From positions 10,478,001 through 10,542,000 of the forward strand of contig JAKZAN010000005.1 in NCBI GenBank assembly GCA_023053545.1: DNA of 64,000 nt. The letters are read 5' to 3'. The notes beneath the pieces were generated by a model. That model searched no databases. It saw only the letters and a list, made by a program, of their open reading frames with translations, and was not told the DNA's origin. Positions 1 through 64,000 of this stretch are shown here, one piece after another (positions within the stretch are counted from its first letter, which is position 1; each line of letters begins with the position of its first letter). A program made the position numbers and the translations under genes. This DNA is from Lepidurus packardi (taxonomy: Eukaryota; Arthropoda; Branchiopoda; Notostraca; Triopsidae).

Positions 1-67
1 CTCACAAAGAAACTCTGCTAAACTATTTTGGAGAAAAAATCGAAAAAAAGAAGAAAAAAAAACTTAC

Positions 68-3000
68 AAAGTAAGTGTCTCTTTCCACTCGGGATTCAAG
101 CAAGCCTTAATGGTTTTGGTTTTCTTTTTCACATTATCCGTATCAGGAATAAGACGCGCTTTGACGTACGGATCGGAGAGTCCATTGGGATCCATGGGAA
201 TCAAGTTTTTGCCTTGACGCACTATCAAAACACAATAAATTCGCCATTAACTTCCCCTATATCATATTGTCCCACACAATAACCAAAATTCTAAACGTTG
301 TCAAGAAAGGAAATGATTTTCTCCATATTTCCAAAGTTTAACTCATCTTTTACTCAAATTATTCTTTAAAATCATGCCATATTATCCCAAAAGTCTCAAA
401 TTGGCAACGCGACACAAAGACTCGACACAACAACTCGACAAAAGGACTCTGCGTACCCGACACAAGGACGCCGGCCCCCGACAGAGGGGCGCCATGCCCA
501 TAATCTTTCAAGGGACAAATAGAGTTTTGAGTTTAAAACGTCTCTGCTCATTGGTTAAGTAGAAACGACACTAGAAAGTGCTTAAGCCGTGTTAAAAAAT
601 ACGTCACAAGGTTATGTTAGGTTTGGTTAGGCCAGGCGTCCTTCTGTCGGGGTCCGGAGTTCTTGTGACGTATTTTTTTAATGCGGCTTAAACACTTTCT
701 AATCTTGTAGGAACTTAATCAATGAGCAGATACTTTTTAAACTCGACATTCTTGGTCCCTTAAAAGATTATGGACCTGGCGTCCTTCTGTCGGGGCCCGG
801 CGTCCTTGTGTCGGGTACATTGAGTCCTTTTGTTGAGTCGTTCTTCTGTATACTTTCCATTAAATTGTATGCTGTATTCGAAATTTTATAGTTACTATTT
901 TTTTTAATTAATTTTTTACCTTCAAGCGTAAGTTTATCACGCGTACAGGAAATCTTGAGTTCCATTCTTCCTCGGCGCTCGGTATGGTCACATCCACACA
1001 AGTTAGGCACGCTAATTTGGCACCGTTTGTGCACATTCATATCGCACGCTAAAGATCAAAAGTTTCTTTGGTTGGGATAAAGCTTTACAAAAACAATAAC
1101 CAAAAAAGAGCACACAATTCCCCACAAGAAGTTTAGCAAAAAAGCCAAGCATTAAAATTCCCCCCAAAGAAATGATCACAAACGCAAAGGAAGACGTTAG
1201 CTTTAACGCTACTAGGTATCCACGTAAGCGAACCAAATTTTATTCATGTTTTATATTCAGCAAAAAAATAATAAAAAAACTAACTTTTGCATCGAAATCC
1301 TTGTTTAAGAACACCGTAAAGCATAGAGCCACAATGGTCGCAGAAGGTGGGAGAAGAATAAGTGTGTTCTTCCCATGAATGGGACACTAACGTAGCCTTT
1401 TTTTGGGATGAGATGCAATTTTATCAACGCCCCCAGAAAATATAAATAAATAAAAAATGCAATCAAGCGACACATAAATATAAATGTAACAAATACGAAG
1501 CAAAACATAAAAAACGCCAATTGAGAGGATTAAGGAGAGGGAAAAAAAAGGAAAGAAAAAACCCCAAAGAAATTGGATTAGATTCAGTAAGATTTTTTTT
1601 TTATCAAAGTACAAGTCCATATGGTATTAGTAAACGAACAACTGACACTTTTGAATGATTTATTATGTTTAGGATTATTTAGAGTAATAAGAGAAATTCA
1701 AATGCCCAGAAACGTGGACCCAACATTGGTGCGAGGATGTTCAAGTACCCAGAGATAGGTTAAGAATGTTAGTAACAAAAAAAAAAAGTTGAAGAAATTG
1801 TGTTGTTGCATAGGGTTTTTAAGTCCAAGCCAAAATGCATCCACTGTGAGATGTTTGTTTAAAGATTCAAAAAGAAAACAGTCCAGAAAGCAAGGGTTAT
1901 TTTGTGTTCTGAGCCCCATGGCAAGAAAGAAAGACAAACGATTTTTGAAGGCTGAAGAAGGCAGTTTTGTGGTAAATGCTGACATTTTTTTTTTTACCTT
2001 CACATTGCATGCCTTGGTGAATGACGCCATAGAGTAAAGAACCACAATGGTCGCAGAAGGCGGGGCTGCTGTAGGAATGAACGCGAAACTTGTGGGTCGT
2101 CCGTGAATCCTAACAGGGGCTTATTATGTTTCTTTTTCATACTTTCTTTCTCTTTTCGCGTATCTTTTATCCAATATTTTTGCAAAGGAGAGGGTTTTTT
2201 TTGCGAAGGAAAGCTCTCGGAAAACTACAAGCAGAGGCTTTAGCTTTCTTTTGCATTTTTTCCCCATGGAGAACACGGAATATATTCATATTCCTTGAGT
2301 AAATAGTGAAACCATTTGGTTACAGCTGTGAAAAGCGCGACAGGGTAGCCCCAGGCGTTTACGGTCCTCGTTGAGGGGACATAACGTTCGGTGGAGACCC
2401 CAGCTGGGGCCCCAGGCCATACTGTGGGACCCTTGGGGGCACTACTCCCTGTCTCCGCCTTTCCCTCCTTCCTTTTTGTCTCATTTTTCGTTCAGAGTTA
2501 TATTTCTCTTTTACACATCAACCAAGCCTATCTACCTTGCACCCCCTCGTACCTTAAAGCGCCGCCCACCTGATATGTAAAGGGTCAAGGCATGAGAGAA
2601 CAAGAGTTAGTTTGCTGCCCCTCCGCGCCTTGTAGGAGAATCAATTTGGATCACCCTGGAGCGCATTTAAATAAGTTTATGGTGTCACCATCTATGGTAA
2701 ACTTGGGAACTGTCAAGAGAAAAATTGGCTAGAACGAAAATTGTTTTCCATTTTTTGTTTACGTTTCGGTGTTTCCCCTAACCCTCCCTAAGCTACTGTG
2801 TTATTTTTAGGTAACCTGACAGGAATAAGTTCCATTTCCCGAAACGATAGCGAATTTTTTCTTATTCTTAAAAGACTAGACGGAAAGTTTACATAAGGTA
2901 TAAGGACCTGATCGGTTCCCTGTGACGTCACATTGGCCCTCACGCTTAGTGGAGCAGAAAGGTGAGCATGAAAGGAATCGAATTTTACTGTACGCATTCG

Positions 3001-6000
3001 TCTCCATGAATTTTAAAATGCGAATGGCAAGCTATTCTAGGCGCTCATTGAACGTAAGTTATTCCTTTTTAGGTGCACTCAGTGAAATAACCAACAAAAA
3101 AAGTTTAGTACCATTGCTGTCACGGCTCAATTGGCCTCCTACGTTAACATTCATCGTTTTCGTTCACCTACAGCCATTTCCCCCTGCCACCGTGATAAAT
3201 TAGTCCCAATTCAACTCCCCAAAATAGAACGATGTATAATTCTATCGCTAAACAATTCCACATTCCTCTAATGTCGTGGGCATAAAGGTCAAAGTCACAT
3301 GATAGGTTTAAAACCATGTCTAGCAAACGTCCGATTTTATCTCTCTGTGAAGAGATAAATTCTCTTGTCAAAAGGATAACAAAGCAAACAGAGTACAATA
3401 CAACTTTCGATCCAACTTATTTGTTTTTTAAAAGTAAAAAGCACGGAAGAAGTGAGTGTATAAATACAACTCCACAACCAGGCTGTCCCACTGAGCTGCC
3501 TTCCCCTTATTAGCTGCCAGTTCACAAGTAGCCTCACAATGCCAATTGCCCAGGTTTTTGGCACAAAAGCTTATATTTAGCCAAACAATCCTGCTGGCGT
3601 ACAATCAATACTAGTTGTATGCAACTTGGCATCTTGTGGTAGACCTCTCATGTATTCTTAACGGCTTTCGGGCAAGATTTTCAACTTGTTCTCCTTAAAA
3701 AAATATGAATAAAACTGCTTCCTTTTTTCTTAGCTTTAGGGGTACAAGACGTCTCATTATCCGGGTACATCCTTTTAAAACTCGTTAAATGTGTGCCGTC
3801 TTTCGTTATAGGTGTATCACGATGTACCACGCTTCTTTGCTTCTCTACAAAGTTTAGCTTCAAAATGGAATCAATAATCTGGTGGTTTTTGTCCGTCCAC
3901 AAGGAAGTTTGGGGAAAGCCTTGCATGATACCGAAATTCAGCCGACCGGCCTTTTACTGCTCCGCGCGAAAAAAGCCTCGATAGATAGTACACGCTAGCT
4001 AATATCCCGCCACCCTATTGGTTCGCACGCCAGCAACCCTTCTTACGAGAGCTCCTATTGGCCGACGAAGGAAGCTTGCTTCAAATCTACCCCAAACTTG
4101 TGCAAATTCAATTTCTAAGCCCAAAAAAGGCTCCAATTTATGTGCAGTTCAGTACACTTTGTAGTTCAAAGCAGGCTTAGTGAGACAAAGCACAGGATTT
4201 CACCCCAACAACAGTTGTATCAGTCAAGCCCAGCCTTTTGCTTAACACAAGAAGTTAGGAACTTCCGCGTAAGGGCAAAAGGATTTGAAACTGAACGTAT
4301 ATTTTACGTACAGGAGCTTTATTATATTCTTACGAGGCACGCTATTATGCTCCATGCCATTTCAGAAGTCAAAAACAAGATTTCCTTTTTATTTATATGG
4401 ATATACAACGGTACTGGAGGCGGACTGGGAAAACCTTGTAAGCTCTTTTGAGATACCACATCCATCATGTTTCTCTCGTCCTCAACGCGGAATAAAAGGA
4501 ACGTGACACCTCGAACCCTGCCAAGTTCCCCATCAATTCCTACAGGCTTTCGCAAGACGGAAATCACACACGACTTGTTTCGCGCTTAATCGATATCAAT
4601 TTCCCGCAAGGCAGAATCCCCTTTTCCAATACTGTCCCTTTTTCACTCCAATACTCGGTCCTAACAACACTTGCTGATCACAAAATCCCAACATGCAGCA
4701 GTACCTCTGACTTGACAAATTCACGAAAAAGAAAACCACTTTTTACAAACTGTAATAGCCTTTGACGTACCCTCACACCGTCAGAACTGATTTTTCTTTT
4801 TTCTTTTTTTACAAAATACATTTTTCAAACAACCGATTCTATTTTGACCTTAAAGTTCCAAGGTCCTGCAAAAAAAACTTCTTTTATCTGCAGTAATGAA
4901 ATCCATAAGATCGGGATTAGAAACTTGTAGAGTATCATCAAAATTTTGCCGTAATTCAAAGCAGAAATGTGCTCCCAAGTTCCAGACAGAAATTAACGCA
5001 GAAATGGGTAAAGCTGGAACCGAAATTTGCCACAGAACTTCGCAAAACACGAAGCAGAAAATCATCGCAGGCTTTTGTAAGAGGCAAGTGAAGATGACGA
5101 TTCTGGTGAAATTGCTCAATGCTGTAACTACGCCGTTTGTAGGCACCCAAAATCTTTCAACAGTCGTCAAAACGGCGTTAAAAATCTGTACTTTTAAAAA
5201 CGCCTCTTTCTCTCACCAAATTACTTGGGTGTGAATACAAAACCTCCCCCCTTTCTTCTTTGCATCCGCGTTTTGCTTTTACTAACTGCAACAAGGCATA
5301 AAAACCTTCCTATAGAGATGCAAGCGCTCTTTAACTTGTGCTTATGCTGCCTCAAGCTTTTGCTGCTGCATCGATCGCCAGGTTCTCTTCCCAAAGGATT
5401 TATTACAGTTCTGCCTGTCCCAGCAACTCCTTCCTCAACCCCGAGAGGACTCAAAGTCAACGAGGAAACGCTCGCGCAACTACTCATAAAATAAAGGTGA
5501 AACACTAAAACGATCATTCGTTTTTTTATACCATACGGCACTGCCCGGAAAAGCCGTCAGTATGTTTACCAATAACCTTCTTTGCAATCTCCTAATTCAT
5601 TTTTTTACGTATTTTTGGATCTCACTTTAGTCACAACCTAAATTATAGATCATTGCGCGAATTCCAGATCTTCTTGACAGAATCCAAGTTTTATGGACAC
5701 TATTGCGACCATAAGATCATCAATAAAAAAGTAATTGCTTTCCGACCCTCTGAAAGTACTAAATTGACTTCACCTGGAGAAAGCTCGAAAACTCGTACGA
5801 AAATGCGGCAAAAATAGACATGGATCCATGTCTATTCTTCCAATTTTTCTCCTTTAAAAAGTTTTTTGTTTACGAGTGACGAAGAAGAATTAACATTTAC
5901 GAACGAAGCCATATTTCTCGCTTTTTAATGTATTCCTGATCAAGATACTTGTATGCCTAAAGATAGTAATGTCCCACAGGGAAAGCAGATCCTAAACAGG

Positions 6001-9000
6001 ACCCTTGTTGTTCCTTATTTGCTACCTGGCGTGAAGCAAACAACCGTAATTAAAGCAGACTAAGCGTTTTTTGGAGTACATAAAGCATGCCAAGTTGCCA
6101 AGGTTATGGCTTGACATTTCCACAGAATCTAGAGCATCTGTACAGGCTGACCAAATTGTTCTCCCTCGATCTTCCATTTTCCTTTGCTCCTATCTTATAT
6201 CCAACACCCACAATCGGTTTTCTTTCTTCTCGCTAACAACTCGTGCTATAGCGACCCACGCACACGGACAAAGAAAAGGTTGTGGATGTGCTCTTAAGGC
6301 ACACAACAACTTCTTTCCAGGGCTATCATCCTCCCACGTTTCATCACACCTTCCCAAAACTAACATAATTAGACATTTCTATACTTACATCCGAATCGAC
6401 ACCTTTGTCTGCACCGGGGCAGGTAAACGAAACATATTCGTGGCATCGTTTATGCACCACAAAACTGCAAACTAAATCAAAACAACAAAATAAGTTCAAA
6501 AATTACATTAATAGCATTTCACATCCTTTGAAACATCATAGGACATAGCATCAACAAGTGGCATTGGTTGCCTCCCCTCAGCACAACACAAGCCACGCCT
6601 CCTAATCTAATAGTGCTGTGACTAGCTCAATGTATTTTGGAAAGAGGCCAATTCCAAATAATTTGGATTAGTATTGATCCCCGTATAGTACAGTATACTC
6701 TGGGGCTAATTAGCCTCGGATGAAATGACACCTTCAGGACCATATAATCCATAGCCTGAAAGTTAATGAATTCCGCAAGGTTATCTGAATCGCAAAACGA
6801 ACAACAGTAGTAAGCTCTCAAAGTTTACTGTACTGGTCTAGTAATTTGATTAACGTTTCAGTTAACTGCCGTTTAATATAAAATAGAGTTTAAGGACTTA
6901 CTTTGGCACTGGTATCCTTGCTTTCCAAACCCCCTATAAAGAGAAAAAATAGAAAAAAAAGTCTTAGAACATTTCCAAATAGAATGTAACAATATTCGAT
7001 TACATACATAATTAAGCAAGCATTTATTTAGTTATTCAAGCGAACTATCTCCGGAGAAAGAAATCTTCCATCACTCATTATAGTTTAATCAGAGTTTAGT
7101 ACGGAATTGTATTATGATTAGGGTCGCTAAGTGCAAGCCTTAACCCGTGCATTTGAACCTAGCCCGTCAAACGGGTAGAAGGAAATAAATTAACGTAAAG
7201 AAACACGCGCTAATTAGGTCTCTGGTATATGTATTATTCCTCGAGACCAAGAATAGATATTTTCGAGAGAACATCATTGCAAGAGCTGCCAGGCTGCTTA
7301 TTACTGAAGCGGATTATTCCCTTTCGATTTTCTTCGACGGATTAGAACGAACTAATCGAACGGTTTCAACGAAGCATAACCAAGTGTTATAAAATTATTT
7401 ATAACTTCTCTACCATCTCGAGACATTTTAGGTTTGTAAAAGTACGTAATTACGAAACTTCCAACAGCTTCCATTTGCCCCCGTACATAGAATGGATGCG
7501 TGGGTTTTGGAAAAAAAAATTAGAACTACAATGTCAGGCGCAACCTTTCGGAATTAGGGAGCTCAAAACTAGAACGGGTTTATTAGAAACTTTTAAGATA
7601 TTTTTTGGCTTCTCAAATGTCCTAGTTCACTTCAATTTGGCTAAATTGATTCCCCGCCGTACTAAAAATGTCCTAAGCAAGTTGCTGGGCGCGAATCTAC
7701 CAATCTCTTAGAGTTTTAGCTTCCAAGTTAGTCGCCTTCCACATCCATTTTTTTCGTTTTCTCATAAAACAGCGTTTAAAATCCCAAACACGTGTGCAGT
7801 TCACTGCTGACTTCCTAAACAAAATGGCGTCTGCATGTGGCGCCAAATTTGAAATCTAGACGCAACGAGAGGAGATTCTGTATTAAAACAAGGAATATTC
7901 AGCAAAAAGTCGAAAGTTTGGTGACGTCCGTAACCCAAACGCTTGACATATACCCAATTTGCTTGACCAACTGCGGGGCATGAAACTTTTCCAGTTTGTC
8001 TTCGGCTGACGTAAATTGAAACCTATGTCAACACCAGCAACAGGACATGTTGTCAGGCTACACTCCAAGTCCCTCTTTCCCCCCGTCTCTTCTTATTTAT
8101 CTATATAAAGAATTAATGATCGTCATTCCACAACACTCTGACGTCGTTTATCCTTAAACATCACCCCTACCTTAACTGTAAGGAACAAAAACAAAACCAA
8201 AAAAGTGGCTTTATCACACAATCGGTGCGATTACCTGACAAACAAGCTCAATGTTCTACTATCATCCACTACGAAAATAAAAAAGAAAGCAGAATCGCCC
8301 GTGGGAAACTATCTACATTCATAACTTGTTTTGACCGTCCAAAAAATCCAATTAAGCTTCATAAATTCTTCAAGGAAAAGCCTGTGGATCAGAAACCTGT
8401 AACTTTTCAAACTTTCAAAGCAAAGCACCGCATTCAAAGGCTAAGGCGATGCAACAAAGCAATTAATCACTATATAGTAGAACAAAACCTTCGCGGGGTA
8501 GCTTGAGGTGGCCCGACAGAAAAGTATTTAATGAGAGAAAATAAGGATGCGGGTAGAAATTTCCAACTAGAAAGTTCGGGAAGACAGGTTTGTTTCCATT
8601 TTTTTTTAAATTTACGTTAAAAAAGTTGCGCAGAATGAGTTTCAGTTGTCGAAACCGAATCAAAGGAAGGCCACCATGTGTCCTAGAGATATAGAACGTT
8701 CGTACTCCCTAAACCTACTTCACACAGGGCTTTCACGCGGTTTTGTCACGCGCTGCGATCAGCAGATAAAGCTTTGGGGCCAAATTTGAACATGAAGGTT
8801 TAAAAAAAAAAAAAAAAATATTGAAAAGTAAAGGACGATAATTCGACCACAAATCCGATACTAATTCAGAAACTTCAGAAGTGCCTTTCCAATGTGTAAG
8901 TTTAAGAGGTTGGAAAAGCTTGGGGAAAGGGGTCAAACCCAATCGCTAACAATTTTTGGCTTAAAACTGTTCAAATAACTTGGGCTCTTCGACGTTATAA

Positions 9001-10582
9001 ACAATAACGTTCCGATCTTTTACGTTTCCCTAATTTCCCTACCAAGAAAGTTGAACATTGTGGCAACCTATAAAGCAGAATTTCCCTCGTTCTATCGGAT
9101 TCGACCCTAACTAGTTAATTGGCTTTGGCTAGACTGGGTGTGGGTTTTGCCGTCAGTGGTTTCATGGAAAAACTACAGAGAAAACAACTCCCGAACTGTT
9201 TTGCTTTGTCCGAAACACGCAATTAAGGATTCCAAGAATAGATTCATGCCACATTCAAATAAAGAGTTTTGTTTGTTAATGAAATGTATTAGCTAACTTT
9301 CGCACGTCGTCTTATGATTTTACTTTTAGGAAATAACGTCCTTTCCATTGGTCTTGTCCCTTGTACGTACTTCCGCCTTTGGCAGTTATTCTGTAAAAAA
9401 AAGGTACTAAAAAACCACAAACTGACATAGTATATGTATCAGCGTCAGTCTCTACTTTGAAGTAGCTAAAAAGTGGGGCAAGCACACATAAATGATTTGG
9501 ATATAGCCCGAGTCCTTTTTTAAGAACCTGATCAATTTTAAAATACGTGTAACGAAGTTGTATTCCCTTGGTGGCCAATCATGTGTCATACTTCTATTTC
9601 TAGTTCTCAGCGAGGAATTAAAAGGAAATAAAAAATACTAGAACGTTATAAGATCCTGGATATTATTTTGTCTTAATACATTAGAAGTTCGAAATAAGAC
9701 ATAATACGCATGTTATACTTAAGAATTTTTGACAATTAAGTTTTTGACAACTAAGTTTTGTAACGCTATTAGACCCAAAGTCGAAAACTCGAATGACATG
9801 GACTGTTTAGAAACTCGAGCCTCTCTAGGCCTACGCTTGCCTCGTTTTCTTTGGGAAGGTTAACAAACATTCATTTACTAAGACCAACAGTTGTCAATAC
9901 AACGCTAACCTCTAAAGAAGCAAATGGTTCGTTCCCTTATTATTTATGCAAGATTCCCTGGGCATTAGAAAGATCTAGCTCACGAATCTTTTCACATTTA
10001 ATTTAAATAGAACTTCAAAAATGTAATAGAAACAAAAATGAAGATTAAATTCCTAGGAAATTTTGTTTCGCGTGTGAAATTTTAGATAATTTTGGTCGGT
10101 TGTTTAAACACTTCTATATGTTTCCCTTGTTGTAGCGATGCGAGTATTTTCTATGTATGTTTTCTTAGGATTCGAACAGCTTGCTCGTTGCTTCTTGCAT
10201 AAATAATGAGAGACTCCTGCATCTGCTTCTCAGGGGTTTCATTGTTTCCTGGGGTTTCGTATTGTCACGTTCTCGACAATGAAACTTGGGAACTCAAACG
10301 TTCCCTAACAACTAAAAGACGCCAAATAGGGTTATAAGGAATTATAATAAGGCTCGAGCAAGAGCAGACGAGCAAATAAGCTTACCAGATGAAGTCCTTG
10401 CAATGCGAGCAGAATGTGGGTTGCTTGAAGAACCGGGGAATGAACTTATGGTCTTTCACGACATAGACATTTTTCTTCTTTAACGCTCCTTTGCGTCCAC
10501 GTTGCTTTAACCCGAACAAAGTATTTAAATCACCAGTGCCTGGCCCATCGTCAATCGACGGCATCTTCTCGTCGTCCGCCAT
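68..10582 (-). CDS. Classical protein kinase C, 5' part (C1A, C1B, start of C2); catalytic part off the left edge
   Basis: Diacylglycerol/Ca2+-regulated Ser/Thr kinase of the PKC alpha/beta type. Exons read on the minus strand: 10582-10386 (starts [13 protein letters not shown], then [20 protein letters not shown]), 6933-6902 (32 nt, [10 protein letters not shown]), 6471-6389 (83 nt, [14 protein letters not shown] then CPG), 2109-1998 or 1396-1285 (two alternative 112-nt exons), 1048-920 ([10 protein letters not shown] and [11 protein letters not shown]), 221-68 (C2: [16 protein letters not shown]). All junctions are GT-AG and phases close. The pseudosubstrate RKGAL and the Cys/His zinc ligands of both C1 fingers are present. 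The order C1A-C1B-C2 marks a classical PKC; novel and atypical forms differ. The start was chosen because family members begin MAD just before the pseudosubstrate. The gene runs off the window in C2, so kinase-domain identity is inferred from the family. Introns are long and carry several repeats. Confidence 0.95.
427..846. repeat. Large imperfect foldback (inverted-repeat) element in a PKC intron
   Basis: The left arm (about 427-610) and right arm (about 662-846) are reverse complements over nearly their whole length. Paired examples are TCTGCTCATTGGTTAA (left) with TTAATCAATGAGCAGA (right), and a 38-nt block at 571-609 with 663-701. The motif GTCCTTCTGTCGGGG recurs in the centre and right arm, and its complement is in the left arm. 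The centre also holds TTAGG-like words. It lies wholly in the intron between the exons at 221 and 920. A non-autonomous foldback/MITE-type element is the simplest reading. I found no coding capacity or clear target duplication. Confidence 0.75.
1285..1396 (-). other. PKC alternative exon B: second version of the first half of C1B
   Basis: Also exactly 112 nt with the same phases. It encodes [20 protein letters not shown] followed by [17 protein letters not shown], and joins in frame to 1048-920 giving C-K-T-C-D-M-N. All zinc ligands, the YSSP turn, YG and QG are kept, while the N-terminal strand (HKFRV in exon A, HSWEE here) and HQGMQ (KQGFR here) differ. There is no stop or frameshift, so it does not look decayed. 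Its acceptor (aaaaaaag) lacks a nearby pyrimidine tract and its donor is gttagt, which fits a weak, regulated exon. Inclusion of both exons would shift the frame, because 224 nt is not a multiple of 3. Use in mRNA is inferred. Confidence 0.8.
1998..2109 (-). other. PKC alternative exon A: first half of C1B
   Basis: A 112-nt exon between a tag acceptor and a gtaaaa donor, phase 0 in and phase 1 out. It encodes [20 protein letters not shown] followed by [17 protein letters not shown]. It carries the His and the first two Cys zinc ligands (H-x12-C-x2-C), the conserved Pro and the QG of the ligand-binding fold. It joins in frame to the exon at 1048-920, giving C-E-A-C-D-M-N-V-H. It is closer to the usual family sequence than exon B and is probably the default form. 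Confidence 0.9.
3681..3926 (-). CDS. Small open frame downstream of paired CCAAT boxes, inside a PKC intron (uncertain)
   Basis: An 81-codon frame beginning with a real ATG ([16 protein letters not shown]) on the PKC strand. No family is recognised and there is no signal peptide or membrane segment. It is reported only because two CCAAT boxes lie 91-135 bp upstream on the same strand. It has no evident splice donor to PKC exon A. It may equally be a chance frame. Confidence 0.2.
   Translation of the reverse strand: MQGFPQTSLWTDKNHQIIDSILKLNFVEKQRSVVHRDTPITKDGTHLTSFKRMYPDNETSCTPKAKKKGSSFIHIFLRRTS
4017..4061 (-). promoter_or_regulatory. Two CCAAT boxes exactly 40 bp apart
   Basis: ATTGG at 4017-4021 and 4057-4061 reads CCAAT on the minus strand, in a locally more GC-rich patch than the surrounding intron (GCGCG nearby at about 3962). 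The arrangement resembles an NF-Y type promoter. It could be an internal PKC promoter or the promoter of the small frame at 3926-3681. This is inference from motif spacing only. Confidence 0.3.
5813..5836. repeat. Perfect 24-bp palindrome
   Basis: AATAGACATGGA is followed directly by its exact reverse complement TCCATGTCTATT with no spacer. It lies in the PKC intron between the exons at 6389 and 2109. No function is assigned. Confidence 0.85.
6934..10385. other. First PKC intron, 3.45 kb, nothing else seen
   Basis: AT-rich sequence between the first exon and the 32-nt exon. It contains no open frame that resembles a protein, no tRNA-like box pair, and only simple A-tracts (for example near 8800). 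Confidence 0.6.
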
Positions 10583-11055
10583 CTTCAAGAATCCCAAACT
10601 CTCTACCTGCCTAACTACCACCCTTCTGTGAACACTTCTGGCAAAGCCAGGCGGTTCCGGACTTGCTAGGCCTGCGCAAGTCTTGACGGCTCACCCCACC
10701 CTAGCTCCACCCATCGCTCCTTTGCTTGAAAGCGGAAAACGCGGGTCGGATTGAGCTCCTGCCCGAACTCTCGACGGCCGTTCGGCATCTTATACCGCGT
10801 TCCACTGGCTGCACTGGTGCGATATTTTTGGTACTCTTGCTATGTAGCGATGAAGCGATAACACAAACTGAGAGCCAAAACTATTGCACCAGTGCAGCCC
10901 TATAAACTGCAGAGGAAGTGAGTAACTATTTCGAAAAGCGGATATGGACCTGTAATGCGGTTTCAGAGCCAAACAAAATGTTTTCTTAATCCTTAAATGT
11001 AAACAAGTACACGGAATACATTGGAAAGTGAGTTAGGAACTGTTGTGATACTAAA
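10583..11055. promoter_or_regulatory. Bidirectional promoter region between PKC and DCTN5
   Basis: The two start codons are 473 bp apart and point away from each other, so both promoters and 5' UTRs must lie here unless non-coding exons are further off. The part next to PKC is GC-rich. The middle holds a hairpin-forming inverted repeat (10807-10899). Confidence 0.6.
10807..10899. repeat. Inverted repeat within the PKC/DCTN5 divergent promoter
   Basis: GGCTGCACTGGTGCGATA at 10807-10824 is the reverse complement, with one mismatch, of TATTGCACCAGTGCAGCC at 10882-10899. The inner flanks also pair partly (tttttggtactcttg against caaactgagagccaaaa), so the hairpin stem is longer. It may be a small MITE or a regulatory cruciform. 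Confidence 0.75.
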
Positions 11056-12236
11056 ATGGAACTCCCGGACGTTATAAACCCAGCTGGAGAATATGTAGAA
11101 ACGGTAATTTGTATTACAAGATATGTTTAAACTGTTTTTATTGTTATGTTGTTTGTTTGTTGCTATTAGCACACGGGCAACAAAGTGAGCAGACAATCAG
11201 TCCTCTGTGGGTCCCAGAACATTATCCTGAATGGTAAAACCATTGTCCAAGCTGGGAGCATGATAAGAGGCGATTTAGCAAACGTCAGGACGGGACAGTA
11301 CTGTATAGTTGGGAAAAGAGCCGTCTTGAGACCGCCCTTCAAGAAATTCTCTAAAGGGTAACGTGAAATATAGACTTTATCTTAAATTCTTCACTTTTTT
11401 TTAGTAAGATTTAGATTTCTAATGGCTAATTGGAGCACATGAAGCTAATGGTAACTCCGCTTCGACTTATGGCGTTTCCGTTCCCCTCCAAAGTGCAGCG
11501 AAAAAATGCTTCTCAGAAAATCCATGAACCTATCGTAACCAATAGTAATACTCAAGTAACATGACATAACCAATAGTAATACTCAAGTAACATGAAGCTA
11601 GTGAATTATAATTTGGAGGGAACAGTAGCGCCATGAACCGAGGCGGAGTAGTACCAATACTAACTCTGAACTGGTGCTTAGCACTTCGGTTTTAGATCGC
11701 ACTGCAAAGCAATAAGATAACCTATCTTTTCATGTTTAGTGTGGCGTTTTTCCCCCTGCACATTGGAGACCATGTGTTTATTGGAGAGGATTCTGTAGTA
11801 AATGCAGCTGTGGTCGGTTCGTACGTTCACATAGGCAAAAACTGCGTCATAGTATGTTTACAATTCTAAATGTCATTCATTTGAAAGAAAATTAACGCAA
11901 AGAAAGTATTAAAAGAGACATAAAATAAAATAATAATAAAAGAAATGAAATAAAAGGATAAGAAAATGTAATACAAAAAGGAAATAATAAGTACAGTATT
12001 GAAAGAAAATGTACACAAATTATTACTTTGGTATTTTCCAGGGAAGACGCTGTATCCTCAAGGATTGTTGCATGATTGCCGACAATACGGTGTTAGCCCC
12101 CGAGACGGTCGTCCCACCTTTTACTGTCTTCTCGGGGTCTCCTGGATTGGTCACCTCTGAAGCTCCGGAATGCATGCAAGATCTAATGGTGGAATTCACC
12201 AAAAGCTATTACCAACACTTTATTACTGAAAAGTAG
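11056..12236 (+). CDS. DCTN5: Dynactin subunit 5 (p25)
   Basis: Left-handed beta-helix subunit of the pointed-end complex of dynactin, the dynein cofactor for microtubule transport in the cytoplasm. Exons: 11056-11103, 11170-11357, 11740-11851, 12042-12236. Together they give 180 aa, against 182 in human. The start is [20 protein letters not shown]. The hexapeptide-type repeats typical of the family follow ([10 protein letters not shown]-like [20 protein letters not shown], then [20 protein letters not shown], then [20 protein letters not shown]), and the end is YYQHFITEK. All introns are GT-AG. Intron 2 holds a tandem duplication. AATAAA at 12311-12316 is the likely poly(A) signal. The 3' UTR runs into the convergent EME1 gene. 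Confidence 0.96.
11536..11597. repeat. 31-bp tandem duplication in DCTN5 intron 2
   Basis: TAACCAATAGTAATACTCAA followed by GTAACATGA occurs twice, starting at 11536 and 11567, essentially identical. This looks like a recent local duplication. Confidence 0.8.
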
Positions 12237-12253
12237 CCCCCGCAAACACATTT

Positions 12254-12259
12254 TTTATT
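12254..12259 (-). terminator. EME1 poly(A) signal
   Basis: TTTATT on the plus strand reads AATAAA for EME1, about 67 bp past its stop and inside the DCTN5 3' UTR. Confidence 0.6.
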
Positions 12260-12310
12260 ATAATTTATATCTTATATCACATTCTGTTGCTTCTTATGAA
12301 AATACACTTC

Positions 12311-12316
12311 AATAAA
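12311..12316 (+). terminator. DCTN5 poly(A) signal
   Basis: AATAAA 75 bp after the DCTN5 stop and 10 bp before the convergent EME1 stop codon. Confidence 0.7.
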
Positions 12317-12325
12317 ACTCGAGAA

Positions 12326-14643
12326 CTAAAGCTGTTGTCTTCCTTCTTGGCTTGTTAATAATTTGTGTAGTTTTTTACTAAAATCCGGGCCCACTCGTCT
12401 TGTCGAACTGAGCAAACCTGCTCCTCTCCTTACTACAATGTCTTGCAACAATAAAGCTGCTTGATCTCGAGAACCACATTCTTCATACGCCTTAAAATAA
12501 ATAAATAAGTTACTAGTAGAAAGGTTTCAGAATTGAAAGAAGAAAGTTAGACTTAGACCAGCTTAGAACTGAAAGTTTAAATAATGAAAAAAGAAAGGTT
12601 TAAAGTTACTTTCAGCAGTGCTGAAGGCGACGGATACTCAGCAGCTACAGCTTGGGCAGTTTCTAAGCTGGCTAATGGCAATTGTTGCAACTGGTGGACC
12701 CAAACACGAGCTAAACCGCGTCCGGTTTCTTTGTCCACCTTAATTCCTGCGCTTTCACCTGGAGCGTAAAACTCGAAAGCGACATCATCTCTTTCCCTCC
12801 TTTAGAAAAAAGAATATTCGTAGGTCCACTTTAAGTAGCGAATACAGTAATACTGTTTTCCTACTTGAACGGCGCTTCTGCGACCGCTTTGGTGATCCGG
12901 GCCACAGTGCCAGCTAATTCTGCAGTAGATTCGAGCAGCCAACACATGCAATCTTGTTCCAATTGCAGTCTGAGCAAAGCCGACTCGACTTGAACGCGTG
13001 TTATTCCCAATTCGGATGAACGACGTGGATTGCCTTGAACCTGAGCCCTGAAATTTCGCCGTTCTTGGGTCTTTTGAGACCTAAATATTAATAAGGCTAT
13101 TAGGGAAACGTACCCAAGGAATGTATAGCAATATCACTTTAAATGGATTAGGAATAAAGAACTTGTGGCTTCTGGAGTCTATTATACAATACTACTTAGA
13201 GTCTCTTTAAATTAAACCTAAAATTATAATCAGTGTCGATTTTAGGATTGAAGTTCGAATTCGTGGGGAGGATTGTGCAAATATTATTTGCCCAATCATA
13301 TTATTTTACTATTACTTTGCATATGTTACTGCAATGTGCAGAAACGTAAAAGTGCTGCCCACGTGTATGGTTATTTTAGTTCTACGAGTAGTCTTATTAC
13401 TGTAATAAATGCTTATAAACTTGTAATATCTATTTCAACTAGATTGGATCCTAAATTTCTACATAATTCTTAAGCAGTGTAATATTCAGAATCATAGAAA
13501 AACCGATCACATACTTGAAATATTGGTTGATACCAAGGACTAGTATGGTTATTCGTTTGCCCAAAGTTTGTTTTGCAAGAGAAATGAGCTTTAGCAAGTC
13601 TTCTTCAGGAAAGTTAGCTCCGGGCTGACTTGTTAACAATGCAAGGAAGTCTTGCGCTGGGTAAACTAACAACGCTTGATTTTCTTCGGTAAACATAGAT
13701 CGAGAAACAACCTGCGCAAAAGACGATTTTCTTTAGCGAATCTTATTAAGGATTTCTTAAATAATTACCGAATTATTCTCATCTACAAAGACATTGGTAG
13801 ATTCGCGCTTCCAGGTGATAGCACGCGGCATACTTTGCTGCTCGATGAGGCATTTCACGTCCAAGGCTTGTAATTGGGTCAAAATTTCGCCTCCTCCAGC
13901 AATAGACGATAACAATACAGGATCCAGTATGGCAGTGATATGCTTTAAATTGGTATAATACACAAAGAAAGTTCATTAGCGAACCTTTTTGCTTACTTTC
14001 ATGCATTCGCCGGGTTTCAGGCTCTTCCTCGCTGCTGCTTCAGCCGTTTTCAAGGCTTTGTCAACAGCCTTTGTGGCTTTAAAGGGGTTTGTCTGCTCCG
14101 TTGTTTTGCTCTTAATTGCCGTTTTTCCTTTTTTGGAATTGTCCGAATATGACAAAGAGTCTAGGGAGAAGTTAGAGGCTGTTCTTTTCCAATTAAATGG
14201 GACTGATGACGTAGAAACAGGGCATCTACTAAAATAGAAAATTCATTAAATAATCCTTTCAAAGAGAAATTCCTTAGTAAGTAATACTTGTTTGGGGTAT
14301 TCAACTTTTCTTTCGTACGCATTTCTAGACTTGACACAGGCTCTGATGAGTAGCTTTTTCTGAGTTTGGGATAAGGATCGTTCAGAAAACTGTAACAATG
14401 GAATAATCACACAAGATATCTCATCTTTTCAGCACAAATTGGAAAGAAAAGTTCTTAATCTCCTAACCTGTCATTGTCTGATGAAGAGCTTGAAGATATG
14501 TTGTGAACCTGATTGTTCTGTTTAGGTAGCTTTGATTGCTGACATTGTGATTGTGTGGGTAAGAGAACAGAGATTTCAGGCTCAAGTTCCGAATCCGAGC
14601 TTAATAATTCAACTATTTTGACATGACTGTTCTTACTTGACAT
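12326..14643 (-). CDS. EME1: Crossover junction endonuclease subunit EME1
   Basis: Non-catalytic partner of MUS81; the pair cuts branched DNA (3' flaps, replication forks, nicked Holliday junctions) in the nucleus. Exons on the minus strand: 14643-14468, 14389-14288, 14228-13997, 13942-13769, 13711-13515, 13080-12865, 12799-12610, 12490-12326. These close in phase to 483 aa. The acidic/serine-rich N-terminus (MSSKNSHVKIVELLSSDSEL) resembles SUMO-interacting or phospho-rich tails. A basic linker leads into KPGECMKHITAILDP, the start of the ERCC4-like fold. AVAEAPFK and the C-terminal SPSALLKAYEEC and GPDFSKKLHKLLTSQ match the EME1 helix-hairpin-helix tail. A minus-strand AATAAA at 12259-12254 lies inside the DCTN5 3' UTR, so the two transcripts probably overlap tail to tail. 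Confidence 0.93.
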
Positions 14644-16876
14644 CTTCAAACCTTTTTATGAACTGATCTGTCCGTTCATGTAAATCTACTTTAAAACACA
14701 CGAAAAGAATTTATACCGCTGTTATTCAATTTGAAAACAATGCACAAAAATATATCTTCGAAGGAGGTCGAGTGAGGTTTTAATACCATACTAGCGTCAT
14801 CTGGTAGTTTTCGTAAAGCACTGCATATTCTAACAACTTCTCGCAACACCTCAATATTCAAATGAGAGTCCAAATGTTCCAAATGTTCCAAATGTTTTCA
14901 AATGTTCTACATGCACCCAGAGGTAGAGGGGCAAGATAGCGGCAATTAAAACAGCCCAAGCTATGCAGTTTCTTGCCTGGCCGTTATTTTCTGAGTGGCA
15001 GCACAATTTCTCATGGTAATTTCATAAACTTTAAACAAAAATTTAAAATAAATTCACCGATTTAATTGATTTTTTTAGATCTTAATGCAAAAATCTTGGT
15101 AGGCTACGTCAAAAGATTTGGATATATGATTTATCTAAATTTTTCATAACACCATGGAAAATTTTGTATTGAAAACAATAGAAAAAATACCTCACAGGTT
15201 TTATAGATATCCTGAATTACTGTCACAAATATAGTTCTAATGTATGGCACAGGGCAATGAGAATTAGTTAATCAAATTTGCCATACTGTAGCGCAATACG
15301 GGTTTCCAATATATAACGTGGCCTTAAATGTAACCTTTCAGAATTATATCATTTACCGTGGCTGTGCAATTATGGTTTCTTTGTAATCGCTGATAAAAGT
15401 TTCTTGGAATGCTATTCGGCTGTACGGCGTGGGCGTTTGAATAACAAGAGAGCATTCAAACAAGAATACGTGATCTTTATTAAAGAGCAGACTAATTCAA
15501 AACCAGACCTCGCAGAAAGTAAAATTATTTCCATGTTTCATGAACTTACACAATCTTACAACAACTCGTTGTGGTTCATTATTTACGTCACTCAAATAGT
15601 AATTTAGGAGTCCGCTGTAGCATAAGATCGTTGTAATGAAAATATAATAGTAATGAAAATGGAAGTATCTTTTTGCAAGAGCCTGAATCGATCAGAATTG
15701 GACCATAGGCAAATAGTTGATCACACAATTATTACTCGAGCTTGAAACATTTTTATTTTTATATTTTTTTTGTTTACGGACATAGTAATTTAGAATCACT
15801 TAAGGCTGGTCATAGAAGAGCAGAGCTGCGATTCGCTCAGGACTAGCTGGCCTTGCAAGAGATTCCGTGAAATTTGATTCGAACTTAGTGTTACTTATTT
15901 CTTTTTCACAGAACTGTCTGAACGTAAAAACCCATCAAAATCTCGTAAGATGTTATGTCTGGTAGATACGTAATCACGGAAGATGCGGTTCACCGAGAAG
16001 CAATTTTATTCTCTGTAAAGATATCTGTAGTATTCCAAAATTTGGAAAAGAAGAAGGTTCATTTGAACGTAAAGAATTCTTGGAGAGGAAACGGTGTTAG
16101 CCTGCCTCTTCTAATCAGCAAGCATGTTATTGACATCCGCCTGACACATGCGAATGACGAATGCTTTTCAGCACCGTAGAGCTAATGAGGGCAAAAGGAG
16201 GAACACGCGCTCAATCTGCAATTTCCTCAACGCAGGAAAGGCTTAATAAGGCAAACATATCCAATCAATACATTTCCATCTTTCTGCAGCAAGTTTGTGT
16301 AACCATCTGAAGTAAGTCTATAGATCATTCTTGCTGACTCACTTTTCTTATACGGGTCTGGCAAACTTGGTTGGTATCGGATGCCGAGCCCATTACTAGG
16401 ACGTGATAGAAAAGCGATATTACATTTGCTTTTCGCCGCGCCAGCGTGTCTCACCCGAAATGTTGTCGTAGTCAACTTCCGACCAATTACGTCCTCAATA
16501 CAGCGTGAGATGTCATAAGAAAACGAGGTCCTGAGTCCGTTTTAGTCGTCTTTGTAATAAATCTGCCTTTTTTTTCTACGCCACGGCAAAGAGTATGAAG
16601 TAAAAAAGAGAAAGAAAAGTGTCTCGGACGTTTTTAAGCGCCTGTGCAAAGTGATTCTCTACGTTAACGCTGGCTGCAAAAGAAATAGCACCCAACAGTT
16701 GGACACCACTTGTCGGAAGTGGAACGCCTAGAGAATAACCTTGGTGGGAGGATTATAGGTCCAGTTTTCACGCATGGCGTCTTTTATAAGTCATCAAAGA
16801 CAACGGAAGAGGACGCGATCCGCCAGTATGACGGAAGTCAGTATCGATGTGTTCGAGTGACAACAATGTTTGGATC
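14644..16876. other. Intergenic stretch with no supported gene
   Basis: Includes the EME1 upstream region with four copies of an AAATGTTCC-like word near 14870-14900. Short frames occur (minus strand 14691-14891, plus strand 15404-15607), but both begin at TTG rather than ATG, lack splice context and match no family I know. The right end is the presumed promoter of the FkbM-type gene. Confidence 0.5.
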
Positions 16877-19800
16877 ATGCTGCGCAACCTGGGTCGCAAA
16901 CGTGCCCATTTCTACTTCTTTTCTGGTAATTCTCATCCATTTTATTACCCATTTATCAAGTTTAACACCCTTACAGCCTTTCTTCCCTCCAATGTTCCAA
17001 ACTCTGTACTGCTATCCAAGTCTTTACATAATCAACTTTAGTACTCAAGAAAAAGTTTACACTAGAGGTCTAATTCCTTTCAAAAGTTTTAAATGTAACC
17101 AGGCATAAACCAAGTATAGGAGATACATGATTAGAAAAAGAGAAAGAGTATTCTTCATTTTCGTACTTTTCATCGTACTTCAAATCTTCAGCACTTGAAT
17201 ACATGACAAAGGAAGGCAGAAATAAGTGAAATAATATACGCTCGAACAGCTTTTCTGAGCCCAAACTAATATTCTTCTGGATATTTAAACATACTTCAAC
17301 ATAGAGATAGAGATAGAATATGAATTCAAGAATTACTGCATTTCTATGAAAATTTTTGCTTCTCCAATGATTTCGGAAATATTTTTCCAAGCAGAGAACA
17401 TTTGTGTATACCTAACCTACTCTTTCGACTATCCACAGGTTGTGTTTTCTTGGTAGTATATAGTGTCTTGCAAAATTGCGGTAATGACCATCGTACGCAG
17501 TGGCCGCTAGTGACAGAACTGAAACCATGGAGTGTATCAGAACCCCGCAACAATACTTTGCAGTTAATCGCCCAGGACGGTTATGGCGTTCATTGCCTCA
17601 ACACATCGACCTCGCCTCCCTTCCCCGTTTGCGTTTACTCCCCTCAAGCAGATCGCTACGTCTCTGCCCAGTTACTGCAAGAGGGATTGTGGGAACCAGA
17701 AATAACGACTCTGTTCCAGCAAGCGTTACGGAACTACCCCGAGGCTACGGTCCTCGACTTGGGTTCCCATGTCGGCTACTACAGTTTGATGGCTGCAACC
17801 TTAGGTCACTCTGTACTCGCCGTGGACCCCGTAGTGTTTAGTTTATTTCGGTTAGCTTTAGCCATGGAGCTGAGCAACACGAGCCATCAAATTCGCCTTA
17901 TCCACCACGCTATGGCCGCAGAGAGACAATGGGCGAGTCTGGTCTACAAAAAGGGCAATTTGGGTGGCACCAGCATTCGCCTAATCGAACCAGACAGTAG
18001 TTTCTACTACTTTCCCACTACGGCTACGCAGGAGCTGCATCAGCCAGGAAATGAACCACCAGCTCACCCTCCTACTTTCGATTTGCATCCAAAACAAAAA
18101 GGCAAAAGCCAAGGAAATGGGAAAACCGGGCCCAGCACAGGAGACAAAAATGTTCGAACCATACGTCTCGATGATATAGTACCTTTCATTGGCCACCGTG
18201 TTGTCGTTCTCAAAGTCGATATTGGTAAGAACACAACTGGTTTTCCTCCCTCAGACCACACACTTCAAATTTTGAGATGTCGCTCCTTGAAACCCCCTCA
18301 GACACACTTTCGACCACGAGTTTTTATAAAAAATCTTGCATGCAGAAGAAGGAGGACTATATAATAACCTCCTTCCCGTCCTCGCAATCTTTTCTGGGAA
18401 AACGGATAAAGGGGGAGCAGCGGGTTGGAGGCTCTATTGGGTATGGCTTGGAGCGACAAAGTTAGTGCCCATGGCTCATGAGTGTTTTCCTTGTGAACTC
18501 TGGGTAGTTTTATGGATGTCACGCTCTACCGCTTACCAAAAGGACAGATTGTCTTACTGCTATGCTTTTGCTTGGCTTTTATCCGCTCGCTAGGGCAGAA
18601 ATATCGTCCCGGGGAGCTTTTAAGTTTATAACTGCCTATTCCAGAGAACATTTCCGCCTGGAAACAACAGTCTTTTATACCGAAGAACCCCAAAACATAG
18701 GAGATACCCTACCTCCTTTGGGGATTGAACAAAAAGGCTTGGCTGTAATCACTGCAGTAATAAGGTGAAACATCGCTGCGGAATATTTTGTAGCTCAGCT
18801 TTAAGTAGGGCAGTTGTGATCCCGGGATAAGAGAGTAACAGCTACGATGTTCCCTTCCGACGCTTTCAAAGTTTTAAGAGGTCTCGCAGCCCCGGGAATG
18901 TCCGAAATGCAAGCCATTACTGCGCAGATACTTCAAATACAGGTCGTGGTTTATGGCTTTGACTTTGGGTAGGAAACTAAGTCGCTTTATACAAGAAAAC
19001 AAAACTTTAATTTGCCAGCTGCGATGTTAAGCCGTTGCTGCAGAAGATATGTGATAATTACTGCGGCAGAAATGATGAAGGATGAACACAACACAACGGG
19101 AATTGCGACCGAGCTCTTAGCTGCTCAATGGAAAAGTACAAAAACGAGTTCCAGAGTTTTTGTGCTTCCAAGGAGACCCGAAGCAATTGTTAGCTCATGG
19201 CAGTATTTCTGCCACAGCAACTACGTTTCTTTATCAGCTAGCGACCCAATTTTCCGAGGCACGAAGCCTCAAAATCTATACTGTCCTTGACAAGACATGA
19301 CAAGCTGACAGCCTCTTCCCCAATAATTAATACTGATGACGACGCTCGCCGGGATTGAGTGATAAGAAAAGCGTTCGCGTGGAAATAATAGCGGAGCATT
19401 GCCGAACATACTTTAGCTAAATATTATCGGTTTCCACCGGAGCCAAAAGAGAACATTTAGGAAAACCTTGGGATCCTGTAATCCAACCCAGAGAATCACA
19501 ACTATCTATACAATTCCCGGATATCTTCCAAGATTACTTTGCCTCAGCAATTCCAGAGATGTCCTTATATAGTTTTTCTCGTATATAGAGTTCATGCTTA
19601 CGCTTTACAGAGTGAAAAGACAGACAAGGGAAGTAATTCTCGTCCTGTTGACTTCATTGCCCCTGGAAGAAATATTTCTTTCAAGGCTCATACTGTCATT
19701 TTTCTAATGAGATCCCTTTCTGAATGGACTAATTCCGAGTAGGCAATCCTCTTTCCCCTCTTAGATGTATATCTGGTACTACGTCCCACGTTCGACTAAT

Positions 19801-20130
19801 CCTTCTCTTTTCATCTCGCGACTCTTTTCTTTATCTGTAGAGGGTTATGAATGCGCTGCCATAGCAGGAGGTCACGGGCTACTGGACCATTTCTTCATCC
19901 CCTATATCTTCATGGAATGGAGTGTCATGTTTCAACGACAACACAAACTAGGAGCACCCTGTCGGACCCCCCACTTGCAAGCCATGATAACCACCCTCTC
20001 GCAACGAAATTTCATACCTTATATCAGCTATAACGGAATGCGTCTTGACCCGGACAAAGCTACCGCCCACTGGTACCGCGAAGACATCTTCTGGCGACAC
20101 AAAGACGCTCCACCATTGCACATAAAGTAA
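16877..20130 (+). CDS. FkbM-family methyltransferase with N-terminal membrane anchor
   Basis: Predicted SAM-dependent O-methyltransferase. Exons 16877-16925, 17439-18224 and 19841-20130 give 374 aa with exact phase closure. The N-terminus, MLRNLGRKRAHFYFFSGCVF followed by LVVYSVL, is a basic stretch then a hydrophobic segment (about residues 11-27), typical of a type II Golgi/ER anchor. The SAM-binding loop VLDLGSHVGYYSLMAATLG is at about 125-145. The family hallmark KVDIEGYE is created exactly by the splice between exons 2 and 3. A polar low-complexity insert (QPGNEPPAHPP to GPSTGDKN) sits before VRTIRLDDIVP. The substrate cannot be read from the sequence; secretory-pathway glycans or lipids are an inference. 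Poly(A) signal AATAAA at 20293. Intron 2 is 1.6 kb and holds no gene. Confidence 0.85.
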
Positions 20131-20849
20131 ACAAAGTAATAAGCTAGAACTTCTACTCATCCATTCCTGTTACTTTGTATCTCAATACATAATCGACAAA
20201 CTAATATCTTCTTGATGGATCGACTTTGTATTCCCTAATACACAATGAAATCACCATTTAGTTCCGCTAGGAAAAGGAACATCTAGCGATCAAATAAATA
20301 ACTGCATATTGCCCAAACGTAAAGTGGCTACAAAAATCTTCCATGGAAAACTTAAGAGCGATCTAATAAAAACACACACTTTGATATGAAGAATGGAGAA
20401 CGTTTTCGTTCTATTCCCAATGGCAAGCTGGTATTTTCAGTAATAAATTATTTCTGGTAGCCTCACGAAAGCTTGTGCAGCTGCAGGACACAGCCGTGAT
20501 AAAATTGAATGATTAATTCGTTGTCTATACCTAATTTTACAATTTCATTCTTTATATTTACACTTTTCCCAAACGTATATTCTATTACATATAATACCAG
20601 TACGTGCGCCAGAATGGAATTCATCGCTACTTGGACCCTTTCCAAGTCTCGTGCTTTTGTTTGTCCGTTTTAAAGCCCTGGAGGTCATCGGTTCATCCCC
20701 GATAACACTATCCGTCCCTCTTTCATTCCGGAACGAGTTCCCTTTCATAATGTTTTGGTTCTTTCCAGTTTGTCTCCCTCTTTGCGCAGTTGTGTGCATC
20801 AAGAATTATTATAGTCTGTCACTAAATCCTCAGAGAAGAATCTTTTACG

Positions 20850-22529
20850 ATGGAAATTACGTTCCATGGTAAACGCGCCTTGGTAACTGGAGCAGGCAAA
20901 GGTGCATTCTATGCAAATAAGGCAAGAAGCTGTCAATAACTATATTTTTAAAACTTTCCACAGGGATAGGACGTGACTTAGCCAAGAAATTGCATGAATG
21001 CGGCGCTTTTGTATACGCTATATCCAGAACGGCAGCCGATTTGGAGGTTCTGAAAGCCGAAATTCCAGCTATTCAGACTATCACCCTAGATTTAGCCAAC
21101 TGGGATGACACCCGTCAAGCTTTGGAAGGGATTGGACCCATAGACTTGTTAGTCAACAATGCGGCTGCAGCCATTTTAGAACCTTTCTTCGAAATCCGGC
21201 CTGAAACTTTTGACAAGTTAGTTCTAAGATCAAACTGGCCGTCTCTCACTGTCAATGACTATAAATGACCTTTACGTTTTTTCTCTTGAAAGGTTATTTA
21301 ACGTAAATGTCAAAGCTGTCATCAACGTATCCCAAATTGTGGCCAAAGGGATGGTAGAACGAAAACAAGGTGGCGCCATAGTCAACGTTTCATCGCAAGT
21401 GAGCAAAACTATGGCAGGACAATTGAATTCAACCATTTGAATCTAAAGAATATTAATATTCTGAATTCCCAAAATAAGCAGTAAATCCGTTTACTCTAGT
21501 TTTATAAAGGAAAAGTAGTAAATCTAGATCCCATTCAGACGTTCAGTTTTCGACTAAACTTTAGATTTTGAAATTTTTTTCAAACATTTACAATTATTTC
21601 TTTCTTACAAAAATTTGGATTTTTGAATGGTCAAAAATAACAACGGAATTTTCTACGTATCAATAACTTCAGTTTTTTGTCTTTGATTTGTATTGTTCAT
21701 TTGTAAGGATTTTACCAAACTTTGCATTTTAAATTAAAACTGCGTTATTTTCAACTAATTACTTTTCTCTTGATTTAAAGATTGTAAATCAAGTATTTAA
21801 TTGCCATTAGAAATTTCAAAGTTAAGAGCAATAATGCGTAAGAAGTTCAAACGAAATGTGAAGCATTCAACGGAAATTCGAACGTTTGACTTTCGAGTAT
21901 TAAATCCCAAATTCAAACGTTAAATTCTTGGGATAGTCCAGAAACGTGAACCAAATCTTTGCATTCCATAAATTGTTGACGTTCCAAGTTTAAAGCTAGA
22001 TTTGGAAGCTGTTGAAGTGTTGTATATTTTGATGTTAGGCTTCGATGGCAGCTATAAGGGACCATACTGTGTACTGCGGAACCAAAGGCGCTTTAGACGT
22101 AATTTCCAAGGTTATGGCGTTAGAACTGGGTCCACACGGTATTCGTGTTAATTGCGTCAATCCGACAGTCGTGATGACTGATATGGGACGGATTGGTTGG
22201 TCAGAGCCCTCCAAAGCAGATCCCATGCGAGCCAAGATTCCTTTAGGAAGGTTTGCAGGTACATAAAAGAAGCCTTTAAAGAATTTTAACTACTCCAAGA
22301 AAGACACCGTAACGTACGGCTTCTGCTTCCTTTCTTTTCCCTTCCCTTGAAGACATAGAATGATCATTTCCCAACGCAATTCTATCCGGCCCATTAATTT
22401 CTTTATTCTTTTTTGTTCGCAGAAGTGGAAGATGTGGTCAATGTCATTCTTTTCTTACTCTCCGATAAAGCTGGCATGGTTAACGGTGCCACTTTGCCAA
22501 TTGACGGAGGATGTTTAGCATGTTGTTAA
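20850..22529 (+). CDS. DCXR: L-xylulose/dicarbonyl reductase-type short-chain dehydrogenase
   Basis: NADPH-dependent SDR reducing L-xylulose and alpha-dicarbonyls. Exons 20850-20901, 20964-21216, 21293-21398, 22039-22258 and 22423-22529 give 245 aa, against 244 in human. The N-terminus [20 protein letters not shown] carries the Rossmann TGxxxGIG. Also present are the NNAA motif, catalytic Ser in NVSSQ, Tyr and Lys in YCGTKGA, then [14 protein letters not shown] and [10 protein letters not shown]. Family members end similarly. The usual basic residue for NADP choice is plausible in ISRTAADL. Poly(A) signals at 22608 and 22674. The third intron (640 bp) is AT-rich and holds nothing else. Assignment to DCXR rather than another SDR rests on overall fit, especially the short length and the end. 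Confidence 0.9.
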
Positions 22530-25500
22530 ACAAGTTGATGTACAATCATGAATCAAGAAAGAACTTCCCGAGTTCAATTTCTGCTTATTACACGCGGCTG
22601 GAACCAAAATAAACTTAGACTCAAATTGTGGTTTTAATTGAAATAAGGCTAGTGGCAATGTCTTCTGCTTATAAATAAAGTGTACTTAGTTTTAAACCAT
22701 AAACGCCATCTTGATTTTGTTTCTAAAATTAAATACATCTAAACTCGCAAGTTTACAATTTCCCACTGGTTGAACCCACGGTAACACTAATTTCTAAGTG
22801 AAAGTAACACATCCATGCCGGAAAATTGTCACTTTTACCGAGCGATAACAAGTATGTGACGTGTGTAGCCACTCATTTACCTGTTCGTTAGTCAAGGAAA
22901 CCGGAAAGTATATAAGATTGCAAAGAGGAAAGAAAACTAACATAGCTCGTATATCCATGTTATTCTTCCATTTAGCCTCATTATATATGCTTAGCACAGC
23001 TACAACTTTCTCCTTCTTTAGCAATCAATAACCTACATATGCATATCAGCTTCCAAGGTAAACAGAAAAAGGATGGACCCTCATTATCCTTTAAATTACT
23101 TGCATTTATACCTATTGCGTCCTATTCCTTTCACTTGTCCAATACCAGACTTCCTTATAATGTTACACTCCTTGCGCACGAAGAAAAATTAACTCCATCC
23201 CTTTTCAATTTATAAGCGTGGAAATTTGTGTACAAAAAGTTTTTTCCTACATTTTTCGGTAATTCGACCACCTTTTATTGTAATGAAATTTTCGACCTAG
23301 TACAGTGGTAGAATTACATAAGCTCTACCAGCTCTTAATTTCAGAGCAAAAACTATTTTGAAAAAGTTGAAAACTTGTACACTTAATTTCCGATTTCGGA
23401 AGCTTTTCATTTTAGGATAAGTGCTTCTGATAACCGATAAAAAGGGAAGTGTATAGCTTGGAGGCTATTCCCGTGTATAATTATGCATGGTATTGATAGA
23501 AAGCGAAAAATTGTGTGCGGTTGAGTTGTTCATGGTCGACACAATACAAACGGAAGTGGTTAATTCCTAAGAAGCTATCATCAACCGTACCCCTCTAACC
23601 AAATCACGCCCACCCACATGACTTTTTCTAAGTAAAAGTACTGCCCGACAAAAAACTTTGCACTTCTCTAACCCAGCAACTCGTAAAGAACCTTGGAAGA
23701 CCTAAACTCCTAAAGCTAGAAATAGGATCTCTTTTACTTTCGAAGCCTTATTTCTTTCATTTGCTTTTCCAAGGCGGATCGTCGTTTCCTGATGCCGTTT
23801 CCCTTTCATGCTTTCAATGGGGCCTAATATATCTGAGCTTCTATGGGGACGTTGGGTAACGCAGGGGAGAGCTCCAAGCCCCGCCCTCTCCGAGTACTAA
23901 CCATGAATCACTCACCGGGAATGGCTATTAGTCTCTGCCTGGCCACAATATCTAATTTTGATTGCTCCACTGAACCGAACAGACAAAAACAGAAACAGTT
24001 AGCTAAAAGCACTCAACGGCCAAAAGGAAGAGGGGAAAAGAGGAAGACAAACGGGTTAAAAGGATCACAACATAAAAACAATGTAACCTAGACAACCATG
24101 TGCTTTGCATCAATACTAAACAAGAAGGCGGGGCATATTTCTTTGCTTTTTTCATCTCTACGACAATAAAACGCTCCCATTTTTTTAGGCCGGGTGGACC
24201 CTGTTTGGTCACTCACCCGGTCCGAGCCATGTTACGGTAGAGTGCATTAGGGTAGCTAGACAAAAACGTGCAGGGCAAGGGTATACAGTAAGAGAGCAGC
24301 TGGCCAGAGCAAGGGGGGAAGGGACGGGGGGGGAGTATGCATTATAAATCGCCAGCAAATATGGCGAGGGTGGTGTGGCAGTATGCGATGTATAATCATA
24401 GTTACTCAACAGAACCCTCCCTTGAAATTTGTATTGCCATTATAATAGCTTGGTTACACACATGGCAGCCGTTACTCTTACTGTTATTCCGAGGTTTATC
24501 TATACACGACCAGTTTGCAGGTCTAAAAAAACCTTTTGTGTAGTATACAATACCTTTTACTTATTTTGGGGTGATATTGGGCGTAAAATAAACAATATGC
24601 TTTCTAATGTGTAGCAAAATGTGACTACATGAATTGTAAATTTTGTGTACATCTTTTCGGTAAATCTGGGCTAAAGTTTCGTCAAAGGCCTTGAAAGTAT
24701 TTGAAATGTGGAAATATGGAAAATACAAAAGTAAAATTTGGAAAATAAAAAAATTAAAATGTAGAAAATTAGAATGTGGATCATCTTTTCGGTAAATCTG
24801 GGCTAGATTTTCGTCAAAGGCCTTGAAAGTATTTGAAATGTAGAAATATGGAAAAGACAAAAGTAAAATTTGGAAAATAAAAAATTTAAAATGTAAAAAA
24901 TTAGAATGTGAAAAAAAAAAAAAGTAAAAATGTAGAAAATTAGAATGTGGAAAAACAAAATTAAAATGTGAAAAAATATGTTTTCTCATATTTAAAACAG
25001 TTTGCGTAACTTCACCCAAAACAGCATGCAATTTTTCCGCAATCTCTTAAATGTTCACAAATTTTCTTATTTGGACACCGTGAAATTGCAATATGTTTAA
25101 TTACGTACAAAATCCTTAGGCGTGAAATGAATGTTAAACTTCAGGTTCCATTTCTTGGGAAATTTTACTGCACTCGTAAGTGTTTCGAAGTCATTTTAAC
25201 TGAATTGGATCACACTTGAAAGTTTTTCCCGAAGTTTGGCAATTGTTTACTTCCTTTCGTCGCGTGTGAAAGATCCTTGAAGATAGTTTTGCATGTAAAG
25301 CGAGAGAGGGAACGTTCCTGCATGTGAACTAGGTGAATCATGCTTTGAGTGCTCGACAGTTTTCTTGGATTTGTAAGAAACTGAGTGCTCCCTGAGTGAC
25401 AAATCGACCGCTTCAATGTGTGCATGACTCTATCCAATATTCGAGTTCAAGACAAGAAGTTTCCGAGCTTCATTTCAAGGAGAAACTTGATTTAGTTCTC

Positions 25501-28500
25501 TTTGACATGTCACAGCTTGGTTGCTAATTGTGGGAGAATTATGAGAGAAATAGGGAAGCGAAATAGGAAGAAAGGGTGGAGGTCGGTAAGCTAAAACATT
25601 TGGTCGCCGACTAACGTAACGAGTTGGTGAAGGGGCTTTAAGGGTGGAAGGGTTTCTATACGTCTTAATTGCCTCCAGACCCCCAAAAAGCGAATCATTT
25701 TGACGGGAAAGTCCGTTGGGATTTACTCGTAAAACTCGGGGAGAAATAACCGCTTTCTGAATGTTTGTATCGCACACACAGTTTTAGTATCGATTCGTAA
25801 GCTACAAAAGTTGGACATTTTAGAAAATTGACAGTTAGCGTGAGTGACAAGCTGACAACTCCTTTGTGAAATAAAGGAGCCCCGGTACGATACGTGTGAC
25901 ATGTACACACAACGCAAGGACCCTCCATGCCTCACTTTAAGGGCGCACAGTTATATGGAGCCTTTTCAGCCTCTTTCGACGCAAACAGCGGCGAAGTTCT
26001 GGGGTACCTCTAACATGGTCAGCTATATATATCTCTCTTACTAATTTTCGGACAGTTAGGAGAAAAAGACCTAGGTCTTAAAGTGGTAAAAGCAGGGGGT
26101 GGAAGTTTCCACGATGATGAATCATTTGGTGTTGGCACTATAGTAATGACAGGGTATGGGTTCTTGGGGTTCACTGGGGATTTGTATCGCCTTAATTGAC
26201 TCCAGACCAAACCGCTCTAAATGGATCGAAAATTGAGAAACGTCGTTGGGGAGGGTTCGACATTTCGTTTTGTGGTCTGTTTTTCTTTTAAAGGTTTTGA
26301 AAACGTTCAAGAGATGATTTCCTTTCTTTCCCTATTCCTTATACGTCTCTGGTTGGGCGTAACAATGGCGCATGGGCAACGTTTATCATCCAGAAATGAG
26401 ATCTGCTCAGGGGGGTCGCGCAAAAATCGATGAACCGTCGCTTCTCTTCTTATCGGCTCTTTGATGAGCAACTTAAGGATAAAGGAGGGTTGCTGGTTTT
26501 CCGAGCTTGACTTGCGGGGGAGAAACAAGTGGCTTGGTGTTTCTCTCTCAACTTTGTGATGCGACCAAAAGCTTCCACTTGTTTCCACTTTTGTTGTCTT
26601 CATTCTTCTCATTCTTCACTAACAGCAAGATGAGTAATTCCAGGGTAACAATGAGCAGGGAAAAGAGAGTTTTTTTGAGGATTCCCACCTCCTGGCCCCT
26701 TTGGGGATTTAACAGGATGATGCATGATGGTCCTCAACCATATCAGAATAATACAATCATGACGAGGCGACCTACTAACCACTCGCAGCTTGCTGAAGAT
26801 ACGCGTGTACCAACACGACCGGAATCTAACAAAGAAGAGTCTATGAACCTCAAGACAACCAACCGTGTATGCTCATACGACTTTAGTTATTTTCTTTCAA
26901 ATTTAGCTAGTAAGCTCTGGCGAAGAATAAGTCTTTAGCTATGGCACTTGTTAACATAATTAAAGTGTCCATTGGAGCATTTCCGGCCCGGACTCTTCGA
27001 CCGTAAAGTTGGATCCTTTTTGCCGGACCAGGTAATTCTTTTTCTTTTCTTTTATTAGGAGACTATGACCCAGCTCCCCGAGTTTTAACCATTTCACCCA
27101 GTCGGGGTCTGTGTGAGACAACAAAAGAAAAACCCATGTTTTGTTCGCCACTGACCAAAGGGCATCCGCAGCCTCCAGGTTAGTGTACTCCGCAGGTAAA
27201 AAGAAGGTAATACAATCGAGATGACCTCAACCTCAACACCATTCTTGAAGCGAGTCTAAACTACCCCAGATTTGGAAGCTTATTGTTGTGAGGCTGATGG
27301 CTTCGCAGCAAAGCGTCAACCATCAGTTGAAAGTTTCGGGTTTTCGTCAGTGGATTGACTTTGGTGCGCCATGTGTTTAGAGGGTTTGGATGTGGGTCGA
27401 CAAGGCGAGAAAGACAAGGAAGCGAGGGGTGGATGGTATAGCTGAAAAACGGGTCCGTTAAAGTCCAGAGCGCTAAGTTAGGCCTGGTCGGGCCAAACAG
27501 GCTCAGACTTGGAACTCGTGGGACTTGATTGCCTCGAGTGCTTCAGGCCATGGATCGAATCCTGTGCAATGACGCTCTATGTGAGAACGGTTGGAAGCGT
27601 GAAGCTTGTTTTTGGCTAAAACTCGTCCTTTTTGGCCCGCCTTCAGCCTGCTGTTTTCCCTCCACGTTGTATACAGGCTCCTCCCTTCTGGAGCCCCTGG
27701 AACAACCGAAGGCAAGTCGGGGCTCTTCATGGAACTAGCTTAGTAATACAATAGCAGGGACTGTAGGAAGTTCGGGAGTTGCATTTGCTGTTGCTTATAA
27801 GTCTCTGAGTCTCTAAACAGAACAAAAGCGGTGCATTTCAGTACAAAGTGTTGAAAAAAGGCCTTACGATGAACCTATTGGATATTACGTGCTTGTGGTC
27901 CTAACGCAACGTGGCAAGTCTAGTGTGAGTTTTCAATTCCTCCCACCGTGTGGATTACGCTTTGTACGTCTTTCTTTCGCATGCAAAACTTAAAATCCCT
28001 CGAACGTCATCTTATCATAATTTACAGCGTCGAATCCGCTATCTTGAGTTTCCAAAGAGCAAGCGAGGTACAGGAAACATTCGATTAGCTTCACGTCCGC
28101 AAGTCAGCTCACAGACGCTTTTTCTTCGAAGGTTAGTTAACAGGCTTCAAAAATCCCCTCGAAATTCCTGTACGATGGGTACCGTTAGCCTTTGTCAATA
28201 ACTTGCTAGATATCTAGTCCGAACCCTAGGAAATATTGATGACTAGACTAGTCCCCATAGCATGCCGACGCCGTAGGGGCTGTATTATAAAAGGCAAGGG
28301 TAGATCAAAAGATTATTTTTCTTTGAAAAAAAATTACCAAGAATCTTATTGTCTTGGATTTCGGAAAGATGGGTTCGAACTCCGAGGTATGGTTTGAGGC
28401 AGTTAGGTTAGTGGACTTTGCAGCCTTTGAATGCACGACAGAGGACGAAGTTAAAAGCTCTTAACGGGGCACGCAATGATAATTGACTTGGTAAAACAAG

Positions 28501-29363
28501 TAATTTGGATTTTGCGTTACATTTCGGAAGAAATAGAAGTTGAAACCTTGGTAGACAAGTTAGACACGCAGTCGGTTGTTTTAGAGCTTTCGGGAATGTT
28601 CTAAGAACATTACCCATTGAGTATGAAGGGAAGGCCCTTAAAGCGCTATACTCGGGAGTTTGGGAAGTTATGCTACGTAGTATACCCTTTCGCATTCGCA
28701 CGCCATCGGGCAATTCCGGGCGCCTCCATCTCATCATGTAAAACCAGCAACGGTTGGTCTGCATTACCGTGCACTAGTATCATCACGAGCATAACTAGGG
28801 CTTGGTTTTTTTACTGGATTGGGGTGATCCGCATCACTGATTTCCCCAAGGACCATCACACGGGGACATATAAAGTGTTTGGGATTCACAGGGTGGGTTT
28901 TGGGGGTAAATGAACCTTTTCCGCCTGCACCCTTCTTTTTTGGCACTACACACAAGTGGGCTCTTTACTCCTTTCATTCGGCAAGTCATATTAGCATATC
29001 GTACGTTTCCAGTTCTTTTTTTTTTCCCTACATGAGCATCTCCCTTTCGCTTGCGTGTCATGTGCCACTTAAAAAGCCTTTCAAGAGAAAGTTCAAGGGT
29101 ATTTCAGCATTCATTCCCGGCTTTTTGTGGTCTCTTTTTCTTTTTTTCTCGCTTCCCCTCGTTCTGGCCTAATCTCCACCCACAATTTTCACACATGGGT
29201 TGTGAACCAACTCTTTATCTACTCCAAAAAGAGAAACTAAAATTGAAATTTTGTGTCCTAATTTCTAGCTTTTGGGCCATGCCGCAACGCTAAGAGCCGC
29301 CCGCAACTTCAGTAGGAAGGACGCCCACTAAACTAGCTACTAAATAACAAGGGATTGTGAATT
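22530..29363. other. 6.8 kb gene-empty stretch with repeats
   Basis: Apart from the DCXR poly(A) signals at its left end I find no supported coding exon. The longest frame (26507-26938, plus) begins at TTG, has biased composition and no recognisable domain. The stretch holds the 132-bp tandem repeat (24651-24985) and a diverged pair of related segments near 25500-25690 and 26040-26215 (shared TTAATTGCCTCCAGAC-like core). The right end is the promoter region of the PPxY gene. Confidence 0.55.
24651..24985. repeat. About 2.5 copies of a 132-bp AT-rich tandem repeat
   Basis: The unit begins ATCTTTTCGGTAAATCTGGG and recurs at 24651 and 24783. Each unit ends in shorter sub-repeats of the type AAAATGTAGAAAATTAGAAT. 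The third, partial unit consists only of sub-repeats. The minus-strand frame across it is a repeat artefact (HSNFLHFxFF). Confidence 0.85.
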
Positions 29364-32300
29364 ATGGCGGCCAATCGACGTGGAGATGATGTCCACCATC
29401 GTGTCGCTCAGCGATCCTCTTCCAATCCTTCGGGAATACCTCGGAACAGTGCCTCACTACCGAACGTCTTTCGTCCTCCCCAACTGCCGCCGCAGCATCC
29501 GCCGCATCCTCGGCGCCCCCATTCCACCTTTGAACCCCATCAGCTGCAACTTAACCCAGGGCTTCCAAAGGATCACCCGGCCGCGTTGCCTCCACACCCT
29601 TCGCGGCCTGGCAATGCCATGCGGACTGCCGCGAGTGCCTCGCGGACTTTGGTCTCGACGCAGTGTCAAACGGAAGAATCGGCCATGTTAGCTCTCGCTA
29701 ATAGTGCGGGCGGTCAACGCCACTGTGATTCTGCGGTGAGTGCGAAGAACGCATCCGGCAGTGCGGTAGTGACTTCCGTTACGCCCTCTAGTACTGCTGC
29801 ACCGGCACCACCTCTCGACAACCTTCCCGTGCCGCGACGACGACGCGAACGCAGGGAACGGCGTCAACACAATCGTCGCTCACAGCCCCTTCCGCCTCAA
29901 CCTCTGCAGCAGCATTTGCAACAGCAGTTGCAATTGCAGGACCCCACGGGGCCCTCGGGCGGAATCGGAGGCCACCAACTCCTGATCCACCGCACGAGTC
30001 TACAGGGTCCCCCTCCGCAGACCGACTTGTTCCTCACGATGCTCAGTGTTCCCACACCGAACATGAACCCGTCAGCCGGTGAACCGCCAACCGGGGCGCA
30101 TTCACCGGGTTCGGCAGGCAGTGGCAATGAACGATTGCCCGATATCCTCCACTCGCACATACCACCCGCGTACTCGACTTTACCCCAAAACAGTGAACGT
30201 CGAATGGGGCTAGGACCCATTCCTTTACCTCCTCCCGCGTTTCCAGGATTACTAGCACCGTTACCTTTGCTGCCAACACCCTCTAACCCTTTGGAAGTAC
30301 CACCGGGTAGTACCGCGCTCCCTACCACGAATCCCGTACCGACGACCGCTACACCACCGTCACCGGGCTTCTACCCGTTCCCGCATGGAAGTCGAAGGTA
30401 AGGTTTTGGAGGGTGCTCAGCGACTTTTATTCGCGATGGTAATGAAAGTCAAAGGAGAAGGTCTCTTCTGAACCAGCATGACTAAGAGGAACATATTTTT
30501 ACATACAGTACCGAAACGGTTTTGGTGTTCTGGGAACAAAAACCTTCTCGCTCATTCCATCTTCAGAACTGGTTTGTATGACCGGGCAAACTGTCAGGGT
30601 AAACTAACCCCCCCTCTCTTCTCCTTAACTTGCCGTCTTCCCTGAAAAGAAAGGAAAGGCTTTCCCAGCGGGTATGCTGGGAAATATACTTCCAGAAGGC
30701 GACCGACCAACCAGACCTTCCTAGTATACGCAAAGCGTTTGCCTTTCTCCCCCAAATTCAGTTTTAGGGCTGGATACACATTGGTATCAGGGGCTCGTTT
30801 TAAACCCTTCGCAAATCCCTTTAACCCTTATCTGGCTGTCTCCTTGCCTTTGAGTATACGTTCAATACGCGTCTCGGAAGATGCCTAAAAGCTCCCGATC
30901 AAAATATGACAGCTAGCAACCCAGGAACTCGAGAACCTCTAAAAACCACATCATTTTAACGTACTCAAAGTCAATGGCACATCAGCCTAGAACGCTAAGG
31001 TAAATGGGTATAAGAAGGCTGAGAAAGGAATTTGGCTGATTTGTATCTTGGTTTCCCAAATTCAGATATCCGGGCTGTCAAAAGTACGGTGCGAACACAG
31101 CTGAGTCAAGAGAATGTTTGAGAAAGTTTGATCTGTTCAAAAAAACGAACCAATATAACTATGAACACATGACGCTCCACTGGGCAAAGCATGGAAGCTG
31201 TGATTAGCGTTCGATTTCTCCCTTCCGTTACACAATTAAGATCTTAAATTCCCTTATTGCAAATTAACACACTTAGACCGTTGACCCCAACGGCTCAGAG
31301 ATGTCTTTTTAATTGGCACTGCGCAGTACGAACGGACGGCCCTTAGCGGGTCACTCTGATCATTACGCTATAGTCGAGCCCCATTAGGAACTGCACGGGT
31401 GGCGGGCTGATAACGAGATGATAAGCCGTTCTGAACCATCTTAGCGTCAATAAAAGAGCGACAGCTGGAAAAACCAGAGCGCCGTGATCAATCGCACTGA
31501 TGTCGTTTTAGCCGTAGCCAGATTTTTTTGTTCCAGCAGCTGCTGGTCCAATCTCCACAGCTTCGGTTCAGTATTGTGTGACAGTTCGGCCCGACACAAC
31601 ATCTTTCACAAAGAAGATCGCCAGGACTGAAACTCCCCAAGGATGGATTACCATCTAGATTATGTATATCCTCGCAACCCTCCTTTGGTAGGACTCTGGT
31701 TCTCTGTTGGCCATTTAAGGGTTTGGGACATACAAAGGGGTGGTTCAAAGGGCGCTAGTCTATTTTTTCCACCCTTACCAACTTGCAAACTCATATAGGC
31801 AGAGTCAGACCTCCGAGCCAAAGCTCATTAGTTATCTGTCACGAACAGCCCCACGAAACCTCGAGTTTCCCGAAAAACTATCACTGGGGAAGCATTCTGT
31901 CGTTTCGCCAAACATCAGAGGAAAAATGGAGCCGAAAACTGCATCCTATATCGCTCAGGGAATTAGTCAAGTGGAAATTAAGCCCAAGGACATTGGCGCA
32001 ACAGTTTCTCTTTTTTTGGCACGTTTCTGGGATTACGCGCATGTGCACAACTTAAGCTGGAATAACTTTTCAAACTTATCAGGCGCCGTGAGAAATTTCC
32101 TCAAGCTCACAGGCTTTTTTAAAAGAAAAGTCTTAGCCTGAGAAACTTACCCTTTTTGTTGCTTTCCACTTTTTCCAAATCGATAACTTTTGGAGGACTG
32201 TGACACCGATACGAACCGGAACTGCGATTCCTGTGGAGAAAGGAACTTCGAGGAAGACGAACGGCCTTAAAAACTATGTAACTTTTCCTAGAGAGTTCCT

Positions 32301-35300
32301 TATCTCAGTGCCAAGCGAAAGAAAAGTAGGTTTGACCTCAATAACGCCCAAACTGTGGCTCCCTTACTCAACCTATTTCCTTTTCACTCTTCAGCATGAT
32401 CAGCAATCCTAAATGGACTACATAAGTCACACCTTTTTAAACTCGTGTTTGGTAGACCCTAATTTGAAGTAATACCTCTCCCGTTTCCTTGTTGGGAAGC
32501 AAGAGAGACAGATGGTGTTTAGAAACAGCTTATAACCGGTATGTGTGATATACGCGTAATGCCAGCCTCCAAAGGCGCTTTGTGCCTAAACCCCTTTAGA
32601 GGAATAAACACAATATCAACTACATTTAAGCAATTTTCATTATCGATTGCATTTGAGGCCACTCTACTTGTGTTCAGAGTACCTTCTAGGGCTAACCCAG
32701 CTCCCCTGTACCGTAAAACGAGATGTTCTCAGACTTAAACTGCCTACGCTGTAAAGGGGCTTTGTGCCTCAGCCCCTTTAAGGGGAAAAAAGCTGAAACG
32801 ACCTCATCTAAGCAAGCTTTGGTATTGATCTCGTGCACAACTACTTTTTCTGGACGTTCTTAATGTGTTCTTGTCTAAATTAACCTTCTACGTTGCGCCA
32901 ATTTAAAAGCCTACATTAAACTCGTGTTTGTGCCTGGAATGGATTTGTGCGCCTCGTTACGCTTTTTAGGCACAGAGGACTCAAACCAACTGCATCTCAA
33001 CAGGCTTGACTATTGATCTCAGTGAATTTACTTCTCTTGCCGGCAGTATTGTAGTAAGGAATTAACCTCCTTAGCTAGGCACTCCAGGAAGGTTTTCTAA
33101 TTAAAATCTCCGTGCGCATCCCACGAGACGGAACGTCTCACGTACGTATGAAGCCGTACAAAGCCGAGGGAAATGGCAAGAATGCCACGATATGTCTTAT
33201 GGACATTCCCTTGAGCTTGCCACAGCCTTCATCCTTACTCCCTGTATACGTTAACCATCTCTTGTACGATCCCTTCAAGAATTCCACGTCCTTCAACCCA
33301 AAACTAATCAACATGACAAGGAAGACCTCCCTCTTTGTTTGTGCGCGTAGTACTACTGCTGCAGCTTGGTGTATGCAATCAAGACATTCTGATCGGAGTA
33401 AGATTGAACCTAAATGCTCAGGTGTAAAGGGTAATCTGGGAAAAAACTTGGACCTAAACAAGAATGTCCAATCTAACCAAACTATTTTATCTTCTTCCGC
33501 CCATCTCTACCTGTGCTTCCCCCAGAACCCATAAAGACCCCTCCTTTGCTTAACAAATGTCTCTAAAACGGAGGGGAAAGAGGAGAAGACGAGGGGTAGC
33601 TTGACCATTTCTTTTGTGTACAATTTCAAACCCGCTATGTTCTTGTCCTCAGTCCCAGGAGATTCATATTACTTATTGGGGAAAACTTCAGCATAAAAGA
33701 CCCCACAAAGTACAGGGCTCGCACTGAAGATGGGCTAGGGAAAATGGAACTGTGGGATCTAAAGGACCCCCCTCCCCCTACATTATCTCTAGTAACACGT
33801 CCAAGAAAACCTATAGACGTTTGGGAAAGATTCAAAATAGTCAAGTACTAAATTTTACGTCCCAAAGTTATATAGGCTGTAACTTTGTAATGCTTTAGAC
33901 AATGCTCTGAAAAGGAAGTTGTTTCTCTGTTAGAGAAACAACGAAGTAAAAGGATCTTCTCTTTTTATGTGCGGACGTGAACAAGAATTTGGTTGGTAAG
34001 CTTGGCTCGTTTCCCAATTGTTTTCCTCGCTAACAATGCTAGAAAGGGAAATGTAGTTCATTTGATAGGGAGGATGGGATGGTTTTTATAGGGCGTTGGC
34101 TTCTAAAGGAGTTCACTTGGAAGAGACAATAAATAAAGGGGAAGTCATGTTCAGCGAGGCATATGGCTTTTGTCAGAATATTTGAGTTGACTAGGAGGGA
34201 ACATTTTCAGAATTAGTGCTGAACTAGCGCCAATGTTTATACTAGTGAGGCGCTTTAAACTTCCTAAGCACATTCCCTATAAAGTTCAGTTTCTTGTTGT
34301 GTTGAACCATTTATTTCTCACGCTTGCATTAGTGTGCTTACACGCCTTATCGCCTTTAAGCGATATCTTTGGAACTATCGTTTTGTTTTCTTGGACAAAA
34401 ATGTTATCGTCATATGCTCCAAGAAGTTAAGCTTAAGTTATGCTAGAAGTTAAGCTTAAATTATGCTAGAAGTTATGCTTAAATTATGCTAAAAGTTAAG
34501 CTTAAATTTGTATGTTCCATTTTTAAAGTAAAAAAAGAAAGGTTTTCGAAATCGTGAATAGCAATTACGGGATAGTTTGAGTGTTTTAAAAAGCGATGCA
34601 GGTTTGGAAGAGGTCTATCATTACGTTTGTGTTAGTGGTTGGCTTTGCATGAAACACGATTCATCTGTAGTCCGGGTATACAATTTCTGGGTGATGGCAG
34701 GTGAAGAGGTTGCTCATTTATCTAACGGTGCTTTACTGCCAGTTTCCACTGTCCTTATTTGGTACATCTGGCGTCCTGCGCCTTTACACCGATAAGAATA
34801 ACAGAGCACCTCCGTAAGACATATGCAGAGCCATTGGGTAATGTAGGTCTTTCGGCCTTGTACAAGGCGTTATAAATCAAACCCGAGATAGCAGTTTTAA
34901 GTTACAGGTCTTACACTCACGGACAATTTGGAGGCTTAGGCGTTTGAACCACAATCTACTAGACAAAGTGGAATTCTATAGTATTGTCGTTGGGCAGGTT
35001 CGTCTTTAGAAAGCTATCAAAGCTTCTTTTCAGGCGTAAAGCTGTTAGAAGGTGACAACACTGGCCTTCGAGAACTTGAACTTGGTTTGCTTTACCTGGC
35101 GAATTTCCTAGGTTGCTGACCATTTTCTCCCTATAGGCTATATACCACAAAAGCCCGTGACGTCCCAGAGGCACCAAGATGATGACAGGGCAGACAAGGA
35201 CGTTTCTACTTGAATAAGCAAATCCAAGATGGAAAACCATTCTTGACAAGAGTTCGCTTGAGTGAAGCTTCCCAGCAAGGTTTCCTACAAAAAATCATTG

Positions 35301-37796
35301 AGTTAATCGTTTTATTCAGTGTTTTTGGAGGCGTAGTTCGATTGGGGAAACAGTCGTTGTACTGTAAGAGAAAATACTTGCTTGTTTTCACCTCACGTAG
35401 AATGTATTGCCCGCTAGGGGGTGACAGGCGAAAACACATTGCTCTTGTGAATGTTGATTGTAAAGGAAGGATAGCTTGTTTTAAGCATTAGCAACGCTTG
35501 TTTATCTTGTAAGTAGAGACGATATGGAAGTGTAAAGAAGCGGAACCCTTTACAAGGTTTCATTTGTGGCAAGCGCGTTGAGCATATGTCGATAATTTGC
35601 GTTCTTTCGTCAAACGGAGAGGCGGCTAAAAAGACGACAGAGATTCATGGGTTTTAATTTGCTTCTTTGTGTGTTTTTTATTCTTAGATCGCGGGGGTCC
35701 GTCTACACTGGTGAAGACCAGGGCAAATCATGTTGTGGTGTAATGGTGACGCAAACGGTCTCCATCCGATGGTTTATTGTCATGATTGCCTTCGTGGGTA
35801 TTTGCTGCGCCGTCGTGGGAACTGTTTTGGGGGCCATGAGAGCCTCTGGGAGAGAGCATCTCACTGTTTCTTTGCTCATGATTGGTAAGTGAAAGCGTTT
35901 TTCTTTTATTGATTTTTTATCAACGATAATCGAGGGTATTGAAGACCTTACACGGAATATGGGGTACCAGTACGTCGCAATACCACATTCTGCTTTCTTT
36001 CTATTGTCATGGTGAACCTGGCAAATCTCCGTTACCCATCAGTAATCACAAACCGGAATGACTACTTTTCTCCGCTTGGTATTCCATGTGAACGGAGCAT
36101 TTAGGACGTAACAGTTCTCTAGTTATAGGTCACAAGGGTGTAACGCTTGGGCTTGCGGACGCTTTTTTTTGGCACTTTACTTGATTTTTTTTTCTGACTC
36201 AGAGTCGATTGTAGTGCTCAATTAGTCAGTACAATCAACCTGGACAGGCTTGAGACCCGAAACGGTACTTTTGCCCGCACGAGCAATCTTCCCATTGTAA
36301 AAACAAAAGCTGGGCACCAGGAAAAACAAATCCATACTTCATTTCCTTTGTGTGCTTGTTACCGTACTCTTTTTCTTCCACATGGTTAGAGACAGTTTCC
36401 TTTTGGTCTCACCACTTGCACATTGTCTAGGATTATTAGCACATTTGCTTAACGATTCCTCTTATTTTCCTTTTCTTTGGGTAACCCCAACAGGCGTGGG
36501 CATCGTGCTTATAACGGTAAGTGGAATTGCCTGGCGACTCACTTCCCAAGATGCTCCATCTTGTCGTATGATGTTGGGCCTGGGAGCAGGAAATGGTGCT
36601 GATATGGCCGACACGGAACCTAACAGACGCTTTACGGGGCGTATGGTACCCTCCTATGGGCGACCTCATCATCCTTATGCAGGTAAACATCAACAGATTA
36701 AGAAAAAGTATAGAAAATTGGAGCTAATTGCGTCTGTCTGCCAAGCAGCCATGGTTTACCCAGAGTTCCAGTACCGACCACCACCGCCGTCATACCAGGC
36801 ATCTATGCAAGATTATAGGTTACGGCTCTTGTTGTTGGACCGTGACCGCCAACAAAGTGGAAACAACGGCACCAGTCATGCCCAAGCTTCCACGGTTTCG
36901 CCTCCACCAACCTACCGTTCCCAGGCTAGCACGCTTAGGTAAATCGCAGTTCATCAACTAGGTTACCCTTACCACTAAACTGAAAAATATTCGAAAACCG
37001 ACACGCAATTTGAAATCGAAAACGGTTGAAAGCCGATAAGTTGTTGAAAATCCTCAACATACATTTCGAAAACGGTAGAAATGGGCAGAAAATCGGTTTA
37101 TAACCTGCGAAAGCAGTAAAACGCGGAAAAAATTATGAACTTAAAGCCAAAACTGTCCAATAAGCACGAATTTTACACATGTGTACATTTTACAGGCCGC
37201 CATTGTTGTTTGGACGCGATCAAGAGAGTCGGCCGCCTAGTTATAGGTCCAGAACCGCTTCTACCAGGGAGGTGGGTCATCAACTTCAGCAAACTCAAAG
37301 TCAGCTACGTGGAGGAGAGGGGATGGGCGATAATTTGAGTGTAAATCATTCTCGCGAAGTTTCTCGATTGAGCGTGATTTCCCAAACGTCAAGTTCACAG
37401 GCTGGACAGCGCATTATGGAGGAAAGTGTTAACGAAGTTCATGTGGTCAACGTGCCAAGTCAGAGTCAAGAGACCGGGAAGATTCCGGCGGACTACAAGC
37501 CCCAATCGATGGAATCGATCGAACGCAACCACTACCATCATCGTTCCGTTTCTTCCGCTTCTACGAGTAACATGATTCAACCGGCTTCCTCCCGAGATAA
37601 ATCTAAAGACAATAATACCGTGACGATTGTGCAAACGACCGATTCGAGTCAAGTCATGGCTCAAGATGCTTCGGCTATCGTTCTAACTGTGCCATCACAA
37701 AAAATGTACTCAATTAATAACTTAAGCAACGTGGATGTGACTATTCATGCAGTCGCCCCGAATTCGGACAGTATTCAAGTCTTAGCCCAATTGTAG
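29364..37796 (+). CDS. Two-pass membrane protein with proline-rich N-terminus and three PPxY motifs
   Basis: I do not recognise the family. Exons 29364-30397, 35688-35884, 36494-36682, 36749-36938 and 37196-37796 close to 736 aa. Residues 1-344 are disordered, rich in Pro, Ser, Gln and Arg (for example PVPRRRRERRERRQHNRRSQ). Two hydrophobic segments follow (about 366-392, WFIVMIAFVGICCAVVGTVL; about 400-422, LLMIGVGIVLITVSGIAW). The cytosolic-looking C-terminal part has PPSY, PPTY and PPSY (about 485, 527 and 548), WW-domain ligands of the kind bound by Nedd4-type ubiquitin ligases. The tail is Ser/Thr-rich. The link between exon 1 and exon 2 crosses a 5.3 kb intron; phase fits, but the join is inferred. 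ATG 29364 is the first in-frame ATG. Poly(A) signal at 38252. Confidence 0.75.
32571..32830. repeat. Diverged direct repeat, about 182 bp apart
   Basis: GGCGCTTTGTGCCTAAACCC and GGGGCTTTGTGCCTCAGCCC begin similar stretches at about 32574 and 32756; both continue to a T-AAGCAA element and then an ATTGAT(C/T) word. A third, weaker relative ends near 33020. Old duplication is likely. Confidence 0.5.
34422..34508 (+). repeat. Four copies of a 23-bp tandem repeat
   Basis: Units of the type AGAAGTTAAGCTTAAATTAT then GCT start at 34422, 34445, 34468 and 34491. The third has ATGCTT for AAGCTT. The unit contains HindIII-like AAGCTT cores. Confidence 0.9.
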
Positions 37797-38294
37797 AACA
37801 CTTTTTAAAGGGAATCAATGGAACTTGTGAGGTTGGCGGCTACTGCAATGGAAACATTCTTTGCAAAACTCAGTCTAAAATTACATACCGATATTTACCA
37901 TTTTTTTTTCTTTAAAACCGGGACCAGATGGAAACAATAGTTCGATTCCACTTCGCGAAACCTTAACTTCCCAAAAAAGAAATCGGTCGCAAGCTCAGGG
38001 ATAACTGCATTGCCAGACTTGTCTTTACAATACTTCTTTTGGGTATACTTCTGTATAAGATTTCTCATCTTATGAAAGCTTCTTGGAAGTTTCTGTCCCC
38101 TGAACCTTTTAGATCTTCATTTTCTTTGTTAAGAAATCAGCTTCCAAATTATGTACAATTTAAATAACCGACGCAAGAATGTTTTCATTATTGTTGTCAT
38201 TGTTGGAGTAGCCGTACGCCATTTGTACAGTTTCTTAAGTCATGTGCACGAAATAAATATCTCAAAGTGAAACTAGAAGAATTGGTATGTTTTT

Positions 38295-39771
38295 TTAGCT
38301 GTCGGCGATAATTTTATTTTTTAAGTAGTAAATCTCCATGGGAGAATCATAACTTGCTGAAAACCAGCGATCTTTAGGAGCCTTCAATTCGCAAGAAATA
38401 TTTGAGGCACCTACAATATACAGTTTAAATAAATAATTTATGAAAAACAATTTCCAGATTCAATACTCACTTAGAGCTTGCAGGAACGTCGCCAAGGTTT
38501 GCTCGTTACGCACCGTACATGCAATGTACGCCGAGGCTCCTTGGCTTAGGGCACGTTTAATGACAGAAACCAAAGCCGGAATTATAGATTCGTCATACAC
38601 TACATCTACATTTTTCTTAATATATAAGAACACGAAACGGAGCTCAGTTTGTACTTTACTACTTACCAGCTGCGAGTACAAGGTCGCAATCCAAATCCTT
38701 ATCCTGGCAATCTTCCCAGTCCAACTCGGAAACCGTTACTACTGTGCTTTTCCATTGAGAAACTAAGTTGCTGACTTCGGCAGGTACATTGAGATCTAAG
38801 TTTGTGCAGACGTTCTGCTTCAAAAGCTCAAGTACTTTGCCGTGACAGTCGGTGAAATTGTACGACCAGGGCTCACACCCTAGCACGCACGCTAAGCCTG
38901 CGAACCCCATTCCTGAACCAAGCTCGAGTACTTTTTTTCCTTTAAAAAGATGTGAACTTTCCAAACAAAAGTCCGCAAGAAGATAGGAAGCCTGATTTTG
39001 TCGTATTTATATGTGACACAAAGATCTTTGGGTGCATGTACCTGCCACGTACGTAATCCAGTCGTGCCACACGATATTAGACTCGCCGTTTCCCGTAAGC
39101 TCACTGACAAATTATTAGGAAGGAACAACGTACGATACCCATATTCGTCGTCAATTTGCAGCAATTCCATGTACTTTTCAAGTGCTAGTTCATGTAGTTC
39201 CCAACCCCGTTCTTCTATCTGCATGTTTCGATAATTAAAAACTTATTTTTACGGCGAACAATAAGTTTTCCTACTCTTCGGATGAACGTTTTTAAAAACG
39301 CTTTACGGTAAGAGGAAACCGGTGGATATTTTAGAGATAATGGGTGTGAAATGGTTGCTTTGAGCCATTGTTCCTGAATCTCGGTTGTATAATCAGTCGA
39401 CACACTACTTAAAGCCCATTCCTAGAACGGAAACCAAGCTGAAATTGTATCTTTGTGTGAGTACAACCCTCGCATAAAAATCCTAACTGTGCACAGAAAC
39501 AAAAGGGCCGCAAGAACACAAAGCATAAGCGAACGCAAGTGTCCTAGGCACATGGGTCTTTCTATGCACAATAACGACCAGGCAGCCCGGCACAGGCACA
39601 TTTGAGCATCAGTAACCGCCAAAGGGACATTTAGCGTTTACATGCATAACAATTTAAAAATAAGCTAGAAGCATAATGGCGAAAACATACATTAATACGA
39701 CACTTCAACTTTAAACTTACGTCCCAAGGCAAGCTGGCAACAGCTGTATTTCCAAAATATCCTTTCTGCAT
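38295..39771 (-). CDS. EEF2KMT: EEF2 lysine methyltransferase (FAM86 family)
   Basis: Cytosolic class I (METTL21-type) SAM methyltransferase that trimethylates a lysine of elongation factor 2. Exons on the minus strand: 39771-39721, 39421-39275, 39218-39042, 38991-38667, 38605-38471, 38410-38295. They close to 316 aa. The FAM86 N-terminal part is recognisable (SHPLSLKYPPVSSYRKAFL; GYRTLFLPNNLSVSL; SCGTTGLRTWQ). SAM motif I is VLELGSGMGFAGLACVLG and the post-motif is LVLAADVVYDESIIPALVSV, the A-A-D being made across a splice. The start ATG 39771 gives a short N-terminus compared with human; a further upstream exon is possible. Confidence 0.9.
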
Positions 39772-41518
39772 TCTTTTAGTTTTTGTTATTTTCTTTGAAG
39801 TTGATATTTTATACTGGGTTCCTAACAATGCCAAGAAACTACAGAAGGAAATCACTGTGCGGATAAGGACCAGAGCTTCCGTTACGCCATCGTGTATCGC
39901 TAACTCTTAGTTTTTCAAAGCAGCACGTTCTCCGTGAAAAAGTTGACAAAAGGTTGTCATGTACCGTCAAGTCTTTCGACCAAGTACAAGTTTAAACGAT
40001 TCTCATCAACGAAAGTTCGTTAGTTCAACGAAAGAAAGACAATCGTTAACCTAAACTAAACTAACCTAGCCTAACTTAATTCATCTCCAATCCAAGTACC
40101 AATTTTCAACTCGAATTTTCAACTAAGGTTCTCCGGTTAAAACCACCAGCGCGATACACGAAACTATTTGCCATTCTTTTGAGAGAACTTGTTGCAACAA
40201 TACAACAAATTAGTGTCATGTTTGACCACAGGATTTTTAACCGGAGAACCTGTTGGAAAGTTGGATATGTGGAGAACGATCATTTTAAACTTAATTCCGA
40301 TGACTAAGCAAGACCACATTTCGCTGACCACATTTTGACAATATTTCGCCGACTTATAATTCTCAGCTCATATCCAGGATGCCGAGCGTCAGATCACTAG
40401 CTAATTTCCTTCTCACGCATCCGGTCCATCCGAACATTCCCTCTGTTTATAATTTAGCCCATTCAGCAGATCCCACGCCAAACATGTATATAAACGCTTG
40501 TGCTCCCCCGCTAGGGAGAAAGAGGGCGAGGGGGCTCAGTCGCTCTCAGTCTCTCGCTATCTGTTACGCTCCCTTTTTCTCTCTGCCCAGTTAGTATAAG
40601 TTATAGTTTTCAATCTTGTTAAAACGTTTGTGACATATGGACGACCTAGTGAATTATTGACTTAGTGACACGACTTGTACCGACGAAAATAATGAATAAA
40701 GTTGTACGGGATTTTACCGTTGAGCGAGAAAGAACTCACAGCCTTCCGCCCAACCGCTCAAAACAATTTAATCGCTCAAATAAGTTTCCTACAGATAGGC
40801 AAGATGAGCTTCCGTTACGCCATCATGTATCGCTAAGTTTCAACTTTCAAAGTTACAACAACAGTAGCGCTCTCTGTAGCTCTCCTTCGAACTGCAAATC
40901 AAACGTATTGTTTACTTTTAAAAAGTCTGTTGGTTGGCTTCACTGGCCTTTTGCCGCTTGTGATTGCAATAAAGACAAGTTCAGTAAGTAAAATACTAAA
41001 GTAAATAAAATAAAGTAAAATGCTAATATTTACAGTTATCCAAAAATAGACTTTACATATCACATCCCTGTGATTGTGAAGGTTAAAATTTAATTTTAAC
41101 ATTGTATTTAAATGTATTTAAAATTAACAGAGAAAGCTATTGAAATTCTGGGAAATAAATCAACAAATTAACTTAAATGCTGATCTGTTTTTCTTGATCT
41201 GTTTCAATAATTTTGTCTCTTCTATAAAACGGAAAAAAGAAGGCTTGAGCAGTGTCTTGGTTGTTCCTCAAAGGCTCAAAATGAAAACATTCGCAACCGA
41301 GCGCCTTAGAACTATTTTTCCAATGACAGCACACAACCTTTACTGGGATAAGTAGGAAAAGAAGTTTTGCTAGAAAGCCTAGAATACGAACAAATTTGGT
41401 TTCTGGATTTATGTCGAGTGACTTTGCTTTGGTTTGAAGATGTTTCTAGAGCACAAGCAAAGTCTAAAACAGTAAAAACAAAAGTCAGGTTATCTGTACC
41501 AAGTATGTATCTTTAATA
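39772..41518. other. Intergenic region between EEF2KMT and the zinc-finger gene
   Basis: Divergent promoter space. It contains a 126-bp terminal-inverted-repeat element (40126-40251) and two copies of a segment beginning AGCTTCCGTTACGCCATC (39868 and 40809). Frames such as 40665-40991 and 41140-41355 are not supported, though a 5' exon of the zinc-finger gene may lie here. Confidence 0.5.
40126..40251. mobile_element. MITE-like element with 17-bp perfect terminal inverted repeats
   Basis: AGGTTCTCCGGTTAAAA at 40126-40142 is the exact reverse complement of TTTTAACCGGAGAACCT at 40235-40251. The pairing extends outwards imperfectly (ttcaacta against gttggaa). Total 126 bp with no coding capacity. 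I see no clear target-site duplication. Confidence 0.65.
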
Positions 41519-41554
41519 ATGTCCGCTCTTCTTTTAGGCATACAGCAAAATGTA

Positions 41555-43819
41555 ATGGAATCCTCATCCGCCAGAGAATCTCTTCGTTGCTCTTCGCCAC
41601 GACCAAGTTCTTCATCTTCGGCGCGGAGAAGTATCTCGCCGGATCGCTATAATAGGCACAACTACAGCCCAGCAATAGGACGAAACATTTTTCGTCGCTC
41701 ACGTACACCTTCGCCAAGACGTTTTCACTATAACTCTCGCTCACGAAGCCGCTCTCGGTCCCGTTCCCGCGGAAAATCGCATAGCAGATCAAGTCAACGA
41801 GAACGTTCTAATTCTCGTACCAGAACTCCTGGCAGGCGTCGCCACCCATCCCGTAGTACCAGTTCATCCTCTTCTGAACATTCCTACAGGTCAAGAGGTA
41901 GATCTGAAAGGAATGAAAAACGTCGCTTTCAATGCAGGGTCTGTAGGGCTGTGTTTACTAGATATTCATACTTATGGTATCACATCAATAACAGCTGTCG
42001 CCACTATAACGCTTCTTCCGATGGAATGACGCCCCTATCAACCAATGAACACATATGTTTTTATTGCCAGGAAGAGTTTCCCACCCATAGAAATCTCATG
42101 TCACATGTCTCTCTCAAGAAGCATTACCTTCCCCAAACTATAATTAAGAAAATTAAGTATAAGAGCCAAAACAAAGAATCCACAGGATTAGTCCAATCTT
42201 TTGCTGCCGCATCGTTGAATGCGCAAGACAAGCACCCTGACTCGGAGCCTTTTACGTGTGAAGTTTGTATTAAGCCTTTTGCCAGTCAAACAGCCTTGTA
42301 TTACCATATAGCGTCTACCAAGCATTTCCCTGTCACTGATCCAGTAGCGGACCAATCAAATTTACTAGCAAGCCAGTATGTGCCAAATGTGGTACCTCCA
42401 CCCCCGCCGATCACGCCCGTGCGTGTCAATAGAGACTTCGTCGCTTCTTTAGTTCCGATTGAAACTAGTCCCGACTCCAAGATTATTACCACAAAAAGAT
42501 CTCCACAACCTCCAAATGTCAGTAATGAAGATCAAAGTCGTAGCATTGATGCAGCCTCCACGCCAATATTTTCGCCCAAATCCTTTTTCGAAAATACTCA
42601 AGCGAACAAAGCCTTGGATCAAGGTGTCAAGTTGCCTTTTCCCTTCCCTACCGATCCATCGCAGTCCAGTTCAAGTACTACTGCAATTGAAGCCTACTCA
42701 CCAATTCTCTTTACTTCTCCACCGGCCTCCCCTGACTCGAACGAAGAGTTTTTGTTCAACTTTATGCAACCAGTACCAGCGCCACAAGTCCCACCTGTGC
42801 CTAACAATGATAGCACTTGGCGTCTCCATGTTATTTCTCCCCTTGAGGCCAATCGGGGTGTTCCTGACGCAAATTACAATGTTATTGCTCAACCCAAGGT
42901 CATCCAGCCCCCTCAACGCACTTATCCTCAAGACCGCAGTGTATACGTAAACTTCAATCAATGCCATAATTTGCCTAACAACTTTGCCCCCATTCGTAGT
43001 ACGACGTCGTACAACCAAGTGCCAGTTAGTAGCTCGTACGCGACGTGTCCTACTCCAGTTCGTCGTCCATACGAAAATTTTCCTGACCCGTATTCCTACA
43101 ATGCTAACAATTCTAATGTAAATGGGAATCAAAATGTTGCTCGCTTACGAGACCCTCGCCGTAGGGTAGAAAGTCCAATGCGGACGGCTAGGAACGGCAG
43201 AAATGAAACTCAGATGTTGTATAGCCCTGTTAGTCATACCAGCTCAAGTTTTGGAGAACCGTCACCAACACAGAATGCTTGGTTGAGTGAGAATGAGCTA
43301 TGGGTACCGCAGAATACTACTGGATCCTTCATGCGATGTTGTCAGATTCAAGAGCCACATCAGCTCCCATTACCTTGTCCACCTCCTCCTGTTCAACCTG
43401 TACAAAGGAACGTTCACGACAGTCGTATTGGATCTTATACTGTGCCTAGTACTGCTTGCGTAGGTACTGCTCCTGTGATAAATTCTCACGTAAGTGTTAT
43501 TGGCAATACTCATGCTCGTAGCGAGTTGTCCGACAAGAAAGGTGATACTAATGGTACTTCCCATGATAATATGTTGGCGATTGAAACGAATGATACTCAG
43601 AATGAATTGCATTCCTCAAAACTGGCATTACCGAAAGCATCTTTGGGCAAAAGCGCTGTAGCTGAAAAGAAGACTATGCTTCTGCAGAATGTTCAAGAGT
43701 TTTGCCCTGATTGTAGTAATCCACTAAGTCCAGATGTAGGGCTGAGTTTTAAAGTTAGTGCTCGGCGCTGGCATCTTTGTTGTTTGGAATGTGGGTGGGA
43801 AACCGTTGTTAAGATATAA
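41555..43819 (+). CDS. RS-rich protein with three C2H2-like zinc fingers and a C-terminal zinc ribbon
   Basis: 754 aa from ATG 41555 in one uninterrupted exon. An acceptor-like cttcttttag at 41529-41538 suggests a 5' exon upstream; an in-frame ATG at 41519 precedes it and is less likely. Residues about 30-110 are Ser/Arg-rich with SR dipeptide runs (NSRSRSRSRSRSRGKSHSRS), as in splicing-associated proteins. Finger 1 (about 126-150) is CRVC then H-INNSC-H; finger 2 (about 168-192) CFYC then H-VSLKKH; finger 3 (about 234-257) CEVC then H-IASTKH. The middle is Pro/Asn/Ser-rich and disordered. The end has CPDC then CCLEC (about 716-745), a treble-clef or ribbon-like pair. Nuclear RNA-related function is inferred only from the RS domain. 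Poly(A) signal at 44019. Confidence 0.8.
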   Translation: MESSSARESLRCSSPRPSSSSSARRSISPDRYNRHNYSPAIGRNIFRRSRTPSPRRFHYNSRSRSRSRSRSRGKSHSRSSQRERSNSRTRTPGRRRHPSRSTSSSSSEHSYRSRGRSERNEKRRFQCRVCRAVFTRYSYLWYHINNSCRHYNASSDGMTPLSTNEHICFYCQEEFPTHRNLMSHVSLKKHYLPQTIIKKIKYKSQNKESTGLVQSFAAASLNAQDKHPDSEPFTCEVCIKPFASQTALYYHIASTKHFPVTDPVADQSNLLASQYVPNVVPPPPPITPVRVNRDFVASLVPIETSPDSKIITTKRSPQPPNVSNEDQSRSIDAASTPIFSPKSFFENTQANKALDQGVKLPFPFPTDPSQSSSSTTAIEAYSPILFTSPPASPDSNEEFLFNFMQPVPAPQVPPVPNNDSTWRLHVISPLEANRGVPDANYNVIAQPKVIQPPQRTYPQDRSVYVNFNQCHNLPNNFAPIRSTTSYNQVPVSSSYATCPTPVRRPYENFPDPYSYNANNSNVNGNQNVARLRDPRRRVESPMRTARNGRNETQMLYSPVSHTSSSFGEPSPTQNAWLSENELWVPQNTTGSFMRCCQIQEPHQLPLPCPPPPVQPVQRNVHDSRIGSYTVPSTACVGTAPVINSHVSVIGNTHARSELSDKKGDTNGTSHDNMLAIETNDTQNELHSSKLALPKASLGKSAVAEKKTMLLQNVQEFCPDCSNPLSPDVGLSFKVSARRWHLCCLECGWETVVKI

Positions 43820-44454
43820 GCATAACAAATTCTCCAGCGATTATAATCATTTTGTTTTGTACGCCATCTTTGGAAGTTTTGGAAAACCTACGTTATTTTT
43901 GTACTCGTTTATCATGTTTATAAGAGTTCACTGACGTTTCTATAGAAATACAGTTTTGGTAACGGAAAAGTTTCGTTTCATTTTCTGTCTCCTGCTGTGT
44001 CAATAGTCTATTTAAAAAAATAAAACATATCCGTCGTTTCTTAAAAAAAGATATTAAAATTTATCTCGCGTAATGATGCAGTTAGAATAATTAAACTTAA
44101 TTAGCAGACATTGTGGCCCTCAATTGGCACGCAAAATTTCGATCTCCTTTTGCAATTTCTACAAATCGTTGAAAAATTACATGCGCTAAACGCCATTTAG
44201 GAATAATTCTTAGAAAATAATGTTAGGCTATTCTGTTTTCTGGTTGTTTACTTTTACAAAAGTCAGGTTAGGTTAAATTATATTAGGTTAGGTTAATTTA
44301 TATTAGGTTAAGTTAGGTTAGCATCTTTTTTTATTTTAGTAAAGCCTGACATCGGTAGGTGGCAGCATGTGCAGGTTGAAGGAAAACCTCCCGAAACGCT
44401 TCACATAGTTACGTATGTTTTGAAGCTCCACTGAAAAACAAAGAATTTCAAACC
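43820..44454. other. Zinc-finger gene 3' UTR and TSEN54 promoter, with TTAGG-like tract
   Basis: AATAAA at 44019 closes the upstream gene. A degenerate (TTAGG/GGTTA)n tract at 44264-44321 lies about 130-190 bp before the TSEN54 start codon. Confidence 0.6.
44264..44321 (+). repeat. Degenerate TTAGG-type telomere-like tract
   Basis: AGGTTAGGTTAAATTATATT followed by AGGTTAGGTTAATTTATATT and AGGTTAAGTTAGGTTAG. TTAGG is the usual arthropod telomere repeat; similar words occur at about 616-636 and, reversed, near 40050 and 63860. Interstitial tracts of this sort are common in insect genomes. Confidence 0.7.
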
Positions 44455-45728
44455 ATGACGGGAACTAATTCCACATTGGCTATTGTTCCAAAAATTGGAG
44501 CTCCGGAAACTTACTTGGATCAACTTTCCTTTGTCTCAAATTATGTTGATAATTACATCAGATTATTAAAAAACGAATTCTACGAGAAATGGTAAACCCT
44601 TTGGTTTCAGTGTTTGTTTCTTATCTAATTTTTTAGTCTATTTTGTTTGCTGCAGGAGCAATCTGACAAAGGCTGAATGGCATAATAACGAAAAATACGC
44701 AACGAGCGCGAAAGTCGTCGGAAATTATATGGAATATTTCGGTTGCTTCAAGAACCACAGGTGGAATTTCCATCCCGAAGAAATGCTTTTCCTCTTAGAA
44801 AACGTAACAACACTAACATATTGGCGTAACAGACTAAACTTATGTACAAATAGTTCTACATGGATGTAAATCATCAAGGAGTTCCAATGTCAATCCAGCA
44901 AGCCCTACAGGCCTCTAACGTGAGCCTATACAGCTATAAGGTGTATGCCAGTTTGTGTCGCCAGAGTTACCGTATTATACGAAGTAGTGGCAAAATAACC
45001 CCCGATAAACCCCCAACAGAACTTCCAGAAAGAAAAACCGAAGTAGAACTCGAATTTCCACATAGAAATTCGGAATTTTTGCGCTTGCTAAAATTAATTC
45101 CCAATATCTTGGATGAAAACCCCACTGCTTCAAATGCGATTGAATTTTACCCCGACCATACTGTCACGCGAAACGATGTAATAACTTTTGTTTTATTTAC
45201 TAAACCTTCTTAGAAATATGGTTGTAGGGGTTTAAAGAATGTATTCTCTATTGGAAGAGAAAACACTCCTCTAACAGTGATGAAATCCTAAAGCGGAAGC
45301 GCCTTGAGGGTCCGGAACCCCTAGAAAGTGACGCTTCTCAATGGTTTTCTCATCGGAAATCCACAAGTAATATTTTCCCAAGAACTTTTATAATCGCTTC
45401 TTATTAGTTGTCAAAAGCAGATTGAATCTTATTAAAACGGATCCCGATCCACAAGGCTTTCCTCCAACGTATGACGTTTACCTTCCCAAAATCCATTTTC
45501 GTAAATCAGATGCTGGAAAAGCATCTTATCACCTTCATATCCTACCGTAAGAACGTAATTGCCGTTTAAAGTTATCGGCTACCGTATTGGTCTATTCATT
45601 GCAGGTGGAATTCCGTTGTACCAACTACGGTACGAAACTCAGATGTGCTCTACGCGGTGAGTGGCTGTGCTCAAATTGCAATGTATTCTGCTAAGAATAC
45701 TAAAGCATCATTACGAAGAAAAACTTAA
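44455..45728 (+). CDS. TSEN54: tRNA-splicing endonuclease subunit Sen54
   Basis: Structural subunit of the nuclear TSEN complex that excises introns from pre-tRNAs. Exons 44455-44591, 44656-44803, 44854-45177, 45228-45366, 45408-45546 and 45605-45728 give 336 aa with exact phase closure. Several introns are only about 40-64 nt. The N-terminal domain shows MEYFGCFKNHRWNFHPEEML, then FLLE and GVPMSIQQAL, then YSYKVYASLCRQSYRIIR, matching the family's PEEALYLLE and SIQEAY region. The C-terminal domain shows YDVYLPKIHFRKSDAGK, like the conserved DVY-x-FRK stretch. The protein is shorter than human Sen54 (526 aa), lacking most of the long central linker. Poly(A) signal at 45742. Confidence 0.9.
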
Positions 45729-45741
45729 AGCTTAAGCTTGT

Positions 45742-45747
45742 AATAAA
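45742..45747 (+). terminator. TSEN54 poly(A) signal
   Basis: AATAAA 14 bp after the TSEN54 stop codon, an unusually short distance, followed 75 bp later by the convergent SORD stop. Confidence 0.6.
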
Positions 45748-45821
45748 AGTATCCCATATAAAGAAACTAAGTTGCACCACTACTAAACTAAAATTTGGAA
45801 TGAAAGTAACTGAAGTCGTCT

Positions 45822-47942
45822 TTAATTTTTGTCTCCGCAACGAATCATCACTTTAATGGCCCCGCCATCGCCAGTTTTGGCGGCAGTAAAAGCCTTAATC
45901 GTTTCTTCGAGCTGAAAGCGATGAGTAATCAAAGGTTTCACGTCCACTTTGCCCGTGGCAATCATATCGAGTGCAATGGGATAACTGTTAGAAAGAAACA
46001 TACTTATATGATTACAGGCAAAATGGTACACTTTACCAATTCGCGTAACGGAAAATTCCGCGAATATCCACTTCGCGCACTGCAGCGTTAACAATGGGGA
46101 TGTTGACAATTGCCGGTCCCAATCCGACCAGTACTAACATACCGCCACTCTTAGTAGCCTTATGGGACGGGAAAAAAATGAAGTTAGCTTTTTAACGGAC
46201 TTTTTTTGTACATGTAACTGACATAAATGCCGGTTTGAATCGAAGATTCTGCACCGCTGCATTCAATCGTGACACTGGGTTCACCACCCAGACTTTTAAC
46301 TATGTTTTCAGCGTGTTCTTGCGAAGTACCAGCTTTAATTAAGTACGTGAAATCTGCCCCCAGCGTCTTAGCGACCGCCAGACGACTTTCAGAAATATCT
46401 AGAAATTAGTTTAAGCTCCTATCCTATGCTTCCCAACGCAAGCCATCAGCGTGTCAAACTAACCAGTCATGATTACGACAGATGCACCCATGGCTTTAGC
46501 CGTTAGTAAACATACTAAGCCAATAGGCCCCGCCCCACAAATTAATACGCTTTTGCCGATAGTAATAGCTGCCCTGCGGCAAGCATGGACGGCCACCGAA
46601 AGGGGCTCCAGTAATGCTCCTTCTTCCAAAGTCACGTGGTCGGGTAGTCTGAAAAAGAACCCTTCTTTCTAATATACTGTGCAAGAAAATGAATGGAATT
46701 TCTGCACAAACTTGTAGCAAAAATCTGCAGCGTGGGTATAAAATCGGCACAAATTTCCATGGACGGGAGGCGTGGCACAGAAAATCACATCTTTGCACAA
46801 ATTATAGCTGCCTTGTTTGCAGAAATCGCAGTAGCGGCACGGAACACCTGGTTCAATAGCCACTCGATCGCCTAGAATATACACAAAATATTGTTACAAA
46901 CACTTTGCCAGAAATGACTTTAAAATGATTCGGAAATGTTTGAAAGCCTTTGAAAAATCTACTTTGCCAGAAATTACTTTAAAATGATTCGGAAATGTTT
47001 GAAAGCCTTTGAAAAATCTTCCCATCAACTTCAAGAGACAGTGGAGACAAATACAAATAAAAATGATTAAAACCTTTTTTAAGTGTTTTCACATTTTCGC
47101 CAAGTTCGGCAACGATTCCAGCTGATTCATGGCCCAGTACCATGGGTTCTCGGACTACAAAATCCCCAATTGCGCCTTTGGTCCAGTACGACACATCAGA
47201 GCCACAGATGCCTACGGCCTGCATCTCGATAAGCACCTCTATAAACGTAAATTACAATTTCAAAATCAAACCTGTTTTCAAGTATATTAGAGTTACCATT
47301 GGGACCCGGTTTTGGGTGTGGAATGGCTTCCTAATGCAAAACAATACATGAATACCGAAGCGAAAATATCCGTGTGTTTTAAAACAAATAAATTCAATAG
47401 CTTTCCTCATGCTTGAAACAGTACAAGAATTTTAAAAATGCTGTAAAAAATAAAAATAAAGTACAATACGTTTGTGAAGAAAACGCACGAAGAAAATATA
47501 TTAATTCCTCTTATCACTCTAACTACGTATTCGAGCGTGTAGATACATAAGCATGTACATCGACGCCTCGGGCTCTGATGTACCGGACTTGCGGAGGAAC
47601 GATAAAGTAATAAACATTTTCCTGAAATAAATACATCCAATTCAACTGCGCAAAAAAGAGCATATTATTAGGTACCAATAACAAAGTGACTGGTGCACAG
47701 CAGAAAATAAGAGAACAACACGATAAAGCTTGATAACGGACTAGATAGCCACTGTTTGATTTGACGAGGCGAAAATGAACTTATGACATTAAAATATCAT
47801 ATTAACTGTTTTAGAAACACAGGGAGAGAGGAGAAACACAGAAACACACAAATTACAACGAATTCAGATTTAGATAAAAGAGGAAACTTACAACGCGAAT
47901 ATCATCTTTCTTGTGCAAAACCGCAGCTAAATTCTCAGCCAT
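45822..47942 (-). CDS. SORD: Sorbitol dehydrogenase
   Basis: Zinc- and NAD-dependent medium-chain dehydrogenase converting sorbitol to fructose (polyol pathway, cytosol). Exons on the minus strand: 47942-47892 ([17 protein letters not shown]), 47330-47297, 47238-47074, 46871-46712, 46648-46464, 46398-46223, 46158 to about 46037, 45984-45822. Catalytic zinc ligands are in [10 protein letters not shown] and GHES. The structural-type cysteine cluster is [16 protein letters not shown]; animal SORDs often keep only part of it, so a complete four-Cys set is notable. The Rossmann segment is [20 protein letters not shown], and the C-terminus [18 protein letters not shown] is typical. The gene converges on TSEN54 with 93 bp between stop codons. 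One intron carries a 59-bp tandem duplication. Confidence 0.94.
46902..47019 (-). repeat. 59-bp tandem duplication in a SORD intron
   Basis: ACTTTGCCAGAAATGACTTT begins the first copy at 46902 and ACTTTGCCAGAAATTACTTT the second at 46961. The rest is essentially identical, so the duplication is recent. Confidence 0.9.
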
Positions 47943-48195
47943 TTTAGCGAATTTATTTCCGTTCCAAAACACACTTCCACCCCCTTCACAGATTATATCT
48001 GGAAGAAACCAAGCGACTACAGCTACAGCTGGTGTATATTCAAGACAAAAGCCAAAAAAAAAATACAAATGCGAGCAGCGGTACCTAGCGATATTAAAGG
48101 TTAACAGTTCGTTAACCGTACGTATAACGCCAATAGCTTTGCTTGGAAGCATTTTATAGTCATTTTGGCTTCCAGTTCTTTAACTTTTCCTCAAA

Positions 48196-48757
48196 ATGAG
48201 CAAAGCACACCCTCCTGAGTTGAAGAAGTAAGTTTTAAAGTTTATTCTTATTAAGAAGTCTGTCTAAATGCTGTTTTTTCTGTAGGTTTATGGACAAGAA
48301 ATTGACACGTAAGTTTTAAAAGCAACACGCTTCAAGTATAATCGCATCCATCAACTATAAAACTGAATGCTTTACCCTGTTCTTGTTTCTGACGTAGAAC
48401 ATTAACATTTCTAAGCCATCCAAGAATGTTTACCTAGTCGCAGACGCGATTAATTTCACTTATAAGTTATTTGATTGTTCCCTGGTTATAACTTTTGTTA
48501 CTTGTAGTAAAGCTAAACGGAGGTCGTAATGTAACTGGCACTTTACGTGGCTTTGATCCCTTCATGAATATGGTCTTGGATGAAGCTGTTGAACATTCCA
48601 AAGCCGGTCAGATTAATAACGTAGGAATGGTGGTAAGTTGTTCCTTCTTGAAAGTAAAAAAAGTAGTCGGAAAATAGAGTTTAACCACTAGAATATCTTC
48701 CTCTAGGTCATTCGTGGAAACAGTATAATCATGGTAGAGGCATTAGAGCGCATTTGA
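48196..48757 (+). CDS. SNRPG: Small nuclear ribonucleoprotein G (Sm protein G)
   Basis: One of the seven Sm ring proteins on U1, U2, U4 and U5 snRNAs. Exons 48196-48227, 48286-48308 (only 23 nt), 48508-48632 and 48707-48757 give 76 aa, the same as human. The protein starts [20 protein letters not shown], has Sm1 [20 protein letters not shown] and Sm2 [16 protein letters not shown]. Divergent from SORD with 253 bp between start codons; convergent with PTCD3. Confidence 0.97.
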
Positions 48758-48795
48758 AGTGTGACTGTGTCATCCATTTGGATTCAATACAAGTG

Positions 48796-48801
48796 TTTAT
48801 T
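48796..48801 (-). terminator. PTCD3 poly(A) signal
   Basis: AATAAA on the minus strand 32-37 bp past the PTCD3 stop codon and 39 bp past the SNRPG stop on the other strand. Confidence 0.6.
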
Positions 48802-48832
48802 TCTATCTTTTCTCCTCGTTGGGCAACTACAA

Positions 48833-51594
48833 TTACACTTTGGCTCTCAAGTACTCCAAATCAGTTTCAGACAAGATTCCGCTGCTTTCCACTTCTTTCA
48901 GCCAATCCTGGCATTCAGAAAAACCAACATCAATCGAGTATTTCATTGCAGCCTAAAAGAATAATTCATTACAATCATACTAAAAACGTATTTTAAAAAA
49001 GCACAATTTTCTTTTACCAAAATGGCTGACGGATTTCCTTGTTTCGAAGCTTCCTTGATGTAATTTTGTAGTGTGGAAGGTTGGGGAAAGCCCGAAACCA
49101 ATTCTGACTCTTTAGCCAACTTCTGCAGAACTTGAGACGCGTTCTTCAGTTGGCCATGTTTAACGCAAACTTCCAGCAAATCACCCAAGATTTCCCCAGT
49201 CCAGCTAATAAAATAGTGCTAAAATATTTAACATGATTTTGCTAAAGTGTACAAGTTACTGGAAATTAACCGCTTTGCCAGCACTCTTCAGTCCTTGCAT
49301 ATTTTCCCAAATATTCCAGGCAGTACTAAACCCTTGTTTTCCTTCCTCCGATTCAATATCTTGGTCCGTCTTTGCTAAAAGTTGCAGAAAACTAGCTACA
49401 GTCTTCTGCCGCGTTCCCAGCTCAAAGTACATTGCATCGGTCCATAAAGCAGGCAGTAATCCAGCCGCATTGTTCTGAATTACTATATTCAAAATTTCCT
49501 AGGAAACCCAAATTCTTTAAACAACATTCAAACCCTTTTGTGGATTGAACATACCTCAAATACACTGGGTTCTGGAACGTACAGACTGGGTACTAACTCA
49601 CGGTACGTCTCCATTACAGCCTCCAAAGGTTCGCAGGAGCACATAACCATGAAATAATTCCTACTGCGAAGTACAAAAAAGTACGCGGCAATGTATAAGA
49701 GCGTCTTTACGAGAACGACTCGGGTACTTAAAAAATGGACAATAACGTCTAAACCTGCTACCAAAAACTGATCTCAGGAGTACTGAAGCTCCAAAAAACT
49801 AAATAGTAAACAGCTACTTACTAATAAATAGCTACTTTAAGAGCATCGCCCATGTATGCACCATAGCCGCCTTCTAATCGGTGCAATCGGTGAGCAATTG
49901 TACTATCTTGCATGTGATGATACGCAACTTCCATGCCCCGCGGGAAAAAGTACATGTCCTTACGATCTACCACTTCTGGAACGCCTTCTTTTTCCAAACG
50001 TTCTACTATTTCATTCAATGCCGAGCTTGGTGGTCCCTCTAGAAATTTAAAAAATACAAACATTATCAGAAACAATCTATTCTATTTATTCTTTACTATC
50101 CCGGCAGTAGATGTTTAAAAGATGAAAATACGACGCTAAACTGGGTTGAATTTGTATCTTCTGGAACTCGGCTAAAACTTGGCTTGCGTAGCTTTGGGAT
50201 TGGCGACTATTATAGACGAGTGAAATGCTTTCCAATGCTGCGTTTAATGTTCCAATGTTGGGAATCAACTTCTCATTCTGCACAGCATTCAAGAGATCCT
50301 TTAGAAAGTTCAAATTGTATAACATTAAATAGTATTTTCAATAACTTTTGTTTCTTACCAAGAGTAAATTCCACTTCAATTCAGTGCCTTCTTTAAGGTA
50401 GCCTGCGGCGCTAATAAGGCTGTTGTACGTCTCAATATCTAGTTTGATATTTTTGCCAATAGCCTCTTCAAATTTTTGCCAAGCACCTTCCACGTTGTGG
50501 TACTTGACATAACCTTTAATGAGGGCACAGTAATGCGCACTATTTTTCTCTTCAATTTCGTTGAAAAGAACGTCAGCTAGGTTATTATCCCTATAGAAGT
50601 AGAAACATTTAGTTAGTTCATGCCAGAGGGTAGAATGTTAGAAAAAATCTACTTCCAAGTTTTGCTAGGCTTTTCTCGTAGTTTCGTATTACTCTTAAAC
50701 CATCTTTCTTCGACGAGTTGCTCATCCAGGGGATCTTCACAATTGTAATGGCAAAGCAGTTCAAGGAAACTTTGTTGGAGTTCATTTGGAATACCTAAAG
50801 TACAACCCAATAAGTCATCTTTTCTCATACATAACCCAAAATTAGAAAGAACTAACTGTTGGTTGATTTCAGAGCCGAGTAGACGCTGATAGCCTCAGAA
50901 ACGCGAGCTTGCTTGATCAACGTCTTCAGTATATCTCCGTTGACGTCCTTCCCTTCCGCGTACTTCCACTTAGGTGAAAATGCCTTTGATAAACAGTTTT
51001 AAAAGAAAATTAAGTAAATTCGTAGCAACTTAAAAAAAATATAATGAATTACAGAAATGAATGGCTCGGCTGTTTTGTGATTGAATAGATTCGGATGTTC
51101 ATCGCGGATCCATAAAGCTGCTTTTCGCCCTGATTCCTTGGCTAATGCAAAGCTACGTTTCCCGGTGTTGGACGTAGGTATCAAATATGGATCATCATGG
51201 TAACTGTACCGTGGTGCGGTTCCATCCACACTCACTGTACCGGCCAATGCCTGGAACGATAGAAAAATATTCAGAAATGCACAGAGCTCCTCTCGCAAAG
51301 AAAACATTGATCTTAAGACGTCAGAGCGCAACCTTACTCTTATGATATCTGTTGAACTGCGTGGTATTCTCTTTGGGATGGTGGGAAACTCGGACACGGC
51401 CTGATTGTGAATGAAGAACTTCAAATTGCCCAGAACATCGTTCGCCACCAGACTGTTGATATAAGCCAAAAATCAGTTAGACTTTTGGAAAATTTATTAT
51501 TAAACTTACTTATTTATTATTAAACTTATTTATTATTAAACTAGTATTAAACTTACCTTTTAAAGCGAAGCGCATTTGCTAACGTAGTGTACAT
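48833..51594 (-). CDS. PTCD3: Mitochondrial pentatricopeptide protein PTCD3 (mS39)
   Basis: Subunit of the small mitochondrial ribosomal subunit near the mRNA entry, needed for mitochondrial translation. Exons are many and short; I did not fix every boundary. The start MYTTLANALRFK at 51594 is a basic, amphipathic import-type leader, spliced to SLVANDVLGNLKF. The conserved block before the repeats is recognisable: DGTAPRYSYHDDPYLIPTSN, then RSFALAKESGRKAALWI and FNHKTAEPFIS. PPR-type repeats follow (SAHYCALIKGYVKYHNVEGA; KLDIETYNSLISAAGYL; LIPNIGTLNAALESISLVYN; QPSLASYFHLLNIYCRD). The C-terminal segment contains LLEVCVKHGQLKNASQVLQK. Minus-strand AATAAA at 48801-48796. Intron 1 holds TTATTATTAAACTTA repeats (about 51490-51557). 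Confidence 0.9.
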
Positions 51595-51918
51595 TGTGAT
51601 TGTTAAAAACAAACGAAATGCACATGGAAACCTTGTTTATAGATTTTCATTTCGGTTTACAAAGTGTCGGGAGGAGGCAATCCTGCTCAGAAATAAATGT
51701 TACATGTGCTGCCCCTTCACTTTTGTGGTATTTAACAGAACGAAAATGAGCACGTTCGGTAATGAACCTTCTGATCTTATAAAATCCAAAGAAGAATTTT
51801 ACCTACAGTTCCCAAAAAAGTCTACCAATAAATGTAGATTTTCTTCGTAACCAACTCGTTAACGTACTACAAATTGCGACTGATAAAAACAAACGAAATG
51901 CACACGGAAACTTTGTTT
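51593..51918. repeat. Dispersed direct repeat of about 47 bp
   Basis: Copies at 51593-51640 and 51872-51918 share AAAAACAAACGAAATGCACA followed by (T/C)GGAAAC(C/T)TTGTTT. The first begins at the PTCD3 start codon. Confidence 0.75.
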
Positions 51919-52749
51919 TAATTTGTGCCTAATTCCGAAAACGCACAAATTTGTCGAGCACGAGTTTACGAAATGAATACCGTAAACGAAAGTTAAGAAT
52001 AAATAAAGACAACTGGAATCAGTGTTAGCAACTATTTTTATTGTTATGGCCTTGTCATACATACGGAACTCTTTATGTACCACATGAAGCTATACAAAGC
52101 AACGTACCACGTCACATCTTCAAAATAACAATTAAAGCTCTTGTATCGGAATCCCTGTGTTATACAAACTTATAAGCACTATCTACCGCTCCTATACACA
52201 CGTCAGCCAGCAACTTTTTAAAAAATTTCACGCCATTCCGCATAACAAGGCTGAAGGATATTTTTTTAAATTCGGGAAGGTTAACAATCAAACAAAATGT
52301 GTCAGTTTACTGAGTTTTTCTGCTCAGGGTAGTTCTCACTAACTAAATAGAATCATTTGAGCACACTGCACGCAAAAAAATACAACAAAACTCTAAACTT
52401 ATCCTCTGTTTGTCCTAATCACGCCACACGTAGCTCAAACCAGTATTGCTCACATTTTCCCCATTTTTTTTAACTTAATACTCTGGAAACAAGCCAACTA
52501 AACTCTTTGCCTACTACCATTAGCACACACACGCGTAAAATAGGCACTGATTTAGCACTTGAGTGTTTCCGACTTTGCAAGCCAAAATGTACAAAATGTA
52601 CAAAGTTACTAGGAAATACTATAGGAAATAAATTGCAAATTACAACAAGTGGAATGTAGTACGACCACCAGAGAAACTCTGGTATCTTACTCCTCTCTCT
52701 TTCTTTTTTTTTTTAATTTTTTGTTAAGGCAACAAGCAAGGGTCTTCAA
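51595..52749. other. PTCD3 upstream region and MRTF 3' UTR
   Basis: No supported coding exon. A minus-strand AATAAA (TTTATT at 52037-52042) is the probable MRTF poly(A) signal, giving a 3' UTR of about 0.7 kb. Two copies of a roughly 47-bp segment flank the PTCD3 start (51593-51640 and 51872-51918). Confidence 0.55.
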
Positions 52750-55700
52750 CTAAGTAGCAAAATCTGCCTTATCCCAGGGCAAACTGCTAATCACGCCATT
52801 AAACCTCAACTCGCCATCATCCAGCAAAAACAGATCTGAGTGGGGCTCAGCTATACTGGCTAAAACGGGGTCGCCATTGGGCAGGCATAACACCATATCT
52901 TGCCTCGGGTCGGAAGAATAACTATGGCCGTGATGATAGCCATGGGAGGTGGATGGGACCGAAAAACAGTGCGTATTTTCCGACAGGTTCTCATGTGGTA
53001 CCAGAAATTCCAGCCAGTCCATATCCATATTCATTTCTTGGATTTCATCACAAGCTCCACCCTCCCGTTTGTCTGATAAGGAGTCTGGTCGCGCCGGTTC
53101 GGGTTGCGTTATTGTATTTTGCTCGCCACCGAGTTCCATCGCTTCAAAATTGTCCAAGTCAAAGTTTATATCACACAAATCCAAGCCCGAGGGCACACCG
53201 GTGGGGTGAGCAGTGGGTACAGGCAGTAAAGGGTTGTCCATCTTGACAACAGGTGGCGCTGAGGGGCCGTGGGCGGCGCTAGGTGGAAGTTCCCCGTTTT
53301 TGATCAGAATATCCAAAACGTCGTCCACCAACTGACTTTTGAAAGACGACGAGTTTATCACGTCAGAATACGAGGGGGGATCACGGTTTACAGCTTGACT
53401 GCAGCTATAATTCCGTAATTTTTTTTTTAATGAGGAAAATACATTATAATAAAGAAACTAGTCAAAACGCCCCAAATAATTTAGAATTTAATAAAGAATA
53501 TACCTGGTTTGTATGTTTGCTCCCAGACGAAGGGGATTTGAAGTACTAAAAAGTTCGGTTTCAGGTAAATGTTCGCTGGACTCAGAAGTACGTTGGCAGA
53601 GGACGCCATCTGTCGAGTTTAGGTGTAAACGATTCTCGGCCACACCCACGCCTCGAGGGCAGGATTGAAGACTGGCATCTAGCTTGGCCAACTGGTGTTT
53701 TACATTTTTCTGAAGTAAAAAGAACATGCATAGTTCGTCTTAAACTCACGAATAATCCTACACAAACAACTGAGGAAGTTAACGGTTGACAGAGTACTGT
53801 GGCAGATAATATAATACTTTACGCAGAGATAAAGAAATGGAAAATGAACGTAAAATAGGCGAAAAAAAATTACGCAATTGGCAGAGAAATGGCTTAGTTA
53901 CTGGTAGAGGAATGGCCTAGTTACTCTAAAAAAAAAATTACTAGACCACTCTTAACTTTGCAGGCATAAAGAAATCGCATCATAAATAACAACAACGGCG
54001 TAGAACTAAATTATACCTCATTGAGAGCATCTTCGGTCGATTCCAGATCGTTCTTATTCTGCGCCTGCTGTAGGTTCCGCAGCTCCCGCAACTGTTGCAG
54101 CTGGAGTTGGATCTGCTGTTGCTGAATTTTCAGCTGCAGATGTTGCTGCAGTAATAAACGTTGCTGTAACTTCGGATCCACCGCCAACGACCCTGACTCT
54201 CCCAATTCGCAGTTTTGCTGCAAAACCAATGCACAAGTACCACTTTAAAACACTTATCATGCCAAAACGAACCTGCCTTTGCAAACTTACCTGCGCTGAT
54301 GCCGATTGCTGTCGCAGTAATAACTGTTGCTGGTGCAATACTTTCTTGGTTTCCTGCAACCCTTTCATCAAGATATCTACGGACTCGGCACAGAACACGT
54401 TCTTGTCCACATTTGACTCCACTTGCTGCAAATCCGGAAGAGGCGGAGGCACGGGAGGCTGGAACGTCTCTTCCATGGTTCCCTTATGGTCCCCCACAGA
54501 ATCCCAATTCTGTTCAAAGGTATCCATCAAATGCATGCCATCGACTTCAGAATCGATATCCATGGTGAGCACTGAAGGAACTTGGACCGACGGGGCGGGG
54601 CTGGGCGAGTGCGACGTCGAAGACGCCTCCAAACTCGCGTTCGAAATACGGCGTAGCATATTGGCGTCACACAAGCTCGACGAAGATCCATGTTGTGGCA
54701 GTTTGGAGCCGATAACCGCCAAAGGACTACGACAACCTACCAAAAGCATGTTTACATACGCACCAATCCGGGCTGGACGCTAAAAACTTACTATCGCCTG
54801 TTTCAAAACCGGTTTCAGGCTTTGAGGACAATCCCGGGGGTTCACTACCCGGATTCGAGCCACTTGTGTAGTGCGCCGGACTGGTATTTGACGGTATCGA
54901 TACCAAATTACCCACTTCATCCGTAAAGGGTCGCAATCTTTCAAGCAACTGGGGCTTCGCGCCCGATACTGGCAGATTGCGTCGTTTTAACTCTGCTTTC
55001 AGATCCGAAACTACCAAAGTTCAACACTTTATTAATCTGAATGAAAAAAACAACAACAGAAAAGGAAGAATTACCTTTCATGTCTTCCAGCTTTACGAGG
55101 CCTTTCAAGATTTCAGTGTTACTGGCATTGCTACTGGACACCGAATGTCCGTTTCTCTGTTTCACGTTATTACTGCTATTATTGCCCATGGTAGTTACGA
55201 GCGTATTCGAAAGCGGACTGAGCTTCAACGTTGTTAGCTCGCTCGCCTTCTGGGACGCTGGCAAGATAATTTGCGGATATTTATGTTGCCATTCCAACTG
55301 CCACTGCAGAAATAATTGTTGTTGCTGAAGCAGTAAGTCGTAGGACGACTCATGGGTGGAAACAGCTGAAGTTGCCAATTTCTGGGCACTGGGAGGACCC
55401 TAGACAAAAAATAAAAAGAAAAAAAAAAGAAAAATGAAATCCTGATCTCATCCCGGAACAACGAAAACTATTGACGTACTTTATATTCGTGGAATTTTAT
55501 GGTTCGCGTTTTGGGTTGGTTTTTGGGCTTGGATTTTTTCCTGAATTTTGGTTGTGCATCAGGGGCTTTAGTTCCTTCAAAAGAGATCACAGAAGGCGCT
55601 ACTAGTGAAACCGTAGGCGCTATAAGGGAGATGGCTTGATAGTGGGGTAAAGGTGGTGGTGGAGGCGCTTGTGGCTGAGTGGTGACGATGGATATGGTAG

Positions 55701-57053
55701 AAAAATTGTTCTCCAAGAGCTCCGGTTTAATCATGGATGGACTTGCCACTGCGGAAGCAGTCGCGACAACGGGAGAACCGGCGTTTTCGTGCAATGGAGA
55801 AACTCCACCTTCTGAAGAGGATTCGTCGCCGTCCGGGATGATATAATGCAACGGATGAACGCCTTTCATGGAGCCCTCGGAAGTAGCCCGGAAAGGAATA
55901 TAACCCTCTGGTGATAAAGACTTGTTAATGATCGAAAAGAAGGAATATTGGATGATTTCGCGTACCTTTGACGGCCTTTTCCACGTAATCGTCCGTGTGT
56001 AGTATATTTTTCTTAATCAATTCCAAGGGACCCGGTCGATGAGACAGCTGATCGTTCAAAGCGTCCTGGAGACGAGCTTTTTTCAACATCCGCTGGCGTT
56101 CGGCCAAAGAAGGATCAATTTTCCCAGCGTCTATATCATGGAGCATTTTCTATTTATTTATTTTTTCTACATATTTTTATAATAATTTTGGAGTGAAGCA
56201 AACCTTCGAGAATGTGTTGACGCACGAGTTCCATGCGGTCGGGGCGTTTTTGGATCTTATGCTTTAAAACGTCTCCCATTTTCGCCCGTTCGAGCTTTTG
56301 TCGCTCTTTATGGTAAGCTGGAGTGCCTTTCAATGCTATAAGAAACGATTCAATAATAATAAATTGGGATAGATTGGGCAAAAATCAAAATAGAAAAGTT
56401 TGGACGTACGAGGCATTATTCCTTGATCCACTAATTGCGTAATTGGACGGCGCGTCATCAACTTCACTTTGAGAGCTGAAAATTAATAGATTTATTAGCA
56501 TCAAACGTTTCCTTTTTGACTCAAATTTAACACTATAATGTAAATGTGTATAACAAAACAATGTTAAGCCTTTGGCAATTCTAAAAGAAAGTATTTCTAA
56601 ATTCATTAAATAAAATTCATATTAATTCAATCAGCGTAATTGTGGATTTGAATTTTGATTTTGTTTTGCTTTTTGAACTCACTTCGTGAATTTTGACTTC
56701 GAACAAATAATTTTATAAAACAAGAAGAATATGTTTGAGAATCATTAATTAGCTATTTATTCATGTGTAATGAAGTAATGTTTAATGAATGTGTAATGAA
56801 TGAATGTGTAATATTTATATATTGATTAGAGGAAGAAGATTGTTGTATAACGATTAAAGCTAAGGAATACTGGCAATAAATATGTTATTTTCATTTTATA
56901 GGTAATATAATGCCAAAAAGAATTGAACTTACATTCTTTATTTCTGTTCATTGCATTTTGAAGAGGAGACTCGTCCACTTCAGCTTTGGGTGGTGAAGAA
57001 GGCAACGAAACTGACGCACTTTCGTCGCTGTCTGAACTGCTGGAATCAGCCAT
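52750..57053 (-). CDS. Mrtf: Myocardin-related transcription factor
   Basis: Actin-sensing SRF coactivator shuttling between cytoplasm and nucleus. ATG at 57053 (MADSSSSDSDESASVSLPSS); upstream exons are possible. Three G-actin-binding RPEL repeats: LKVKLMTRRPITQLVDQGIM (weak first, RPITQL), KIQKRPDRMELVRQHILEG, and QLSHRPGPLELIKKNIL. The basic SRF-binding stretch is FRKKSKPKNQPKTRTIKFHE (near 55500), followed by a Gln-rich segment. The SAP domain is VSDLKAELKRRNLPVSGAKP (55017 downwards). A leucine/glutamine coiled coil is at about 54230-54020 (QQRLLLQQHLQLKIQQQQIQ). The acidic C-terminus resembles the transactivation domain and ends WDKADFAT. Domain order equals that of vertebrate MRTF-A. 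A further alternating set of Pro-rich linkers joins them. I read at least nine exons. Confidence 0.93.
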
Positions 57054-58892
57054 AGCTTCTGCAATTAGAAAGTTTAAGTTGTAGGCTTAAATATTGGCTT
57101 ATCTTGAACATCTGGCAATTACCAGCCAAATATCCCTTCCTTCCTCGCTCAATTCTCCCCAAAATAGCTCTCCAACGCCGTGCACCAGGCTGATATTTGT
57201 TGTTTTCCGACACTTCCTAATTCTCTAGGTCCTGTGGAACAAAAGAAAGAAACAAAACATGAATTTTAGGTCAACAGTTCTGCACGAAACGTGGTTATTT
57301 TGGAGGCTTAAACTTGGGTATGGAAATGTGTAGCAAATAGTAAACATTCATCGGGTATTAAAAGAAGCTTAAAATGTTGAATTGAGAAGTTCTATGAGAA
57401 ATTAAAATTACGAAAGGGTTGAGAAATTACCTCAAGCTGAGCAGACTGGAAACGAACTTTTGTCTTTACTTTGTTGCTCTGCAAATTGTGGTTTTTTGTC
57501 TAAATCACTTTGGCCATTCGAAAGTTAATTTTTGAATGGTCTTAGTTTGAATTACTAGTTAAATTGAGGCATATCAGTTGCAGAAAACTATGCCAAGAGA
57601 ATAACATTTGCTTCTGGAATATGGAAGCCACACCTACACGGACCCATTGATAAACAACCCAGGAGCGAGAGAAGAGAAGAAAACGAGAAGTAGCGGGCTG
57701 CGGGGCAGTTCTTGGAAGTTTGAGTGAACGCCATGGCGCGGCACTAAAAGCCATATAGGTCATGCTTTTGAAATGCAATAAATCGCAGAAGAGGGTCATG
57801 TCGCGGAATTCAGGGTCGATTTATGGTTTAAAATGGCTTAAAAGCAAAGGAAGATGACCCAAAGCACTTGTCTTCTTGTTGGATAGTTCACTGATTTATG
57901 AATTTTTGAAAATTCCCGGAAGTGGAAACTTTCGAAGGCCATCTCCGGTAACCGCTAAAAGTTCTTGAAACGTAGAAAAAAAGAGACCACAAAGCGTTGA
58001 AATTTATTTACTTTTTAGGATAACAAGGACCTTTACAAAAGAAAAATATATCAGAATTATTCGGAGGTCTTACTGTCATTTCAAAAACCATAAGCGACTT
58101 AGTACCTGGGAGATAAATTAGTCGTAAACCTCGTTTTTAATTAGGACAGTTAATTTTGATTGTAAGGTTTCTGAATGATTTTAAATTAATTAATGAAGAA
58201 TGGCCTTCACGTACCGAATTACCAAATACTCTCTAAGATTTCAATGAAACGAAGAGGACCCGATTGTTGAAGACATCATTGTAACGCGTTTCGGATCGCT
58301 AGATGGCGTTCAATAGAACTTTCCTTTGCCCCTTTACATGAACGACGGAATGTTGAACAGAACCGAAGCGTCTTTCCTTCGCAAGTTCTTGTTGGAAATT
58401 TTCGTTGTGGTACAAACTAAAACTATCTAGTGCCGCTCCACAGGTACGAATTCTTAGCTTTCAGTAAAGTATGAAAGTAAGGTTCCAATAAAATGTCCTA
58501 AAATCTAAATCAGGAAAACAAAACGTATATTAGGAAGAAGTCAATAAGATGGATTAGTCTTGTTTCAACACATTTAATCTTTCCTCACATATACAACATT
58601 TTGACAATATAAATATACGCGATAAAGGTGCAGCTCCAATGACAACTTGTGGCATATTATATATATCTATATATATGTAGACTTTAGACTCCAAAAGGAA
58701 CAAGCAAGGAATGGCACACTGGAAGATCACAAAGGTTGAGAGTAGCTTGTTTTCAGATGTGCAAAGTGTCCTTCCACAGACACCTTTTCGCGTAATATAT
58801 TATGAGCGTTGTTTGTCTTTTTTCCGTTTTCACTTTACGTTGAGATCAGACACATGTTTTCATTTTCCCTTTCTCATGAATAGCCCACTATG
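57054..58892. other. Upstream region of MRTF and downstream region of ETHR
   Basis: No supported coding exon. An ATATATATCTATATATATG simple repeat sits near 58655-58680. MRTF 5' UTR exons probably lie in 57060-57500, where several splice-like boundaries occur, but I cannot fix them. Confidence 0.5.
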
Positions 58893-61746
58893 TTAAACGG
58901 TGCTATCCCGGAGCAGCTCTGCTACACAATTGTGTATCGCCTTTTCCCGGATTTGGTAGTCGTTACTAGACCTGATTGAAAGTCGACTATCTTGGTGCGT
59001 CAGCATCGCACTACTTCGCGTGTCCTGGCGGATAAGTGGGACGCCATTAGTGTAGCAACTTCCGCGCCTTCCATAGCGCGCATTCACGTCGCCATTTTGC
59101 GGATAGATGAATTCTTTGGCGGCTAAGGAGGATTTAACCAATTCGGAAGCCACGCCGCCACGGTGCCGATTGTTTGCTGTGGTTATAGTGGAATTGGTCG
59201 AGGTTGTCGTGTTGAATGTACTTTGTCGACTCAAATACTTGAGAGTGCGTCTGCCTCGGGCGATACCCAATGCCTTCAGGAACGCTTGTCGAAATTTACT
59301 GGACATGGCGTTGTAAAGAATGGGATTGATAGCCGAGTTTACATAGGCCAAGATTCTAAAGAAGTTCAGGATATTGTAATAGGCCTCTACACCAAGATGG
59401 CTCATATCGTCTTCGTCAAAGATGATCAACAGAATGAACACTCGGAGTGGTACCAAGCACACGAAGAAAAAAGCGACGACCGTCCCAAGCATGCCCACCA
59501 CTTGTTTCCGAGCTCGAAGATTCGGGTTGGCTTGTAGTCGACTGCGCATCGAACAAGGCTCGGCAACCAAATGTCTTGCAATGATGGTGTAAATGATGAC
59601 CAGGATAACCATTGGTAGGAAGAAGAAAAGGAATACGACGCTTATAAAGAAAAACGACGACCAAAAGTTTTGTGCCGTTGTTAGACAAGTTTGATTATGA
59701 CTTCCGTCCGCCTGCTGTTGTTCTTCATAGTTTGAGAGTAACAAAAGAGGGCTGTGATAAAAAAGAGATTTCTCATTAATCGTTTCGTCGAGGATATTAG
59801 TTTCATAGTTACCTTGTACTCAAGCATCCAATAACCCAAATACTCAGTATGATGACGAACGCTCGCATTCTTGTACATGTATATCCTGCTCTCAGGGGCT
59901 TTACAATAACGTAATAACGCTCGAAACTTATAGCAAGTATGGTTAATACTGATACATGAGCAACCATAAGCTCCACAAATGGAACCACTTTACCTACAAG
60001 AATTAAAATCAAATTTAGTCACTTTTTGCTTAAAATAAGTGTCATGACCCCCAAAAAGAACAAATCACTGTAAGAAACAAAATTTAAAAAAGTGAAAAAG
60101 AGAGAAACAATGTAAATTCTTTACAATTTCGAGTTACTTAAACTAAGATTTCGAAACTTGTGAGTATAGTATGAAAGCTACAACTACCTTCCTCAAATCA
60201 GTAACTATTACACGCGTATAACGGAACAGCCTCTAGCAAAGATCCAAATCCAAACTATTCTAGCTTAAAAGGTTACTGCTTTCATGCAAATCCTGACGAA
60301 TAATGAAAATCGAACAAATGTTAAGTTTCCACCCATTGTCAAACGTGACATTTGAAGTCCCACAAAGGATCCTAGAATTGGTTTTCAAACTTCACTTACG
60401 CAAACGTTCCCATCCTTTTCATCACGGGTGATTGAGTTAAGTTACTGCTACTCCCTGCAGATGACGTTCACGTTCCGTTCAACGGAACTTCGGTTTTCTT
60501 TTTAGGACAATATCAAACTTCAAATTCTTCATTTTTTCCTAACGATTTGTTCTTGTGATAGGCTTTTTACAGCTTCCATAACTCTTTGAACTCCTTGCAA
60601 GAACGTTATAAATGGAAGAAGAGGGAGAAATTAGATTCTTGGAAATGAAAACTGAAACTTGACTGATTCGCTCGAGTCCCGTTATCGAGAGAGCGTCCTG
60701 GGCCTAACATGGAAGTGAATAAATTAGCTAAATAAAAATCCCTCCGTGGCTTTACTTTTGGGTAATAAGAGTGAAGCAACCATAATAAAATTAACTATGA
60801 TAGTCACTTTCCATCGCTGTTTCTAGTTGGCTTAAAAGCCTTGAATTTCTTATGCACTCCCAGAGTTCCCAAGGTGCCGTTTTGGGTTTATAAAATATGA
60901 ATACAAATAGGTTAGTTTGTGCTGAACTGCTTTGCTAGAAAGCATGGTGTATGAAGCTATAAAAAACATACCAAATCTAGACTCTAAAGTCCAAAACTGA
61001 ATACGTAATTTGTGTTCTTTTCTTATTTATAGAAACGTGCCTGGCTTTTCAACCTATCCTAAAGCTCTCCGTTTTAGGGTAGCTCATCGCTGAACAAAAA
61101 CCAAAATATATAAGTAATAATAATAAAAAAAGTTAAAGCCCTCTTCCAAACCGCGAGTGAAAACAGAACCCAGCTTATTTTTATACGCTTATATGGATCT
61201 TCAGCCAGAAAAGCGTGCTCAGGTGGAAATTTCCCAAAGTTGTTAAACAAAAAAGTAGGCCTGCATTGTTCGAGCTGTGTTGTCCCAAATGGCTCCAACT
61301 TCGATTCCCGAAAACTTGCAACTTTGGTTGAGCCTCGAGGAAACGGAAGCTTTTGAACACAAGCAGTAAATAAGCGCCGTTTATGACTTCTTCCGAAACT
61401 CACACATGAATTCCCCAAAGATCCAGACATCCGGGCGTGTGTTGATTTCCACGATCACCGTCGGCATACACACACATAAAATGAGGATATCCGCCAAACT
61501 CAAGTTGAGTAAGAACAAATTGGTGGAATTCCGCAAATCCCGGTTGTTCCAAATCACGACAGGCACTAGAGAGTTGCCAATCAAGCCCACTAGGAAGATC
61601 AAGGCACAGGCAGTGGTAGTGGAAACACTCATGTACGTGGGGAATTGAAGCCCGGGGGGATGGGTACTGTTGGTGTCGTTGGAACTCATGTTCATGGAAT
61701 CCTCGCCCGTTCGAAACTCTGTGGTAATCCAGTACCCATCGCTCAT
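58893..61746 (-). CDS. ETHR: Ecdysis-triggering hormone receptor (class A GPCR)
   Basis: Seven-helix neuropeptide receptor that in arthropods receives ETH from Inka cells to start the moulting sequence. Exons on the minus strand: 61746-61404 (or from an acceptor at about 61806), 59993-59813, 59751-58893; 460 aa with exact phase closure. The extracellular N-terminus has NMSSN and N-S-T glycosylation sites. TM1-TM2: LIGNSLVPVVIWNNRDLRNS, then NLFLLNLSLADILIL. TM3: FVELMVAHVSVLTILAISFE with ERY in place of DRY. TM6: RARKQVVGMLGTVVAFFFVC. TM7: NSAINPILYN (NPxxY). A long Ser/Thr-rich tail ends with LLRDSTV. The RNSTN and EINTRP segments are strongly ETHR-like; the thyrotropin-releasing-hormone receptor group is the nearest alternative. 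A 1.4 kb intron separates exons 1 and 2. Confidence 0.9.
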
Positions 61747-64000
61747 GTTGGTCGGTAACCCCCACACATGACTGCTACTCCAATAGAACTCACTTGAGTT
61801 TTCCACTAAAAAAAGCAAGTTCAAATAGAAACAAAACAAACACATTAGGGTGATTGAAATCTCTTTTTTTAAAAAAAAAGACAAAGTCACTTGCACATGC
61901 ATAGAGACAAGCACACGAGGGCTTGAGAGCATAATCATATAATTGATAATGATCCCCAAACCGGAGGAACGAGAGAAAATAGTAAAAATATAGAGTTAAG
62001 GAACCCGTTTTTCAGGCGCCAGAATTACCGGTTTTTTCTACCTCATTTGCTAGGAGAGCGCTTCTTAGTTTACCAAGGCCAAGGCAAGTTGGCAAGGCCA
62101 TCCTGTGTTATGTTTCACGGATCCTAGTCACGTTAGTATATTATGGAGATTCGTGCCCCCTCGTGCTTTTAATACCAAAATTGGTGACCTCTGTTGGAAC
62201 ATTCTCGACTTTCGGCCACTTTTTATGTTTTTTCCCTCCTAGTCAGTTTCTTTTGTTGCGTGGCAATTAGAATTGAAAGTGGCTACTTTGGAAACCATGG
62301 AAGGGTCCAGGATGCAAATTCTTCAGAGTAAATTCATCGAGTTTGAGTTTTCTTGGCACAACTATCTACGCGACCTTAGCCGCAAACTTCCAGTGCAGTT
62401 CAGTTCAGTTTGTAAACCTCTCTAATACGTAACTTTAGACGTGCAATGTTTAAAGTTTTGACGTCTAAGAGATACATGATTAGACTTCCTTTTTTTGTCG
62501 GCTGTTTTTGTTGCTCCCATTAGGAGGGAAAGGGTTGCGTGTTTTATTGTTTCGACACCAGGAGCAAAAAGTTGGAATGTGTTTGTGGCTGATTCAGGCA
62601 CTTTTAGTTCTTCAAAAACCTCGTGGCAATAGCCATGGTGAAGGTCGTGCCTGCTGACCGTGTTGAGTACCAGAAAAAAGGGAAAAACAGATACAAAGAG
62701 AGGGAGTGAAGAAAAAAAATGTCGTTCAAACGGTAGTCGCCTGTTTGGTCTGTTCTAAAGTTTTCGATTCGCGGAAAAGATTTAGTGACTTTGAAGTCGA
62801 AATTTAGAGACTTCTGATTTTTCTTTTAGGGTGGGGGGCCTGGTATATCGCTGCGATCGTATAGCCTCTTTACGGGATCACATTACTGTCGTGCATTTTT
62901 TTTCTTTCTAACTTTTCGTGAGAGTCAAAAGGGACCAGACTGTGACTGTCAGTGGTTTCGCAGTGAAGCCACCACTAAGAATTATTAGGTTCACGTTTCG
63001 TAAGACGTGCAGAGGGATTTCTGCGCAATGGTTTGGATTTCTTCAACGAAACACGAAACGGGAAAGTTAAACATTTATCAGCTTTGTGGTTTGCATTGCA
63101 TTTTAAGATCACAGGAACATATCGCAGAGGCTTCCTGCGCCCGAATTGGGCAGAAATACAGGCTACATAACGGACGAGTTTGTTCGGCGTTTTTGCTGAA
63201 TTCTGTCAAGTTGGAAAACGATTGAACGAGGCATTTCTACTTGGAAGTCCAAAATACTCCTTTTTAGGTCAGCCTGTATTGATGTTCGCTTCCAAAATCT
63301 CTGCAGGAATGTAGCTAAGACATTTCTTCATGAATAGTGACTTAACATCCTAGAATCTACAGATTTATGCAAGTGGTAAAGGAAATCTGTTAAAGAAAAC
63401 GTGTTGGCATAAAGGTGGAGAACACACCATAAAAGCTGAAGTAATAAGTCAAGGAGGTTGTCCGTCCGCTGAAAGGGGTATCGTATCGGGCAGGTTTCAA
63501 AAGCCCCTAAGAAGGGTCAAAGGGGCTCTACGCTTCCCGAACTTTCTTCTGCCTCTCCAAGATTCAATAAATCGTAGGAAATGAACCGTTTGTCCGATTT
63601 TTAAACGGTTTTCCTCTTTAGTATGATTCTGACAAGCCTCTTTGAAGATTTATTTTCTTTCCAAGGAAAAATAAATAAATAAATACAGAATTTTTTTTTT
63701 TTTTTAGGAGTGCGTACTGACTGCGTGGGTAGGTCAACAAGGGTATTTTGGACTACTGGTTGTCCCTTTTGTCGAGGATTTTTTTTTGTTATTTCCTTTC
63801 TTCGTATTCCGTGTGACTCCACAGATGGACTCGCTAAGGTAAATAAGGTCAGTAGACTTTACCTAACCTAGTCAGAAGCTCTTTTTCGGGTTCCCCGCGT
63901 GTTATTTATCCGTCGTTCACCCCTGTTACCCTAATCTGAGTACACGAACAGATGCGTCTTGTCTGCTGAGGATATGCATGAAACAAGGGGCTTCAGAAAT
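61747..64000. other. Upstream of ETHR to the window end, no gene seen
   Basis: Non-coding sequence with a putative 5' UTR/intron junction at about 61806, poly-T at 63690-63706 and a short hairpin AGCCCCT...AGGGGCT at about 63509-63536. The frames present lack any recognisable motif. Confidence 0.5.

Follow-up and report, generated by a model that had tools for sequence, protein, structure and literature searches.

A putative tandem pair of mutually exclusive exons for the front of the C1B domain in a Pkc53E-type classical PKC gene

Introduction

Two neighbouring exons of a classical PKC gene, here called A and B, appear to encode alternative versions of the front of the C1B domain. They are best read as a tandem-duplicated, mutually exclusive pair in a Pkc53E-type gene, a reading to which we assign a probability of roughly 0.78. 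The 5' part of this gene lies on the minus strand of the 64 kb stretch of DNA that was analysed in its entirety (the window), and the gene continues past position 1. If both exons are used, one gene would give rise to two classical PKCs differing only in the C1B front, in effect a natural domain swap.

In the mechanism we propose, a splicing choice would place either A or B in the mRNA, and double inclusion or double skipping would shift the reading frame and lead to decay of the mRNA. What defines exon B would perhaps be a branch point far upstream together with an extended pyrimidine-rich stretch that follows an AG-exclusion zone, as in regulated exons. Below we describe the gene and the integrity of the two exons, compare them with the isoforms of Drosophila Pkc53E, weigh other readings of exon B against its acceptor and its pattern of substitution, and consider what a swap of A for B would change in the domain.

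Structure of the gene and of the exon pair

Exons 1 to 5 encode, in order, a pseudosubstrate-like stretch, C1A, C1B and the start of C2. This is the layout of a classical PKC (a basic pseudosubstrate before C1A, two C1 domains, then C2), and both C1B and C2 are recognised by Pfam in the spliced products. From its predicted exons we identify the gene as an invertebrate classical PKC of Pkc53E type; the type is assigned because GCDHTE and TKTIKA in the window resemble GCDHTE and TRTIKA as read from the fly Pkc53E primers. The features of the gene, from its 5' end onwards, are as follows.

10386-10582, minus strand: exon 1 from its ATG; N-terminus, pseudosubstrate-like stretch and front of C1A; donor TG/GTAAGC
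6902-6933, minus strand: exon 2; middle of C1A, 32 nt
6389-6471, minus strand: exon 3; last part of C1A and the linker to C1B; phase 0 at its end; donor GTAAGT
1998-2109, minus strand: exon A; C1B front of 37 residues, HKFRV type, 112 nt; TTAG acceptor, AAG/GTAAAA donor
1397-1997, minus strand: intron A-B, 601 nt
1399-1641, minus strand: AG-free zone of 243 nt, 64% pyrimidine, abutting the AG of exon B on its upstream side
1285-1396, minus strand: exon B; alternative C1B front of 37 residues, HSWEE type, 112 nt; acceptor AAAAAAAG, donor AAAA/GTTAGT
1387-1388, minus strand: AG of a rival candidate acceptor, TAG, located 10 nt into exon B
920-1048, minus strand: exon 4; remaining C1B (CDMNVHKRC...) and start of C2
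68-221, minus strand: exon 5; C2 domain

The coordinates, lengths and translations of A (2109-1998) and B (1396-1285) were checked and agree with the initial annotation: each exon is 112 nt long, runs from phase 0 to phase 1 (37 residues plus 1 nt, with an AG acceptor and a GT donor), and joins exon 3, ending at 6389, to exon 4, starting at 1048, in frame. Adjacency, homology, and compatible length and phase, features expected of a mutually exclusive pair, are found here. The claim about conserved positions was likewise borne out: the zinc ligands encoded in the exon, H1, C14, C17 and C31, together with the YSSP, YG and QG positions, are present in A and in B.

Against Pfam C1_1 (PF00130; cut-off 26.5 bits) the spliced product scores 77.8 bits with B and 77.7 bits with A, covering the profile in full (1-53), and exon B alone is matched at 7.5e-11. 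The best match in PDB is PKC beta for both (exon A 1.3e-23, to C1B; exon B 1.1e-18), and RasGRP1 is matched better by B (1.7e-9) than by A (2e-5). Compared with each other by tblastn (E 2e-14), A and B agree at 60.6% of 33 aligned residues, a resemblance beyond chance. No third copy of the C1B exon was found in the window, where tblastn returned nothing beyond the C1A exons better than E 0.14.

Downstream of the pair, intron 4 contains a fold-back element (429-842) with inverted arms at 429-519 and 752-842 (91 nt, 87% complementary), a second pair of arms at 521-599 and 674-752 (79 nt, 80%), and a 39-nt direct repeat (632-670 and 775-813). It has the look of a short foldback transposon or an insertion of a similar sort.

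Comparison with Drosophila Pkc53E and the origin of the pair

The statement in the initial annotation that no C1B exon switch was known in a classical PKC does not hold, since isoforms of fly Pkc53E (CG6622) differ in their C1 domains, and one of the differences falls in C1b. Isoform PB has 679 aa, PC and PE have 678 aa, and PA and PF have 670 aa; PB is found preferentially in photoreceptors, and differing DAG affinities between isoforms are suggested, not demonstrated, by the authors (PMC10318518). The same study gives isoform-specific primers with an amplicon of 282 nt for C/E and, for B/F, of 289 nt in B and 262 nt in F (PMC10318518).

From these primers the position of the fly difference can be worked out. 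The C/E primer reads WQNVTF from codon 88, its frame fixed by the 282-nt amplicon; in the frames that fit its amplicon lengths, the B/F primer reads EPFTYAG, starting at codon 90 in B and at codon 81 in F. Counted in this way, both window isoforms have their third C1 residue at codon 80; adding the 9 residues of fly B over F, the third C1 residue of fly B is expected at codon 89. The W at codon 88 of C/E fits this residue if the linker is shorter by one, which matches the lengths of 678 and 679 aa. We take the 9 residues of fly B and C/E that are missing from fly A/F to lie in C1A, and fly B presumably has F at 89. The isoform-specific primers and amplicon sizes thus assign the C/E-versus-B difference to C1b, and W at C1 position 3 is common to exon B (HSW) and fly C/E, exon A having HKF.

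The window gene accordingly shares with fly Pkc53E its gene type and the possession of alternative C1b forms (C/E versus B/F in the fly). The two differ in that fly C/E is one residue shorter than fly B, unlike the equal-length exons A and B, and in that fly B and C/E have about 9 residues more than fly A/F; the fly C/E form is read here from primers and amplicon sizes. In a 2022 survey, PRKCB (Pkc53E, pkc-2) is placed among the families with tandem duplicated exon substitutions across vertebrates, arthropods and nematodes, and human PRKCB and C. elegans pkc-2 have both the kinase family and the tandem exon substitution in common with the window gene (PMC9741552). The printed fly C1b difference, the tandem-exon substitution event of the survey and the switch predicted in the window gene are likely one and the same. 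The A/B pair is a further case of a type of exon switch already in print for fly Pkc53E; what is newly added is the W common to B and fly C/E, the AG-exclusion zone before B, and the AAG/TAG ambiguity of its acceptor.

Exclusive use of A and B would also be compatible with a pair that arose independently of the fly's, by convergent duplication. The survey finds that tandem exon duplications have arisen independently in many orthologous genes, and the PKC genes of human, fly and worm are mentioned in this connection (PMC9741552), which lends this origin some weight. We nevertheless consider it unlikely, because the identical half of the identical domain is affected in the window gene and in the fly, with a similar swap, and because both have W at C1 position 3 followed by polar residues at 4 and 5 (HSWEEHTY here, xxWQNVTF in the fly, as read from the printed primer). 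Common descent can be taken further, to an F/W switch in C1B that would be ancient in arthropod classical PKC and predate the fly split, with a distant branch point controlling its W exon and an altered membrane response as its effect. We advance this composite proposal tentatively, rating its chances at a little under even. Were it true, arthropods would possess an unnamed conserved route for tuning PKC other than gene duplication. The same replacement of F by W in a second species would suggest a conserved function and single out the residues of interest.

The acceptor of exon B and the frame rule

It had been argued that use of both exons, or of neither, would break the frame. With the AAG acceptor of B this is so, early stops following, but it fails for A joined to a form of B that begins at a TAG. 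This candidate TAG acceptor, 10 nt on, is the chief weakness of the earlier frame logic: it would shorten B to 102 nt (1386-1285), a form that keeps the frame when joined to A but shifts it when joined to exon 3, with a stop in exon 4. The acceptors of exons 2, 3, A, 4 and 5 (5/5 of the others seen) end in TAG, whereas the frame-keeping acceptor of B is AAG and sits directly behind a run of A. The AAG nevertheless occupies the place homologous to the acceptor of A, and its AG closes a stretch of 243 bases devoid of AG. The donor of B, GTTAGT, is weak-looking. An alternative donor of exon 3 (AAAG/GTGTCG), which would go with this TAG, was noted on visual inspection and discounted as weak.

These observations bear directly on whether B could be a cassette exon, spliced after A as 102 nt through the TAG acceptor (1388-1387) to give a protein in which the A half-domain forms an added linker ahead of a complete B-type C1B. 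Such a transcript would be in frame to exon 4 and would use the acceptor ending common to the five other exons, and AGs less than 12 nt apart are described, in a study of human genes, as competing according to the preceding base (PMC1431707). The order of the sites speaks against it, AAG and not TAG coming first after the 243-nt zone, as does the exact agreement with A in length and phases that use of the AAG confers on B. The resulting protein would, moreover, contain an orphan half C1 domain, and in the fly the printed lengths of B and C/E (679 versus 678 aa) indicate replacement, not addition (PMC10318518). We regard the cassette as improbable. Two mutually exclusive C1B exons, as first proposed, remain the best reading of this DNA, now with a fly precedent, although the rule against using both exons needs the AAG acceptor.

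Age and constraint of the two exons

Over 33 aligned codons A and B differ at 39 bases, 20 of them at third positions, and 12 of their 20 identical residues are specified by different codons. By the Nei-Gojobori method dS is about 2.1, a value near saturation and hence uncertain, and dN is 0.39, giving dN/dS of about 0.18-0.2. Neutral simulation, in which A was mutated at random to the A-B distance (n=20,000), retained at least 20 of 33 residues in 0/20,000 cases; 31% of the simulated exons were free of stops, and 0.19% were free of stops with all four zinc ligands in place. This degree of conservation argues that A and B are old and constrained copies. At positions 7 and 12 exon B has T, like PKC beta in the PDB, and exon A has S and A respectively; B can therefore not be read simply as a decaying version of the present A. 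In residues 1-4 of the C1B exons we count A and B as sharing nothing.

That B is a relic or a poison exon, whether a decayed duplicate or an exon spliced through the TAG after exon 3 so as to lower PKC levels, is very improbable: the frameshift and exon 4 stop of exon 3 plus 102-nt B, and the weak-looking acceptor and donor of B, would suit it, but an open frame with all zinc ligands despite near-saturated synonymous sites is unexpected for a relic or a decay switch, the B product attains the full Pfam score, and an alternative C1b has its precedent in the fly. Judged from the DNA, the A/B splice switch is probably functional.

The AG-free zone and the enforcement of exclusion

The 243-nt zone upstream of exon B is bounded by AGs at 1643 and 1398. 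Among the 7,622 AG-to-AG runs on the two strands of the window none is longer, and it ends exactly at the B acceptor predicted from exon homology; the second-longest run (1845 to 1649) also lies in intron A-B. When eight dinucleotide classes were compared on the minus strand, nothing exceeded 243, the next being a run of 242 for CA elsewhere. Intron A-B has 7 AG against a shuffle mean of 20.9, a count as low occurring in 0/5,000 base shuffles, and AG counts in introns 1-2, 2-3, 3-A, 4-5 and B-4 are within the base-shuffle range. GA is low in intron A-B as well, with 12 where the shuffles likewise average 20.9, so part of the AG depletion reflects base clumping. The zone itself was AG-free in 0/5,000 shuffles, in a test made after the zone had been chosen.

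Two matches to branch-point motifs occur in the zone, TACTAAT and CTAAT, whose A residues at 1627 and 1578 lie 230 and 181 nt, respectively, from the AG of B. A loose match, TTGAT, has its A at 1424 and hence at an ordinary distance of 27 nt, so that a distant branch point is not required. The anatomy of exons with distant branch points, an AG-exclusion zone of at least 100-150 nt with a branch-site match near its upstream end, is present before B, and the zone is perhaps the distant-branch-point region of this exon. In a 2006 human study, extended AG-free zones are a hallmark of verified distant-branch-point exons, and exons with zones of at least 100 nt show more alternative splicing in human genes; of the zones this long, no more than a half to a fifth are ascribed there to distant branch points (PMC1431707). 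Among its examples, alpha-tropomyosin exon 3, PTB exon 11 and GABBR1 exon 23 have large AG-exclusion zones like that of B with a TACTAAC-like upstream site, the AG-free zone being stated to exceed 150 nt for PTB 11 and GABBR1 23; the branch points of these mammalian exons are verified or supported by experiment, whereas the zone of B is known from sequence alone (PMC1431707).

Farther upstream in the intron stands an exact TACTAAC with its A at 1769, and the AGs at 1649 and 1643 come some 120 nt after it. The frame after these AGs, read by eye, shows no C1-like coding, and a cryptic or regulatory acceptor at this place is possible.

The mutually exclusive exons of OGDH, 4a and 4b, offer a comparison. 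In that gene, distant branch points and pyrimidine megatracts, within about 50 nt of the upstream donor, enforce exclusivity, and the study lists frame incongruity with mRNA decay among exclusion mechanisms (PMC7969005). Like A and B, OGDH 4a and 4b are neighbouring homologous exons with a summed length that is not a multiple of 3, and an AG-free pyrimidine-rich zone precedes the second exon in both genes; the OGDH branch points have been mapped, 25-41 nt from the upstream donor (PMC7969005), whereas the nearest motif match in the window gene lies at 151 nt. A motif scan of the whole 601-nt intron A-B found no branch-point match within 50 nt of the donor of A: the nearest is CTCAC, at this distance of 151 nt, and the nearest CTAAY is at 229 nt. 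Steric exclusion between donor and branch point, of the tropomyosin/OGDH type, is therefore unsupported, and with the nearest motif so far from the donor, frame-based decay or some other control would have to enforce the exclusion of A by B and of B by A. Frame incongruity coupled to mRNA decay would be the likelier enforcer.

Two further means of control were set aside: a U12/U2 mismatch, the junctions reading GT-AG, and RNA docking or selector pairs. Five inverted pairs, mostly runs of A and T, lie within 900-2300; in one of them an arm at 1271-1286 covers the donor of B, with its partner at 1589-1604.

Predicted effect of the swap on the domain

As ligand-groove residues of C1B we take P11, 12, 20, L21, Y22, G23, V24 and Q27. 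P11, L21, Y22, G23, V24 and Q27 are identical in A and B, and the positions in this list that differ are 12, alanine in exon A and threonine in exon B, and 20, leucine in exon A and methionine in exon B. The first strand differs, as had been noted at the outset, with K2, F3, R4, V5 and S7 in A against S2, W3, E4, E5 and T7 in B. Differences also occur toward the end of the exon, where positions 25, 26, 29, 30, 32 and 33 read I, H, M, Q, E and A in A and L, K, F, R, K and T in B. The first strand of isoform B bears acidic residues, and basic residues lie close to the end of its exon; the net charge of the domain is +1 for both isoforms.

From this distribution the switch would most likely tune how the kinase responds to membranes or DAG, with the outer strand and rim contributing more than the ligand groove; this is the least certain step of our proposal. 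Our best guess is that the exchange would alter membrane contact or partner binding, not abolish DAG binding.

Searches for relatives

Among viral contigs, isoform B matched a sole locus, on an IMG/VR contig (L001), over 18 residues and with no PKC exon, and the match is ascribed to chance; isoform A matched one stretch, which was not confirmed. In the genome contigs searched, 28 stretches fit a pattern and 0 were confirmed. Pfam C1_1 found no match in the L001 record or in 14 control genomes, so this collection is uninformative. At gathering scores, Rfam found nothing in the window.

Other genes in the window

Elsewhere in the window, Pfam recognises an exon of a short-chain dehydrogenase (adh_short; 20921-21265, plus strand), one of an alcohol-dehydrogenase-type enzyme (ADH_N; 46982-47251, minus strand) and one of a Methyltransf_16 protein (38662-39006, minus strand); three further open frames of the window matched no Pfam family. 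A single open frame of 783 codons (41468-43816, plus strand) has an SR-rich start, seen by eye, and C2H2-like zinc fingers, its match to zf-C2H2_2 (5.2e-4) being below the family cut-off. Two pieces on the minus strand (58896-59819 and 61384-61995) probably belong to one rhodopsin-family GPCR gene, matching Pfam 7tm_1 at 5.3e-21 over profile positions 118-260 and at 2e-12 over positions 1-60.
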